In this document: in pieces, positions 1-64,000 of the stretch
Numbering within the stretch: the first letter of the stretch is position 1
How the letters are laid out: each line of letters opens with the position of its first letter
Program-made: the position numbers and the translations under genes
Notes under the pieces: generated by a model
The model's database searches: none
Seen by the model: only the letters and a program-made list of their open reading frames with translations
What the model was told of the DNA's origin: nothing
Assembly (NCBI GenBank): GCA_024235615.1
Contig: JACKMB010000001.1
Location: 992,001-1,056,000, forward strand
Source: Thauera sp.
Lineage (GTDB): Bacteria > Pseudomonadota > Gammaproteobacteria > Burkholderiales > Rhodocyclaceae
Length of the DNA stretch: 64,000 nt
Direction of reading: 5' to 3'

Positions 1-614
1 ATCGGCACCACGTGCGCGGCGCGCATGTAGTCCTCGACGCTCATCCCCTTCTTCGCGCACGGGTGGCTGGCCGCCACCAGGCACACGATCTCGTCCTCGA
101 GCAGCATCGACAGGTGCATGCGGTGCGGCGGTTCGGGCCAGTTGCCGATCACCACGTCCAGGTCCCCTTCCGCGAGCGAGCGCTCGAAGTCGAAGCTCGG
201 CCCCAGCGCGTGCAGGCTAAGGCGCGCCTGTGGCGCCTCGCGGCGGAAGCGCTCGGCCACGCTGGCGACGAACACCGGCGCCAGATAGTCGGGCGAGCCG
301 ACGCGGAACTCGTGCCGCGTGCTGTTCGGCTCGAAGGACTCGGGCGCGTCGGTCATGCGGTCGATCTCGGCGAGCGCGCCCTTGGCGTGCGACATCAGCG
401 CGAGCGCACGCTCGGTCGGCACCATGCCGCCCTTCTCCCGCACCAGCAGCGGATCGCCGAGGATCTCGCGCAGGCGCTTCAAGGCCGCGCTCACCGCCGG
501 CTGCGACTGGTTCAGGCGCAGCGCGGTGCGCGACACGCTGCGCTCGGTGATCAGGAGCACGAACACGCGCAATAGGTAGGTGTCGAGCGGGTCGTCGCTG
601 CGCCGCAGGCTCAT
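1..614 (-). CDS. LysR-family transcriptional regulator, C-terminus cut by window edge
   Basis: Reading the minus strand from an ATG at 614 gives about 204 residues. They begin with a LysR winged helix-turn-helix (around residues 10-65, including SRTALRLNQSQPAVSAALKR and GDPLLVREKG) and continue into the substrate-binding domain (VGSPDYLAPVFVASVAERF, then VVIGNWPEPP). The end of the protein lies beyond base 1. It is divergent from hiuH, with 181 bp between the starts, which is the usual arrangement for a LysR regulator and its target operon. Control of ureide and purine catabolism is therefore inferred from position; the ligand cannot be read from sequence. Confidence 0.85.
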   Translation of the reverse strand, partial: MSLRRSDDPLDTYLLRVFVLLITERSVSRTALRLNQSQPAVSAALKRLREILGDPLLVREKGGMVPTERALALMSHAKGALAEIDRMTDAPESFEPNSTRHEFRVGSPDYLAPVFVASVAERFRREAPQARLSLHALGPSFDFERSLAEGDLDVVIGNWPEPPHRMHLSMLLEDEIVCLVAASHPCAKKGMSVEDYMRAAHVVP

Positions 615-690
615 CGCGGGTCTCCTCGTCCTTGTCGTTATCCGGATGCGGGGCGAGGCCGGCTGCCCGCCACCGAAAAGATACGCGAGA

Positions 691-717
691 GCATATATCA
701 CATATAAGGACATATGC
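691..717. promoter_or_regulatory. Inverted repeat in the LysR-hiuH divergent intergenic region
   Basis: The AT-rich part of the 181-bp gap carries the arms GCATAT (691-696) and ATATGC (712-717) around an AT-rich centre. A short dyad between a LysR gene and its divergent neighbour is the usual place for a LysR operator. I could not assign a convincing -35/-10 pair for hiuH. The regulatory role is inferred. Confidence 0.35.
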
Positions 718-795
718 GATCCGTTAACACGGCCCCGGCTTACACTGCGCCTCACACGATTCCCGCATACCCGGACAGAACCAGGAGACAACAGC

Positions 796-1146
796 ATGGG
801 CCGCCTCACCACCCACGTCCTCGACACCGCCCACGGCAAGCCCGGCGTCGGCATCGCCGTCACCGTGTATCGGCTCGACGGCGAGCGCCGCGAAGTCGCG
901 CGCACCGTCACCAACCACGATGGCCGCTGCGACCGGCCGCTGCTCGAGGGCGCCGCGCTGGAGGCCGGCAGGTACGAGATCGTGTTCGGCGCCGGCGACT
1001 ACTTCCGCGCCCTGGGCCTGAACCTGCCCGAGCCGCTGTTCGTGGACGAAGTCGCGCTGCGCTTCGGCATCGCCAATGTGGACCAGCACTACCACGTGCC
1101 GCTGCTGGTGTCGCCGTGGAGCTACTCCACCTACCGCGGCAGCTGA
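796..1146 (+). CDS. hiuH: 5-hydroxyisourate hydrolase (transthyretin-like)
   Basis: HIUase hydrolyses 5-hydroxyisourate, the unstable product of urate oxidation, to OHCU. The 116-residue protein has the usual family length, the N-terminal LTTHVLDTAHGKPG signature carrying the active-site histidine, a central RVTNHDGRCD-like strand-turn (TVTNHDGRCDRPLL) and the diagnostic C-terminal YRGS. The ATG at 796 follows an AGGAG sequence (CAGGAGACAACAGC). It is first in an apparent operon hiuH-puuD-uraD-puuE-alc-allA. The oxidase, this hydrolase and the decarboxylase are consecutive genes, matching consecutive steps. Also called uraH or pucM. Confidence 0.95.
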   Translation: MGRLTTHVLDTAHGKPGVGIAVTVYRLDGERREVARTVTNHDGRCDRPLLEGAALEAGRYEIVFGAGDYFRALGLNLPEPLFVDEVALRFGIANVDQHYHVPLLVSPWSYSTYRGS

Positions 1147-1183
1147 GCCCCGCTTCCACGCAAATCGATAAAGAGAACAGATC

Positions 1184-2377
1184 ATGGAAGCCTATCTGCT
1201 CGACTGGGCCAACCTGCTGGTCCGCTGGCTGCACCTGATTGCGGGCATCGCCTGGATCGGCGCGTCCTTCTACTTCGTGATGCTGGACAACTCGCTCAAA
1301 CCCCCGAAGAAGCCCGAAGACGGCGCGCGCGGCGTGTTCGGCGAGCTGTGGGCGGTGCATGGCGGCGGCTTCTACCATAGCCAGAAATACCTCACCGGCC
1401 CCAAGGGCGAGCCGCTCACCCAGGACCTGCACTGGTCGAAGTGGGAGGCCTACACCACCTGGCTGTCGGGCATGGGCATGATGGCGATCATCTACTGGAT
1501 CGGCGCCTCGAGCTACCTGATCGACAGCAGCGTGATGGCGCTCTCGCCGGCAGCGGCCGTGGGCATCTCGATCGCCTTCCTGGTCGCCGGCTGGGTGGTC
1601 TACGACGTCCTGTGCCGCAACATGGTCGGCAAGGACGGCCTGCTCGCGGCGATCGTGTTCGTGCTGGTGATGGTCGCCAACTACGTGCTGCACCAGGTGT
1701 TCTCGGCACGCGGCGCCTACATCCACGTCGGCGCCATGCTCGGCACGATGATGGCGGCCAACGTGTTCTTCCACATCATGCCGGGACAGCGCCGGATGGT
1801 GGCGCAGATCCACGCCGGCGAGAAGGTCGATCCGCGCCCCGGCATCATCGGCAAGCAGCGCTCGGTGCACAACACCTACTTCACCCTGCCGGTGCTGTTC
1901 ATCATGATCAGCAACCACTACCCGATGACCTATGCCAACGCCAACGGCTGGCTGGTGCTGGGCGTGCTGATGCTGGCCGGCGTGCTGATCCGCCAGTTCT
2001 TCGTGCTGCGCCACCGCGGCCAGGTCAAGTGGTGGCTGCCGGCGGCCGGCGTGGCGCTGATCGCGCTGCTGATGGTGCTGATGGCGCCGAAGCAGGTCGA
2101 TGCCGGTGGCGAGAAGGTCAGCTTCGCCACCGTGAAGGCGATCATGGCCCAGCGCTGCATCGCCTGCCACGCCGAGAAGCCGACCTTCGAGGGCTTCGCC
2201 CAGGCACCCAAGGGGGTGATGCTGGAGACGTCCGAACAGATCGCCGCCAACGCGGTGATGAGCGCGCAGACCGTGGCCAGCGGATACATGCCGCTCGGCA
2301 ACCTGACGCAGATCACCGACGCCGAGCGCGAGCAGATCGCCATCTGGTTCGCCCAGGGCGCGCGCACCGCGGACTGA
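1184..2377 (+). CDS. puuD: Membrane-bound urate hydroxylase with C-terminal cytochrome c domain
   Basis: PuuD oxidises urate to 5-hydroxyisourate in the cytoplasmic membrane and passes electrons to its own haem instead of O2. The 397-residue protein has about eight hydrophobic segments with conserved histidines over residues 1-305 (the PuuD membrane domain). A soluble cytochrome c module follows, with C325-I-A-C328-H329 and a likely axial methionine in GYMPLGN (about residue 369). It replaces soluble uricase or FAD-dependent HpxO; neither is present here. It lies 37 bp after hiuH. Because the oxidase is membrane-bound and haem-linked, urate oxidation probably feeds the respiratory chain. Confidence 0.93.
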   Translation: MEAYLLDWANLLVRWLHLIAGIAWIGASFYFVMLDNSLKPPKKPEDGARGVFGELWAVHGGGFYHSQKYLTGPKGEPLTQDLHWSKWEAYTTWLSGMGMMAIIYWIGASSYLIDSSVMALSPAAAVGISIAFLVAGWVVYDVLCRNMVGKDGLLAAIVFVLVMVANYVLHQVFSARGAYIHVGAMLGTMMAANVFFHIMPGQRRMVAQIHAGEKVDPRPGIIGKQRSVHNTYFTLPVLFIMISNHYPMTYANANGWLVLGVLMLAGVLIRQFFVLRHRGQVKWWLPAAGVALIALLMVLMAPKQVDAGGEKVSFATVKAIMAQRCIACHAEKPTFEGFAQAPKGVMLETSEQIAANAVMSAQTVASGYMPLGNLTQITDAEREQIAIWFAQGARTAD

Positions 2378-2405
2378 ACGACAAGAACAGGAAGGAAGAG
2401 ACACC

Positions 2406-2960
2406 ATGAGCACCTCCAAGACCGCCACCGCCCCCGACCGCACGACGGCCGCGCTGACCGAGCTGTCCCGCCTGCCGCAGGACGCCTTCGTCGCCCGCCT
2501 CGACGGCATCTTCGAGCACTCGCCGTGGATCGCCGAGCGTGCCTGGAGCGCCGGCCCCTTCACCAGCATCGACGCGCTGCACGCCGCGATGTGCCTGGTG
2601 GTCGACACCGCCGACCCCGCCGAGCAGCTCGGCCTCATCTGCGCCCACCCGGAGCTCGCCGGCAAGGAGGCCGAGGCCGGCACGCTGACCACCGCCTCCA
2701 CCGGCGAGCAGCGCGGTGCCGGGCTCGACCAGTGCAGCAAGGAAGAGCTCGAGCGCCTGCGCCGGCTCAACCAGGACTACCGCGCACGCTTCGGCTTTCC
2801 CTTCGTGGTTGCGGTCAAGGGCCTGACACGGCACCAGATCATGGACCGCGTCGAGGCACGGCTCGCCAACGCGCGCGACACCGAGTTCCGCACCTGTCTG
2901 AACGAGATCGGCAGGATCGCCCGCTTCCGCCTGGATGCGCTGTTCGGCGCCGGCGCCTGA
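2406..2960 (+). CDS. uraD: 2-oxo-4-hydroxy-4-carboxy-5-ureidoimidazoline (OHCU) decarboxylase
   Basis: UraD decarboxylates OHCU stereospecifically to S-allantoin. The 184-residue product is all-helical in character. It has the family landmarks SPWIAERAW near residue 40, CAHPELAGKEAEAG with the catalytic histidine at about residue 81, and the later FGFPFVVAVKG and ANARDTEFRTCLNEIGRIARFR segments. The ATG at 2406 follows GGAAGGAAGAGACACC, a strong Shine-Dalgarno. It lies 28 bp after puuD and 17 bp before puuE, clearly in the same transcript. Confidence 0.95.
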   Translation: MSTSKTATAPDRTTAALTELSRLPQDAFVARLDGIFEHSPWIAERAWSAGPFTSIDALHAAMCLVVDTADPAEQLGLICAHPELAGKEAEAGTLTTASTGEQRGAGLDQCSKEELERLRRLNQDYRARFGFPFVVAVKGLTRHQIMDRVEARLANARDTEFRTCLNEIGRIARFRLDALFGAGA

Positions 2961-2977
2961 TCGCGAGGAGCCCGACC

Positions 2978-3910
2978 ATGACCTCGCACTCGACCTACCC
3001 CCGCGACCTCGTCGGCTACGGCCGCAACCCGCCGCACGCCGACTGGCCCGGCCGCGCCCGCGTCGCCGTGCAGTTTGTCCTCAACTACGAGGAGGGCGGC
3101 GAGAACTGCGTGCTGCACGGCGACCCCGGCAGCGAGCAGTTCCTCTCCGAACTCTTCAACGCCGCCAGCTACCCCGAGCGCCACCTGTCGATGGAAGGCA
3201 TCTACGAGTACGGCGCGCGCGTGGGCGTGTGGCGCTTCCTGCGCGAGTTCGAGCGCCGCGGCCTGCCGATGACCATCTTCGGCGTGTCGATGGCGCTCGA
3301 GCGCCACCCCGAGCTCACCGCCGCGTTCAAGGAGCTCGGCCACGAGATCGCCTGCCACGGCTGGCGCTGGATCCACTACCAGAACACGCCCGAGGAGGTC
3401 GAGCGCGAGCACATGAAGATCGGCATGGAGCTCATCGAGCGCCTCACCGGCGAGCGCGCGCTGGGCTGGTACACCGGCCGCGACTCGCCCAACACCCGCC
3501 GCCTGGTGGCCGACTACGGCGGCTTCCTGTACGACTCGGACTACTACGGCGACGACCTGCCGTTCTGGACCGAGGTGCAGAAGACCGACGGCGACACCGT
3601 GCCGCACCTCGTCGTGCCCTACACCCTCGACACCAACGACATGCGCTTCGCGCTGCCGCAGGGCTTCTCGCACGGCGACGAGTTCTTCGAGTACCTGCGC
3701 GACGCCTTCGACGTCATGTACGCCGAGGGCGAGGAGCGCCCGGCGATGATGTCGGTCGGCATGCACTGCCGCCTGCTCGGCCGCCCGGGGCGCTTCCGCG
3801 CGCTGCAGCGCTTCCTCGACCACATCGAGAAGCACGACCGCGTGTGGGTGTGCCGCCGCGTCGATGTCGCCCGTCACTGGATCGAGCGCCACCCCTACGC
3901 CCCGAAATAA
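2978..3910 (+). CDS. puuE: Allantoinase, polysaccharide-deacetylase type (PuuE)
   Basis: PuuE hydrolyses allantoin to allantoate; it belongs to the NodB/polysaccharide deacetylase fold and is unrelated to the amidohydrolase AllB. The 310-residue protein starts MTSHSTYPRDLVGYGR, typical of the family, and contains NYEEGGENCVLHGD, TIFGVSMALERHPEL, EIACHGWRWIHYQ, GWYTGRDSPNTRRL and GMHCRLLGRPGR. The ATG at 2978 follows GCGAGGAGCCCGACC; an in-frame open stretch continues upstream but is antisense-like and was not used. It lies between uraD and alc, in pathway order. Confidence 0.95.
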   Translation: MTSHSTYPRDLVGYGRNPPHADWPGRARVAVQFVLNYEEGGENCVLHGDPGSEQFLSELFNAASYPERHLSMEGIYEYGARVGVWRFLREFERRGLPMTIFGVSMALERHPELTAAFKELGHEIACHGWRWIHYQNTPEEVEREHMKIGMELIERLTGERALGWYTGRDSPNTRRLVADYGGFLYDSDYYGDDLPFWTEVQKTDGDTVPHLVVPYTLDTNDMRFALPQGFSHGDEFFEYLRDAFDVMYAEGEERPAMMSVGMHCRLLGRPGRFRALQRFLDHIEKHDRVWVCRRVDVARHWIERHPYAPK

Positions 3911-3931
3911 CCCCCCAAAAGGAGAACCCCC

Positions 3932-4981
3932 ATGGCCAGCCACACCCCCGGCGCCCCCGTCTTCGCCCCCGCTGCCGAGCTGCCCGACTGGGCGCTGCGC
4001 TCGGTCGACCTCGCCAACCCGCGCCTGGGCGCGAAGGCGCTCGCCGCCTCGGACGACTTCTTCGCCGAGGTCACGCGCATGCTCAACCCCGAACCCGCCC
4101 AGTTCGTGCCCGGCAAGTTCGACACCAACGGCAAGTGGATGGACGGCTGGGAGTCGCGCCGCAAGCGCGTCGCCGGCCACGACTGGGCGCTGGTGAAACT
4201 CGGCGTCAAGGGCGTGATCCGCGGCTTCGACGTCGACACCAGCCACTTCACCGGCAACTACCCGCCCGCGGTGTCGATCGAGGCCTGCGTGTCCGAGACC
4301 GACGACGTCGAGGCGCTCCAGGCGGCGACCTGGACCGAGATCCTCCCCGCCAGCCCGATGGGCCCCAACCGCCACCACCTCCTGGAGTGCGCCAGCACCG
4401 CGGCCTGGACCCACCTGCGCGTGAACATGTACCCCGACGGCGGCATCGCCCGCCTGCGCGTCTACGGCCGCCCGGTGAGCACGCTCGCGGCCCAGGCTGC
4501 CGGCGGCGAGCTCGCAGACCTGGTGGCGATGGAGAACGGCGGCCGCGCCGTGTCGTGGAACGACGCCAGCTTCGGCTCCTCGGCTTCCGCCCTGCTGCTG
4601 CCCGGGCGCGGCATGAACATGGGCGACGGCTGGGAGACCCGCCGCCGCCGCGAGCCCGGCAACGACTGGTGCGTGCTCGAGCTCGGCACCCCCGGCACGG
4701 TCGAGCGCATCGAGGTCGACACCGCCTTCTTCAAGGGCAACTACCCCGACCGCTGCTCGGTGCAGGCGGCGTACGTGACCGGCGGCACCGACCGCTCGAT
4801 CACCACCCAGTCGATGTTCTGGCAGACCCTGCTGCCCGAGCAGAAGCTCGAGATGGACGCGATCCACACCTTCACGGACGAGGTCGCCCGGCTCGGGCCG
4901 ATCACCCACGTGCGCTTCAACATCTTCCCCGACGGCGGCGTCTCGCGACTGCGCCTGTGGGGCAAGGTCGAGGCCAAATAA
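3932..4981 (+). CDS. alc: Allantoicase
   Basis: Allantoicase splits allantoate into ureidoglycolate and one urea. The 349-residue protein shows the expected internal duplication: two jelly-roll repeats, each with a GxxMxDGWExRRxR-type segment ([12 protein letters not shown] near residue 69; [10 protein letters not shown] near residue 231) and a TxxFxGNYP motif ([20 protein letters not shown]). AAAAGGAGAACCCCC precedes the ATG at 3932. The choice of allantoicase over allantoate amidohydrolase means nitrogen leaves this pathway as urea. A degenerate copy of this gene's first ~85 bases occurs at 58350-58435. Confidence 0.95.
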
Positions 4982-4997
4982 GAAGACCGGCGCTTCG

Positions 4998-5017
4998 CGG
5001 GCGCAGCCCTGCGCCCG
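4998..5017 (+). other. Perfect hairpin in the alc-allA gap
   Basis: The 82-bp gap holds CGGGCGCAG, a CC loop and CTGCGCCCG, a perfect 9-bp stem. No T-run follows, so it is not a convincing intrinsic terminator. It may stabilise the upstream mRNA or partly attenuate allA. Function not demonstrated. Confidence 0.4.
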
Positions 5018-5063
5018 GGCACCCGACCGGCGTGTCGCCCCCTTCCTCACCCGAGAGCACACC

Positions 5064-5573
5064 ATGACCTCGCACCCCGCCCTCACGCTCGAGATCAAGC
5101 CGCTCACCCGCGAGGCCTTCGCCCCCTTCGGCGAGGTCGTCGAGGCCAGCGACGCCGCACAGCACTTCACCATCAACGCCGGCAACACCGAGCGCTACCA
5201 CGACCTCGCCCACATCGAGCCCGGCCCCGACGGGCGGGTGATCGTGTCCATCTTCCGCGGCCAGCCGCGCAGCCTGCCCTTTACCGTGCAGATGATGGAG
5301 CGCCACCCGCTCGCCTCGCAGGCCTTCATCCCGATGTCGGGCAGGCCCTACCTGGTCGTGGTCGCCCCCGCCGGCGAACCGCCCGGAGTGGAGGACCTGA
5401 AGGTCTTCCTCGCCCGCGCCGACCAGGGGGTGAACTACGCCACCGGCGTCTGGCACCACCCGTTGCTCGCGCTCGAAGGGGTGTGCGACTTCCTTGTCGT
5501 CGACCGCAGCGGCCCGGGACACAACTGCGACGAGGTGCAGCTTGACCGCCACGGGGTGATCGAAGAGCGCTGA
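5064..5573 (+). CDS. allA: Ureidoglycolate lyase
   Basis: AllA converts ureidoglycolate to glyoxylate and urea, the last ureide step. The 169-residue cupin-fold protein has the family's [13 protein letters not shown] start, [20 protein letters not shown], the [18 protein letters not shown] strand, and the [16 protein letters not shown] segment with metal-site histidines. It is last in the hiuH-to-allA unit. Its stop codon is only about 20 bp before the first repeat of the 1.2-kb REP array, which separates it from xdhA. No urease genes are in the window. Confidence 0.94.
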
Positions 5574-5594
5574 TCGCCGCGCAAGCGCCGCATT

Positions 5595-6836
5595 CGCGCC
5601 TGCCGGCGCTCCTACAGAAACCGGCGCGGTTCGGTCCCTTGTAGGAGCGGCGGCAGCCGCGAATGGGCCGGGGAGTGGCGACGAGCGTTGTCGCGGTTCG
5701 ACGCGCCGCAATCGCGCCTGCCGGCGCTCCTACAGAAACCGGCGCGGTTCGGGCCCGTGTAGGAGCGGCGGCAGCCGCGAAGGGGATGGAGTGGTGGCGG
5801 GCGATCTCGCGGTTCGACGCGCCGCAATCGCGCCTGCCGGCGCTCCTACAGAAACCGGCGCGGTTCGGGCCCTTGTAGGAGCGGCGGCAGCCGCGAATGG
5901 GCCGGGGAGTGGCGACGAGCGTTGTCGCGGTTCGACGCGCCGCAATCGCGCCTGCCGGCGCTCCTACAGAAACCGGCGCGGTTCGGGCCTTTGTAGGAGC
6001 GGCGGCAGCCGCGAATGGGCCGGGGAGTGGCGACGAGCGTTGTCGCGGTTCGACGCGCCGCAATCGCGCCTGCCGGCGCTCCTACAGAAACCGGCGCGGT
6101 TCGGGCCCGTGTAGGAGCGGCGGCAGCCGCGAAGGGGCGATGGAGTGGTGACGGGCGATCTCGCGGTTCGACGCGCCGCAATCGCGCCTGCCGGCGCTCC
6201 TACAGAAACCGGCGCGGTTCGGGCCCTTGTAGGAGCGGCGGCAGCCGCGAAGGGGCGATGGAGTGGTGACGGGCGATCTCGCGGTTCGACGCGCGCAACC
6301 CTGCCGGCGCTCCTACAGAAACCGGCGCGGTTCGGTCCCTTGTAGGAGCGGCGGCAGCCGCGAATGGGCCGGGGAGTGGCGACGAGCGTTGTCGCGGTTC
6401 GACGCGCCGCAATCGCGCCTGCCGGCGCTCCTACAGAAACCGGCGCGGTTCGGGCCCTTGTAGGAGCGGCGGCAGCCGCGAAGGGGCGATGGAGTGGTGA
6501 CGGGCGATCTCGCGGTTCGACGCGCCGCAATCGCGCCTGCCGGCGCTCCTACAGAAACCGGCGCGGTTCGGGCCCTTGTAGGAGCGGCGGCAGCCGCGAA
6601 GGGGCGATGGAGTGGTGACGGGCGATCTCGCGGTTCGACACGCCGCAATCGCGCCTGCCGGCGCTCCTACAGAAACCGGCGCGGTTCGGGCCCTTGTAGG
6701 AGCGGCGGCAGCCGCGAAGGGGCGATGGAGTGGTGACGGGCGATCTCGCGGTTCGACACGCCGCAATCGCGCCTGCCGGCGCTCCTACAGAAACCGGTGC
6801 GGCTCCGTCCCGCGTAGGAGCGGCGGCAGCCGCGAA
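5595..6836. repeat. Tandem array of 11 REP-like inverted pairs, period 118 bp
   Basis: Eleven units start at about 5595, 5713, 5829, 5947, 6065, 6183, 6299, 6414, 6532, 6650 and 6768; most steps are exactly 118 bp. Each unit has a left element ending GGCGCTCCTACA and, about 45 bp on, an inverted right element TGTAGGAGCGGCGGCAGC. The linkers to the next unit come in two sequence types, in the order A B A A B B A B B B. Unit 7 is shortened at its left edge. This is the organisation of REP/BIME elements mobilised by RAYT transposases, expanded into a long array. All long reading frames through it are composition artefacts. Bases 6837-6938 are the short xdhA leader. Confidence 0.93.
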
Positions 6837-6938
6837 TGGGGTGGGGACGATCCGACATCGCACGAACAGCGCCGCCATCGCGGACATCGTCTCGCCGAAC
6901 GCGCTACCATCTTCAAGTCTGCAGCCGGGAACCCGAAG

Positions 6939-8453
6939 ATGGACAGCCAGACGATACGCATCCTGCTCAACGGCGAGCCCGTGGCGATCACCGGCCTCGC
7001 CCCCACCACCAGCCTGCTCGCCTGGCTGCGCGGCGCGCGCGGCCTCGTCGGCACCAAGGAAGGCTGCAACGAGGGCGACTGCGGGGCCTGCACCGTGGTG
7101 GTCGGCGAGCTCGCCGCCGATCCCGCGGATGCGCCGCGCCTGTACGCGGTCAATGCCTGCATCCGCTTCCTGCCCACCCTCGACGGCAAGGCGGTGTTTA
7201 CGGTCGAACACCTGCGCAGTCTCGCCGGCGGCGCGCTGCACCCGGTGCAGCAGGCGCTGGTCGACTGCCACGGCTCGCAGTGCGGCTTCTGCACCCCCGG
7301 GTTCGCGATGTCCTTGTGGGCGCTGTACGAGGACTGCCATGTCCGCGGTGAAGCCGCCGCCGCGCCGCCCAGCCCCGCCCGCATCCGCAGCGCGATTGCC
7401 GGCAACCTGTGCCGCTGCACCGGCTACCGGCCGATCATCGAGGCCGGCGAGCGCATGCTGGACGCCCCGCCGCGCCTGCTCGACCGCGAGCGCCTGCGCA
7501 CCGCCCTGCTCGCGCTGCGCCGCGACGACACGCTCGCCTTCGACCACGAGGGCTGCCGCTTCGTCGCCCCGCGCAGCGTCGACGAACTCCTCGCCCTGCG
7601 CAGCCGCCACCCCGCGGCCACCCTGCTCGCCGGCGGCACCGACCTCGGCCTGTGGGTGAACAAGGGCCTGCGCCGGCTCGACACTCTGATCCACACCGGC
7701 GAGGTCGCCGCCCTGCGCGCGATCGTGCCGAACGCCGGCGGCCTGCGCATCGGCGCGGCGGCCTCGCTCACGGCCGCCTTCGCCGCGATCGTCCGCCTGC
7801 ACCCGGAGCTCGCCGAGCTGTGGGAGCGCTTCGCCTCGCCGCCGGTGCGCAACGCCGGCACCCTCGGCGGCAACGTCGCCAACGGCTCGCCGATCGGCGA
7901 CTCGATGCCGGCGCTGATCGCGCTCGGCGCGCGCGTCGTGCTTGCCAGCGTGCGCGGCCGGCGCAGCCTGGCGCTGGAGGACTTCTACCTCGACTACCTG
8001 AAGAAGGACCTCGCCGCCGACGAGATCATCGAGGCGATCGAGCTGCCGCCGCCCGCGCCCGCGCGACGCCTGCGCAGCTGGAAGCTGGCCAAGCGCTTCG
8101 ACTCCGACATCTCCGCGGTGTGCGCCGGCTTCGCGCTCGAGCTGCGCGCGGGCACGATCCACGCCCCGCGCATCGCCATCGGCGGCATGGCGGCGACGCC
8201 CCGGCGCGCCACCGCCACCGAGGCCGCACTCGCCGGCCGGCCCTGGGACGAGGCCACGCTCGCCGCTGCGCAGCGCGCGCTCGCGGACGACTTCGCCCCG
8301 CTCGACGACCTGCGCGCGAGCGCCGGCTACCGCAGCCGCGCCGCCGCCGGCCTGCTCACACGCTTCTTCCTCGAGACCCGCCCCGATGCGCCGCTCGCCG
8401 CCGCGCAGACGCGCGCCTTCGCCGCGGAGGATCTCGCCGGCGGCGGAGGCTGA
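6939..8453 (+). CDS. xdhA: Xanthine dehydrogenase small subunit (2Fe-2S and FAD)
   Basis: Electron-transfer subunit of the molybdenum xanthine dehydrogenase that makes urate for PuuD. The 504 residues hold a plant-type ferredoxin domain (C43, C48 and C51 in EGCNEGDCGACT), a second [2Fe-2S] domain (SQCGFCTPGF and CRCTGY), and from about residue 190 the FAD-binding domain with LLAGGTDLGL and GTLGGNVANGSPIGDSMPAL. The ATG at 6939 gives the canonical RILLNGEP start; the frame stays open upstream through the repeat array, but that part is not protein-like. xdhB starts 10 bp downstream. Confidence 0.95.
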   Translation: MDSQTIRILLNGEPVAITGLAPTTSLLAWLRGARGLVGTKEGCNEGDCGACTVVVGELAADPADAPRLYAVNACIRFLPTLDGKAVFTVEHLRSLAGGALHPVQQALVDCHGSQCGFCTPGFAMSLWALYEDCHVRGEAAAAPPSPARIRSAIAGNLCRCTGYRPIIEAGERMLDAPPRLLDRERLRTALLALRRDDTLAFDHEGCRFVAPRSVDELLALRSRHPAATLLAGGTDLGLWVNKGLRRLDTLIHTGEVAALRAIVPNAGGLRIGAAASLTAAFAAIVRLHPELAELWERFASPPVRNAGTLGGNVANGSPIGDSMPALIALGARVVLASVRGRRSLALEDFYLDYLKKDLAADEIIEAIELPPPAPARRLRSWKLAKRFDSDISAVCAGFALELRAGTIHAPRIAIGGMAATPRRATATEAALAGRPWDEATLAAAQRALADDFAPLDDLRASAGYRSRAAAGLLTRFFLETRPDAPLAAAQTRAFAAEDLAGGGG

Positions 8454-8463
8454 GGAGGACGCG

Positions 8464-10848
8464 ATGAACGAAGCGATCGAGCGTGACGGCCTCCCGCCCC
8501 CCGCGGTGCGCCACCCGCACCCGCACGAGTCCGCGCACCTGCACGTGGCCGGCGAGGCCACCTACGTCGACGACCTCCCCGAACCCGCCGGTACCGCGCA
8601 TGCGGCGCTCGCCCTGTCGACGCAGGCCCACGCCCGCATCGTGGCGATGGACCTCGCCGCGGTGCTCGCCGCCCCCGGCGTGATCGGGGTGCTGGTCGCC
8701 GCCGACATCCCGGGGCGCAACGACTGCGGGCCGGTGGTGCACGACGACCCCATCCTCGCGGCAGAAGAAGTGCACTACGTCGGCCAGCCGGTGTTCGCCG
8801 TCGTCGCCCGCGACCGCGAACTCGCCCGCCGCGCCGCCCGCCTCGCCCGCATCGACTACGCAGCGCTGCCGGCGCGGCTCGACCCGGTCGAGGCCGCGCG
8901 CGCGGGCGAGCTCGTGCTGCCGCCGATGCGCCTGCTGCGCGGCGACGTGGACGCGGCGCTGGCGGCGGCGCCGCACCGCATCGAGGGGCAATGGCAGCTC
9001 GGCGGCCAGGAGCACTTCTACCTCGAAGGCCAGGTCGCGCTCGCCCAGCCGCGCGAGGACGGCTGCATGCAGCTGTGGTGCTCCACCCAGCATCCGAGCG
9101 AGATGCAGCAGGCGGTGGCGCACTGCCTGGGTATCGCCGCCCACCGCTTGGTGGTGGAAATGCGCCGCATGGGCGGCGGCTTCGGCGGCAAGGAATCGCA
9201 GTCGGCGCTGTTCGCCTGCGTGGCGGCGCTGGCGGCGGCGAAGTTCCGCCGCCCGGTCAAGCTGCGCCCCGACCGCGACGACGACATCATGATCACCGGC
9301 AAGCGCCACGACTTCCACCACGACTACGCCGCGGCCTACGACGACGAGGGCCGCATCCTCGCGCTGCGTGTCGACATGATCGCGCGCGCGGGTTTTTCCG
9401 CCGACCTCAGCGGCCCGGTCGCCACGCGCGCGATCTGCCATGTCGACAACGCCTACCACCTGCCGGCCGCGGACATCCGCGCCCTCCTCGCACGCACCCA
9501 CACGCAGTCGAACACCGCCTTCCGCGGCTTCGGCGGACCGCAGGGCGCGATCCTTGCCGAGTGGGTGATCGACGGCATCGCGCGCACGCTCGGGCGCGAC
9601 CCGCTCGACGTGCGCCGCGCCAACTTCTACGGCGGCCCGGGGCGCGACACCACGCCCTACGGCCAGGTCGTCGCCGACAACGTGCTGCACGAGCTCGTCG
9701 ACGAGCTCGAGGCGAGCAGCGACTACCGCGCCCGCCGCAACGCAGTCGCCGCCTTCAATGCCGCCAGCCCGGTGCTGCGGCGCGGGCTGGCGCTCACCCC
9801 GGTCAAGTTCGGCATCTCCTTCAACCTCACCCACTTCAACCAGGCCGGCGCGCTCGTGCATGTGTATACCGACGGCTCGGTGCTGGTGAACCACGGCGGC
9901 ACCGAGATGGGCCAGGGCCTGCACACCAAGGTCTGCCAGGTGGTCGCGGCCGAGCTCGGCATCGCGCTCGAGCGCGTGCGTGCCACCGCCACCGACACGA
10001 GCAAGGTCGCCAACACCTCGGCCACCGCCGCCTCCACCGGCGCGGACCTCAACGGCCAGGCCGCGGCGGCCGCGGCGCGCACCATCCGCACGCGCCTGGC
10101 GGCGTTCGCCACGCGCCGCTTCGGCGAGGACGGCCACGGCGAGGACACCGGCGCCGCACGCGCGCACGGTCCAGCCGCCGACCCGGCCGCGGTGCACTTC
10201 GCCGACGGCCGGGTGCGTGTCGGCACGCGCACGATCCCCTTCGCCGAGCTCGTCGCCGAGGCCTACCGCGCCCGCGTGCAGCTGTGGTCCGACGGCTTCT
10301 ATGCCACGCCCGGGCTGCACTGGGACGCTGCCACGCTCACCGGCCATCCCTTCCACTACTTCGCCTACGGGGCGGCGGTGTCCGAGGTGGTGGTCGACAC
10401 GCTCACCGGCGAATGGCGCCTGCTGCGCGCCGACCTGCTGCACGACGCCGGCAGCTCGCTCAACCCGGCGATCGACCGCGGCCAGGTCGAGGGCGCCTTC
10501 ATCCAGGGCATGGGCTGGCTCACCACCGAGGAGCTGTGGCGCAACGCCGAAGGCCGGCTGATGACCCACGCCCCCTCCACCTACAAGATCCCCGCCGCGC
10601 ACGACTGCCCGCCCGAGCTGCGCGTACGCCTGTTCCACAACCCCAGGCGTGCGGACACCATCCTGCACTCCAAGGCGGTGGGCGAGCCGCCGCTGCTGCT
10701 TGGCTTCTCGGTCTTCTTCGCGCTGCGCGATGCCATCGCCGCCGCCGGCGACGGCCGGACCAACCCACCCCTGCGCGCACCCGCCACGCCCGAGGCCATC
10801 CTCGACGCGATCGACGCCGTGCGCCGGCCGCCGACTTCCGACGCCTGA
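8464..10848 (+). CDS. xdhB: Xanthine dehydrogenase molybdopterin-binding large subunit
   Basis: Catalytic subunit, hydroxylating hypoxanthine and xanthine to urate at the molybdenum centre. The 794 residues have the N-terminal VAGEATYVDDLPEP segment, the molybdopterin-contact motif GGGFGGKE, NTAFRGFGGPQG, and a C-terminal half with NHGGTEMGQGLHTK and GEPPLLLGFSVFFALRDAI, which carries the catalytic-glutamate region. The ATG at 8464 follows GGCTGAGGAGGACGCG, a strong ribosome-binding site. Length and domain order match bacterial XdhB of the two-subunit type. Confidence 0.95.
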   Translation: MNEAIERDGLPPPAVRHPHPHESAHLHVAGEATYVDDLPEPAGTAHAALALSTQAHARIVAMDLAAVLAAPGVIGVLVAADIPGRNDCGPVVHDDPILAAEEVHYVGQPVFAVVARDRELARRAARLARIDYAALPARLDPVEAARAGELVLPPMRLLRGDVDAALAAAPHRIEGQWQLGGQEHFYLEGQVALAQPREDGCMQLWCSTQHPSEMQQAVAHCLGIAAHRLVVEMRRMGGGFGGKESQSALFACVAALAAAKFRRPVKLRPDRDDDIMITGKRHDFHHDYAAAYDDEGRILALRVDMIARAGFSADLSGPVATRAICHVDNAYHLPAADIRALLARTHTQSNTAFRGFGGPQGAILAEWVIDGIARTLGRDPLDVRRANFYGGPGRDTTPYGQVVADNVLHELVDELEASSDYRARRNAVAAFNAASPVLRRGLALTPVKFGISFNLTHFNQAGALVHVYTDGSVLVNHGGTEMGQGLHTKVCQVVAAELGIALERVRATATDTSKVANTSATAASTGADLNGQAAAAAARTIRTRLAAFATRRFGEDGHGEDTGAARAHGPAADPAAVHFADGRVRVGTRTIPFAELVAEAYRARVQLWSDGFYATPGLHWDAATLTGHPFHYFAYGAAVSEVVVDTLTGEWRLLRADLLHDAGSSLNPAIDRGQVEGAFIQGMGWLTTEELWRNAEGRLMTHAPSTYKIPAAHDCPPELRVRLFHNPRRADTILHSKAVGEPPLLLGFSVFFALRDAIAAAGDGRTNPPLRAPATPEAILDAIDAVRRPPTSDA

Positions 10849-10878
10849 CAGCCCACCCCCGACGCCTCACACTCCCCC

Positions 10879-12045
10879 TTGCGCCCCTGGATCTCCACCC
10901 TCTCGCGTCTGCTCGACACCGCAAGCCCTGCGGTCCTGGTCACGGTCGCCGCCAGCGATGGCTCGGTACCGAGGGCGCCGGGGGCGCACATGGTGGTGAC
11001 GGCCGATCGGACGCATGGCAGCGTCGGCGGTGGCCGGCTGGAGCAGCGCGCCATCGAGATCGCGCGCCAGCTGCTCGTGGCCGACGCCTGTCCCCCGCGC
11101 CTCGAACGCTTCGCCCTCGGCGCCAGCCTCGGCCAGTGCTGTGGCGGCGTCGTGGTGCTCGTCTTCGAACCGGTCGGCCCGGCACAGCGGGCGTGGGTGC
11201 GGGACGCCGCCGCGCTGGCCGCCAGCGGCCGCGCCTGGGGACGGCGGGTGCGCATCGACGGTCCCTGCGCCGGCGAGGTCGCGGTCTTCGACGGCGATTC
11301 GCTGGAGCACACGTGCGGGCCGGCCCATGCCGCCCACGCACGCACGCTCCTCGCCGCCGGCGCCGAAACCGCCCTCCTCCTCGCCACCCCCTGCAGGCGT
11401 GCCGCCGGCCGCGAACCCGCGGCGGAGCCGGCGAGCACGCCGGGCCTCGGCACCGCACGCGACACGGCGTGCGAGACGACGACCCTGCTCGACGCGAGCC
11501 CGCCACCGGCGCTGCAGGTCGTGATGTTCGGCGCCGGGCACGTCGGGCGCGCGCTGGCGGAGCTGTTCGGCAGGCTCCCGCTGCGGGTGCGCTGGATCGA
11601 CGAGCGTGCGGGCGAGTTTCCACCCACGGTCGCGGCCAACATCGAAACGCGCTGCACCGACACGCCGACGGCGGAGGTGCGCGACGCCCCCGCAGCGGCG
11701 GTGTTCCTCGTGCTCACCCACAGCCACGCGCTCGATTTCGAGCTGATCGAGGCCATCCTCGCGCGCGCCGACTTCCGCTTCTGCGGCCTGATCGGCTCGC
11801 GCACCAAGCGCGCACGCTTCGCCCACCGCCTGCACGCGCGCGGAATCGACGAAGCCCGCATCGCCCGCGTGCGCTGCCCGGTCGGCCTGCCCGGGCTGGC
11901 CGGCAAGGAAGCCGAGGTGATCGCGCTCGCGATCGCCGCCGAGGTGATGCGCCTGCGCCCGCAGACGCAGCCCGCGAGCCTGCCGCGCCGGCGCGTAACG
12001 GTCGCACCGGCAGCGCAACCCACGGAATCCGGCCAAGAGACATGA
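10879..12045 (+). CDS. xdhC: Xanthine dehydrogenase accessory protein (Moco insertion)
   Basis: XdhC binds molybdenum cofactor, helps to sulfurate it and inserts it into XdhB. The 388-residue protein has the N-terminal XdhC/CoxI domain (VTVAASDGSVPRAPGAHMVV, then GSVGGGRLEQRAIE) and a C-terminal Rossmann domain starting VVMFGAGHVGRALAEL near residue 214, with FCGLIGSRTKRARF later. The start is placed at TTG 10879, since the first in-frame ATG (about 10990) would remove part of the conserved domain. The stop overlaps the guaD start (ATGA), implying translational coupling. Confidence 0.92.
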   Translation: MRPWISTLSRLLDTASPAVLVTVAASDGSVPRAPGAHMVVTADRTHGSVGGGRLEQRAIEIARQLLVADACPPRLERFALGASLGQCCGGVVVLVFEPVGPAQRAWVRDAAALAASGRAWGRRVRIDGPCAGEVAVFDGDSLEHTCGPAHAAHARTLLAAGAETALLLATPCRRAAGREPAAEPASTPGLGTARDTACETTTLLDASPPPALQVVMFGAGHVGRALAELFGRLPLRVRWIDERAGEFPPTVAANIETRCTDTPTAEVRDAPAAAVFLVLTHSHALDFELIEAILARADFRFCGLIGSRTKRARFAHRLHARGIDEARIARVRCPVGLPGLAGKEAEVIALAIAAEVMRLRPQTQPASLPRRRVTVAPAAQPTESGQET

Positions 12046-13349
12046 CGCCCTCCGCCCCCAGCTCCCCGCCGCTCGCCGCCGTGCGCGGCGAGATCGTGCA
12101 CTTCCTCGCCGACCCCGCCGCCGACCCTCGCGCGCTCGAGCACTTCGCCGACGGCGTGCTGATCGTGCGCGACGGCCACGTCGCCGAATGCGGCCCCGCA
12201 ACCGCGCTGCTGGCGAAGCTGCCGGCCGGCACGCCGCTCGCAGACCACCGCGGCAAGCTCATCCTGCCCGGCTTCGTCGACACCCACGTGCATTACCCGC
12301 AGACCGACATCATCGCCAGCCATGGCGAGCAGCTGCTCGAATGGCTGGAGAAATACACCTTCCCCGCCGAGCGCCGCTTCGCCGATCCCGCGCACGCCGC
12401 CGAGGTGGCCGGCTTCTTCTGCGACGAGCTGCTGAGAAACGGCACCACCACCGCGGCCGCCTTCGCCACGGTGCACCCGGCCTCGGTGGAGGCGCTTTTC
12501 GAGGCCGCGCAGCAGCGCCGCATGCGCCTGATCACCGGCAAGGTGCTGATGGACCGCAACTGCCCCGACTTCCTGCGCGACACGGCCGAGACCGGATACG
12601 CCGACTCGCAGGCGCTGATCGAGCGCTGGCACAATCGCGACCGCCTGCTCTACGCCATCACGCCGCGCTTCGCGCCCACCTCCACGCCCGCGCAGATGGC
12701 GCTCGCCGGGCGTCTGTTCCGCGAGCACCCGGGGGTCTTCCTGCAGTCGCACCTGGCCGAGAACCGCGCCGAGGTGGCCTGGGTTGCGCAGCTCCACCCC
12801 GAGGCGCGCAGCTATCTCGACGTCTACGAGCGCGCCGGCCAGCTCGGCATGCGTGCGCTGTTCGCGCACTGCCTCTGGCTCGACGACAGCGACCGCCGGC
12901 GCATGGCCGAGCGCGGCGCGGCGATGAGCTTCTGCCCCACCTCCAACCTCTTCCTCGGCTCCGGCCTCTTCGACCTGGCGCGCGCGCGCGCGCTCGGCGT
13001 GCGCGTGGGCCTGGGCACGGACGTGGGCGGCGGCACCAGCCTGTCGATGCTGCAGACCCTCAACGAGGCCTACAAGGTGCTGCAGCTCGGCGGCCAGTCG
13101 CTGTCGGCGGCGAGCGGTTTTTACCTCGCCACCCTGGGCGGCGCGCACAGCCTCTACCTCGACGACCGCATCGGCAACTTCGCGCCCGGCAAGGAGGCCG
13201 ACTTCGTCGTCCTCGACCCACGCGCCACCCCGCTGCTCGCCCGCCGCAGCGCCGCATGCACGACGCTGGAGGAGCGCCTCTTCGTGCTGATGATGCTGGG
13301 CGACGACCGTGCGGTGGCGGCCACCTACGTGATGGGCGTGCCGATGTAG
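12042..13349 (+). CDS. guaD: Guanine deaminase
   Basis: GuaD deaminates guanine to xanthine and ammonia, feeding XdhAB. The 435-residue amidohydrolase has the zinc ligands in FVDTHVHYPQ, the guanine-deaminase signature ASHGEQLLEWLEKYTFPAER, SHLAENRAEVAWV, AHCLWLDDSD, and GLGTDVGGGTSLSML with the catalytic aspartate. It overlaps xdhC by 4 bp. It is convergent with the GGDEF-EAL gene next door, with 19 bp between the stops, too short for a separate terminator hairpin that I can see. Confidence 0.95.
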   Translation: MTPSAPSSPPLAAVRGEIVHFLADPAADPRALEHFADGVLIVRDGHVAECGPATALLAKLPAGTPLADHRGKLILPGFVDTHVHYPQTDIIASHGEQLLEWLEKYTFPAERRFADPAHAAEVAGFFCDELLRNGTTTAAAFATVHPASVEALFEAAQQRRMRLITGKVLMDRNCPDFLRDTAETGYADSQALIERWHNRDRLLYAITPRFAPTSTPAQMALAGRLFREHPGVFLQSHLAENRAEVAWVAQLHPEARSYLDVYERAGQLGMRALFAHCLWLDDSDRRRMAERGAAMSFCPTSNLFLGSGLFDLARARALGVRVGLGTDVGGGTSLSMLQTLNEAYKVLQLGGQSLSAASGFYLATLGGAHSLYLDDRIGNFAPGKEADFVVLDPRATPLLARRSAACTTLEERLFVLMMLGDDRAVAATYVMGVPM

Positions 13350-13368
13350 ACCAGCCGCGCGGCCGGCC

Positions 13369-16125
13369 TCAGATCATCTCGAGGAAGTCGCCCCAGGCTT
13401 CCATCGGCAGCGGCTTGCCGAACAGGTAGCCCTGGAAGGCGTCGCAGCCGTGCTGGCGCAGGAAGTCGCGCTGCTCCGGCATCTCGACGCCTTCGGCCAC
13501 CACCTCCAGGCCGAGCGCGTGGCTCAGCGACAGGATCGCCAGCACGATCGCCTCGCTGCTCTCGTCCTCGGCCATGTCGCGCACGAAGGACTGGTCGATC
13601 TTGAGCTGGTCGAAGGGCAGGCGCTTGAGGTAGGACAGCGAGGAGTAGCCGGTGCCGAAGTCGTCGAGCGCGAAGCGGATGCCGAGCGCGCGCAGCTCGT
13701 TCATGCGCCGGATGGTCTCGTCCACGTCCGACAGGATCGCGCTCTCGGTGAGCTCGAGCTCGAGGCGGCAGGGGTCGATGGCCGCGGCGCGCACGGTGTC
13801 CTTCACGCTGGCGACGAAGTCGGGCTGGTGGAACTGGCGCGCGCTCACGTTGACCGCGATCTTGAGGTGGCGCGTGCTCTCGTTCATCTGCCAGCGCGCG
13901 AGCTGGGCGCAGGCGCTGCGCAACACCCACAGGCCGAGGCGGACGATGTGGCCGGTGTCCTCGGCGAGCGGGATGAACTCGGCCGGCGACACCATGGCGC
14001 CGCCATCGAGCGGCCAGCGCAGCAGCGCCTCGGCGCCGATCACCACGCCGCGCCGGTTCACCTGGGGCTGGAAGAAGAGCCGGAAGGCGTTCGCCTCCAG
14101 CGCCTCGCGCATGCGGGCCTCCAGGCGGGCGTGGGCGTCGACCACCGCCTGCATCTCGGGGTTGAAGAAGCGCACGACGTCGCGTCCGTCCTGCTTGGCG
14201 CGGTAGAGCGCCACCTCGGCCTGCTTGAGCAGGCTCTCGAGCGAGCTCACCCCGTCATGGAACAGGCTGATGCCGATGCTCAGGGTCGCGAAGTGGCGGT
14301 CGCCCTCCTTGCCACCGAGCACAAAGGGCTGCTGCAATGCATGCTGGAGCTTGCGCGCGATGTGCTCGGCATGGCCGAGCGCGTCGGCCTCGGTCTCGCC
14401 GATGCGCTCGACGAGCACGGCGAAGTCGTCGTCGCCGTGGCGCGCGACCGTGTCCTCCTCGCGCACGTTCGCGCGCAGGCGCGCGGCCACCTCGCGCAGC
14501 AGACGGTCGCCCGCGGCGTGGCCGAGGGTGTCGTTGAGCTGGCGGAAGCGATCGATGTCGACCAGCATCAGCATGCCGAAGCTCTCGCGGCGGGCGCCGC
14601 TGCGGATGGCCTGGGCGATGCGGTCGTGCAGCAGCGCGCGGTTGGGCAGCTCGGTGAGCGCATCGAAGTAGGCGAGCCGGTGCAGCAGGGCCTCGGACTG
14701 CTTGCGCTGGGTGATGTCTTCCTTGACGGCGACGTAGTGCGTGACCACGCCACCCGCGTCCTTGATCGGCGCGATCGTGGCCAGCTCGAGATAGCTCGAA
14801 CCGTCCTTGCGCAGGTTGTGGAACTCGCCGCGCCAGACCTCCCCGGCCAGCAGCGTGGCCCACATCTGCTCGTAGGTCGCGCGCGGGGTCAGGCCGCCGT
14901 TGAGGATGCGCGGGTTGCGTCCGAGCACCTCTTCGCGCGCATAGCCCGTGATGCGCTGGAAGGCCGCGTTGACATAGAGGATGCTGCCGGCGGTGTCGGT
15001 CATGACGATCGACTCGGGGCTCTGCTCGATCACCATCGACAGGCGCTGCAGCTCCGCCTCGCGCTTGCCGATGTCCACCGCCATGCGCTCGATGCCGGCG
15101 GAGAGCGCGTCGAGCTCGACCACGCCGGTAGGCGGTCCGATGCGCGCGTCGCGCCGGCCGGCGGCGATCTGATCGATCGCGCCGCGCACGCGCGCCGCCC
15201 ACACCTCGACCAGGCGGTAGATGTAAAAGCGCGCGAGCAGCGCGGAGACGAGCGCGATGGCCGCGACCAGGCCCAGGTGCAGCAGCAGGCGCTGCCCCAC
15301 CGCGTCCAGCGAGCGCTCCAGTGGCGCGCCGATCGCGATGTACCCGCTGCCCGGGGCAAAGTCCGGCGCGCCGACGCCATACAGGCGCTGCACGCCGTCG
15401 AGCCCGGCGAGCTCGGCGACCCCGCCCTCGGCCTCCATCACCGCGCTCATTCGCGCCAGGGTCTCGGCCGGAACGCGGTGCTCGCGCCAGCGCGCGGACT
15501 CGGGCTGGTGCGCGAGCACCAGGCCGGACTTGCTGATCACGCTCGCCTCCCAGCCCTCGGGCAGGCGGAAGCGCTCGATCAGGCTGTCGAACCAGGTCAC
15601 CGTGATGGTGGCGAAGAACACCGCGCGCAGGCTGCCATCCTCGGCACGCAGCGGAAAGCCGAAGGCCATGGCGGGCTTCCCGGTCACCCTGCCGATGATG
15701 AACTCGCCCGGCGAGATGCCCTCGCCGTCGAGCGAGGACCGGAACCACTCGCGGTCGCGCACGTCGATCGCGCTGCGGGCAGGCCGGCCGCTGCAGAAGA
15801 CCTGCCCGTCGGGGAGCGCGGCGCCGATGTTGGAAAAGCCCTCGAGCGCATCGAGCAGGCGCCCCGCGATCCCGGAGCACTGCTCGCCATCGAGCGTGCG
15901 CAGGTCGTTGGAGCGCGCCATGATGCGCAGCACGAAGGCGACCGCGCGATGCGCGGCCTGCGCCTCGCGATTGGCGTCCGCCAGCCGCAGCGCGATCTCG
16001 GCCCGGGTCTCGGCGACCGCCTGGCGACGGCGCTCGTCGTAGTTGAAGAGCGCGAACAGCAGCACGGGGAGCACCGCGATCGCGATCGTCAGCCAGAGAC
16101 GGAAATTGAGCGAGGTTCGGATCAT
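13369..16125 (-). CDS. Membrane sensor PAS-GGDEF(degenerate)-EAL protein, likely c-di-GMP phosphodiesterase
   Basis: A 918-residue single gene. A first transmembrane segment (about 10-28) and a second (about 282-302) flank a ~250-residue periplasmic sensor region. After a HAMP-like linker come a PAS domain (about 360-475; NAAFQRITGY), GGDEF (about 480-650) and EAL (about 665-910). The GGDEF signature is GDDDF (residues 564-568), so cyclase activity is doubtful. The EAL site looks intact: E699-A-L, NVSARQFH, LELTES, DDFGTGYS, KIDQSFVRDM, AEGVE and FQGYLFGKP. I therefore call it a PDE with a regulatory GGDEF domain. It is closely similar to the protein at 33959-36967. Ligand unknown. Confidence 0.88.
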   Translation of the reverse strand: MIRTSLNFRLWLTIAIAVLPVLLFALFNYDERRRQAVAETRAEIALRLADANREAQAAHRAVAFVLRIMARSNDLRTLDGEQCSGIAGRLLDALEGFSNIGAALPDGQVFCSGRPARSAIDVRDREWFRSSLDGEGISPGEFIIGRVTGKPAMAFGFPLRAEDGSLRAVFFATITVTWFDSLIERFRLPEGWEASVISKSGLVLAHQPESARWREHRVPAETLARMSAVMEAEGGVAELAGLDGVQRLYGVGAPDFAPGSGYIAIGAPLERSLDAVGQRLLLHLGLVAAIALVSALLARFYIYRLVEVWAARVRGAIDQIAAGRRDARIGPPTGVVELDALSAGIERMAVDIGKREAELQRLSMVIEQSPESIVMTDTAGSILYVNAAFQRITGYAREEVLGRNPRILNGGLTPRATYEQMWATLLAGEVWRGEFHNLRKDGSSYLELATIAPIKDAGGVVTHYVAVKEDITQRKQSEALLHRLAYFDALTELPNRALLHDRIAQAIRSGARRESFGMLMLVDIDRFRQLNDTLGHAAGDRLLREVAARLRANVREEDTVARHGDDDFAVLVERIGETEADALGHAEHIARKLQHALQQPFVLGGKEGDRHFATLSIGISLFHDGVSSLESLLKQAEVALYRAKQDGRDVVRFFNPEMQAVVDAHARLEARMREALEANAFRLFFQPQVNRRGVVIGAEALLRWPLDGGAMVSPAEFIPLAEDTGHIVRLGLWVLRSACAQLARWQMNESTRHLKIAVNVSARQFHQPDFVASVKDTVRAAAIDPCRLELELTESAILSDVDETIRRMNELRALGIRFALDDFGTGYSSLSYLKRLPFDQLKIDQSFVRDMAEDESSEAIVLAILSLSHALGLEVVAEGVEMPEQRDFLRQHGCDAFQGYLFGKPLPMEAWGDFLEMI

Positions 16126-16367
16126 GGGGCGTCCGGCGACCGTCGTCGTCGGGGGTCCTCCGGCGCGTGGGAGATTCGGGGAAACTGTGCGGACTTTGCC
16201 GCAACTCGGCGCCCCTGTCGCGCAATGATGACCGGATCATGCGAACCAGTTCACGGAACGCCCCACTCCGGTGTGTATCCCCTCGCCCAAGCCCGGAGCC
16301 ATGAGAACCGAGGCGTGGGCTCGCGCCTCGCCGCCGGCCCTGCCGACGGTGGAGACGGAACCCGCTT

Positions 16368-16988
16368 TCAGCCGCTGGCGCCGCCGCCATCGCCCGGCCG
16401 GGCCTCGCCTGGCAGGGCGAACTCCGCAAGCAGCACGCGCGTCGCGCCTGCGCTCGAGAACTGCAGCTCGACGGCGTCGCCCGGACCGAAGCGCAGCGCG
16501 TCGTGAGGCCCCAGCGTCGCCCCCTCGCCGGCGCTCGTCCTCACCCGCAGCGGGTCGCCCTCCAGCAGCAGCAGCAGCCCCTCCGCGGCGGTGCGCCGCA
16601 GCACGCCGTCGCCGCGCAGCGTCACGAGCCGGGTGTGCTGGCGGCAGCGCGCGTCACGGCTCATCACCCCGGCATCGAGCGCGACGCCGGCGGGGGTGGC
16701 GAACACGCGCGCGGCCCCGTCGAAATGCACGACCTCGCCGCCACGCACGAGCACCGTCGGCTCGCCGTCGATGTCGAGCCGGACGGGCTCGCCCTCGAGC
16801 AGCAGCAGGCTGCGGCTCACCCCGGGGTAGGACGAGAAGGCACCCGGCTCGCGCAGCTCCGCCAGGCTGACCCGCCAGGCGAAGTCGTCGAGGCCCGCCC
16901 CGTCCGGCGACACCGCAACCTCACGCGTCGTCCCCCCGCCGTTCTTCCACGGACGGGCGACGCGCTCGTCGCGCGGGAGGTGCTTCAT
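16368..16988 (-). CDS. hutD: HutD family protein
   Basis: A 206-residue bicupin-like protein with the HutD hallmarks PWKNGGGTTREVAVSP (residues 13-28), FAWRVSLAELREPGAFSSYP and SRSLLLLEGEPVRL. HutD is regularly found with histidine-utilisation genes. In Pseudomonas it has been proposed to keep hut expression or urocanate level in bounds, but its molecular action is unsettled. It is the last gene of the leftward hut operon; its ATG overlaps the hutC stop (ATGA). The 242-bp gap to the next gene shows no recognisable feature. Confidence 0.92.
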   Translation of the reverse strand: MKHLPRDERVARPWKNGGGTTREVAVSPDGAGLDDFAWRVSLAELREPGAFSSYPGVSRSLLLLEGEPVRLDIDGEPTVLVRGGEVVHFDGAARVFATPAGVALDAGVMSRDARCRQHTRLVTLRGDGVLRRTAAEGLLLLLEGDPLRVRTSAGEGATLGPHDALRFGPGDAVELQFSSAGATRVLLAEFALPGEARPGDGGGASG

Positions 16989-17722
16989 CGCCCCCGCCCC
17001 GGGGCCGGCGCCGCCCCGCCGCGCAGCGAGGAGCGCAGCTTGTAGCGGTCGCCCGGGTGGATCAGGCGCGCATAGCTGATCAGGTGATCGTCCGACCAGG
17101 TGCGCCGCGTCATGCTCAGGCAGGGCGTGGCGGGGTCGATGTCGAGCAGGCCGGCGGTGGCGGCGTCCACCCGCAGCGCCTCGACCACGTGCTCCACGTC
17201 GGAGATCGGGCAGCTCGCCACCAGCACCTCGTTGGGGGTCTGCAGGGAGAAATCCGTGTGCAGGTACTCGGGCGCCCAGCGCGGATTGACGAAGCGGTCC
17301 TCGAGCTGGATCGGCACGCCGTCCTCGCGATGCACCAGCACGGTGTGGAACACGCGCGCGCCCAGGCGCACGCCCAGGCGCAACGCGACCTCGTCGTCGG
17401 CCTGCACCTCCTCGCGGCGGATCACGTCGTTGCTGTAGGCGTGGCCGCGGCCCCGCACCTCGGCGGCGATGTTGTACACCTCGAGCAGCGAGGACTCCGC
17501 CTTGCGGTCGGTGACGAAGGTGCCCAGCCCGGCCTGGCGCACCAGGTAGCCCTTCTGCACCAGGTCGCGGATCGCCTTGTTCGCGGTCATGCGGCTGACG
17601 CCGAAGTCGCGCGCGAGCTGCTCCTCCGGCGGGATCTGGTGATTCACCGGGAATTCACCGCTGCGGATGCGCTCGAGCAGGTAGTCCTCGATCTGCCGGT
17701 AGCGTGGGGTGGTCTCGCTCAA
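16985..17722 (-). CDS. hutC: GntR-family repressor of histidine utilisation
   Basis: HutC represses hut genes and is released by urocanate. The 245 residues comprise an N-terminal GntR winged helix (PRYRQIEDYLLERIRSGEF, then EEQLARDFGVSRMTANKAIR and GLGTFVTDRK) and a C-terminal UTRA ligand domain (VEVxxI-type HVVEALRVDAATAGLLDID, MTRRTWSDDHLISYARLIHPG). There is no in-frame ATG near the start. TTG at 17722 preserves the whole DNA-binding domain and has AGGAC upstream. HutC-type sites (TGTATA-based dyads) lie in front of hutI and of the neighbouring LysR gene, so autoregulation is expected. Confidence 0.93.
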   Translation of the reverse strand: MSETTPRYRQIEDYLLERIRSGEFPVNHQIPPEEQLARDFGVSRMTANKAIRDLVQKGYLVRQAGLGTFVTDRKAESSLLEVYNIAAEVRGRGHAYSNDVIRREEVQADDEVALRLGVRLGARVFHTVLVHREDGVPIQLEDRFVNPRWAPEYLHTDFSLQTPNEVLVASCPISDVEHVVEALRVDAATAGLLDIDPATPCLSMTRRTWSDDHLISYARLIHPGDRYKLRSSLRGGAAPAPGRGR

Positions 17723-17832
17723 GTCTCGTCCTCTGCTGCGCCATGCGTCCCGCGCATGATACCGGTCGTCGTCGCGCTGACGGCGTCCGCGCGCGGGCGT
17801 GGCTCCACGAGTGGCTGCGGCGACCGTGGGCA

Positions 17833-19365
17833 TCAGGTGCAAGAGGGCAGGATGCCCGCAGGCAGCAGCGCAGACAGGCGGCGCTCGACCAGCAGGGCGT
17901 TCGCCGCCTCGATGTCCGGGGCGAAGTAGCGGTCGCGGTCGTAAAAGGCCACCTTGTCGCGCAGCAGCGCGCGCGCCTGCTCGAGCACGGCCGAGCTCTT
18001 GCGGCCCTCGCGGAAGTCCAGGCCCTGGCAGGCGGCCAGCCACTCGATCGCGAGCACGCCGCGGGTGTTGGCGGCCATCTCCCACAGCCGGCGGCCGGCG
18101 TTGGGCGCCATCGAGACGTGGTCTTCCTGGTTGGCCGAGGTCGGCAGGCTGTCCACGCTGGCCGGGTGGGCGAGCGCCTTGTTGTCGCTCGCCAGCGCCG
18201 CGCAGGTCACCTGGGCGATCATGAAGCCGGAGTTCACCCCGCCGTTGGCGACCAGGAAGGCCGGCAGCTGCGACATGTTGCGGTCCACCAGCAGCGACAC
18301 CCGACGCTCGGCGAGCGAGCCGATCTCGGCGATCGCCAGCGCGAGGTTGTCCGCGGCCATCGCCACCGGCTCGGCGTGGAAGTTGCCGCCGGAGAGGATG
18401 TCGTTCTCCTCGGCGAACACCAGCGGGTTGTCCGAGACCGCGTTGGACTCGATCTCCAGCACCTCGGCGGCCTGGCGGATCTGGGTCAGGCAGGCGCCCA
18501 TGACCTGGGGCTGGCAGCGCAGCGAGTACGGGTCCTGCACCTTGTCGCAGGCGATGTGCGACTGCGCGATCTCGCTGCTGTCGCCGAGCAGATGGCGGTA
18601 GGCCGCAGCGGCGTCGATCTGCCCGCGCTGGCCGCGCACAGCGTGGATGCGCGCATCGAAGGGCGCGCGCGAGCCGAGCGCGGCCTCCACGGTGAGGCTG
18701 CCGCACACGGTGGCGGCGGCGAACAGGTCCTCGGCCTCGAAGAGGCCGCGCAGCGCGTAGGCGGTGGACACCTGGGTGCCGTTCAAGAGCGCCAGGCCCT
18801 CCTTGGCCGCCAGGGTCAGCGGCTGCAGCCCGGCGAGCGCGAGCGCCTCGCCCGCCTCCAGCCAGCGGCCGCGATGGCGCGCCTTGCCCTCGCCGAGCAG
18901 CACCAGCGACATGTGGGCGAGCGGCGCGAGGTCGCCCGAGGCGCCCACCGAGCCCTTGGCCGGGATCAGCGGGTAAACCTCGGCGTCGAGCAGCGCGATC
19001 AGCGCGTCGATGACCTCGCGGCGGATGCCGGAGAAGCCCCGCGCCAGGCTATTGACCTTGAGCAGCAGGATCAGGCGCACGGTGGCGTCGTCGAGCGCCT
19101 CGCCGATGCCGGTCGCGTGCGACAGCACCAGCGAGCGCTGCAGCAGCTCGAGGTCCCCGCGCGCGATGCGGGTCTGCGCGAGCAGGCCGAAGCCGGTGTT
19201 GATGCCGTAGACCGTGCGGTCCTCGTCGATGACCTGGCGCACGCAGGCGACGCTGCGCTCGATGGCCGCGCTGGCCTCGGCGGCGAGGCGCACGCGCACG
19301 GGTTCCTGCCAGGCCTGGCGCAGCTGGGAGAGGGTCAGGCGACCGGGCTGAAGAGTCAATTCCAT
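17833..19365 (-). CDS. hutH: Histidine ammonia-lyase
   Basis: HutH deaminates histidine to urocanate using the MIO cofactor formed from an Ala-Ser-Gly triad, seen here as A142-S143-G144 in [16 protein letters not shown]. Other signature parts are [37 protein letters not shown] and [12 protein letters not shown]. Length 510 matches the family. The ATG at 19365 is 2 bp past the hutU stop. A 110-bp gap separates hutH from hutC. Confidence 0.96.
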
Positions 19366-19367
19366 GT

Positions 19368-21044
<1,677 letters not shown>

Positions 21045-21118
21045 GGGGGTCTCCGGGGGTGGGGTGGGGGGTTGGAAGGCGGGGTTGGGGTCGTTGGGGT
21101 CGGGGGTTTGCGCGGCGG

Positions 21119-22447
21119 TCATAGCCAGCCGAGCTTGTGGGCGAACTGCGCGAAGGGGATGGTGAGCACCAGGCTCAGGAAGGTGCGCTGCAGCCAGACC
21201 AGCAGCAGGTCGCGCATGCGCAGCGGGATGCGCGTGGCGATCACGCAGGGGATCGAGGCGGACAGGAAGAGCACGCTGCTGACCGAGACCACGGCGACGG
21301 TGAAGCGCACGACGACGTCGGCCTCCTTCATCAGCATCGCGGGCAGGAACATCTCGGCCAGGCCCGAGGCCACCGCGCGCGCCACCGTCATCGGCTCGTC
21401 GAGGCCGAAGGCCCAGGTCACCGGGTAGAGCAGCACGCCGAGGATGTCGAACACCGGGGTGTATTTGGCGGCGAGCAGGCCGAGCAGGCCCACGGCGAGG
21501 ATGCTGGGCAGGATCGCGGCGGTCATGCGCAGGCCGTCGGCGAAGGTCTCGCGCAGCGACACCCACAGCGGCGGCGCGATGTGCGCATGCTCCAGGCCGG
21601 CGTCCCAGGCCGCCTGCACGCGGCTGCGACCCTCGGGCAGGACCGGGTCGGCGCTGCCCTCGCTGGGCAGGCGCGAGATCGGGTAGATGCGCGCGCTCAC
21701 CGCGGTGACCGCGAAGGTGATCGCCATGCAGCCCCAGAAGTACAGGTTCCATGCCGGCATCAGGTTCAGGGTCTTGGCGACGATGACCATGAAGGGCGCC
21801 GACACGGTGGAGAAGCCGGTGGCGATGATCGCCGCCTCGCGCAGGGTGTAGTGGCGCTGGGCGTACATGCGCGCGGTGATCAGCAGGCCGACCGAGTAGC
21901 TGCCGACGAAGGAGGCCACCGCGTCGATCGCCGACTTGCCCGGCGTGCGCCAGATCGGCCGCATCACCGGCTGCATCAGCACGCCGATCAGCTCGAGCAG
22001 CCCGAAGCCGATCAGGAAGACGAGCGCGAGCGAGCCGAGCGGCACGATGAGCGCCAGGGACAGCACCAGCTTCTCGAACAGGAAGGGCAGCATGCCGGGG
22101 GCGTACACCACCTCCGGCCCGAGCTTGAACAGGAAGGCGACGCCGATCGCCAGGCCGAGCACCTTGAGCACCGAGAAGGCGACGGCGACCGCGTTCTCGC
22201 GCCAGCTGCCCGACATCCAGGGCTCGAGCGCGCCATAGGCCATCAGCAGCATCGCGATGACGACGACCAGCGTGCGCGCGTCCTTGACCAGATAGCTCGC
22301 CGCATGGTCGAGCACGATGGTCGACTTGCCGCCGATCTCGAAGGGCACGAAGAAGATCACCAGCCCGATCAGGCTGTATACGAGCAGGCGCGCGAGCGCG
22401 ACGCCGCGGGCGGACGCGGGCACGGCCGCGCTGGATGGTTCGTTCAT
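21119..22447 (-). CDS. YjiH-type (nucleoside-recognition/Gate domain) membrane protein, putative histidine or urocanate permease
   Basis: A 442-residue polytopic protein with about 10 hydrophobic segments and the Gate-domain features [39 protein letters not shown] and [12 protein letters not shown]. It lies inside the hut operon between hutG and hutU, where other bacteria place HutT, HutM or Cbb3-like permeases. The inference is that it imports histidine, urocanate or a related compound. YjiH-family members are not well characterised, and the substrate rests on position alone. GGAGGAGACCCC precedes the ATG at 22447. Confidence 0.75.
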
Positions 22448-22503
22448 CGGGGTCTCCTCCGGCAGATGCTTTTTGTAATGGCTTGCGGCTGTGCCGCGCG
22501 GGT

Positions 22504-23460
22504 TCAGCCGTTCAAGGTGAGCAGGTGGATCAGGCGCGCGGCGACGCGGGCGGTGCGCTGGTCGATGTCGTGCTCGGGGTTTAGCTCGGCGAGGTCGGCG
22601 ACACGCAGCTTGCCGCTGTCGCGCACCTGCTCGGCGAGCTCCTCCAGGAGGGCGAGCGGGACGCCGCGCGCGGCCGGCGCGCTGACGCCGGGCGCCTCGC
22701 AGGCGGGCAGCACATCGATATCGATGGTCAGGTAGAGGTGCTCGCAGTCGGCGATGAAGACGTCGAGCGCGGCCTGCACCTCGGCCAGGTTCGCCGGGGT
22801 GATCTCGCGGTCCTCGCGCACCAGCACGTCGAGCTCGGCGGCGCGGCGGAACAGCGCGCGCGTGTTCGAGGCCCGGCTCACGCCCAGGCAGGCGTAGCGG
22901 AAGGGCCAGCCGCGCGCCGCGGCGGCCTGGGCGATCTGCGCGAAGGGGGTGCCGGACGAATGCGCGTGGGCGGGGTCGCGCAGGTCGAAGTGGGCGTCGA
23001 GGTTGATGATGCCGATGCGCGGGGCGCGCTCGCCGCTGCGCTCGAGATGCGCGGCCAGCCCCTGCCAGGTGCCGAAGGCGACCTCGTGGCCGCCACCGAG
23101 CACGAGCGGGAAATGGCCGCCGGCGAGGACCTCCGCGAGCGCGTGCGCCAGGCGCGCCTGCGCCGCCTCGAGCTCGCCGTCGGCGCACACCACGTCGCCG
23201 GCGTCGTAGGCCGGCGCGCTGCGGTGCCAGGCCAGGCCGGCGAGCGCCTTGCGGATCGCCGCCGGCGCCGCAGCGGCGCCCGTGCGCCCCTTGTTGCGGC
23301 GCACGCCCTCGTCGCAGGCGAAGCCGAGCAGGACCGCGCCCGGGGCGGTCGTGGCGGTGGTGTCGGCGAAGGCGCCGATCACCTGATGCCAGCGCGGGCT
23401 GTCGGGCTCGGGGTCGACGCGGCCGCTCCAGGCGTCCATGGTGTTGCGATCGGTGCTCAT
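22504..23460 (-). CDS. hutG: Formimidoylglutamase
   Basis: HutG hydrolyses N-formimidoyl-L-glutamate to glutamate and formamide with a binuclear Mn site. The 318 residues show the arginase-family metal motifs [26 protein letters not shown] and [20 protein letters not shown]. The formimidoylglutamase route, with no HutF or deformylase beside it, suggests the four-enzyme pathway. Its ATG overlaps the hutI stop (ATGA). A 56-bp gap leads to the YjiH-type permease. Confidence 0.93.
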
Positions 23461-24701
23461 CGTGCCTCCGGGAAACGGTCGTGGGTGATGCGGCCGCCGA
23501 ACACGCGCTGGCGCAGGCGGCCGGGCTGCACGGCGTAGGCCAGCTCGGCGCTGTGGCCGGCCTGCCACACGCACAGGTCGGCGCGCTGGCCGGCGGCGAT
23601 GCGGCCGCTGTCGGCGAGGCCGAGGGCGCGCGCGCCGTGCGCGGTCATGCCGGCGAGCGCCTCGCGCGGGGTGAGGCGGAACAGGGTGCAGCCCAGGTTC
23701 AGCATCAGCGTGGGCATGAACATCGGCGAGCTGCCGGGGTTGGCGTCGGTGGCGAGCGCCATCGGCACGCCGTGGCGGCGCAGCAGCTCGACCGGCGGCA
23801 GCTGCGTCTCGCGAAGGGTCAGAAAGGCGCCGGGCAGCAGCACGCCCACCGTGCCGGCCGCGGCCATCGCCTGCACGCCGGCCTCGTCGAGGTATTCGAT
23901 GTGATCGGCCGAGAGCGCGCCATGGCGTGCGGCGAGCGCCGCGCCGCCCAGGTTGGAGAGCTGCTCGGCGTGAGCCTTGATCGCCAGGCCGTGGCGCTGC
24001 GCGGCCTCGAAAACGCGCTCGCACTGCGCCGGGCTGAAGGCGATGCCCTCGCAGAACACATCGACGGCGTCGGCCAGGCCCTCGGCCGCGGCCGCGGGGA
24101 TCATGCGCGCGCAGACCTCGTCGATGTAGCCGTCGGCGTCGCCGGCGAACTCGGGCGGCAGCGCGTGCGCGCCGAGCAGGGTGGTGACGATGCGCACCGG
24201 CAGCCCGCCCTCCTGCGCCCGGCCGAGGCGGCGCGCGACGCGCAGCATCTTGAGCTCGTCGGCCATGGCGAGGCCGTAGCCGGACTTGATCTCCACCGTG
24301 GTGGCGCCGTCGTCGACCAGCGCCTGCAGGCGCGGCAGGGCGGCATCGAAGAGCTGATCGGGGCTCGCTGCGCGGGTGGCGCGCACGGTGCTGAGGATGC
24401 CACCGCCGGCGCGCGCGATCTCGGCGTAGCTCACGCCCTCCAGGCGCTGCTCGAACTCGTCGGCGCGGCTGCCGCCGAACACCAGGTGGGTGTGGCAGTC
24501 GACCAGGCCGGGCGTCATCAGCCCGCCGCGGCCGGCCTCGATGCAGCCCTCGGCGCGCGCGGGATCGAACTCGGCCTCCGGCCACACGCCGGTGATGCGG
24601 TCGCAATCGACGCGCACCGCCATCGGCCCCGGCAGCGTGTGCAGGCCGTCGAACACGGTCGCCTCGCGCCACAGCATGGACTGGCCCGCTTGTATGTTCA
24701 T
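23457..24701 (-). CDS. hutI: Imidazolonepropionase
   Basis: HutI opens the imidazolone ring to give N-formimidoyl-L-glutamate. The 414-residue amidohydrolase has [64 protein letters not shown] and [12 protein letters not shown], all standard. It is the first gene of the seven-gene leftward operon. The ATG at 24701 lies about 25 bp from the predicted transcription start and operator, giving a very short leader. Confidence 0.96.
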
Positions 24702-24724
24702 TTATCTACTCATTAAAATCTATT

Positions 24725-24734
24725 TGTCTATACA
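24725..24734. promoter_or_regulatory. Candidate HutC operator in front of hutI
   Basis: TGTCTATACA (minus strand TGTATAGACA) is a near-palindrome of the GTNTANAC type bound by HutC-subfamily GntR repressors. It overlaps the predicted -10 element and the start-point region of the hut promoter. Assignment is by motif and position. Confidence 0.55.
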
Positions 24735-24760
24735 TTAATGAATGAAACGCCGCCGGTCAA
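24732..24760 (-). promoter_or_regulatory. Predicted sigma-70 promoter of the hut operon
   Basis: On the minus strand TTGACC (24755-24760) and TAATGT (24732-24737) are separated by exactly 17 bp. This is a good sigma-70 pair about 30 bp upstream of the hutI ATG. The HutC-like dyad overlaps the -10 element, as expected for repression. Confidence 0.6.
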
Positions 24761-24954
24761 GCCCTCGACCGCCGGTGCTATGCTTCCCGAGGTCGGCACG
24801 CTGCCGGGGACGCGCCGCTCAACCGTGACAGACCGGGGCTGCAAGCTTGCCCGCCGGAGCGTGCGGTGCGGGAGTTCATGCGCGGGCGGGCCCGCGTCTG
24901 CGGCCGCGGGGCTCGCACCGGGGGCCGCGCCTCACCGCCACACTCGCCGATATC

Positions 24955-24964
24955 TGTATATACA
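24955..24964. promoter_or_regulatory. Perfect palindrome TGTATATACA upstream of the LysR gene
   Basis: A perfect 10-bp dyad, one base off the symmetric form of the hutI site, lies 33 bp before the LysR ATG. It could be a second HutC site that ties this regulator and gdhA to histidine status, or part of the LysR gene's own promoter. Bases 24765-24950 between the two sites show nothing else recognisable. Confidence 0.45.
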
Positions 24965-24996
24965 ATTCGCTCCATCACCCCCTGCAGGCGCCCTCC

Positions 24997-25929
24997 ATGG
25001 AACTCAAATGGCTTGAAGACTTCCTCAGCCTCGCCGACAGCGGCAGCTTCTCGCGCTCGGCCGAGCAGCGTCACGTGTCGCAGCCCGCGTTCTCGCGCCG
25101 CATCCGCGCGCTCGAGGCCTGGCTGGGGGTGGCGCTGGTAGACCGCAGCACCTTCCCGACCCGGCTGACCGAGGCGGGCGAGGCCTTCAAGGGGCCGGCG
25201 GCGGACCTCATCCACCGCCTGCATGCCGCGCGCGCGCTGGTTCGCGGCCACCAGAAAACCGCGGGCGATGCGCTCGTGTTCGCCGTGCCGCACACGCTCG
25301 CCTTCGCCTTCTTCCCGGCCTGGCTGGGGCGGCTCAAGGCCGAGTTCGGCGAGGTGCCCACCCGGCTGATCGCCGGCAATGTGCATGACGTGGTGACCAT
25401 GCTGGTGGAAGGCGGCTGCGATCTGCTGCTGTGCTACCACCATCCCACCCACCCGGTATGGCTCGATCCCGCACGCTTCGAAGGCATCCAGCTCGCGGTC
25501 GAGCGCGTGCGCCCCTACCTGCCGCGGCGGCTGGCGGGGACATCGGGCTGGCAGCTGCCCGGCGCGGCCGAGTCCCCCATCCCCTTCCTGCGCTACGGGC
25601 CCAACACCTACCTGCGCCGCATGGTCGACACCATCCTCGACCGCGCCGCGCGCCCGGCCCACCTTGCCCTGCAGTACGAATCCGACATGGCCGAGAGCCT
25701 CAAGGCCATGCTGCTCGCCGGCCATGGCCTCGCCTTCCTGCCCGCGAGCGCGGTCGCGCGCGAGGTGGACCGCGGCGAGGTGGTCGTCGCCGGCGGCCCG
25801 GAATGGAGCCTGGAAATGGAGGTCCGCCTGTACCGCGACCGCGCCAACACGCGGCCGGAGCTGCTGCGCCTGTGGCAGCACCTGGCCAGCCCGACTCCTG
25901 ACGCCCCGCGCCCCACTCCTCACTCCTGA
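24997..25929 (+). CDS. LysR-family regulator, HypT/YjiE-like
   Basis: A 310-residue LysR protein. Its N-terminal helix-turn-helix (ELKWLEDFLSLADSGSFSRS, then HVSQPAFSRRIRALE) resembles E. coli YjiE/HypT more than typical LysR proteins, and PFLRYGPNTYLRRMVD in the effector domain also fits. HypT responds to hypochlorite in E. coli; whether this protein does is unknown, since its cysteine/methionine chemistry differs. It is divergent from the hut operon and 115 bp upstream of gdhA in the same direction, so regulation of nitrogen catabolism is an alternative. The first ATG (24997) giving an intact HTH was used; reading frame further upstream is non-protein-like. Confidence 0.85.
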   Translation: MELKWLEDFLSLADSGSFSRSAEQRHVSQPAFSRRIRALEAWLGVALVDRSTFPTRLTEAGEAFKGPAADLIHRLHAARALVRGHQKTAGDALVFAVPHTLAFAFFPAWLGRLKAEFGEVPTRLIAGNVHDVVTMLVEGGCDLLLCYHHPTHPVWLDPARFEGIQLAVERVRPYLPRRLAGTSGWQLPGAAESPIPFLRYGPNTYLRRMVDTILDRAARPAHLALQYESDMAESLKAMLLAGHGLAFLPASAVAREVDRGEVVVAGGPEWSLEMEVRLYRDRANTRPELLRLWQHLASPTPDAPRPTPHS

Positions 25930-26044
25930 CGCCTCACGCCCCACCTATGCACAAGACGCATGACCCGATGTAGCAACGGCATGCCTCGCGGGTGCGCCCA
26001 TCCGCACAATGCGCTCACTTTTCACACCACACGAGGAAGACAAG

Positions 26045-27355
<1,311 letters not shown>

Positions 27356-27385
27356 GGCGGGAGGCGTGAGGCGTCGCGCGACATG

Positions 27386-27556
27386 CATTCGCGCCTGACG
27401 CCCTTGTAGGAGCGCCGGCAGGCGCGAAAGCGGCCGTGGAGACTGCGCCACGGTTCGGCGGATTGTAGGAGCGCCGGCAGGCGCGAAAGCGGCCCTGGGG
27501 ATGCGCCACAGATCGGCGGGTCGTAGGAGCGCCGGCAGGCGCGAAAGCGGCGCCTG
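27386..27556. repeat. Three direct REP-like elements, 59-bp spacing
   Basis: Three copies of GTAGGAGCGCCGGCAGGC followed by GCGAAAGCGGC start at about 27405, 27464 and 27522, so the period is 58-59 bp, half that of the large array. The stem here is GCGCC/GGCGC around GGCA. A partial inverted copy precedes them. They fill the 233-bp gap between gdhA and the converging ABC genes and may act as a bidirectional transcription barrier. Confidence 0.85.
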
Positions 27557-27588
27557 GTAACGTGAAGCGCTGCGGCGGGCAGGATCGG

Positions 27589-28346
27589 CTACGGCTTCAG
27601 CCGATACCCCGTGCGCAGCATCCAGGTCGCCACGCCGACGAACACCGCGAGGAAGAGCAGCGTCATCGCCAGGCTCACCCCCACCGCCACGTCGGCGGTC
27701 CCGTAGAAGCTCCAGCGGAAGCCGCTCACGAGATAGACCACCGGGTTGAACAAGGACAGCGTGCGCCAGGCCGCCGGCAGCATGTCGATCGAGTAGAAGC
27801 TGCCGCCGAGGAAGGTCAGCGGGGTGATGATCAGCAGCGGCACCAGCTGCAGCTTCTCGAAGTTGTCCGCCCAGATGCCGAGGATGAAGCCGAGCAGGCT
27901 GAAGCTGACCGCGGTGAGCAGCAGGAAGCCGACCATCCACAGCGGGTGCTCGATGCGCAGCGGCACGAAGAAGGTGGCGGTGGCGAGGATGATCAGGCTC
28001 AGGATCACCGCCTTGGTCGCCGCCGCGCCCACGTAGCTGAGCACGATCTCGAAGTGCGACACCGGCGCCGACAGGATCTCGTAGATCGTGCGCGAGAACT
28101 TGGGGAAGAAGATGCCGAAGGACGCGTTCGACACGCTCTGGGTGAGCAGGTTGAGCATGATCAGGCCGGGCACGATGAAGGCACCGTAGCTCACCCCTTC
28201 CACCTCCGGGATGCGCGCGCCGATCGCCGCGCCGAACACGACGAAGTACAGCGAGGTGGTGATCACCGGCGCCAGCACGCTCTGCAGCAGCGTGCGCTTG
28301 GTGCGTGCCATCTCGAACAGATAGATCGCGCGGACCGCGTGCCAGT

Positions 28347-28350
<4 letters not shown>
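27589..28350 (-). CDS. ABC-2 type transporter permease
   Basis: A 253-residue permease with six hydrophobic segments and the ABC-2 signature region near the C-terminus ([22 protein letters not shown], then [15 protein letters not shown]). It starts at ATG 28350, overlapping the ATPase stop by ATGA, so the two form one exporter. The family covers drug, polysaccharide and cytochrome-related exporters; this pair resembles YadH/NodJ-type permeases. The substrate is unknown and neighbours give no clue. Confidence 0.88.
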
Positions 28351-29294
<944 letters not shown>

Positions 29295-29366
29295 GGGGTC
29301 GAAGATATCAGATCGCCGCGGCACCCCATCGGGATCGAGCGCAAGCGCAGGCGGGGAAGCTGCATT

Positions 29367-29440
29367 CGCGCCTGCCGGCGCTCCTACAGAAACCGCCACG
29401 TGCTCCGCCCCCCTTGTAGGAGCTGCGGCAGCTGCGAATG
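29367..29440. repeat. Single REP inverted pair
   Basis: A left element (CGCGCCTGCCGGCGCTCC) and an inverted right element (TGTAGGAGCTGCGGCAGCTG) about 45 bp apart. The right stem is AGCTGC/GCAGCT, the third stem variant in this window. It lies in the 338-bp gap between the ABC exporter and the polyamine-type binding protein. Confidence 0.85.
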
Positions 29441-29530
29441 CGGCGGTTCGGCGACCGCAGCGCCGTCCAGCGGCGCGCTGCGACCAGCCGTCGGGAACGC
29501 TTCCGCAGCGCGTGCGGCGCGCGTAGACTC

Positions 29531-29606
29531 CCCCGCACCCCGCACCCCGCACCCCGCACCCCGCACCCCGCACCCCGCACCCCGCACCCCGCACCCCGCA
29601 CCCCGC
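29531..29606. repeat. Ten perfect tandem copies of the 7-mer CCCCGCA
   Basis: Ten exact head-to-tail copies, then CCCCGC, end 27 bp before the start codon of the binding-protein gene. Seven is not a multiple of three and the frame upstream of the ATG is open, so slippage would change promoter-to-start spacing or, if an upstream start were used, the reading frame. No other tandem microrepeat of this length occurs in the window. Confidence 0.95.
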
Positions 29607-29632
29607 CGCCGCCCCTCCACACCGCCAGATCC

Positions 29633-30703
29633 ATGAGCCGCTCCGCCATGCTTCGCCGCTCGAGCCTGCATCGCATCCCCTGGCTCGTGCTCGTGTTCGC
29701 GCTCGTGCTCTCCGGCACCGCGGGCGCGGCCGAGGTGCTGCGCGTGCTGAGCTGGCCGGGCTACGCCGACCCCGACGTGGTGCAGGCCTTCGAGGCGCGC
29801 ACCGGGGCACGGGTCGAGGTCACCCTCGTCGACTCCGACGAGACACTGTGGCACAAGCTCACCGCGCACGACGCCAGCGACTACGACGTCTTCGCGGTCA
29901 ACACCGCCGAGCTGCAGCGCTACATCGACCGCGGCCTGGTGGTGCCGATCGACGCGGCCGCGCTGACCAACCTCGCCGCGCAGCTGCCGCGTTTCCGAGA
30001 CCCCGCGACGCTGCCGGGCACGACGCGTGACGGCAAGCTCTACGCCGTCCCCTACGCCTGGGCCGAGATGGGCCTGATCTACAACCGCCGCCAGTTCGAC
30101 GCCCCGCCGCAATCCATCGCCGCGCTGTGGGACGCGCGCTACCGCGGCAAGGTTCTGATCTACAACAGCGGATCGCACAACTTCTCGCTCGCCGCACAGG
30201 TGCTCGGCAAGGACTCGCCCTTTCGCCTCGACACGGACGACTGGGCGCCGGCGGTCGCGCGCCTCGTCGAGCTGCGCCGCAACCTTCTGACCTTCTATGC
30301 CCACCCGGAAGAGTCCGCCCACCTGTTCGTCAGCCGCGGCGCGGCGCTGATGTTCGCCAACTACGGCACCCAGCAGCTGCAGCTCCTGCGCGCTGCGGGG
30401 GCCGACGTCGGCTACGTCATCCCGCGCGAGGGCGCGCTCGCCTGGCTCGACTGCTGGGCGTTGACGCGCGGCGCGGGCAACCGCAGGCTCGCACTGGCGT
30501 GGATCGACCACCTCCTCGGCACCGGCCCGGCCCATGTGCTGAGCGCACGCCACGGCCTCGCCAACACCCGCGACCCGGCGCCGCATCAGGGCGAAACCGA
30601 CCGCCTCGTCTGGCTCGAGCCGGTGGAGGACGTAGAGCGCCGCAACCTGCTGTGGGAGCGCATCCTCTCCGGCGACCGCGCCGCCCGGGTGCTGGCGCCA
30701 TGA
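29633..30703 (+). CDS. Periplasmic polyamine-type substrate-binding protein (PotD/PotF family)
   Basis: A 356-residue protein with a signal peptide (about 1-32, cleavage near GTAGA-AEV). A spermidine/putrescine-type solute-binding fold follows: [54 protein letters not shown] and [14 protein letters not shown]. No permease or ATPase of a Pot system is near. Its stop overlaps the start of a membrane diguanylate cyclase by ATGA. Like V. cholerae NspS with MbaA, it probably reports a ligand to that cyclase instead of serving transport. ATG 29633 was chosen; 29648 is an alternative. The ligand could be a polyamine or another small compound. Confidence 0.8.
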
Positions 30704-32394
30704 GGTTCGGCCTCGCCGCCCGCCTCGGCCTCGTCCTCGCCCTGTCCGGCATGCTTTCGGCCGGCATCACCGCCTTCCAGGCCCAGCGCGCGAGCGAGAC
30801 CCTGCTGGTCGACTCCGCGCGCGCGGAGCTGCTCACCGCCACCCGCGTGCTGGCGCGGCGCATCACCCTGGTGCGCGAGGACCTCTCGCGCACCCTGCTC
30901 GCGCTCGCCCGCCACCCGGCCGCACTCGCCGCGCTCGACGACGACGCGCAAGCGGCGACGCAGCTCGCCACCCTGTTCGCCCTGCCGATGGAGGCCAACC
31001 GTGCCTACTTCCAGATCCGCCTGATCGCGGCCGACGACCACGGCCTCGAACGCGTGCGCATCGACCGTGACGGCGACGCGCTGCTGCGCGTGGACGGCGA
31101 CGCGCTGCAGGAGAAGGGCCACTACCCCTATGTTTTCGACGCCCTCGCGCTGCCGCCGGGCGAGGTCTACATGTCGCGCGTGGGCATCAACCGCGAGCGT
31201 GGCTCGCATGCCGCCCTCGGCCGGCCCGCGGTGCAGCTCGCCACGCCGGTCGCCGACGCGACAGGCAGGCCGCGCGGCGTGATCGTCGGCAGCATCGACC
31301 TCAACGGCGTGTTCGCCCTGCTTGCCACCGACCTGCCCGCCGACTTCCGGCTCTACCTCGCCAACAGCGCGGGCGACTACCTGATCCACCCTGACCCCGC
31401 GCGCACCTTCGGCTTCGACAAGGGGCGCCGGGTGAGGGTGCAGGACGAATTCCCCGCGATGCAGGCCTTGATCGAGGGCCGCACGGGCGAGTCGCTCATC
31501 GACAGCGCCACCGGCGAGCATGCTGCCACCCCGCTGGTCGCCGCCTTCATCGCCGCGCGGGCACAGCTTCGCACGGAGGAAGGCGCCTTCATCCTCGGCC
31601 TGGCGCGGCCCCGCGCCACCGTGCTCGCCGAACTCGATCCGCTGCGCGGGATCATGCAGCAGATCGTGATCGGCATGAGCCTGACCGGCATGCTGCTCGC
31701 GGCCATCCTCGCGCGCGCGATCACCCGCCCGATCGAGGTGCTCGGCGCCGCGGTGCAGAACTTCTCCGGCACGGGAGAGGCACCGGCGCTGCCCGTCGAG
31801 CGCCAGGACGAGATCGGCGCCCTCGCCCGCCGCTTCGCCGAGCTGCGCGCCCAGATCGGGCAGCAGATGGCCGAGCTCGAACGCCGCCGCAGCGAGCTCG
31901 AGCACCTCGCCCGCCACGACGCCCTCACCGGGCTGCCCAACCGCGCGCTGTTCGACGACCGCATGGCGGTGGCACTCGCGGCCGCCCGCCGTGACGACGG
32001 CCGGCTGGCGCTGCTGTTCGTCGATCTCGATGACTTCAAGCCGATCAACGACCGCCTCGGCCACGTCGTCGGCGACCGCGTGCTCGAAGGCGTGGCGGCA
32101 CGCATCCGCCAATGCATCCGCGAGTCCGACACCGCGGCGCGCGTCGGCGGCGACGAGTTCGTCGTGCTTCTGCCGGGCATCGCCTCCACCGCGGACGCCG
32201 CGCGGGTCGCGGACAAGATTCGCGCCGCGATCGACCGCCCTTTCGTGATCGACGGGCACGCGCTCGCAGTTTCCGTGAGCATGGGCCTCGCCCACTACCC
32301 GCAGGACGGCACCGACGCCACCACCCTCGCCCGCCACGCCGACCGCGCGATGTATCGCGACAAGGCCGAGGGCAAGGCGCAACGGCGCAGCTGA
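30700..32394 (+). CDS. Membrane sensor diguanylate cyclase (periplasmic sensor-HAMP-GGDEF)
   Basis: A 564-residue inner-membrane protein. Transmembrane segments at about 7-27 and 322-342 enclose a ~290-residue cache-like periplasmic domain (GHYPYVFDALALPPGEVYMS, GVIVGSIDLNGVF, DYLIHPDPARTFGFDKGR). HAMP (about 343-395) and GGDEF (about 405-560) follow. The catalytic motif GGDEF (483-487) is intact, and RESD five residues upstream is a canonical inhibitory I-site, so active, feedback-controlled c-di-GMP synthesis is likely. It is translationally coupled to the polyamine-type binding protein upstream, the probable ligand input. There is no EAL domain, unlike MbaA. Confidence 0.9.
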   Translation: MRFGLAARLGLVLALSGMLSAGITAFQAQRASETLLVDSARAELLTATRVLARRITLVREDLSRTLLALARHPAALAALDDDAQAATQLATLFALPMEANRAYFQIRLIAADDHGLERVRIDRDGDALLRVDGDALQEKGHYPYVFDALALPPGEVYMSRVGINRERGSHAALGRPAVQLATPVADATGRPRGVIVGSIDLNGVFALLATDLPADFRLYLANSAGDYLIHPDPARTFGFDKGRRVRVQDEFPAMQALIEGRTGESLIDSATGEHAATPLVAAFIAARAQLRTEEGAFILGLARPRATVLAELDPLRGIMQQIVIGMSLTGMLLAAILARAITRPIEVLGAAVQNFSGTGEAPALPVERQDEIGALARRFAELRAQIGQQMAELERRRSELEHLARHDALTGLPNRALFDDRMAVALAAARRDDGRLALLFVDLDDFKPINDRLGHVVGDRVLEGVAARIRQCIRESDTAARVGGDEFVVLLPGIASTADAARVADKIRAAIDRPFVIDGHALAVSVSMGLAHYPQDGTDATTLARHADRAMYRDKAEGKAQRRS

Positions 32395-32419
32395 AGCCGG
32401 CCGCCGGCCGGCCCGGAAG

Positions 32420-32440
32420 TGTCGGAATTTTTTACACCGG
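32420..32440 (+). promoter_or_regulatory. T-tract motif, candidate enhancer site upstream of the PEP-CTERM gene
   Basis: A 21-bp element reads TGTCGGA, a six-T run, then ACACCGG. It stands about 50 bp upstream of the sigma-54 type -24 element, the position of an enhancer-binding site. A CCTTGA/TCAAGG dyad (32463-32477) lies between them. PEP-CTERM genes in related bacteria are controlled by PrsK/PrsR with RpoN; assignment of this motif to PrsR is a guess. Confidence 0.4.
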
Positions 32441-32488
32441 CTCCCGTGCAGTCGAAAATATTCCTTGAAAATCAAGGGATCGCTCATC

Positions 32489-32504
32489 GGGCACGGCGAA
32501 TGCT
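32489..32504 (+). promoter_or_regulatory. Sigma-54 (RpoN) -24/-12 promoter
   Basis: GGGCACG, four bases, ATGCT matches the TGGCACG-N4-TTGCW consensus with exact GG/GC spacing. It would start transcription near 32516, giving a ~37-base leader that carries an AAGGAGGT ribosome-binding site before the ATG at 32553. Confidence 0.6.
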
Positions 32505-32552
32505 TCACATCAAGGAGGGCAGTACCCGACACTCCGGAGCAAGGAGGTCATC

Positions 32553-33194
32553 ATGATCACGCGCATCCTCTGCAGCCTGCTGCTGTGCTGCATCCCGCTC
32601 GCCGCGCACGCTGGCGCGGTGTTCCAGGAGCGCGGCGACGCGGGCGATTTCGCCTCGCCGCAGGACGTCGTCGGCACCTCCATCAGCAGCATCCAGGCCA
32701 GCATCGGCGGCGACGACGGCATCGACGTCTTCCGCTTCCACTTCGCCGGCGGCCCGCTCGCCATCTTCGCCCGCCTCGACGGCTCCGGCCAGGACCCGGC
32801 AGGCCTGCTGCCGATTCGCCTGGTGCGCGAGCGCGCCCTGCCCGGCGATGCCTGCTTTGCCGGCAGCGTCGACCACCCGCCCAACCCGTGCGTCTCCGAT
32901 GGCTGGCTGGACTTCTCCGCCGACCTGCTGGCACCGGGCAACTATCTCCTCGGCGTGTGTGCATCCAAACAAGACTGCGTGGCGGAAGATCCGCCCTTCA
33001 CGATCGGCTTCCTGACCGCCCCCGACCCAGGCGCACCGCCGGCCACCGTCGATAGACCCGTGCCGGAACCGGGCGTGCTCGCGCTCATCGGCCTCGCCTT
33101 GCTCGGCCTCTGGAGCCTCCGTATGGCGGTCATGCCGCTGCGCAAAAAGCCCACTCCGTCCGGCATGCGAGCCCCCCTCGCCCCGGGCCGATAA
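32553..33194 (+). CDS. PEP-CTERM sorting domain protein
   Basis: A 213-residue secreted protein of unknown function. It has a signal peptide (1-20, ending AAHA), a beta-rich domain with four cysteines in two pairs, then the PEP-CTERM anchor PVPEPGVLALIGLALLGLW (PEP at 171-173) with basic residues after it. Such tails are cleaved by exosortase, and the proteins are delivered to the envelope or extracellular matrix along with exopolysaccharide. The tail is odd: it runs about 20 residues past the usual basic end. A near-perfect AAGGAGGT precedes the ATG. No exosortase gene lies in the window. Confidence 0.88.
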   Translation: MITRILCSLLLCCIPLAAHAGAVFQERGDAGDFASPQDVVGTSISSIQASIGGDDGIDVFRFHFAGGPLAIFARLDGSGQDPAGLLPIRLVRERALPGDACFAGSVDHPPNPCVSDGWLDFSADLLAPGNYLLGVCASKQDCVAEDPPFTIGFLTAPDPGAPPATVDRPVPEPGVLALIGLALLGLWSLRMAVMPLRKKPTPSGMRAPLAPGR

Positions 33195-33203
33195 CGCCGC
33201 CTT

Positions 33204-33425
33204 CGCGCCTGCCGGCGCTCCTGCAGAAACCGCCGCGTCTCCGATGCCCTGTAGGAGCTGCGGCCGCTGCGAACAAGGCCGTGCCGAACACGACGCGCGT
33301 TTCGGCCTCCCCCGCCTTCGCGCCTGCCGGCGCTCCTGCAGAAACCGCCGCGTCTCCGATCCCCTGTAGGAGCTGCGGCAGCTGCGAACAAGGCCATCCC
33401 GAACACGACGCGCGTGCCGCCCTCC
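33204..33425. repeat. Two REP inverted pairs, 115-bp period
   Basis: Left elements begin at 33204 and 33319; each is paired with an inverted GTAGGAGCTGCGG element followed by CTGCGAACAAGGCC. They start ten bases after the PEP-CTERM stop. The second pair abuts the PIN-domain relic. Confidence 0.85.
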
Positions 33426-33474
33426 GCTGAAATCGGGGTGCCTCCCCGGTTTCTTTCCCCTCCCCGGTTTCCCT

Positions 33475-33541
33475 GTCGTGACGCACCGCCTGCCGAGCGC
33501 AGGGCTGCGACGAATACATTCGTGTCGATGACGACCGGCAC
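33475..33541 (-). pseudogene. Relic of a PIN-domain (VapC-like) toxin, N-terminal ~20 residues only
   Basis: From a GTG at 33541 the minus strand reads PVVIDTNVFVAALRSAGGAS, which is the classical first strand and helix of PIN nucleases with the first catalytic aspartate. After that the similarity stops and REP-derived sequence follows. The toxin is thus truncated and cannot be functional. No antitoxin was found. Reading is from a short match, so identity is moderately certain. Confidence 0.5.
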
Positions 33542-33543
33542 AC

Positions 33544-33791
33544 TCGGCCAGGCGGGCGGGCTGGTCGGCGATCTCACGGGTGACGCGGGCGGCGTGGTGC
33601 GCGGGGTCGGGGGCGAGCGGGTCGAGCCAGACCGTGGCGAGGCGCTCGCGCACGGCGGCGTCACGCAGGTCCTCCGGGCGGATGCGGTGGCTGTGCGGGT
33701 CGGGGAAGGGCGTGTAGGTGGCGCCCGAGCGGCTGAACGCGGCGTAGAGCTCGAGGTTGCGGCCACCATGCCGCGCGTGTGGCGAACGCAT
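33544..33791 (-). pseudogene. Relic resembling the helical region of MmeI-like DNA methyltransferases
   Basis: About 82 codons on the minus strand contain NLELYAAFSRSGATYTPFPD, HRIRPEDLRDAAVRERLATV and HAARVTREIADQPARLAE. From memory these match the segment before the methyltransferase core of MmeI-type class I SAM-dependent enzymes. No start context, upstream domain or catalytic motif (NPPY) is present. It is a leftover fragment lying head-on against the PIN relic. Nothing recognisable lies in 33792-33958. Confidence 0.45.
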
Positions 33792-33958
33792 GCCAGGATT
33801 TGCGGCGGTGGTCGTGACAAAGTGCAGTGACCGATACGCTGCCGTCCGGATAATTGCGCGCAGTTCCCTGCCCGATCGCTTTTCATGTCCGATTCCGCGC
33901 GTCGCCTCCTCGTTCCGATCCGGGCGCCGCTGCGCCGCGCAGGTGCGCAGGGGTATCG

Positions 33959-36900
33959 ATGAGCAAGCCACGGCGCGGCGTCTTCGAGCGGCCGCTGGCA
34001 CAGGCCCTGATCGCGGCGCTGCTGGTGTTCGGGCTGCTCGCCGCCTTCCTGCTGTTCTCCCACCGCTCCGCCGACGCGATCACGAGCACGGCCGCACGCA
34101 ACGAGGTGCGCGTGCTGGCCACGCAGATCGAGGGCGCGCTGAGGCGGATCGAGATGAGCATCGGCTTCCTGCACGACAAGTACGTCCGCGTCGGCCTGCA
34201 CGAGAACACGGGTACGCCCGCCTGGCAGGAGTCGCTGCGACGGCTGCAGCAGGACATGCTGTACCTGGCCCGCGACTTTCCGGAGGTGGTCGCGATCGTG
34301 GTCGCCGACGCCCGCGGCAGGATCCAGGCGAGCACGCTCGACGGGCCGCCGCAATGGGAGATCCAGGATCGAGAGTATTTCCGCGATGCTCTCGAGAGCG
34401 GATCGGCGGCGCTCGCGTTCTCCGCGCCGCTCGTGTCCAAGGGCAAGTCGCGCAAGGTGGTGGTCGCCCATCAGGCGATCCGCGATCCGGCGGGCGAATT
34501 CGTCGGCGTGGTCGCGGTCGCGCTCGACCTGCAGCGCCTGCAGGACCTGCTGCTGGATGTGGACGTCGGGCGCCTGGGCATGGTCAGCATCCGGCGCAGC
34601 GACGAAGGCAGCCTGGTGCTGCGCTGGCCGGAGCACAACGCCAGCCAGGTCGCGGACTTCACCAGCACCCGGCCCTTCCAGGCCATCCGCCGCGGCGAGC
34701 TGTCCGGCAGCGCGCGCTACGTCGGCATCGTGGACGAAGTCGAGCGCAGCTTCGCCTTCCAGGCGCTGCACGGCTATCCCTTCTACGTGGTGATCGGCCG
34801 CGCCACGTCCGAGCAGTTCGCACCCTGGCGGCAGACCGCGCTGGTCGCCAGCATCATCGCGCTCACGACGCTGGCGCTGCTGCTGGCGATGCAGTTCAGG
34901 CTGCATCGCAGCCGCCGGCAGCTCGCGCGCACCAAACGTGATTTCGACGCCCTGATCGACAGCCGCGAGGAGGCGATCTGCGCCTGGCTGCCAGACACCA
35001 CGCTGCTGTCGTGCAACGAGCGCTATGCCGAGCTGCGCGGCGCCGAGGCCACGTCGCTGCCGGGCACGCGCTGGATCGACAGTGTTCCGGAGCAAAAGCG
35101 CGAAGCGACCCTGGGCGCCATCGGCCAGATGCTGCAGGGCGCGGGCACGCTCACCACCGACCGCCGCGTCCGCCAGGCCGACGGCAGCTCGCGCTGGCTG
35201 CGCTGGCTGGATCTGCCGGTGTTCGACGAGGACGGGCGCTGCGTCGAGATCCGCTCGATCGGCCAGGACATCACCGCGCACAAGGAGGCCGAGCTGCGCC
35301 TGCGCCAGCTCGCGCTCGCGGTCGAGCAGAGCCCGAACGCAATCGTGATCACCGACACCGCGGGTCACATCGAATACGTCAACGAAGCCTTCGAGCGCAC
35401 CACCGGCTACACCGCCGCGGAGGCGATCGGGCACAACCCGCGCATCCTCAACGCCGGCAAGACCCCGGCCGCCACCTATGCCGACCTGTGGGCCACCCTG
35501 AGCCGCGGCGAGGTGTGGCGGGGCGAGTTCGTGAACACCCGCAAGGACGGCGGCACCTATACGGAACTGGCCACGATCGCGCCGATCAAGCAGGCCGACG
35601 GCGGCGTCAGCCACTACGTGGCGATCAAGGAGGACATCACCGAGCGCCGCGAGGCCGAGGCGCGCATCCGCCAGCTCGCGTTCTACGACACCCTCACCGG
35701 CCTGCCCAACCGCAGCCTGATGTGGGACCGCCTGCGCCACGCCATCGCCGCCAGCGCGCGCAGCGGATCGAACGCCATGCTGCTGCTGCTCGACCTCGAC
35801 CACTTCAAGCTGCTCAACGACACCCAGGGCCACCACGCCGGCGACGCCCTGCTGTGCGAGGTGGCGCGCCGCCTGCGCGCCGCGCTGCGCGAGGAGGACA
35901 CGGTGGCGCGGCTGGGCGACGACGACTTCGCGATCGTGGTCGAGAACCTCGGTGAGGACCGCGACGAGGCGATCGCCCACGCCGAGAAGATCGCCGAGCA
36001 CCTGCACCGCGCCGTGACCGCGCCCTGCGAGCTCGGCCTCGCGAGCGGTGCCTACCACGTCGGCGCGAGCCTGGGCCTGACCCTGTTCCGCGGCCGCGCG
36101 GCGACCGCCGACGCGGTGCTCAAGCAGGCCGAGGTGGCGGTGGCGCGCGCCAAGGATGACGGCCGCAACCTGATCCGCTTCTTCAGCGAGGCGATGCAGG
36201 CGGTGGTGGCCGCGCGCGCCGAGCTCGAGCTCAAGCTGCGCGCGGCCCTGGCCGGCAACGGCTTCCGCCTGTACTACCAGCCGCAGCTCGATCGCGACGG
36301 CCGCGTGATCGGCGCCGAGGCGCTGATCCGCTGCTTCGACGCCGACGGCGCGATGATCTCGCCCGCCGCCTTCATCCCGCTCGCCGAGGAGACCGGGCTC
36401 ATCGTGCCGATCGGCGAGTGGGTGCTGGAGACCGCCTGCGCGCAGCTGCGCGCCTGGCAGCGCGAGCCGGCAACGGCCGCGCTGACGCTGTCGATCAACG
36501 TCAGCGCGCGCCAGTTCCACCAGCCCGACTTCGTCGGCAAGGTCGCGGCGGCGATCGAGCGCAGCCGCATCCACCCGGGCGGCCTCAAGATCGAGCTCAC
36601 CGAGAGCGTGGTGATCGGCGACATCGAGACCACGGTGCTGCGCATGCGGCAGATCAAGGCCCTCGGCGTGCGCTTCGCGCTCGACGACTTCGGCACCGGC
36701 TACTCCTCGCTGTCCTATCTCAAGCGCCTGCCCTTCGACCAGCTCAAGATCGACCAGGTCTTCGTGCGCGACATGGAGAAGGACACCAGCAGCGAGGCCA
36801 TCGTGCGCGCGATCCTGGCGATCAGCCGCTCGCTCGAGCTCGAGGTGGTGGCCGAGGGCGTCGAGACCGCCGCCCAGCATGAGCTGCTGCTCACGCGCGG

Positions 36901-36967
36901 CTGCGAGCTGTTCCAGGGCTATCTGTTCGGCAGGCCGGTCCCGATCGAGGCGTGGAAGGCGGACTGA
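33959..36967 (+). CDS. Membrane sensor dCache-PAS-PAS-GGDEF(degenerate)-EAL, likely c-di-GMP phosphodiesterase
   Basis: A 1002-residue protein. Transmembrane segments at about 13-34 and 293-313 flank a dCache-like periplasmic domain (QWEIQDREYFRDALESGS, HQAIRDPAGEFVGVV). Two PAS domains (about 325-450 and 455-570), GGDEF and EAL follow. The GGDEF motif is GDDDF (653-657); the EAL motif (E787-A-L-I-R) and NVSARQFH, ELTES, DDFGTGYS, LKIDQVFVRDM, AEGVE and FQGYLFGRP are intact. Net phosphodiesterase activity is expected. The C-terminal half is strikingly like that of 13369-16125, a paralogue. The next gene, a cyclase, begins 2 bp after its stop. Confidence 0.88.
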   Translation: MSKPRRGVFERPLAQALIAALLVFGLLAAFLLFSHRSADAITSTAARNEVRVLATQIEGALRRIEMSIGFLHDKYVRVGLHENTGTPAWQESLRRLQQDMLYLARDFPEVVAIVVADARGRIQASTLDGPPQWEIQDREYFRDALESGSAALAFSAPLVSKGKSRKVVVAHQAIRDPAGEFVGVVAVALDLQRLQDLLLDVDVGRLGMVSIRRSDEGSLVLRWPEHNASQVADFTSTRPFQAIRRGELSGSARYVGIVDEVERSFAFQALHGYPFYVVIGRATSEQFAPWRQTALVASIIALTTLALLLAMQFRLHRSRRQLARTKRDFDALIDSREEAICAWLPDTTLLSCNERYAELRGAEATSLPGTRWIDSVPEQKREATLGAIGQMLQGAGTLTTDRRVRQADGSSRWLRWLDLPVFDEDGRCVEIRSIGQDITAHKEAELRLRQLALAVEQSPNAIVITDTAGHIEYVNEAFERTTGYTAAEAIGHNPRILNAGKTPAATYADLWATLSRGEVWRGEFVNTRKDGGTYTELATIAPIKQADGGVSHYVAIKEDITERREAEARIRQLAFYDTLTGLPNRSLMWDRLRHAIAASARSGSNAMLLLLDLDHFKLLNDTQGHHAGDALLCEVARRLRAALREEDTVARLGDDDFAIVVENLGEDRDEAIAHAEKIAEHLHRAVTAPCELGLASGAYHVGASLGLTLFRGRAATADAVLKQAEVAVARAKDDGRNLIRFFSEAMQAVVAARAELELKLRAALAGNGFRLYYQPQLDRDGRVIGAEALIRCFDADGAMISPAAFIPLAEETGLIVPIGEWVLETACAQLRAWQREPATAALTLSINVSARQFHQPDFVGKVAAAIERSRIHPGGLKIELTESVVIGDIETTVLRMRQIKALGVRFALDDFGTGYSSLSYLKRLPFDQLKIDQVFVRDMEKDTSSEAIVRAILAISRSLELEVVAEGVETAAQHELLLTRGCELFQGYLFGRPVPIEAWKAD

Positions 36968-36969
36968 GC

Positions 36970-39504
36970 ATGGCGTACTTCCATCCGATCCACGCCCACT
37001 CCGCGCGGCGCAGCCTCGGCCTGCTCGCCATCGGCCTGGCGGGACTGATCGCGCTGTGGTGGGTTCCGACCCCGCCGGGGGTGGCCGGGCTGGCCCACTA
37101 CCTCCCGCTGCACATGGCGCTCGAGACGCTCGCGATCGTCGCCGCCGTGCTGGTTTTCGCGGTGGCCTGGCTCACCCCGGAGCGCAGCACGGCGGTCGGC
37201 ATGCGCATCCTCGCGTGCTGCTTCCTCGGCGTCGCGGTGCTGGACTTCAGCCACATGCTCTCGTACCAGGGGATGCCGGATTTCGTCACCCCGAGCAGCC
37301 CGGAGAAGGCGATCGACTTCTGGTTCGCCGCCCGCCTGCTCGCGGCGACCGGGATGCTGCTGGCGGCGTTGCTGCCCTGGCGGGGATGCCGCGGCGTCAC
37401 GCCCGGCCTCGTGCTGCTCGCGGTGGGCGCCTACGTGGGGCTGGCACACGCGCTCTTCCTGCTGCGGCCCGAATGGGCGCCACGGACCTTCATCGCCGGC
37501 GAGGGGCTGACCGCCTTCAAGGTCGGCGTCGAGATCGCCCTGACGCTGGCATTCGCCGCATCCGCCGCCGTGCTCGCCTGGCGCATGCGCAAACCCTGCG
37601 CCTTCGACGCGCCCGCCCTGCTCGGTGCGGCGGGCTGGATGGCCCTGAGCGAGCTGTTCTTCACGATGTACGCGGACGTCACCGACGTCTACAACCTCGC
37701 CGGCCACCTGTACAAGATCGGCGCGCACTACCTGCTCTTCCGCGCGCTGGTGGTCGACGGCATCCGCGCACCCTACGCGGCGCTCGAGCGCTCGCGCACC
37801 GAGCTCGCGGAGAACTCCTCACGGCTGACCGACGAACACCGCCGCCTCGAATCCATCCTGGCCGGCACCCGCGCCGGCACCTGGGAGTGGAACGTGCAGA
37901 CCGGCGAGACCATCTTCAATGCGCGCTGGGCGGAGATGCTGGGCTATCGCCTCGAAGAGCTCGAGCCGATCTCGATCGACACCTGGCGGCGCTTCGCCCA
38001 TCCGGACGATCTCGCCGACTCGGACGCCGCGATACACCGTCATCTTCGTGGCGAAACACCGTATTACGAGCACGAGTCCCGCATGCGCCATCGCGCAGGG
38101 CACTGGATCCGCGTGCAGGACCGCGGCGCGCTGCGCACCCTTACCGACAAGGGCGAGCCCGAATGGATGTTCGGCACCCATATCGACGTCAGCGACCGGC
38201 ATCGCGCGGAGCAGGAGCGCGGCGAGGCGCTGAACCGCCTGCGCCAGCTCTCGGACAGCGTGCCCGGCGTGCTGTTCGAGTGCCGCGTGGAAGCCGACGG
38301 CAGGATGGTTTTCCCCTACGTCGGCCGGCAGGTCGACGAGTTGATCGGCTGCCGAGCCGAGGACGTGGTGGACGACGCCACGGCGTTCTACGCCCGCCTG
38401 CATCCCGACGACCGTGCTCAGGTCATCGAGGAGGTCCGCCGCGCGAAGGACGCCCTGCAGGACTGGTCCGCGTCCTTCCGCGTCCTCCACCCCGTGCACG
38501 GCGAGCGCCGGATCCGTGGCGAGGCGCGCTGCCAGGCGCAGCCCGACGGCGCCGGCGAGTGGTTCGGCTACCTTCAGGACGAGACCGAGGCCCACCGGAA
38601 CCAGGAGTGGCTGCGCCTCTCCGCCCGCGTGTTCGACGCCAGCCAGGAGGGCATCCTGGTCACCGACGCCGAGGTCCGCATCGTCGACGCGAATCCGGCG
38701 ATGGAGGCACTGACCGGGTACGCCAGGGATGCGCTGCTCGGCCGCAACCCGAGCGTGCTCCGCTCGGGCCGGCACGACGCCGCCTTCTTCGCCGCGATGT
38801 ACACGAAGCTGCAGCATGACGGGCGCTGGCAGGGCGAGATGTGGAACCGGCACCGCTCGGGCGAGATCTACGTGGTCAAGGTTTCGATCTCCACCGTACG
38901 TGACGAGTCCGGGCGGATCGAGCATTACGTGGCCGTGTTCACCGACATCAGCAAGCTGATGGCGCAGCGCGACCACTTCAGCTCGCTCGCCAACTTCGAC
39001 GCCCTCACCGGCCTGCCCAACCGCCGCCTGCTCGAGGACCGCCTGCACCAGGCGGTGGGCAACGCGCGCCGCGGCAAGCATCTGGTGGTGTGCATGCTCG
39101 ACCTCGACGGCTTCAAGGCGGTCAACGACAGCGCCGGCCACGCCGAGGGCGACCGCCTGCTGATCGAGCTCGCACAGCGCATGCAGCACATCCTGCGCGC
39201 GGGCGAGACGCTGGCCCGCCTCGGCGGCGACGAGTTCGTCCTGCTGCTGGTGGACGGCGACTTCCGTCCGGCGCTCGAGCGTGTGCTCGAGGTGGCGCGC
39301 GCGCCGGTGGCGCTGTGCGGCGGCGGCTTCGCCCGCGTCACCGCGAGCATCGGCGCGAGCGCGTACCGGCACGGCGTCGAGGACGGCGCACAACTGCTGC
39401 GCGAGGCCGATCACGCCCTCTACCGCGCCAAGCGCGCTGGACGCAGCCGCTGGGTGATGTTCGCGCCGGAGGATGCGGCCGGGTCGGAGACGCCGCCGGC
39501 CTAG
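36970..39504 (+). CDS. MASE3-PAS-PAS-PAS-GGDEF diguanylate cyclase
   Basis: An 844-residue membrane protein. The N-terminal ~255 residues form about seven hydrophobic segments with MASE3 landmarks (HYLPLHMALETLAIV, LDFSHMLSYQGMPDF, FWFAARLL, VYNLAGHLYK). Three PAS domains follow (about 290-425, 425-550 and 555-675). The last is PAS/PAC with GYARDALLGRNPSVLRSGRH. A GGDEF domain follows with intact G752-G-D-E-F. The residues at the I-site position (RAGE) depart from RxxD, so product inhibition may be weak. There is no EAL. It sits 2 bp after a PDE-type gene, in one operon with opposite predicted activity. It ends convergently with leuE, sharing the CTAG at 39501-39504. Confidence 0.9.
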   Translation: MAYFHPIHAHSARRSLGLLAIGLAGLIALWWVPTPPGVAGLAHYLPLHMALETLAIVAAVLVFAVAWLTPERSTAVGMRILACCFLGVAVLDFSHMLSYQGMPDFVTPSSPEKAIDFWFAARLLAATGMLLAALLPWRGCRGVTPGLVLLAVGAYVGLAHALFLLRPEWAPRTFIAGEGLTAFKVGVEIALTLAFAASAAVLAWRMRKPCAFDAPALLGAAGWMALSELFFTMYADVTDVYNLAGHLYKIGAHYLLFRALVVDGIRAPYAALERSRTELAENSSRLTDEHRRLESILAGTRAGTWEWNVQTGETIFNARWAEMLGYRLEELEPISIDTWRRFAHPDDLADSDAAIHRHLRGETPYYEHESRMRHRAGHWIRVQDRGALRTLTDKGEPEWMFGTHIDVSDRHRAEQERGEALNRLRQLSDSVPGVLFECRVEADGRMVFPYVGRQVDELIGCRAEDVVDDATAFYARLHPDDRAQVIEEVRRAKDALQDWSASFRVLHPVHGERRIRGEARCQAQPDGAGEWFGYLQDETEAHRNQEWLRLSARVFDASQEGILVTDAEVRIVDANPAMEALTGYARDALLGRNPSVLRSGRHDAAFFAAMYTKLQHDGRWQGEMWNRHRSGEIYVVKVSISTVRDESGRIEHYVAVFTDISKLMAQRDHFSSLANFDALTGLPNRRLLEDRLHQAVGNARRGKHLVVCMLDLDGFKAVNDSAGHAEGDRLLIELAQRMQHILRAGETLARLGGDEFVLLLVDGDFRPALERVLEVARAPVALCGGGFARVTASIGASAYRHGVEDGAQLLREADHALYRAKRAGRSRWVMFAPEDAAGSETPPA

Positions 39505-40172
39505 CCCAGCGTCGTGGTCGCGAGCTTGGCGCCGAAGCCGATGAAGACCCCGCCCACCCCCGCCGTGGCCCCCGCGGCGACGCGGCGGTGGCGGCGGAAC
39601 TGCGCGGCCAGGCGCGCACCGGCGAAGATCAGCGTGGACAGGTAGAGCACGCTGCAGATCTGCACGATCACGCCCAGGATCACGAAGGACAGCGCGGGGT
39701 GTTCATAGGCCGGATCGACGAACTGGATGAAGAAGGAGACGAAGAACAGGATCGCCTTCGGGTTCATCAGGCTGATCAGCAGCGCGGTGCGGAAGGGGTG
39801 CGGCGTGCTGCGCACCGGCGGGTAGTCGGGCTTGCCGTCGCCTACCTGCGCCGCCGTCTCGTCGCCGCGCCGCCAGGTCGCCAGTGCCCCGCGCAGCAGA
39901 GCCAGCCCCACCCAGGCCAGGTAGGCCGCGCCGGCGTACTTGATCACCATGAACAGCTCGGGCGTGGCGCGCAGCACCGAGGCCATGCCGGTCACCGCGA
40001 GCAGCATCAGGATGGTGTCGCCGACGAAGATCCCCGCCGCGCCCTGGTAGCCGGCGCGCACGCCCCAGCGCGAGGCCGCGGCCATCACGTAGAGCGAGTT
40101 GGGCCCGGGCAGCAGCACGATGAAGACGGTGCCGAGGACGAAGGTGAAGAGGTCGGTGATGCCGTAGAACAT
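39501..40172 (-). CDS. LysE/RhtB-family amino-acid exporter, LeuE-like
   Basis: A 223-residue, six-segment exporter. The sequence FIVLLPGPNSLYVMAAASRW near the N-terminus and SLMNPKAILFFVSFFIQFVD are the RhtB-family signatures, and overall it looks closest to E. coli LeuE (leucine and other hydrophobic amino acids). Its substrate here is not established. Its TAG and the TAG of the converging cyclase gene share the palindrome CTAG. Confidence 0.85.
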   Translation of the reverse strand: MFYGITDLFTFVLGTVFIVLLPGPNSLYVMAAASRWGVRAGYQGAAGIFVGDTILMLLAVTGMASVLRATPELFMVIKYAGAAYLAWVGLALLRGALATWRRGDETAAQVGDGKPDYPPVRSTPHPFRTALLISLMNPKAILFFVSFFIQFVDPAYEHPALSFVILGVIVQICSVLYLSTLIFAGARLAAQFRRHRRVAAGATAGVGGVFIGFGAKLATTTLG

Positions 40173-40206
40173 GATGGCGGGCGCGCAGGCTGGAAGTGGG
40201 GGATGG

Positions 40207-40236
40207 GGCAGGAGGGCAGGAGGGCAGGAGGGCAGG
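40207..40236. repeat. Short tandem repeat, 8-mer GGCAGGAG, about 3.75 copies
   Basis: Three full GGCAGGAG copies (40207-40230) and a partial one lie upstream of leuE on its 5' side. No function is evident; such short repeats can vary in length. Confidence 0.8.
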
Positions 40237-40284
40237 CAGCTACTTTGCCACGACCGCCCGCTCGCGGCCAGGCGCCGCCGCCTT

Positions 40285-40548
40285 CGCGCCTGCCGGCGCT
40301 CCTACAGAAACCACCGCATTTTCGGCCTGCAGGAGCTGCGGCAGCTGCGAACAAGGCCGTACCGAACCGGCCGCGCGTGCCACCCTCCACCGCCTTCGCG
40401 CCTGCCGGCGCTCCTACACGCATCCCCGAGCTTTTGCGCGCGGACATCGCAAGATTCGCGCCTGCCGGCGCTCCTGCATCCCCCCGAGGCCTTGCGCGCG
40501 GGCAGGGACGGGTTCATGTAGGAGCGCCAGCAGGCGCGAAGGCGGCCG
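40285..40548. repeat. Cluster of REP-like elements of mixed type
   Basis: One inverted pair (left at 40285, right with GCAGGAGCTGCGGCAGC) is followed by two more left elements (near 40397 and 40457) and a lone right element GTAGGAGCGCCAGCAGGC near 40518. The cluster ends next to the stop codon of the TIR gene and fills most of the 379-bp gap between leuE and that gene. Confidence 0.82.
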
Positions 40549-40551
40549 CGC

Positions 40552-41454
40552 TCATTGGCGCTGCGCGACGAACTCCAGCGGCGCATCGACCGAATGGCTG
40601 CGGCGGATCTGCAGGCGCACGCGCAGGGTCTCGCCTTCGCGCCAGACTTCATAGAGCTGGCCCATCTCGCGTGGCGGCTCGTCGCCGGATACGGTCTCGC
40701 TGCGGGTGAGGAAGCGCAGCCGGCCGTCGTCCCACTCCACTGCCTCGAGCACGCGCGGCACGCCGAGGAAGCTGGCGCTGCCGCCGATGCGGCCGTCCGC
40801 CAGCGTGAACACGTAGTGCTCGCGCAGCGTCAGGTTCCATGGATAGGCGACCTCGGCGCTCCATTCGCCGACGAGCGCCTGCGGCCCCCGGTCGGCACCC
40901 CGCAACCACCACCACCCGCCACCGAGCACGAGGAGCAGCGCCGCGATCGCGGCCGCAAGCGCCCGGCGTCCGCGCACCGGCTTCGAGGGCGCGGCCGGTT
41001 CCACCCATTGCGCCAGCGCGGCCTCCAGGCGGGCGAGCGCCGCGCGCCAGCCGGCGTCGCCGAGCGCAAGCGCGTTGCGGTTGGCCAGCCCGCGCAGTGT
41101 GGGCGGCAGCGCCTCGGCCGCCGGCATCGTCGCCCCGCCGACCAGCACCGGGATCAGGGGCTTGCCGGAGGCGAGCGCGAGCTCAACCTCGCGGCGCACG
41201 TAGTCGCCGGGATCGTCGAGCCGGCGCCCACGCTCGTCGCGCGCGTCGAGCCAGCGCGGCCCGATCACCACCAGCACCGCCTGCACCTGCTGCAGGGCCT
41301 GCTCGATGACCACGCCGAAGTCCGCCCCTGCGGCAATGTCGTCGACGTCGCGGAACACGCTGTCGGCGCCGAAGCGACGCTCGAGCGCATCGGTGAGCCG
41401 GCCGGCGAAGCCGGCGCTGTCGTCACGGCGGTAGGAGACGAAGACCTTGGACAT
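40552..41454 (-). CDS. TIR-domain protein with a transmembrane segment and a C-terminal beta-rich domain
   Basis: A 300-residue protein. Residues 1-135 are a bacterial TIR domain (KVFVSYRRDDSAGFAGRLTD, FRDVDDIAAGADFGVVIEQA, VLVVIGPRWLD). REVELA near residue 89 carries the glutamate expected of NAD+-cleaving TIRs. A hydrophobic stretch at about 165-183 (ending GGGWWWL) is followed by ~110 residues that look like a small beta-sandwich or lipocalin-like module (LVGEWSAEVAYPWNLTLREH). TIRs of this type serve in signalling or in abortive-infection defence; no defence partner gene is adjacent. It stands alone between two REP clusters. ATG 41454 gives the canonical TIR start. Confidence 0.85.
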   Translation of the reverse strand: MSKVFVSYRRDDSAGFAGRLTDALERRFGADSVFRDVDDIAAGADFGVVIEQALQQVQAVLVVIGPRWLDARDERGRRLDDPGDYVRREVELALASGKPLIPVLVGGATMPAAEALPPTLRGLANRNALALGDAGWRAALARLEAALAQWVEPAAPSKPVRGRRALAAAIAALLLVLGGGWWWLRGADRGPQALVGEWSAEVAYPWNLTLREHYVFTLADGRIGGSASFLGVPRVLEAVEWDDGRLRFLTRSETVSGDEPPREMGQLYEVWREGETLRVRLQIRRSHSVDAPLEFVAQRQ

Positions 41455-41525
41455 GGTGTCGCATCGGGGGGATTTCCTGCATTCAAGCACGCCCCCCGCC
41501 CCCACGCCACCCGCGCGGCCCGGTT

Positions 41526-41825
41526 CGCGCCTGCCGGCGCTCCTACATCCCTCCAGAAGGCGCGCCGGTTCATTGCAGGAGCGCCGGAAGGCGCGAAAGC
41601 GGCGGAATCTCCAGCGCAGGCGTCGATTGCAGCACGGCCGGTTCGCGCCTGCCGGCGCTCCTGCATCCCTTCAGAAGGCGTGGCGGTTCATTGTAGGAGC
41701 GCCGGAAGGCGCGAAAGCGGCGGAGGTCTCCGGCGCACGCGTCGATTGCGGCACGGCCGGTTCGCGCCTGCCGGCGCTCCTACATCCCTCCCGGAGGCGG
41801 GGCGGTTTCCGGAAGGCGCGAAGGC
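41526..41825. repeat. Three REP inverted pairs, 118-119-bp period
   Basis: Left elements start at 41526, 41644 and 41763. The right elements read GTAGGAGCGCCGGAAGGC, whose loop is GGAA instead of GGCA. The third right element has lost its GTAGGAGCGCC half and ends six bases before the cheB stop codon. They occupy the 377-bp gap between the TIR gene and cheB. Confidence 0.88.
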
Positions 41826-41831
41826 GGTGGC

Positions 41832-43103
41832 TCAGGCGCCGCGGGCGTATTGCTCGAGGGCGGGGCCGATGGACGGGAGGGCGAGGATGCGGCTGGCGGC
41901 GCCGAGGCGGATGGCTTCCTTGGGCATGCCGAAGACGACCGAGCTGGCCTCGTCCTGGGCGATGGTCTGGGCGCCGGCGTCGAACATCTCGCGCAGGCCG
42001 CGGGCGCCGTCGTCGCCCATGCCGGTCATGATCACGCCGAGAGCGTTGCGCCCGGCGCAGCGGGCTACCGAGCGGAAGAGCACGTCGACCGAGGGGCGGT
42101 GGCGGTTGACCGGCGGGCCGTCGCGCACCTCGACGAGGTATTGCGCGCCGCTGCGCCGCAGCGTCATGTGGCGGCCGCCAGGGGCGATGAGCACGCGCCC
42201 GGGGATCACACGCTGACCGTCGCGGGCCTCGAGCACCTCGAGCGCGCACACCTGATCGAGGCGCTGGGCGAACATCGCGGTGAATTTCTCCGGCATGTGC
42301 TGGACCACGACGATGCCGGGCACCGTGCGCGGCAGGCCGCGCAGCACGACCTCGAGGGCCTGGGTGCCGCCGGTGGAGGTGCCGAGCGCGATGATGCGAT
42401 CGGTGGTCTCGGCCATCGCTTCGGCGCGCACCGGCGGCGCGGCCGCGGGCGCCGTCCCGGTCGCCGCGGCCAGGCGCGCAAGCGCGGTGCCGGTGGCGGC
42501 ACCGATGGCGGCGCCGGAACCCGAGGCCGTCCCTGCGCTCGCCCGCGGCCCGCCCGGGCCGGCGCCCGCCAGCCCGCGCGCAGGCACCACGCCGAAGCCC
42601 GAACCGGCAGCGGCAGCGGATTCGACTTCCGCACCCGCCCCCGCTCGGCCGCCTACCCCGCCCAACCCGACCCCTGCACCGGCCCGCAGCGCGCGCAGGT
42701 TCGCGCGCGCCGCGGCGCGCACGGCGGCGACGAGCTCCTGGGCGGAGTCGTTGAGGAAGCCCTTCAGCCCCAGCGTGGGCTTGGCGATGATGGAGACGGC
42801 GCCGGCGGCGAGCGCTTGCATGGTGGTCTCGGCGCCGCGCGAGGTGAGCGTGGAACATACGATCACCGGGGTCGGGCGCTCGGCCATGAGCTGGCGCAGG
42901 AAGCTGATGCCGTCCATGCGCGGCATCTCGACGTCGAGCGTGATGACGTCCGGCCAGTCGCGGCGCATCCTGGCCATGGCGAAGATCGGGTCGGAGGCGG
43001 TGCCGACGACCTCGATGCCGGGCGCAGCGGAGAGGATCTCGCTCATCACCTGGCGCACCACGGCGGAATCGTCGACGACGAGGACACGGATCGGAGCGGT
43101 CAT
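41832..43103 (-). CDS. cheB: Chemotaxis response regulator protein-glutamate methylesterase
   Basis: CheB removes methyl groups from chemoreceptors when phosphorylated by CheA. The 423 residues have a receiver domain with phospho-acceptor D57 ([12 protein letters not shown]) and a C-terminal esterase with S243 ([10 protein letters not shown]), H269 ([10 protein letters not shown]) and an aspartate in [10 protein letters not shown]. The linker between them (about 140-233) is unusually long and almost wholly Ala/Gly/Pro. It is the last gene of the che operon and its start overlaps cheD (ATGA). Confidence 0.95.
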
Positions 43104-43690
43104 GCGGCCTCGCTCGCGGCTTCAGAGGGTACTTCGCGGTCGGCTCCGGCACCGCCTTCGCCGTGCACGACCGCAGCGCTCGCCGCCGCCGGGGCGACGT
43201 GACGCAGCCAGACCTCGCCGCTGCCGATGTCGAAGATCAGGTTGCGGTGGCCCTCGCCCTCGACGTGCGCGGCGCGCACGCGAAAGCCGTGCGTGCGCAG
43301 CAGCGTGCGCGCGGCCTCGACGTTGCGCGTGCCGACGTCGAGCGCGGCGGGGCCGTCCGCGGCGTGGCGGGAGCGGAACATGCGCCCGCCGCCGAAGAGC
43401 TTGACCTGGTAATCCTGCGGCCGGGTGTGCGCGGCGCGCAGCTCGCGCAGGAAAAGTTCGATCGCGTCGCCGGCGTAGCGCCCGTCCAGGCCGTCGGCGT
43501 GCGCACGCGCGCCGCGCTCGGGCAGCATGAAGTGGCACATGCCGCCGATGCGCAGGCGCGGGTGCCACATCGTGATCGACACGCAGGAGCCGAGCAGGGT
43601 GCGGATGCGCGTGTCGCGGTCACCGAACCAGAACTCGCCGGGCTGCAGGAAGATCTCGATGGTGTTGCGCGCGGCCGGCCGCATGCTCAC
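43100..43690 (-). CDS. cheD: Chemoreceptor glutamine deamidase
   Basis: CheD deamidates specific receptor glutamines and can tune CheA output. The 196 residues hold the catalytic C36 ([13 protein letters not shown]) and H53 ([12 protein letters not shown]), then KLFGGGRMF and [13 protein letters not shown]. The start is taken at GTG 43690, overlapping the cheR stop (GTGA); ATG 43684 is nearly as good. The C-terminal ~35 residues are an alanine-rich tail. Confidence 0.93.
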
Positions 43691-44496
43691 ATCCGCCGGT
43701 AGATCGTCGGCCGCTCCTGGCGCAGGCCGAGGTCGAGGCCGTTGAGGCTCTCGGAGTGGCCGATGAACAGCCAGCCGCCCGGCCGCATCTGGCGCACGAT
43801 GCGCTCGACGATACGGCGCTTGGTGGGGAGATCGAAGTAGATGAGCACGTTGCGCAGGAAGACGACGTCGAACTCGCCGACGCCGGCGAGGTTGCCGTTG
43901 AGATTGACCTGGGCGAAGCGTACCCGCCGGCGCAGCGCCTCGTCGACCTGCAGCGTACCGTCGCGGCTGCCGACACCGCGCAGGCAGTAGCGCCGCAGGT
44001 AGTCGGGCGGGATGCCGTCGATGCGGTTCATCGTGTAGACGCCGCCGCGCGCCTTCTCCACCACCTCGCGGCTGATGTCCGAGCCGAACACTTCCCAGGG
44101 CGCCTCGCCGCCGAGGCGGTCGGCGAGCACCATCGCCAGGCTGTAGGCCTCCTCGCCGGAGGAGCTCGCCGCACTCCAGAAGCGCGGCGTGCGCGTGCGC
44201 CCGAGCGCGGGCAGCACGCTGTCGGCGAGAAAGTCGAAGTGCTTGGGCTCGCGGAAGAAGTAGGTCTCGTGGGTGGTGAGCAGGTCGACCATGCGCTCGA
44301 ACTCGTCGCGCGCCCCGGCACTCGACACCAGGCGGTGATACTCGCCGAAGCTGGCGAGCCCGAGCGCGCGCAGCCGCCGCGCCAGGCGGCCGCTGACCAG
44401 GCTGATCTTCTGCGGCGGCAGGTCGACGCCGGCGGTCTGGTGCATGAGCGCACGGAACTGCTCGAACTCGGCCTGGGTGATGCTGATCTCGGACAT
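43687..44496 (-). CDS. cheR: Chemotaxis protein methyltransferase
   Basis: CheR methylates receptor glutamates with S-adenosylmethionine. The 269 residues show the N-terminal helical domain (ISLVSGRLARRLRALG) and the methyltransferase domain with ETYFFREPKHF, FWSAASSSGEEAYSLAM, VFGSDISREVVEKARGGVYT, VVFLRNVLIYFD and the final GGWLFIGHSESLNG. It lies 23 bp after cheW and overlaps cheD. The upstream MCP ends in an aromatic pentapeptide that may dock this enzyme. Confidence 0.95.
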   Translation of the reverse strand: MSEISITQAEFEQFRALMHQTAGVDLPPQKISLVSGRLARRLRALGLASFGEYHRLVSSAGARDEFERMVDLLTTHETYFFREPKHFDFLADSVLPALGRTRTPRFWSAASSSGEEAYSLAMVLADRLGGEAPWEVFGSDISREVVEKARGGVYTMNRIDGIPPDYLRRYCLRGVGSRDGTLQVDEALRRRVRFAQVNLNGNLAGVGEFDVVFLRNVLIYFDLPTKRRIVERIVRQMRPGGWLFIGHSESLNGLDLGLRQERPTIYRRM

Positions 44497-44519
44497 GCGG
44501 ACCCTCCGGGGAGACCGGC

Positions 44520-45068
44520 TCAGTGCTCGGCGGCGCCGGCGAGCGCGCCGATGCCGGCGAGCTCGTCGATCGAGAACACCCGCCCGACCTCGAGCAGGAT
44601 CACGAAGCGCCCTTCGCGGCGCGCCATGCCGGCGATGAAGTCGGTGCGGATGCGGGCGCCGAAGGACGGCGCCGGCTCGATGTCGGCGGCGGCGATGTCG
44701 ATGACCTCGCTGACCCCGTCGACCATCACGCCGAGCGTCTGCGTGCCGGCGTCGCCGTTCACCTCGACGATGACGATGCAGCTGCGCCGCCCGCTGCGCA
44801 GGCGCTCGCGGCCGAAGCGCGCGGCGAGGTCGATCACCGGCACCACCGCGCCGCGCAGGTTGATCACCCCGCGCACGGTGGGCGGCGTCATCGGCACCTC
44901 GGTGAGCTCGCCGAATTCGATGATCTCACGGATCTGCAGGATGTCGATCGCGAACACCTCGCCGCCGAGCGTAAACACCAGGTACTGGCCGCCCGCGGCC
45001 GCGCCGGCGCGCAGCCCGGCCGCGGCGACCGGCGCCGGGGCGACCGTCTGAAGACTGGATTGCGTCAT
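44520..45068 (-). CDS. cheW: Chemotaxis coupling protein
   Basis: CheW joins CheA to receptor arrays. The 182-residue protein has a ~25-residue alanine-rich leader, then the CheW fold: QYLVFTLGGEVFAIDILQIR, PPTVRGVINLRGAVVPVIDL, and VSEVIDIAAADIEPAPSFG. Its length is slightly above the ~165 norm because of the leader. It lies 12 bp downstream of the MCP gene. Confidence 0.94.
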   Translation of the reverse strand: MTQSSLQTVAPAPVAAAGLRAGAAAGGQYLVFTLGGEVFAIDILQIREIIEFGELTEVPMTPPTVRGVINLRGAVVPVIDLAARFGRERLRSGRRSCIVIVEVNGDAGTQTLGVMVDGVSEVIDIAAADIEPAPSFGARIRTDFIAGMARREGRFVILLEVGRVFSIDELAGIGALAGAAEH

Positions 45069-45080
45069 GGCCGGCTCCGC

Positions 45081-46784
45081 TCAGAAGCGCACGTATTCCG
45101 GGTCCGCGGCGGCGGCGAAGGCCGGCTGCGGGTTGCCCAGGCCGATGCGGCGCGGCTCGCGCGTGGCGCGCGCGGGGGCCGCGTGGGCGCGGGCGGCGCG
45201 CGGGGCACCGCCGTCACCGCCGGCCTGCTGCGCCTGCAGGTCGAGGCGGAACTGCGCCACCAGGCGCTGCAGCTGCTCGGCCTGGCTGTTCATCTCCTCG
45301 GCGGTCGCCGACAGCTCCTCCGAGGCCGAGGCGTTCTGCTGCGTGGTCTGGCTGATCTGGCTCATGGCGATGTTGATCTGCCCCGCGCCGGCCGACTGTT
45401 CCTCGGACGAGGCGGTGATCTCCTGCACGAGCTCGGCGGTCTTGCGGATCGAGGGCACGATCTCCTCGAGCAGGGCACCGGCGCGCTCGGCCGTCTTGAC
45501 GCTGGAGCCGGCGAGCTCGCCGATCTCCTGCGCCGCGACCTGGCTGCGCTCGGCCAGCTTGCGCACCTCGGCCGCCACCACCGCGAAGCCCTTGCCGTGC
45601 TCGCCGGCGCGCGCCGCCTCGATCGCGGCGTTGAGCGCGAGCAGGTTGGTCTGGTAGGCGATGTCATCGACGATGCCGATCTTGTCGGCGATCGAACGCA
45701 TCGCCTCGACCGTCGCGCGCACCGCCTCGCCGCCCTCGTCGGCGTCGGCGGCGGACTTGCTCGCCATGCCGTCGGTGACGCGGGCGTTCTCGGTGTTCTG
45801 GCCGATCGAGGCGGACATCTGCTCGATCGAGGCCGAGGTCTCCTCGAGGCTGGCGGCCTGCTCGGAAGATCCCTGCGCCAGCGACTGCGAGGTCGCGCTC
45901 ACCTGCTCGGAGGCTGCGGACAGGGCGTCGGCCGCGCCGCGCACCTCGCCCAGGGTCTGCGACAGGCTGCCCACCATGCGCTGCATCCCCGCGAGCAGGC
46001 TGATGTTGTCCCCGGCGCGCAGCTGCACGTCCACCGTGAGATCGCCGGCGGCGACCTTGCGTGCGATCTCCGCCGCATAGTCGGGCTCGCCGCCGAGCTG
46101 GCGCAGCAGCCCGCGGGTGATCAGCATGGCCACCAGGACACCCGCCAGCAGCGCGATGCCGCCCAGCACGGACATGGTCAGCGTGGCCGTGGCGACGGTC
46201 TCGGCGGTCTCGCTGCCGGTGCCGGTGAGCAGCTCGCCCTGGTAGGCGGTCAGCGCGTTGACGCGCTGGCGGTACTGCACCGCGATGGCATCGTAGTCGC
46301 CACGCAGGTAGGCGCGCGCCTCGTCGCTGCGGCCCTGCTCGACGAGCTCGACGAGGCGGTTCTGCGCCGGGATGAAGCGCTGGCGGCTGTCGAGCACCTC
46401 GGCGAAGAGCTCCTTGCCGCGCGGCTGCACCAGCATCGGCCCGAGCGCGTCCCAAGCCTTGCCGATGCGCTCGCGCCCGCCGAGCATGCGATCCTTGGCG
46501 CGCTGGATCTGCTCGCCGTTCTCGGCGATCACCAGCTCGCGCCCGCCCATGGCGATCTCGTTCACCCCGACCAGGCCGTCCTGCAGCAGCTGGTTCTTGG
46601 GCCAGAGCTCGTTCACCACCACGTCGACATCGCGCTTGATGTCGGTCAGCCGCAGGACGCCCACCGCAAGCAGCGTCCCCAGCAGGACCAGCACGAGACC
46701 GAAGCCCAGCCCCAGCTTCACACCCACCTTCATGTTTCCGAACATTTTCATTCCCCTGTTTCCGTTTTCTTCAACAGCATTCAT
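45081..46784 (-). CDS. Methyl-accepting chemotaxis protein with periplasmic 4-helix-bundle domain
   Basis: A 567-residue receptor. It has transmembrane segment one (about 22-43), a ~160-residue periplasmic four-helix-bundle-type sensor ([20 protein letters not shown]), transmembrane segment two (about 203-225) and HAMP. The cytoplasmic hairpin carries the invariant tip [20 protein letters not shown] and [17 protein letters not shown]. The C-terminus EYVRF fits the x-aromatic-x-x-aromatic tether that binds CheR/CheB. The start at 46784 overlaps the cheA stop (ATGA); ATG 46751 is an alternative that removes 11 residues. The ligand is unknown. Confidence 0.92.
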
Positions 46785-48970
46785 GCAGCGAGGAAGCGCG
46801 CCCGCGGCGCGCCCCCGGTGTCGCGGCCCTCGTGCGCGATCGCACGCTGGACCAGTTGTGGCACATCCAGGATCAGCGCCACCTCGCCGCTACCCAGGAT
46901 GGTGGAGCCGGCGATGCCGGCGACGCGCTCGAAGAGCGGCCCGAGCGGCTTGATCACCGCCTGGCATTCGCCGAGCAGGCGGTCCACCGCGATCCCCGCC
47001 TGGCGCCCGCCGAAGCGCACCACCACGACGTTCTGCCGCGCCGGCGGCACGCCCTCGAGACCGAACAGTGCGCGCAGGCGCAGGAAGGGCAGGACCTGGC
47101 CGCGCAGGTCGAGGTAGCCGTCGGCGCCGGCACTCGCCGGCAGCTCGATGCACTCGACCACCGCGTCGAGCGGCAGGATGAAGGTGGAGCCGGCGACGCC
47201 GACCTGGAAGCCGTCGATGATCGCCAGCGTGAGCGGCAGGCACAGCCGCATCGTGGTGCCCTGCCCCGGCGCGCTGAGGATGTCGAGGCTGCCGCGCAGC
47301 GCATCCACGCTGCTCTTGACGACGTCCATGCCGACGCCGCGGCCGGACAGGCTGGTAAGCTCGGCCGCGGTGGAGAAGCCCGGCGCGAGGATCAGGCGGT
47401 GGATCTCGGCCTCGGAGAGCACGGCCTCGGGCGCCACCAGGCCGCGCTCGACGGCCTTGGCGAGGATGCGCTGCGCATCCAGCCCGCCGCCGTCGTCGGC
47501 GACCTCGATGACGATGCTGCCGGACTCGTGGAACGCGCGCAGCTCGAGCCGGCCACGCGCCGGCTTGCCCGCCTCGGCGCGGCGCGCGGGCGATTCGATG
47601 CCGTGGTCGAGGGCGTTGCGCACGAGGTGCATGAGCGGGTCACCGATCTTCTCGACCATGGACTTGTCGAGCTCGGCCTCGGCGCCGCGGATCACCAGCT
47701 CGATGTCCTTGCCGAGCTCGCGCGCGAGGTCGCGCACCACGCGCGGGAAGCGGTTGAAGACCTCGCCGATCGGGGTCATGCGCAGGCGCAGCGCGGCGTC
47801 GCGCACGTCCTCGACCAGGCGCAGCAGGTTGGCGGCGGTCTCCTGCAGCGCGCGGCTGCCGGCCTGCTGCGCCTGCAGCTGGGTGGCGGCGCCGGCGATC
47901 ACGAGCTCGCCGACCTGGTCGATGAGGGCATCGAGGCGGTCGGCGGGCACCTTGACGCTGCGCGTCTCGCTCGCGCGCCGGTCCTCGGCGGCCTTCTGCT
48001 TGCCGAGCGCGGCCTGCACCACCTGGGCGGGCACGCCGGCCTGCTCGACGAGCAGCTCGCCCACGCGCGGCGCCTCGGCCTGCGCGTGCTGGGCGGCGAG
48101 CGCGGCCTCGAGCTCGCGCGCGGTGACCGAACCGCAGGCCACGAGGATCTCGCCGAGCCGGCGCGGGTCCTCGTCGAGCGCCTCGATGAGGGCGAGGTAC
48201 TCCTCGACGTGCGCCGCCGGCGGCACCAGCACAATGCGCGCGCTGTCCTGCACGAACTCGAACACCGATTCGATCTCGGCGCGCGTGGCTGCGCTGCGCA
48301 GCGCGATCTCGAAGCCGAGGTAGCAGCACTCCGGATCGCCGGTGGCGAGCTCGGGGAGGGCGTCGGCGATCGTCTCGACGTGCACCAGATCGCCGAGCGT
48401 GCGCAGGTAGTGGATGAAGGCGAGCGGATCCATGCCGTTCTTCAGCACCTCGGGCGCGAAGCGCAGCGACAGGTGCCAGTGCTCGGCGCCGAGTGCCACG
48501 CCGCCGCCGACGTCGATCGCGGACGCAGCTGCGGGTGCCGCACCGACGGCCACCGCCCCCTCCTCCAGCGTCGCCGGCAACGCGGCAGGCGTGGCGCAGA
48601 AGGCTTCGAGGCGGGCGCGCAGCGGTGCGCCCTCGAATTCCGGCAGGGGCGCCTCGGCGGCGACCGCGGCGACGAGGCCGGCGATGTGGTCCTGCGACTC
48701 GAGCAGCAGGTTGATGAGGGCGTCGGAGAGTTCGAGCTCGCCGTTGCGCATGCGGTCGAGCACGCTCTCGACGGCGTGGGTGAAGTGCACCACCGCGTCC
48801 AGCCCGAACAGGCCGGCCGAGCCCTTGATGGTGTGGGCGCAGCGGAACAGCGCATGCAGCTCGTCGGTGGGCAGCGCGGCGGTCTCGGCGCGCAGGAGGA
48901 TCTCCTCCATCTGCGCGAGCAGCTCGCGGCTCTCGTCGAGGAAGGTGGCCAGGGCCTGGGAGAGGTCCAT
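46781..48970 (-). CDS. cheA: Chemotaxis histidine kinase CheA with an MshEN-like insert
   Basis: CheA phosphorylates CheY and CheB in response to receptors. The 729 residues have an Hpt domain (H46 in [11 protein letters not shown]) and a region at about 165-325 in place of an ordinary P2. Then come dimerisation (about 335-400), the HATPase ([38 protein letters not shown]) and the CheW-like domain. Within the insert, residues 271-294 and 302-325 are two 24-residue repeats ([10 protein letters not shown]...Q and [11 protein letters not shown]...Q) like the c-di-GMP-binding MshEN motif. Its ATG shares one base with the STAS stop. No CheZ or flagellar gene is in the window. Confidence 0.95.
47996..48160 (-). 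other. Two tandem 24-residue MshEN-like motifs inside CheA
   Basis: CheA residues 271-294 begin [10 protein letters not shown] and end LEAALAAQ; residues 302-325 begin [11 protein letters not shown] and end VQAALGKQ. Each is exactly 24 residues, separated by seven. The MshEN c-di-GMP receptor domain is two 24-residue motifs of the RLGxxLxxxG...LxxALxxQ form with a short spacer. The match is by eye; binding is not shown. Confidence 0.55.
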
Positions 48971-49320
48971 CAGCGTGTCTCCTGCGTGGCGGGCGCGGCA
49001 TCCTCGAGCAGCGGGTCGCCGAGCGCGCTGCCGAGGCGGGCGAGGTCGAGCAGGCGCAGCACCGCGGCGGAGTGGTTGACGAAGCGCACGCTGCGCCCGG
49101 CGCTGCGCTTGGCCATCAGCATGAGCTGCAGGCCGGCGGTATCGATCTCGTCGATGCGGCCGAGGTCCACCTCGAGCGCTTCGTGGGTGGAGAGCGCCTG
49201 CAGCCAGGTCTCGCGCAGCGCGGCCACGGTGTAGATGCCGAGCTCGCCTTCGGGGGCGAGGCGGGCGAGGCCGTCGGCGGGGGTGTCCAGGGCGGGGATA
49301 TCCATGGTCGGCACGCTCAC
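48970..49320 (-). CDS. STAS-domain protein (anti-sigma-factor-antagonist-like)
   Basis: A 116-residue single STAS domain: RLAPEGELGIYTVAALRETW, a strand with LEVDLGRIDEIDTAGLQLML, and HSAAVLRLLDLARLG. The phosphorylatable residue would be T61 in DTAG, matching the DSxG-type site. STAS proteins near cheA occur in several betaproteobacteria and may link the Che kinase to a partner switch, but the role here is unknown. The start is GTG 49320, overlapping the cheY stop (GTGA). Confidence 0.85.
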   Translation of the reverse strand: MSVPTMDIPALDTPADGLARLAPEGELGIYTVAALRETWLQALSTHEALEVDLGRIDEIDTAGLQLMLMAKRSAGRSVRFVNHSAAVLRLLDLARLGSALGDPLLEDAAPATQETR

Positions 49321-49682
49321 ATCACCAGCTTGGACACCGCCGCCAGCATCTGCTGCGGCTGGAAGGGCTTGACCACCCAGGCGCGCGCGCCGGCCTCCTG
49401 GCCGAGGCGCTTCTTCTCTTCGGCGGCCTCGGTGGTGAGCATGATCACCGGGGTGAACTTGTAGCTCGGGTTCTTCTTGACCTCGCGCACGAAGGCGATG
49501 CCGTCCATGTTGGGCATGTTCACGTCGGAGATGATGAGGTGAACCTTCTGGCCACCGAGCTTGCCGAGGGCGTCGCGGCCGTCGCAGGCCTCGATGACCT
49601 GGTAGCCGGCGCCCTTGAGCGACAGGCTCACCACCTGGCGCAGCGAGGCGGAGTCGTCGACGATCAGCACGGTCTTGGACAT
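49317..49682 (-). CDS. cheY: CheY-like response regulator
   Basis: A 121-residue stand-alone receiver with acidic pair D9-D10, phospho-acceptor D53 (ISDVNMPNMDG), T83/T84 and K105 (WVVKPF). It is the classical output of CheA. It lies between an MCP gene and the STAS gene. The output could be a flagellar motor or type IV pili; no target gene is present in the window. GAGTAATCCCCC precedes the ATG, a weak ribosome-binding site. Confidence 0.92.
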   Translation of the reverse strand: MSKTVLIVDDSASLRQVVSLSLKGAGYQVIEACDGRDALGKLGGQKVHLIISDVNMPNMDGIAFVREVKKNPSYKFTPVIMLTTEAAEEKKRLGQEAGARAWVVKPFQPQQMLAAVSKLVM

Positions 49683-49698
49683 GGGGGATTACTCCTGC

Positions 49699-50919
49699 TC
49701 AAAAGAAGGTGATGTCGCCACCGGCCGGAGCGGGGTTCGCGTCGGCGCGGCGTGCGTGTTGTTCGAGGGTGGTGTAGGTGCGCTCGAGCGCGGCGATCCA
49801 GGCGGCGACGTCGATCGGCGCCGGCACCCGCCCGCCGGCGAGACGGGCCTCGTCCTCGGCGACCTGGGCGGTCAGGCGCGCCATGTCGGTGCGCACCGCC
49901 TCGAGGATCTGGCTGACGCGATCCTGGAACTGGAGCTGCACCAGCACGCCCTCGATGCGGGACTGCACCGCGGCGCTGTCTTCCTCGAGCGCGCGCGCGG
50001 CCTGCGCCATGGCGCTGCCGACCCGGTCGAAGCGCGCGACCACGCTGCCGATGGCAGCCTCGGAGTCGCGCACCAGGACGGCGTCGCCGCGAGCCATGTG
50101 CTCGGCCGCGGCGAGCGCCTCGGCCATCGCGGCGTGGGCGCTCTCGACCTTGGCGCGGATGCGCTCGCCGGTGGCGCCGGAGAGGTCGGAGAGCTTGCGC
50201 ACCTCGTCGGCGACCACCGCGAAGCCGCGCCCCACCTCGCCGGCGCGCGCGGCCTCGATCGCCGCGTTGAGCGCGAGCAGGTTGGTCTGCTTGGCGATCT
50301 CGCCGACCTCGCTCGCCATGCGCATCAATTCCTCGGTGACCTGGGCGAGTCGGGCGACCGCCTGCGACAGGCTCTGCTTCTCGGCGAGCGCGGCGTTGAG
50401 CCCGGCGAGCACGCGGTCGAGCTCGCCGCGGGCGTAGCCGATCACCCCGACCACGCTGTCCTCGCCGCTGTCGGCGGTGGCCTGGCGCGAGCGCAGCAGC
50501 GCGTGCTGCAGCCCTTCGAGGATGTTCGCGAACTCGTCCGCGAGCGTGCCCACGGCGGTCTCGGTGTGGCTGCGCGAGATGCCCACGTGGTCGTGCCAGC
50601 GCTCCAGCGCCGCCTGCGCCACCTGCTGCAGGCTCGCAAGATAGGCCTCGCGCTCGGCCAGGCGCGCACGCTCGGCCTCGCCGAGGCGCGCCACGGCGGC
50701 GGCCTGGCCCGCGCGCTGGCGGCGCAGCATCGACCACGGCAGCACGAAACCGGCCACGCCGACGCAGACCGCTGCGGCGACGCCTGCCACGCCCGGCACG
50801 AGCAGGCCGAGCAGCAGCGCACCGGCCAGCCCGGGGGCGGCGTGCACGGCCAGGGGCAGGAGCTGCGAATCCGTCGGGGCGGGAGTCTGGGGAGCTTGGG
50901 ACACTTGGGCGTTCTCCAT
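49699..50919 (-). CDS. Methyl-accepting chemotaxis-like protein lacking a periplasmic sensor domain
   Basis: About 406 residues from ATG 50919; a GTG at 50991 would add 24 residues. Two adjacent hydrophobic segments (about 24-60) form a membrane hairpin with almost no periplasmic part. The MCP signalling tip [20 protein letters not shown] and [20 protein letters not shown] follow. There is no HAMP, and the cytoplasmic region is short. It ends GGDITFF. It probably senses an internal or membrane signal. It is the first gene of the leftward che operon, 16 bp before cheY. Confidence 0.88.
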
Positions 50920-51095
50920 TGTTGCCGTGCTCGCCTTGCGACGGCGGGGCGATTCGTCTGCCTTCCGGACCTCGCTCACGGAACATTCCACGCGAAGATG
51001 GACCCAATCCGGGGAGTGCCGTTAACATCCGGGCCCACCGCGCATTTGCCGGCGACATGCACTTTCTTTGCATGCATCATCCCGGTATGGGGCGT

Positions 51096-51132
51096 CTAGG
51101 GACAATCGGTAAAATTCCGTGCGTGTCCCTAG
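51096..51132. promoter_or_regulatory. Nine-bp inverted repeat between the che operon and the histidine-kinase gene
   Basis: CTAGGGACA (51096-51104) and TGTCCCTAG (51124-51132) are perfect inverted arms 19 bp apart, AT-richer inside, in the 267-bp divergent gap. It could be an operator for the adjacent NarL-type regulator or a promoter-proximal hairpin. Function is inferred from position only. Confidence 0.45.
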
Positions 51133-51186
51133 GGGATTGGACTAGTCGGACAGCAGGAGCAGGCTCATCGACACGGAGGGATTCGC

Positions 51187-52692
51187 GTGCTGATCCGCAG
51201 GCAGCAATGGGCGATCGCGATCGCCTCGCTGATCACCATCGTGGTGGTAAGCGGACTGTGGATCGCGAACAACCTGGCCTTGCGCGCCGAGCTCGAGCGC
51301 GCCCGCATGGCGTCGCAGATCGGGCCGGTGGGGGCCGCGCAGATGCGTGCGCGCATCTTCGAGTTCCTCGCCCAGCCCTCGCCGGCGGCGCGGGAGCGCT
51401 GGTACGAGAGCCACCGGGCGCTCGGCACACTGCTGGCACCCGCACTGATGGACGGCACCCCCGGTGAGCCGATCATCGCGGACCTGCGTGCACGCCACGC
51501 AGAACTGCCGGCGCTGTTCGAGGCGCTCGCCGCCGATCGCCTGCGCGAGGTCGCAGGCAGCGCGCCCACGCCCGAGCTGCTGGATGCGCAGCGCCTCGCC
51601 TCCGTCCATTTCATGGACGTGACGCAGCAGGTGGCCGGCGAAACCCTGCGCCTGCTCGATCTGAGCCAGGCGCGGCTGGAAGGCCTGCACGCCGATCAGG
51701 AGCGCCTGATCGGTGGCCTCATCCTCGCCCTGGCGCTGGTGATCGGGCTCGAGCTCTTCCTGGTGCACCGCCGCATCCTCAAACCCCTGCAGGAGCTGCA
51801 CGAGGGCGCGCGTGCGATCGAGACGGGCCACTACGAGCACCGCCTCGGCATGGACGGCAAGGACGAGATCGCGGAGCTCGGCGCACAGTTCGACCACATG
51901 GCCGACGCGCTCGGCGAGACCCTGCAGGCCCTGCACCAGCAGCGCAGCCAGCTCGAAGTCGCCAACCGCGAGCTGGAGAGCTTCAGCTACTCGGTGTCGC
52001 ACGACCTGCGCGCACCGCTGCGCGGCATCGGTGGCTGGGCGCAGGCGCTCGAGGAGGATCATGGCGGTACGCTGCCCGCGGAGGCGCAGGAATACCTCAC
52101 GCGCATCCGCGGCGAGTGCGCGCGCATGAACCTGCTCATCGAGGATCTGCTACAGCTGGCGCGCGTCACCCGCGGCGACCCGGTATTCGAATGGCTGGAG
52201 CTCGATCTGCTCGCCCGCGAGGTGGCCGAGCGCGTGCGCGAGAGCTGGCCGGGGCGCGACATCGAGTTCGCGATCGCCCCGGGGCTGAGGGTGTGGGGCG
52301 ACCGCAGCCTGCTCGGGATCGCCCTCGCCAACCTGTTCGACAACGCCTGCAAGTTCACGGCGCGCGTGCCGCGGGCGCACATCGAGCTCGGTCTCCGGGA
52401 GCTCGTCGATGCCCCCGGCGGGCGCAGCCTGCAGCAGTACTTCGTGCGCGACAACGGCGCGGGCTTCGACATGAAGCACGCGGCCCGGTTGTTCGTCCCC
52501 TTCCAGCGCATGCACTCGCAGCGCGAGTTTCCCGGCACCGGCATCGGGCTGGCGATCGTGCAGCGCATCATCCAGCGCCATGGTGGCACACTGGAGGCCG
52601 AGGCCAGTCCGGGCGAGGGCGCCTGCTTCCGCTTCACCCTGCCGCTGCTGCCCGGCCCGCCGGCCCCTCCACCGAACGGAACGCCAACATGA
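51187..52692 (+). CDS. Membrane sensor histidine kinase (HAMP-HisKA-HATPase)
   Basis: A 501-residue kinase. It has transmembrane segments at about 8-28 and 174-194, a ~145-residue helical periplasmic domain, HAMP (about 195-247) and HisKA with H272 in SVSHDLRAPLRG. HATPase_c has NLFDNACKFT, RDNGAGFD and GTGIGLAIVQRI. The DHp type is like those of phytochrome-family kinases. The start is GTG 51187. No receiver follows within the gene; three receiver-containing genes lie immediately downstream and are the likely phosphate acceptors. Confidence 0.92.
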   Translation: MLIRRQQWAIAIASLITIVVVSGLWIANNLALRAELERARMASQIGPVGAAQMRARIFEFLAQPSPAARERWYESHRALGTLLAPALMDGTPGEPIIADLRARHAELPALFEALAADRLREVAGSAPTPELLDAQRLASVHFMDVTQQVAGETLRLLDLSQARLEGLHADQERLIGGLILALALVIGLELFLVHRRILKPLQELHEGARAIETGHYEHRLGMDGKDEIAELGAQFDHMADALGETLQALHQQRSQLEVANRELESFSYSVSHDLRAPLRGIGGWAQALEEDHGGTLPAEAQEYLTRIRGECARMNLLIEDLLQLARVTRGDPVFEWLELDLLAREVAERVRESWPGRDIEFAIAPGLRVWGDRSLLGIALANLFDNACKFTARVPRAHIELGLRELVDAPGGRSLQQYFVRDNGAGFDMKHAARLFVPFQRMHSQREFPGTGIGLAIVQRIIQRHGGTLEAEASPGEGACFRFTLPLLPGPPAPPPNGTPT

Positions 52693-52702
52693 GGCGAACG
52701 CA

Positions 52703-54238
52703 TTGAATCCGCCCCCGAACGCCGCCGCGGCCCTCCCTCCGGACAGTCGCAGCGCACCCGCGCCACGCGAGCTCGCCGTGCTGATGGTGGAGGACTCCGA
52801 GAGCGACGCGCTGCTGGTGCTGCGTGCGCTGCGCCGCGCCGGCTTCGCGCTGCGCCATCGCCGCGTCGAGGAGGCTGCCGAGATGCGCGCGGCGCTCGCC
52901 GACGAGACCTGGAACGTCGTGCTGTCGGACTTCAACCTGCCCGGCTTCGACGCGCGCAGCGCGCTCGCCGAGCTGCACGCGAGCGGGCTCGACCTGCCCT
53001 TCATCGTGGTGTCGGGCACCATCGGCGACGAGACCGCGATCGAGCTGATGCGCCGCGGCGCCCACGACTACCTGATGAAGGACAACCTCGCCCGCCTCGC
53101 CCCCGCGATCGAGCGCGAGCTCGGCGAGGCGTGCGTCCGCGCCGAGCGCCGGCGCGCGCTCGCCGCGCTGCACGACAGCGAGGCGGTGCTGCGCGAGGCG
53201 CAGCGCATCGGCGGGGTCGGGCAGTGGCGCAGGGACCTGCCAGGCGGGGCGCTGTGGTGCTCGGACACCTTGTTCGGGCTCTTCGGCATGGCCCCGGTGG
53301 CGGGAGAGGATGCGTTCGACGCCCTGCTCACCCGCGTGCACCCGGACGACCTCGGGCGCCTGCTGCAGGCACACCGCGAGCTCGCCGCCGGCAGCGAGCG
53401 CGTCGAGCTGGAGTACCGCATCGTCCATGCCGACGGCAGCCTGCGCTACGTGCTCGAGTGCGCCGCCCGCAGCCGCGGCGCCGAGACCGCGACGCCGCGC
53501 CTGATCGGCACGGTGCACGACGTCACCGCGCAGCGCGCCGCGGCCGAGGCCTTGCGCACCGCCAACGCGCGCCTGCGCCAGATGTCGCTGCGCGTGCTCG
53601 ACGCCCAGGAGGCCGAGCGCCGCGCGGTGGCCTACGAGTTGCACGACCAGATCGGCCAGGCGCTCACGGCGGTCAAGCTCGACCTGCAGGCGATGACCCC
53701 TCATCTGGACGCCGGCCCGGCGGTGGCGCGCCTGGCCGCGGCCATCCACACCACCGAGGAGGCGCTCGCGCAGGTGCGCGGCCTGTCGCTCAACCTGCGC
53801 CCGCCGCAGCTCGACTACATGGGGCTGGAAGCCTCGCTGCGCTGGCACGCCGAGCGCGAATGCGCGCGCGCCGGGCTGGTGCTCGATTTCTCCGGCGGTC
53901 TCGGCGAGTTCAAGGCCGAGGAGCGCTGCGCGATCGTGTGCTTCCGGCTGATGCAGGAGGCACTGAACAACGCCGTACGCCATGCCGGCGCGAGGCGGGT
54001 GCGCATCGCGCTGGCGGTCGCGGACGGCCGCCTCGACATGGAGATCGCCGACGACGGCCGCGGCTTCGACCTCGCGCGCGCGCGCCGGCGCATGCTGGAG
54101 GGCGCCAGCGTGGGTCTGCTCGGCATGGAGGAGCGCGCGGCGCTGATCGGCGGCGAGGTGCGCATCGACGCCGCTCCCGGCGCGGGCACCCGCATCCGGG
54201 TAAGCCTGCCCTGTACCGCAAACACCGCCCCGGCGTAG
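52703..54238 (+). CDS. Hybrid REC-PAS-HisKA_3 histidine kinase (NarX-like core)
   Basis: A 511-residue soluble kinase. It has an N-terminal receiver (acidic pair near E30-D31, phospho-acceptor D76 in LSDFNLPGFD) and PAS/PAC (about 165-280). HisKA_3 has H314 in AVAYELHDQIGQALTAVK, and HATPase_c has QEALNNAVRHAGA and LLGMEERAALIGGEV. The only start keeping the receiver is TTG 52703, with GAGG seven bases upstream; the ATG overlapping the previous stop gives only five codons. The receiver suggests it is itself controlled by phosphorylation, probably by the kinase upstream. It pairs naturally with the NarL-type regulator next door. Confidence 0.9.
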   Translation: MNPPPNAAAALPPDSRSAPAPRELAVLMVEDSESDALLVLRALRRAGFALRHRRVEEAAEMRAALADETWNVVLSDFNLPGFDARSALAELHASGLDLPFIVVSGTIGDETAIELMRRGAHDYLMKDNLARLAPAIERELGEACVRAERRRALAALHDSEAVLREAQRIGGVGQWRRDLPGGALWCSDTLFGLFGMAPVAGEDAFDALLTRVHPDDLGRLLQAHRELAAGSERVELEYRIVHADGSLRYVLECAARSRGAETATPRLIGTVHDVTAQRAAAEALRTANARLRQMSLRVLDAQEAERRAVAYELHDQIGQALTAVKLDLQAMTPHLDAGPAVARLAAAIHTTEEALAQVRGLSLNLRPPQLDYMGLEASLRWHAERECARAGLVLDFSGGLGEFKAEERCAIVCFRLMQEALNNAVRHAGARRVRIALAVADGRLDMEIADDGRGFDLARARRRMLEGASVGLLGMEERAALIGGEVRIDAAPGAGTRIRVSLPCTANTAPA

Positions 54239-54247
54239 GATTCGGTC

Positions 54248-54928
54248 ATGGAAGGAATGCGAGTTCTGCTGGTGGACGATCACAGCCTGGTGCGCGCGGG
54301 CATCCGCGCGCTCCTGGGCTCGATCGCGGGCGTGGCCGGCATCGAGGAAGCGAGCAGCGGCCGCCAGGCGGTCGAGCTGGCGGCGACGATGCAGCCCGAC
54401 CTGGTGCTGATGGACATCGCGATGGACGACATGGACGGCCTCGCCGCCACGCGCGCGATCGCCGCGGCGCATCCGCACATCAAGGTGGTGATCCTGTCGA
54501 TGCACGACACCGGCGACTTCTTCGAGCAGGCGCTGCGCTGCGGCGCGCGCGGCTACCTGCTCAAGGACGCCGCGGTGGCCGAGCTCGAGATGGCGATCGC
54601 GGCGGTGATGCGCGGCGACGTCTACCTGAGCCCTGCGGTGTCACGCCACCTCGTGGGCAACATGCTCGCGCGCGCGCCCGAGGAAGAACGCGCGGCGAGC
54701 GTGCTGACCCCGCGCCAGACCGAGATCCTCGAGCTCATCGGCAGCGGCCTCGGCACCAAGGAGATCGCCCGCCGGCTCGACCTCAGCGTCAAGACCGTGG
54801 AGGCGCACCGCGCCCAGATCATGGAGCGCCTGGGCGTGCGCGACATCGCCAACCTGCTGCTGGAGGCCGCGCGCCGCGGCCTCATCACCCTCGGCAAGCG
54901 CTCCACACCCCTAGACGCGCCTCGGTAA
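54248..54928 (+). CDS. NarL/FixJ-family response regulator
   Basis: A 226-residue regulator with a receiver (D10-D11, phospho-acceptor D56 in VLMDIAMDDMDG, K in YLLKDAAV) and a LuxR-type HTH (about 155-215: LTPRQTEILELIGSGLGTKE, then SVKTVEAHRAQIMERLGV). It lies 9 bp after the HisKA_3 kinase, its cognate donor by family rule. Regulon unknown; the 51096-51132 dyad is a candidate site. Confidence 0.94.
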   Translation: MEGMRVLLVDDHSLVRAGIRALLGSIAGVAGIEEASSGRQAVELAATMQPDLVLMDIAMDDMDGLAATRAIAAAHPHIKVVILSMHDTGDFFEQALRCGARGYLLKDAAVAELEMAIAAVMRGDVYLSPAVSRHLVGNMLARAPEEERAASVLTPRQTEILELIGSGLGTKEIARRLDLSVKTVEAHRAQIMERLGVRDIANLLLEAARRGLITLGKRSTPLDAPR

Positions 54929-55027
54929 TCCAGGGGATTGTCGCCGCGCCCCGGCGGCCTATCATGGCGGCATGGACCGAAGTGCCGGAGTGCGATTCCG
55001 GCCGCACACCGCTGAGGAAGGGCAAGC

Positions 55028-57166
55028 ATGGGCGAGACCGTCAATCTGCTGATCGTCGAGGACAACGAATCCGATGCCGCGCTGGTGGTACGCCAGCTCG
55101 AGCGCGCCGGCTATACGGTGGCGACCGCGCGCCGCGTCGATCGCGCCGCGGAGTTCGGTGCCGCCCTCGGGGCCTGCGCGTGGTCGGCGGTGCTGTGCGA
55201 CTACGCCCTGCCCGGCTTCAGCCCCGAGGAGGCGCTCGCCCAGGTACAGGATAGCGGGCTGGACCTGCCCTTCCTGGTCGTCTCGGCCTCGCTCGGCGAC
55301 GAGGACGCCGGCCGCCTGATGGCGCTCGGCGCGCACGACTACGTGCACAAGCACGACCTCGCGCGCCTCGCCCCGGCGCTGGCGCGCGGCCTGGCCGAGG
55401 CACGCGAGCGCCGGGCCCGCCGCCACGCCGAGGACGGTCTGCGCGCGCGCGAAGCGCACCTGCGCATCTGGAGCGAGGTGGTCGAGGGCCTGAGCGAGGG
55501 CATCGTGGTCACCAACCTCGCCGGCGACATCCTCGACTGCAACCCGGCCTTCGAGCGCATCACCGGCTACGCCCGTGCGGAAGTGCTCGGGCTGAACCCG
55601 CGCATCCTGAAGTCCGGCCGCCATGACGCCGCCTTCTACGCCGGCATGTGGGACGCGCTGGTCACCCGCGGCTCGTGGGTGGGCGAGGTATGGAATCGGC
55701 GCAAGAGCGGCGAGGTCTACCCCGAGCGCCTGGCCTTGCGCGCGGTGCACGGCGCCGACGGCCTGCCCACGCACTACGTGGGCATGTTCAGCGACCTCAG
55801 CCGCGAGAAGCAGGACCAGGCCCGGCTCGACTACCTGACCCAGCACGACCCGCTCACCGGCTTCGCCAACCGCCAGCTCTTCATGGAACGCCTGGAGCAG
55901 GCGATCGAGCGCGCCGCCGCCGGCGAGGGCAAGGCCGCGGTGCTGCTGCTCGACCTCGATCGCTTCCGGCGGGTGAACGAGAGCCTCGGCCAGGACGCCG
56001 GCGACCGCCTGCTGCAGGCCATGGCCGAGCGCATCGCCGGCTGCCTGAGGCGGCGCAGCAGCCTCGCCCGCCTGGGCAGCGACGAGTTCCTCATGCTGAT
56101 CACCGAGTTCGCCGACGCGGACGCGCTGGCGGCGCTTGCGCGGCGCATCCTCGACGAGATCGCCCGTCCGCTGACGATCAACGGCCAGGTCCTGCACATG
56201 AGCGCGAGCCTGGGCATCAGCGTCCATCCCCAGGACGGCGCCGACGCCGAGCACCTCCTGCATGCGGCCGAGGCCGCGCGCGCGCAGATCCGCCACGGCC
56301 TGGGCAACCGCCTGCACTTCTTCACCCCCGGCATGGACACGCGCGCGCGGCGCTGGATCGCGGTCGAGAGCGAGCTGCGCCACGCGCTCGCGCGCGGCGA
56401 GCTGCAGCTCTACTACCAGCCGATGGTGTGCGTGCGCGACGGCCGCGTGCGCACCGTGGAGGCGCTGCTGCGCTGGAACAGCCCGGCGCTGGGCTGGGTG
56501 TCGCCGGCGGAGTTCATCCCGGTGGCCGAGGAGAGCGAGCTCATCGTGGCGATCGGCGACTGGGTGCTGGAGACCGCATGCCGCCAGGTCCGCCACTGGC
56601 AGGACACCGGCCTGCCGCCGATCCGCGTGGCGGTGAACGTCTCCGCACACCAGCTCGCGAGCGGCCGCCTGCCCGAGCGCGTGCGCGAGGTCCTGGAGGG
56701 CACGGGCATCGACCCCGGCCAACTCGAGATCGAGCTCACCGAGAGCGCGATGATGACGGACAGCGAGCACAGCGCGCGCCAGGTCGAGGCGATCAGCCGC
56801 ATGGGGGTGAGCGTCTCGCTCGACGACTTCGGCACCGGCTACTCCTCGCTCGCCTACCTCAGCCGCTTCGCGCTCACCAAGCTGAAGATCGACCGCAGCT
56901 TCGTCGACGGCCTGACGAGCGATCCGAAGAGCTCGATCATCGTGGATGCAACCCTGGGCCTGGCGCGCGGCCTCGGCCTGCGCGTGGTCGCCGAGGGCGT
57001 GGAGACGGAGGCGCAGCGCGCGCTGCTCGCCGCCGCCGGCTGTGATGCGCTGCAGGGCTACCTGTTCAGCCCGCCGGTGGCGCCGGCCGCCCTCGGCGCG
57101 CTCATCGACCGCTTCGCGCCGGCCGAGCGCTACGCGAAGCCGAGGGTGTTCGCCGTCAGCGCCTGA
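55028..57166 (+). CDS. REC-PAS-GGDEF(degenerate)-EAL response regulator, likely c-di-GMP phosphodiesterase
   Basis: A 712-residue soluble protein. It has a receiver (about 5-120; phospho-acceptor D58 in LCDYALPGF) and PAS (about 145-260; NPAFERITGYARAEVLGLNP). The GGDEF domain carries GSDEF (350-354) in place of GGDEF. The EAL domain has E478-A-L-L-R-W, NVSAHQLAS, ELTES, DDFGTGYS, KIDRSFVDG and AEGVE. The expected output is c-di-GMP hydrolysis controlled by phosphorylation. Its receiver is clearly paralogous to that of the 52703-54238 kinase (DSGLDLPFLVVSASLGDE against ASGLDLPFIVVSGTIGDE). It is 99 bp downstream of the NarL-type regulator. Confidence 0.9.
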   Translation: MGETVNLLIVEDNESDAALVVRQLERAGYTVATARRVDRAAEFGAALGACAWSAVLCDYALPGFSPEEALAQVQDSGLDLPFLVVSASLGDEDAGRLMALGAHDYVHKHDLARLAPALARGLAEARERRARRHAEDGLRAREAHLRIWSEVVEGLSEGIVVTNLAGDILDCNPAFERITGYARAEVLGLNPRILKSGRHDAAFYAGMWDALVTRGSWVGEVWNRRKSGEVYPERLALRAVHGADGLPTHYVGMFSDLSREKQDQARLDYLTQHDPLTGFANRQLFMERLEQAIERAAAGEGKAAVLLLDLDRFRRVNESLGQDAGDRLLQAMAERIAGCLRRRSSLARLGSDEFLMLITEFADADALAALARRILDEIARPLTINGQVLHMSASLGISVHPQDGADAEHLLHAAEAARAQIRHGLGNRLHFFTPGMDTRARRWIAVESELRHALARGELQLYYQPMVCVRDGRVRTVEALLRWNSPALGWVSPAEFIPVAEESELIVAIGDWVLETACRQVRHWQDTGLPPIRVAVNVSAHQLASGRLPERVREVLEGTGIDPGQLEIELTESAMMTDSEHSARQVEAISRMGVSVSLDDFGTGYSSLAYLSRFALTKLKIDRSFVDGLTSDPKSSIIVDATLGLARGLGLRVVAEGVETEAQRALLAAAGCDALQGYLFSPPVAPAALGALIDRFAPAERYAKPRVFAVSA

Positions 57167-57184
57167 TCGGGGCGCCGTCGGCAC

Positions 57185-58084
57185 TCAGCGCGGCGGCGTG
57201 CTCCTGGCCTGGCGCAGCGACCACAGGCTGACCAGCGCGAGCGCGCCGACGATCAGCGTCATGCCGGCGAACTCCGCCGGTGTCGGGCGCTCGCCGAGCT
57301 CGATCCAGCCCGCGAGCGCGCCCACCATCGGGATGCCGAGCGCGGACAGCCCGGCCACACCGGTGGACAAGCGCTGCAGCACGAACAGCCACAGCAGCCA
57401 GGCCAGGCCGGTGGCGAGCACCGCGTTGAACACCAGCGCGCCCCAGAAGTAGGGCGTCGGATCGATCGGCCGCGAGGGGTGCAGCAGCGCCAGCGCGCAC
57501 AGCGCGAGCGCGCCGAACAGCATCTGCCAGGCGGTGAGCGAGAGCAGATCGAAGTCGTGCGCGCGGCGCATGCGCTTGGCCTGCACCGAGGCCACCGCCC
57601 AGGTCACCCCACCGGCGACCGCGAGCAGGTTGCTGAAGGCGCTGCCGCCCATCGCCCAAGGCTCGAGCACCAGCACCAGGCCGCAGGCGGCGATGGCGTT
57701 GGCCGCCCACTGCATGCCGCGCACGCGCTCGCCGAGCACGAACCAGGCCATCGGCACCACCCAGAACGGCATCGTATACACCAGCACCGCGGTCTTGCCG
57801 GCCCCGCCGGCGACCAGCGCCCACTGGATCAGCGCGGTGAAGGCGCCGGTCTGCAGCACGCCGAGCAGCGCCACCTGGCGCACCTGCTGCAGCCCCAGCG
57901 GGCGACGCAGCACGAGGAGCACGACGAAGAGCGTGGCGGCACCGAGCACGGTGCGGATCGCCGAGAAGTCGAAGGGATCGACGTACTGGATGACCTGCTT
58001 CATGACCACCCAGTTGTAGCCCCAGATCAGCGACAGGAGCGCGAGCGCGAGCAGCGCCAGGCGCGGCGAGCCGGATGCGGACAT
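57185..58084 (-). CDS. EamA/DMT-family transporter
   Basis: A 299-residue protein with ten hydrophobic segments in two EamA repeats (SLIWGYNWVVMKQVIQYVDP at the start of the first; VAGGVTWAVASVQAKR at the start of the second). The family exports metabolites, often amino acids. No substrate can be assigned. TTGGAGGTCCG precedes the ATG at 58084. It is convergent with the REC-PAS-GGDEF-EAL gene, with 18 bp between stops. Confidence 0.85.
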   Translation of the reverse strand: MSASGSPRLALLALALLSLIWGYNWVVMKQVIQYVDPFDFSAIRTVLGAATLFVVLLVLRRPLGLQQVRQVALLGVLQTGAFTALIQWALVAGGAGKTAVLVYTMPFWVVPMAWFVLGERVRGMQWAANAIAACGLVLVLEPWAMGGSAFSNLLAVAGGVTWAVASVQAKRMRRAHDFDLLSLTAWQMLFGALALCALALLHPSRPIDPTPYFWGALVFNAVLATGLAWLLWLFVLQRLSTGVAGLSALGIPMVGALAGWIELGERPTPAEFAGMTLIVGALALVSLWSLRQARSTPPR

Positions 58085-58262
58085 CGGACCTCCAAAAGGA
58101 AAACGCCGCGGCGCCCCGGGAGGGGGCCGCGGCCGAAGGGGTGCCGCCAGGGAGACGGCGGCGGGCAACAGTGCGGGATGGATTATGCCCCGGCCTGCGG
58201 GCGGCGACAGATGCCGGCGCGGATAAGCATTATCCGCACCGGCAGTACGGCGGATGCAGCGC

Positions 58263-58351
58263 TCAGGCCGGCTGCGCCGCCACGACGGGCGCCTTGCGGC
58301 TCATCAGCGCAAGGTGCAGCACCGCGCCGAGCAGCGCACCGAACATCCACC
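58263..58351 (-). pseudogene. C-terminal fragment of an unidentified membrane protein
   Basis: The minus strand reads WWMFGALLGAVLHLALMSRK, then an alanine/valine tail and a TGA at 58265-58263. This looks like the last transmembrane helix and basic cytoplasmic tail of a membrane protein. Its upstream part is missing: the next bases belong to the alc relic on the other strand. I cannot identify the family. Confidence 0.35.
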
Positions 58352-58435
58352 AGCCACCCCCCCGCCCGCCGTCTTCGCCCCCGCTGCCGAGTTACCCAAC
58401 TGGGCGCTGCGCTCGGTTGACCTCGCGAACCCGCT
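58350..58435 (+). pseudogene. alc': Relic copy of the 5' end of allantoicase
   Basis: About 85 bp match the start of alc (3936-4023), encoding [20 protein letters not shown] where intact alc has [21 protein letters not shown] few substitutions and a 2-bp length difference are visible. After it the sequence jumps directly to GATCGCCGCG-AAGCGCCGCA, the sequence that follows the allA stop at 5572, and then to REP pairs of the same type. It therefore looks like a duplicated alc-allA-REP segment with its middle deleted. Confidence 0.8.
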
Positions 58436-58481
58436 GCTCGCGCTCGACAACGGGCTGTGATCGCCGCGGAAGCGCCGCAAT

Positions 58482-58670
58482 CGCGCCTGCCGGCGCTCCT
58501 ACATGAACCGGCGCGATTCCGTCCCGTGGAGGAGCGGCGGCAGCCGCGAATAGGGCGGTGGGGTGGCGACGGGCGATCTCGCGGTTCGACACGCTGAAAT
58601 CGCGCCAGCCGGCGCTCCTACATGAACCGGCGCGGTTCCGTCCCTTGTAGGAGCGGCGGCAGCCGCGAAT
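58482..58670. repeat. Two REP inverted pairs related to the 5.6-6.8 kb array
   Basis: Units begin at 58482 and 58601 (119-bp step). Stems (GCGGC-GGCA-GCCGC) and the type B linker (GGCGACGGGCGATCTCG) match the large array downstream of allA, not the other REP clusters. This supports a shared origin by segmental duplication. Confidence 0.9.
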
Positions 58671-58833
58671 AGGGCGGTGGGGTGGCGACGGGCGATCTCG
58701 TGGCTCGAATGCGGTGGGGACGCGTGGCGTCACTTACGCGATCGCTGATGCGCTGCATCAGCCCGCAGCGCTGACCGGGCGCGCGGCGGCCGCCTACACT
58801 CCGCGGCCCCATCGTGCGTCCCTGGAAGACCTC

Positions 58834-59349
58834 ATGCTGCTCGGCCTGTCCCTGTTCTACGTCGGCGCGGTCCTGATCCTCAACGGCCTGTGGATGCTCG
58901 GCCGCATCGGCGACCGCGAGATCACCGTCATCAACCTGTTCACCGGCGGGCTGACCCTGCTGGTGTGCCTGCGCCTGGCTCTGGGCGCCGACGCGGACGC
59001 CGCCTCGATCCGCGGCGCGGCGTTCTCGCTGCTGTTCTCCTTGACCTACCTGTGGGTGGCCTGGAACCGCCTGACCGGCGGCGACGGGCGCGGGCTGGGC
59101 TGGTTCAGCCTGTTCGTGGCGATCACCGCGGTGCCGATCGCGGCCGACACCCTGCGCGCAGCGGCGAGCACCTGGGACTGGTGGCTCGGCCTGTCGTGGG
59201 CGGCGTGGGCGGTGCTGTGGCTGATGTTCTTCCTGCTGCTGGCCCTGCACAAGCCGATCGCACGCGCCACCGCATGGATGGCGATCGTCCAGGGCGTGGG
59301 CACCGCCTGGCTGCCGGGCTATCTGCTACTGACCGGCACGCTGGGCTGA
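58834..59349 (+). CDS. AmiS/UreI-family urea or amide channel
   Basis: A 171-residue integral membrane protein with six hydrophobic segments. The start LLGLSLFYVGAVLILNGLWM and NLFTGGLTLLVCLRLAL are characteristic of the AmiS/UreI family (acid-gated urea channel UreI, amide transporter AmiS). Urea is the waste product of the allantoicase and ureidoglycolate lyase steps encoded at 4-5.5 kb, so urea or short-amide passage is a reasonable role. The family assignment is firm and the substrate inferred. ATG 58834 was chosen for the normal family start, with GGAAGA upstream. Confidence 0.85.
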   Translation: MLLGLSLFYVGAVLILNGLWMLGRIGDREITVINLFTGGLTLLVCLRLALGADADAASIRGAAFSLLFSLTYLWVAWNRLTGGDGRGLGWFSLFVAITAVPIAADTLRAAASTWDWWLGLSWAAWAVLWLMFFLLLALHKPIARATAWMAIVQGVGTAWLPGYLLLTGTLG

Positions 59350-59391
59350 ACGCAGGCGCTCACACCGCGCCGGGCTCCGTATGCTGCGCCG

Positions 59392-59409
59392 CAAAAATAT
59401 AAATTTTTG
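59392..59409. promoter_or_regulatory. AT-rich inverted repeat upstream of the purine permease gene
   Basis: CAAAAAT (59392-59398), four bases, ATTTTTG (59403-59409): a perfect 7-bp dyad in an AT island within otherwise GC-rich DNA, 210 bp before the permease start. It is a plausible operator or promoter element. The rest of 59350-59619 shows nothing else. Confidence 0.4.
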
Positions 59410-59619
59410 TATTTCAGGTATTCGCCCCGTCCGCTCCTGTCGCGAGAGTGAATCCCTAGACTCCATATCAAGTCGGTACCCGCCCCTGGCCGCGCGCTCC
59501 GTCGCGGCTCGACGGCCGGAGCGCACCACCACCCCGACCCCTGCACGGCGCCGCGATGACCCGGGACCACCCGGGCGGGACGGCGCCGAAGAGACACACA
59601 AAACATGAAGGAGACGAAC

Positions 59620-61119
59620 ATGTCCGACCTCGCACTGCAAGGCGGAGGCGACCGGGTCCATCCGGTCGACGAGAAACTGCCCGGCGGGCGGCTCGCCGCG
59701 CTGGGCATGCAGCACGTACTGGTGATGTACGCCGGCGCGGTCGCAGTGCCGCTGATCGTGGGGCGCGCGCTCGGCCTCAGCCCCGAGCAGGTCGCCCTGC
59801 TGATCTCCGCCGACCTGTTCTGCTGCGGGCTGGTGACGCTGATCCAGTCGCTCGGCTTCGGCAAGTATTTCGGCATCAAGCTGCCGGTGATGATGGGCGT
59901 GACCTTCGCCGCGGTCGGGCCGATGGTGGCGATGGCCAACGTGCAGGGCGGCCCCGATGGCGCGCGCGCGATCTTCGGCGCGATCATCGGCGCAGGCATC
60001 CTGTCGATCTTCATCGCGCCCTTCATGAGCCGGCTGCTGCGCTTCTTCCCGCCGGTCGTCACCGGCACCATCATCGCCATCATCGGCATCAGCCTGATGC
60101 GGGTGGGCGTGGGCTGGGCGATGGGCGGGCCGGCCCACCTCGCGCAGAGCGTGGATGTGCCCAGGCTGGTGCAGATGGTGGACGTCGCCAAGGCCAAGGC
60201 GGCCGAGGCGGGCGTGGAGCTCGCCAAGCTGCCCGGCCCCATTCCGATGGTGAACAACGCCGGCTACGGCGCCCTCGACACCATGGCCGTGGCGGCCTTC
60301 GTGCTGGTGGTGATCCTGCTGCTGGTGCGCTATGGACGCGGCTTCGTCGCCAACATCGCGGTGCTGCTGGGCATCGTCGTCGGCTGCGTGGTGGCGGTGG
60401 TGATGGGCAAGATGCACTTCGACAAGGTCGCCAAGGCCGACTGGTTCGATCTGGTGACGCCCTTCGCCTTCGGCATGCCGACCTTCGACCCGGTGATGGT
60501 GCTGACCATGACCCTGGTGATGGTCGTGGTGATGATCGAGTCGGTGGGCATGTTCCTGGCGCTCGGCGAGATCACCGACAAGCGCATCAGCCGCACCGAG
60601 CTCGCCGCCGGCCTGCGCACCGACGGCCTCGGCACCCTGATCGGCGGCCTCTTCAACACCTTCCCCTACACCAGCTTCTCGCAGAACGTGGGCCTGGTGG
60701 GGGTGACCGGGGTGAAGAGCCGCTGGGTGTGCGTGGCGGCCGGCGTGATCATGATCGTGCTCGGCATGCTGCCCAAAATGGCGGCGCTGGTGGAGTCGGT
60801 GCCCACCTTCGTGCTCGGCGGCGCCGGCCTGGTGATGTTCGGGATGGTGGCGGCGACCGGCATCCGCATCCTCTCCAACGTCGACTTCCGCGGCAACCGC
60901 AACAACCTGTACATCGTCGCGCTGTCGATCGGCTTCGGCCTGGTGCCGCTGGTGGCGCCGCGCTGGATGCAGCACATGGCGCACAGCCTGCATCCGCTGC
61001 TCGAGTCGGGGATCCTGCTGACGGCGATCTCGGCGGTGGTGCTGAACCTCTACTTCAACGGCGGCCGCGAGGACAAGGCGGGCGCGATCGAGGCGGCGAA
61101 GGCTGCAGAAGCGCACTGA
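59620..61119 (+). CDS. NCS2-family purine (xanthine/urate) permease
   Basis: A 499-residue, ~14-segment nucleobase:cation symporter-2. The motifs GMQHVLVMYAGAVAVPLIVG, FGIKLPVMMGVTFAAVGPM, GMFLALGEITDK and TFPYTSFSQNVGLVGVTGVKSR (shown in part) place it with xanthine/urate carriers such as UacT/XanP, not uracil permeases. Import of urate or xanthine for the XdhAB-PuuD pathway is the likely role. ATG 59620 follows AAGGAGACGAAC; ATG 59605 lies upstream in frame but overlaps that site. Confidence 0.9.
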   Translation: MSDLALQGGGDRVHPVDEKLPGGRLAALGMQHVLVMYAGAVAVPLIVGRALGLSPEQVALLISADLFCCGLVTLIQSLGFGKYFGIKLPVMMGVTFAAVGPMVAMANVQGGPDGARAIFGAIIGAGILSIFIAPFMSRLLRFFPPVVTGTIIAIIGISLMRVGVGWAMGGPAHLAQSVDVPRLVQMVDVAKAKAAEAGVELAKLPGPIPMVNNAGYGALDTMAVAAFVLVVILLLVRYGRGFVANIAVLLGIVVGCVVAVVMGKMHFDKVAKADWFDLVTPFAFGMPTFDPVMVLTMTLVMVVVMIESVGMFLALGEITDKRISRTELAAGLRTDGLGTLIGGLFNTFPYTSFSQNVGLVGVTGVKSRWVCVAAGVIMIVLGMLPKMAALVESVPTFVLGGAGLVMFGMVAATGIRILSNVDFRGNRNNLYIVALSIGFGLVPLVAPRWMQHMAHSLHPLLESGILLTAISAVVLNLYFNGGREDKAGAIEAAKAAEAH

Positions 61120-61124
61120 CCCGG

Positions 61125-61148
61125 GCACGGCCGGCAAGCCGGCCGTGC
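61125..61148 (+). other. Perfect 11-bp hairpin after the permease gene
   Basis: GCACGGCCGGC, AA, GCCGGCCGTGC: a perfect stem 5 bp after the stop codon. Without a T-run it may assist the terminator just downstream or protect the mRNA 3' end. Confidence 0.6.
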
Positions 61149-61168
61149 ATTCGCACGGGGTGCAAGCG

Positions 61169-61193
61169 GAAAGGGGGCCAACGGCCCCCTTTC
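61169..61193. terminator. Bidirectional intrinsic terminator
   Basis: GAAAGGGGGCC, AAC, GGCCCCCTTTC, then TTCGTTT on the plus strand: a strong stem with A and T flanks on either side. It sits between the converging permease and dctM genes and can serve both. Confidence 0.8.
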
Positions 61194-61248
61194 TTCGTTT
61201 CCATCCCAGGCAATCGGCCCTCGGCACGCCGCCGCGGCCCACCCGGGC

Positions 61249-62541
61249 TCACTTCATCATCGCCACCAGCCCCAGCGTGATCGACGGGAAGGCGACCAGC
61301 AGCAGCAGGCGCAACAGGTCGATGCCGACGAAGGGGAACAGTCCGCGGAAGATCGCGCCCAGCCTGACGTGCGGCAGGGCGGCCTTGAGCACGAACACGT
61401 TCATGCCGATGGGCGGCGTGATCAGCGCGATCTCGGTCACCACCACCACGATGATGCCGAACCAGACCAGGTCGAAACCGTGGCTCATCAGGATGGGGAG
61501 GAAGAGGGGGACGCAGATCAGGATGATCGCCAGCGACTCCATCACGCAGCCGAGCAGCAGGAAGAGGATCAGGATCGCCGCCAGGGTCTGGTAGGGGCCG
61601 AGTCCGGCATCCTGGACGAGCTCCAGCATGCCTTCGCCCAGTCCCGAGAACGAGATCAGCTTGGCGAACAGCAGCGCGCCGAACAGCACGCTGTAGAGCA
61701 TCACCGAGGTGGTCGCGGTCTCGACGAAGATCTGCCGGAAGCTCGCCCAGCTCATCCGCCGCTGCGCGATGGACAGGATCAGCGCCAGGCCGGCGCCCAG
61801 GCCCGCGGCCTCGGTGGCGGTGAAGAGCCTGCCATACAGGCCGCCGATGATGACCACGAAGAGCAGGGTGAAGGGCCACACGCCGCGCAGGGAGCGGATC
61901 TTTTCCGCGGTGGTGGTGCGTTCGCCGCGGGGCGCGTCCTGCGGGCTGATGCAGGCGATGGCGTAGACCACGCCCAGGTACATCACCAGGCCGAGGATGC
62001 CCGGGATCACTGCGGCGACGAACAGGTCGCCGATGTTGGTCTGGGTCAGGATGCCGTAGATCATCAGGATGATGGACGGCGGGATGAGGATGCCGAGCGT
62101 GCCGCCCGCGGCGATGGTGGCCGAGGCGAGCTGGTCCGAGTAACCGTAGCGCTTCATGCTCGGGTAGGCGACCTTCGACATGGTCGCCGCGGTGGCCAGG
62201 CTCGAACCGCACACCGCACTGAAGCCGGCACAGGTGACCATGGTCGACAGCGCCAGCCCCCCGCGCACCGGTCCGAGGAAGGCGTTGGCGGCGCGGAACA
62301 GGTCGTCGGAGATGCCCGAGCGAGCGAGGATGTTGCCCATCAGGATGAACATCGGCACCACTGCCAGTTCATACGAGAACACGGCTTCGGAGATCGTCAT
62401 CGGCACCAGCGAGCGCGCAACGTCCCAGCCCATGACGATGCCGATGCCGGCGAGCGACACCGACAGCAGCGCGAAGGCGAGCGGCACGCGCAGGAAGGCC
62501 AGCACCAGGACGGCCAGCAGGGAGAGAAGTCCGACGGTCAT
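61249..62541 (-). CDS. dctM: TRAP transporter large permease subunit
   Basis: DctM is the channel-forming subunit that uses the Na+ gradient to import carboxylates delivered by DctP. The 430-residue protein has about 12 hydrophobic segments with GMNVFVLKAALPHVRLG near the end and family features such as VCGSSLATAATMSKVAYPSM and AGGTLGILIPPSIILMIYGI. Its ATG overlaps the dctQ stop (ATGA). It is convergent with the purine permease across the terminator at 61169-61193. Confidence 0.93.
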   Translation of the reverse strand: MTVGLLSLLAVLVLAFLRVPLAFALLSVSLAGIGIVMGWDVARSLVPMTISEAVFSYELAVVPMFILMGNILARSGISDDLFRAANAFLGPVRGGLALSTMVTCAGFSAVCGSSLATAATMSKVAYPSMKRYGYSDQLASATIAAGGTLGILIPPSIILMIYGILTQTNIGDLFVAAVIPGILGLVMYLGVVYAIACISPQDAPRGERTTTAEKIRSLRGVWPFTLLFVVIIGGLYGRLFTATEAAGLGAGLALILSIAQRRMSWASFRQIFVETATTSVMLYSVLFGALLFAKLISFSGLGEGMLELVQDAGLGPYQTLAAILILFLLLGCVMESLAIILICVPLFLPILMSHGFDLVWFGIIVVVVTEIALITPPIGMNVFVLKAALPHVRLGAIFRGLFPFVGIDLLRLLLLVAFPSITLGLVAMMK

Positions 62542-63047
62542 TTGGCATGCTCCTCGGTGGCGTGGGGGTGCGAGGCGGGGGCGCCGAAACAGCCCAGCAG
62601 CGCCGCCAGGGCGGACAGCAGCGAGGTGAAGGCGATGAAGGCATACATGCCGCTACGCGGAATCGACAGCGCCTGGCTGATCTCCTGGATCTGACCGGCC
62701 TCGATCGCGGCGTTGAAGAACTCGTAGGCGATCAGCAGCAGCACAAGCGTCATCAGCAATGCAATCAGACGGTGCCACCATGCCATGCTCGGCTTCATCA
62801 GGTACTTGTCGAACAGGTCCACTGCGAGGTGTCCGCGCGCGGCGGTCAGCAGCGGCAGGCCGCAGAACACCATGATCGCCATCAGGTGCTCGGTGGCGTC
62901 GTGGGCACCGAAGACGGGGGTGCCGAACAGCCGGCGACCGATGACGTCGGCGAAGGTGAGCAGGACCATGCCCAGCAGCGTGAGGATGAGCAGCGACTCG
63001 ACGAGCTGGCGGATACGGGACAGATACGCGTCCATGTGATTCTCCAT
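62538..63047 (-). CDS. dctQ: TRAP transporter small permease subunit
   Basis: A 169-residue, four-segment DctQ protein: LVESLLILTLLGMVLLTFAD, VIGRRLFGTPVFGAHDATEH and GHLAVDLFDKYL are typical. It partners DctM. The start is taken at ATG 63047; an internal ATG (63035) is in frame. It lies 47 bp downstream of dctP. Confidence 0.9.
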   Translation of the reverse strand: MENHMDAYLSRIRQLVESLLILTLLGMVLLTFADVIGRRLFGTPVFGAHDATEHLMAIMVFCGLPLLTAARGHLAVDLFDKYLMKPSMAWWHRLIALLMTLVLLLIAYEFFNAAIEAGQIQEISQALSIPRSGMYAFIAFTSLLSALAALLGCFGAPASHPHATEEHAK

Positions 63048-63094
63048 GTGGGCGTGACCGGCCGGAGCCGGCCACTTCCCGGATCAGCGGGCGA

Positions 63095-64000
63095 TCACTT
63101 GCCGGCGTGGGCCTTGTAGCGCTGCTCGAAGAACTCGAGCATCTCCATCGGCTTGTCGACCCCGTAGCTCGGGCCTTCGGCCGCCCAGTCGGCGAGCATG
63201 CGCTGACGCACCGCGCCGATGCGCTCGAACAGCGCCTTCGAGGGCTCGCTGAAGTTGTGGCCCTCGCCGCGCAGCTTGGCCTCGCCGGCCTTGTTCTGGG
63301 CGTCGAAGCGCTGGCCCCACAGGCGCGACAGCTTCTCGCCCGACACGCTCATGATCGCCTTGCGGTCGGCCTCGGAGAGCTTGTTCCACTTGCCCTCGTT
63401 GATGGCGATGAAGAAGCTGGCGTCGTAGAAGCCGCCAGGGACGATGGTGTGGTGCTTGAGCTTGTCCTCGACGCGGAAGTTGATCACCGACTCGATGGTG
63501 TGCAGCGAGGCATCGACCACGCCGCTCTCGAGCAGCTCATAGGCCTTGGGGCCGGGGCCGGCGACCGGCACCGCGCCGAGGTCCTCGAGCAGGCGCTTCT
63601 GGATCGGGCCGCCCATGCGCACCTTCTGGTTCTTGAGGTCGTCGGGCTCGACGATGTTCTTGCTGCCGTGGTGGATCTGGCCGCCACCGAAGAGCCCGAC
63701 GCCGAGCATGACCACGCCCTCGAAGGCCGGCTTGCCGGCGAGGTATTTCTCGTAGGTCTCCCACAGCGCCAGCGAGGACGCCTCGGCGTTGGTGCCGGTG
63801 AAGGGCATCTCCGAGAACCACACGGCCTTGAAGCGATCGGGTTCGTAGGTGAAGTTGCCCCAGGTGATGTCGGCCACGCCCTTGCGCGCCAGTTCCCAAT
63901 GCTGGGCGGGACCACCGACCGGCTTGGGCAGGATGCGCACGTCGACACGGCCTTCGGTGACGCGCTTGACGTCCTCGATCCAGGGCTGGAAGACCTCGGG
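63095..64000 (-). CDS. dctP: TRAP transporter substrate-binding protein, N-terminus cut by window edge
   Basis: About 302 residues are visible on the minus strand; the signal peptide and first strand lie past base 64000. DctP signatures include FQPWIEDVKRVTEGRVDVRI, ADITWGNFTYEPDRFKAVWF, NQKVRMGGPIQKRLLEDLGA and the arginine in KVRMGG expected to bind the carboxylate. The visible frame runs to the edge without a stop. It is the ligand-recognising part of the dctPQM system; the carboxylate is unknown. Confidence 0.9.
   Translation of the reverse strand, partial: PEVFQPWIEDVKRVTEGRVDVRILPKPVGGPAQHWELARKGVADITWGNFTYEPDRFKAVWFSEMPFTGTNAEASSLALWETYEKYLAGKPAFEGVVMLGVGLFGGGQIHHGSKNIVEPDDLKNQKVRMGGPIQKRLLEDLGAVPVAGPGPKAYELLESGVVDASLHTIESVINFRVEDKLKHHTIVPGGFYDASFFIAINEGKWNKLSEADRKAIMSVSGEKLSRLWGQRFDAQNKAGEAKLRGEGHNFSEPSKALFERIGAVRQRMLADWAAEGPSYGVDKPMEMLEFFEQRYKAHAGK

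Follow-up and report, generated by a model that had tools for sequence, protein, structure and literature searches.

A predicted c-di-GMP-binding MshEN domain between the P2 and P3 domains of a Thauera chemotaxis kinase, CheA, and its conservation in related kinases

Introduction

The known inputs of c-di-GMP to chemotaxis act mostly through adaptor proteins, receptors or the motor. The PilZ adaptor MapZ provides such an input via a methyltransferase, and Tlp1 and Cle are further examples. Among histidine kinases, ShkA of Caulobacter is gated directly by c-di-GMP, in competition with a DDR-motif loop.

In the MshEN domain of MshE, as described in passages of Wang et al. 2016 (PMC5013675), the arginine of each motif stacks on a guanine, leucine residues cluster hydrophobically against the bases, the glycine at the third position hydrogen-bonds through its backbone, and the glutamine that ends the motif binds ribose and phosphate. 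One clause of the same source names CheA and CheX among the MshEN-associated proteins, and this domain combination is the same as that of the CheA considered here (PMC5013675, in the portion available); the MshEN-CheA fusion is not new and is already in print. We found no experiment on an MshEN-CheA in the open-licence literature, and what is described here is the conservation of the domain in relatives, its placement between P2 and P3, the variation of its spacer and its probable repeated loss.

The GSPII domains of PilF are among the closest known systems. According to sections of PMC11731258, GSPII-B binds c-di-GMP tightly without the arginine, binding is abolished when both glutamines are changed, and the first helix unwinds by a turn when the ligand binds; proline is the sole deviation named in those sections for GSPII-C, whose affinity for c-di-GMP is similar to that of MshEN. 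The natural GSPII-A keeps the fold and does not bind, owing to sequence deviations and packing, and in its rebuilt form isoleucine in place of leucine at the last two hydrophobic contacts of motif II carries a cost of ~2.4-fold (PMC12002112, in excerpts). Because GSPII-A does not bind, the MshEN fold alone is no proof of binding.

Results

The CheA and its chemotaxis gene cluster

The CheA gene lies in a 64,000-nucleotide stretch of Thauera sp. DNA (the window), as the fourth of nine genes in a che cluster (Table 1). The four domains expected of a CheA, namely Hpt, P3, HATPase and CheW-like, all score above the Pfam cut-off, and H46, within the sequence HTIKG, is invariant across 50 aligned CheA rows. 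The genome encodes additional CheA-type kinases besides that of the cluster. With its STAS gene, the gene order resembles that of F7 clusters as laid out in passages of PMC7184735, yet differs from it. A STAS gene is also annotated adjoining cheA in Aeromonas, Pseudomonas and Xanthomonas plasmid clusters (L005-L007; such labels denote individual loci). Flanking the cluster, a gene for a TIR-domain protein (40555-41505, minus strand) lies directly downstream of cheB, and one for a HAMP-HisKA-HATPase sensor kinase (51187-52692, plus strand) lies just upstream on the opposite strand.

A preliminary description of this DNA had placed two consecutive 24-residue motifs, resembling those of MshEN, in CheA, the first at residues 271-294 and the second at 302-325, with a gap of seven residues. 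These coordinates are exact, and the location given for the pair, 47996-48160, agrees with the mapping of residues onto the window. The insert was also rightly assigned to the region between Hpt and the dimerisation domain; more precisely, it stands between a P2-like domain and P3.

Table 1. Features of the window discussed in the text (positions in the window; residues in CheA)
Feature	Position in window	CheA residues	Strand	Basis
che cluster, nine genes, CheA the fourth	41832..50991		-	Pfam, ORFs
MCP (gene 1)	50991-49699		-	Pfam
CheY-type receiver (gene 2)	49682-49317		-	Pfam
Single-domain STAS (gene 3)	49320-48970		-	one-base overlap with cheA start
CheA histidine kinase, 729 aa (gene 4)	46781..48970		-	ORF and Pfam domain matches
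CheA Hpt/P1		6-95		Pfam, above cut-off
CheA P2-like domain		about 163-250		full-length AlphaFold model and alignment
CheA predicted MshEN_N domain		271-325		NF053729, motif sequence
MshEN motif I	48089..48160	271-294	-	sequence, NF053729
Spacer HAQAEAP, 7 residues	48068..48088	295-301	-	sequence
MshEN motif II	47996..48067	302-325	-	sequence
Predicted four-helix bundle	47963..48157	272-279, 284-296, 303-310, 315-336	-	AlphaFold
CheA P3 (dimerisation)		337-395		Pfam, above cut-off
CheA HATPase		444-581		Pfam, above cut-off
CheA CheW-like		588-709		Pfam, above cut-off
MCP (gene 5, after CheA)	46784-45081		-	Pfam
CheW (gene 6)	45068-44520		-	Pfam
CheR (gene 7)	44496-43687		-	Pfam
CheD (gene 8)	43690-43100		-	Pfam
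CheB (gene 9)	43103-41832		-	Pfam
GGDEF protein 1	14179-14673		-	domain match
GGDEF protein 2	31909-32379		+	domain match
GGDEF protein 3	35678-36169		+	domain match
GGDEF protein 4	38989-39450		+	domain match
GGDEF protein 5	55841-56296		+	domain match

Profile searches identify an MshEN_N-like domain

NF053729, the 53-position NCBIfam model of the MshE c-di-GMP-binding motif (MshEN_N), spans the region over positions 1-53 of 53 with E = 2.1e-7 (30.6 bits) on the whole CheA and E = 5e-9 (35.8 bits) on the insert alone, both scores lying below the curated cut-off of 38. At E up to 0.01, all 53 motif-bearing related inserts are matched by the same model (best E = 2.3e-15), as is one of nine inserts without the motifs. 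Scanning five whole relatives placed L013 (41.3 bits, 69% identity to the window CheA), L057 (45.5 bits) and L060 (51.0 bits) above the curated cut-off, and L005 (31.0 bits) and L067 (24.7 bits) under it. A second HMM, whose 12 sequences were grown from a single seed and came solely from MshEN proteins other than CheA in related genomes, scored the window insert at 28.9 bits and the 53 CheA inserts at 17.7-55.1 bits, with none of 49 other stretches of the window CheA above 3.7 bits. The profile match anticipated by the preliminary description is thus found with both models, though for the window CheA it falls under the curated cut-off of NF053729.

A chance likeness of an alanine- and leucine-rich helical linker to the motif has some circumstantial points on its side, in that the region is compositionally biased, the unrelated Pfam family DUF4388 weakly matches 35 of the 53 inserts, and one of the nine motif-less inserts reaches 18.6 bits in the non-CheA HMM. 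However, 4000 shuffled inserts never exceeded 11.2 bits in that HMM against the 28.9 bits of the real one, NF053729 matched none of ten shuffled inserts and all 53 relatives, and the evidence from fold and selection given below speaks against it as well. A chance or compositional origin of the motifs is ruled out by the shuffles and the relatives, and we give it next to no credence.

The Pfam MshEN model (PF05157) matched neither the window CheA, nor any of the 53 inserts, nor the CheA locus of the genome itself. It likewise fails to match the 66 residues that hold both motifs in an MshEN of the ATPase type (L109, the one sequence tested), for which reason its silence on CheA is not counted as a refutation; the model may cover mainly the C-terminal subdomain. 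Pfam-based surveys may overlook stand-alone MshEN_N domains, and the failure of this model in all 53 relatives may explain why the CheA domain has drawn scant attention so far. Taken with the predicted structure, the profile matches identify CheA 271-325 as a predicted MshEN_N domain, MshEN_N being the half of MshEN that binds c-di-GMP.

Contact residues, spacer and predicted fold

The ligand-contact residues, whose loss had been named as a reason to abandon the proposal, are largely kept. Motif I carries the consensus at all six contact positions (R271, L272, G273, L287, L291 and Q294), and motif II retains four of six (R302, G304, L322 and Q325), with V303 and V318 in place of leucine, for 10 of 12 contacts in both motifs together. 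The preliminary description had remarked that the glycine of motif II is shifted by one and that the spacer is longer than in MshEN, so that binding could be lost. Both observations hold: the turn glycine of motif II is displaced to 312, giving Ala-Gly instead of the consensus Gly-hydrophobic, and the spacer has seven residues instead of the five that characterise MshEN_N.

The worry about binding itself is eased to different degrees. Regarding motif II, it is eased by binders without the first arginine, namely PilF GSPII-B and GSPII-C in the accessible sections of PMC11731258. Regarding the spacer, it is eased only in part, as the first two motifs of GSPII-C likewise stand seven residues apart but are followed by a third motif, five residues on and with glutamate instead of glycine at its third position in the PDB-search alignment, so that the seven-residue spacer of GSPII-C may not be the relevant one. 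In the PDB search, a spacer of seven residues is also seen in the aligned PilB chains 5zfr, 6olj and 5tsg. Judged from these alignments, a seven-residue spacer is compatible with the MshEN fold and likely permits binding, and neither the longer spacer nor the shifted glycine would exclude c-di-GMP.

With an E limit of 10, a profile of the CheA inserts matched 15 distinct sequences in the PDB. Fourteen were MshEN- or GSPII-bearing PilF, PilB or MshE (best E = 6.7e-21), and the fifteenth was a designed protein (E = 0.24); PilF GSPII-C was the top-scoring single domain. AlphaFold predicts the insert as a four-helix bundle with a mean pLDDT of 93.7, the structure expected of an MshEN domain. When the model was compared with the PDB by Foldseek, two of 16 matches had a probability of 1.00, both of them c-di-GMP-bound PilF GSPII-B (rmsd 2.0 and 1.1 Å, E = 0.20 and 0.25), and none of the remaining matches had a probability above 0.07; such weak E-values are expected for a short helical domain. 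The structure alignments held 50 rows, with L067 and the plasmid rows L005 and L006 omitted. In the AlphaFold model of full-length CheA (mean pLDDT 83.9, pTM 0.52), one short helix separates P2 from the first bundle helix, and a gap of about six residues divides the end of the fourth helix, at 336, from the start of the P3 helix, at 343.

Conservation and selection in related kinases

Searches for CheA covered 61 genomes of the family, 274 of the class and 29 of the genus, with at most 30 loci taken per search. From 64 loci with a CheA match, some of them on plasmids, omission of the window's own gene (L009) and a paralogue (L008) left 62 homologues, in 53 of which both motifs are present (L061 having a shortened form) and in nine of which the domain is absent. 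Across the 53, the contact residues G273 (53/53), Q294 (51/53), G304 (52/53) and Q325 (53/53) are near-invariant, and the first arginine occurs less regularly, with R271 in 37 and R302 in 12; the first position of motif II is proline in 21. Valine replaces leucine at 318 in 51 of the 53, and valine at 303, as in the window, is found in just three; the turn glycine of motif II stands at 311 in 17. Mean entropy is lowest over the 12 contact positions (0.81 bits) and rises through 1.09 at core and 1.91 at other motif positions to 3.36 in the spacer, and contact differs from other motif positions with p = 0.002 (Mann-Whitney, not corrected for the relatedness of the sequences). The spacer ranges from 2 to 23 residues, and the canonical five are found in three distant CheAs (L057, L059 and L060).

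Within the genus, a close orthologue is present in 20 of 29 genomes, and all 20 keep both contact glycines and both glutamines. Against the two nearest relatives the dN/dS of the domain is 0.215, a value that rests on only five synonymous and three other changes in each comparison and lies inside the range of the folded domains, with the linker 126-160 at 0.59 and 0.55. Comparison with four less close members of the genus gave 0.33-0.44, the domain exceeding every folded domain for L129 and not for the other three. Purifying selection on the domain is supported by these comparisons, as are, by the results above, its identity, its fold and the conservation of its contact residues.

Among the loci examined, 25 families are represented by the full-length form. 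It also appears on plasmids, where 453 records have a whole-CheA match; of three plasmids examined, those of Aeromonas sp. BC14 and Pseudomonas sp. HR96 have the form and that of Xanthomonas sacchari does not. Searching plasmids with the insert alone (tblastn) gave one weak match. In a phage collection, ten records (MT835847.1 and others) resemble CheA, none covering 80% of the query, and they are possibly bacterial DNA in phage assemblies.

Short forms and loss of the domain

A search of the phylum with an MshEN-plus-P3 profile (349 genomes) gave matches spanning both domains in at least 54 genomes including that of the window, at least 10 of them in the class and at least 44 outside it. Twenty of the outside-class genomes were examined (L079-L098), and all of them carry a short form. 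In 4 the motif I glutamine is present and the spacer is a single residue; in 16 both that glutamine and the spacer are missing, motif II and its glutamine being kept. In a kinase-core tree of 91 rows, one of them an outgroup and one duplicate row having been dropped, the 21 short forms (L079-L098 and L061) make up one clade, which apart from L061 lies outside the window's class, and the nine domain-less CheAs require five changes. A first tree had used some columns of the domain itself, and the kinase-core repeat returned the same change counts; both trees come from quick searches whose only branch support is SH-aLRT, and long branches, L058 among them, are flagged in the first. In that first tree, the domain-less L007, L051, L058 and L062 nest among full forms, the place of L058 on its long branch being unsure. 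Remnants persist in two of them: in L051 the greater part of motif I together with the end of motif II, in L062 the end of motif II alone. From these placements, the domain was probably lost several times, and the short forms and domain-less CheAs indicate that it can decay or go.

This pattern bears on the reading in which the MshEN fold serves as a structural spacer, or for docking, between P2 and P3 and has lost c-di-GMP binding. Precedents for non-binding MshEN domains are given in portions of two papers, for XpsE/GspE of Xanthomonas (PMC5013675) and PilF GSPII-A (PMC12002112), so degenerate MshEN domains are known; the weak motif II, a spacer of such variable length, the 16 of 20 short forms in the sister clade that lack the motif I glutamine with the sequence signal still present, and the absence of the domain from 9 of 62 homologues all fit it. 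Against it, the ligand-contact glycines and glutamines are near-invariant among the 53 relatives when many neighbouring helix positions vary freely, and motif I of the window agrees with the consensus at every contact. We consider loss of binding a less probable account, if one to be taken seriously. The alternative that we prefer is that the CheA domain binds c-di-GMP, which these contact residues make reasonably probable; the preliminary description's proposal of an MshEN-like insert in CheA is borne out as to the predicted domain and its potential for binding.

Discussion

A candidate c-di-GMP input to the chemotaxis kinase

The ligand is very probably made in the cell, as judged from the 36 GGDEF matches above cut-off in the genome (37 listed). 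Five GGDEF/EAL proteins had been reported near CheA; five GGDEF proteins are indeed encoded in the window, three of them with EAL as well. Since these five are part of a genome total of 36, they speak for general c-di-GMP signalling rather than a private link to CheA.

The domain is placed between the CheY/CheB-docking P2 and the dimerisation helices of P3, which its fourth helix nearly reaches in the model. We propose that c-di-GMP from the many diguanylate cyclases of the cell would bind and order the bundle, which would hold a single c-di-GMP with one guanine in each motif. The bound bundle would then alter the tethering of the P1-P2 arm to the dimerised kinase core, and either end could pass on the change, the first helix following P2 and the last leading into P3. 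Phosphate flow from CheA to CheY and CheB would in this way be tuned, most likely downwards, at high c-di-GMP. The inhibitory sign is a guess, made because c-di-GMP usually acts against motility. We regard the domain, ligand binding and tether mechanism as a whole as the best explanation, with confidence only somewhat above even; that c-di-GMP controls the CheA kinase, taken by itself, we put forward tentatively, as a reading of the domain's position.

The domain might instead bind c-di-GMP and leave kinase activity unaffected, acting on the placement of CheA, array assembly, the access of CheY and CheB to P2, or a non-flagellar pathway. The domain adjoins P2, and with a STAS gene in the cluster and additional CheA-type kinases in the genome, a flagellar output is not a given; passages of PMC7184735 likewise describe early (stage 1 and 2) F7 systems of unclear function with anti-sigma-factor-antagonist genes. 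In the full-length model, however, only the short stretch between the fourth helix and P3 intervenes, and such close coupling would favour an effect on the kinase core. We hold an effect apart from kinase activity to be unlikely.

If the control of kinase activity that we propose extends beyond this protein, c-di-GMP would directly gate a large proteobacterial clade of CheA kinases, acting on an MshEN domain located after P2 and ahead of P3. The messenger would set the gain of the kinase, changes in the spacer and in motif II would tune affinity, and loss of the domain would leave a plain kinase. This wider picture is possible, and we advance it with somewhat more reserve than control of the one kinase. 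A site inside CheA, if real, would link the swim-or-settle messenger to the central chemotaxis kinase within one protein. The domain is small and separable, and its two conserved glutamines should report on binding.

Comparison with known systems

In MapZ, Tlp1 and Cle, the c-di-GMP signal is carried by a PilZ adaptor, a receptor or a receiver protein and not by CheA. ShkA-type control uses a DDR-motif loop rather than an MshEN domain, and ShkA is not a chemotaxis kinase. CckA of Caulobacter is likewise a c-di-GMP-gated histidine kinase other than a chemotaxis kinase, with its site in the CA domain and not in an MshEN domain (PMC7288161, in the part available).

Thermus PilF (6f8l, 8pkz and 9glg) differs from CheA in being a pilus traffic ATPase, and it carries three consecutive GSPII domains. 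Its GSPII-B is the best structural match of the CheA insert. GSPII-C shares with the window CheA the seven residues between the first two motifs and a valine at the same position of motif II, and its motif II starts with proline, as do those of the 21 CheAs noted above.

With the MshEN domain of Vibrio cholerae MshE (5htl), the predicted CheA domain shares the tandem 24-residue motifs, the contact glycines and glutamines and the four-helix bundle. It differs in having a spacer of seven residues where MshE has five and in the exchange of two motif II contact leucines for valine. The CheA domain stands directly before P3 with no sign of an MshEN_C subdomain, and its host differs as well, the domain lying in the interior of a histidine kinase in CheA and at the N-terminus of an ATPase in MshE.
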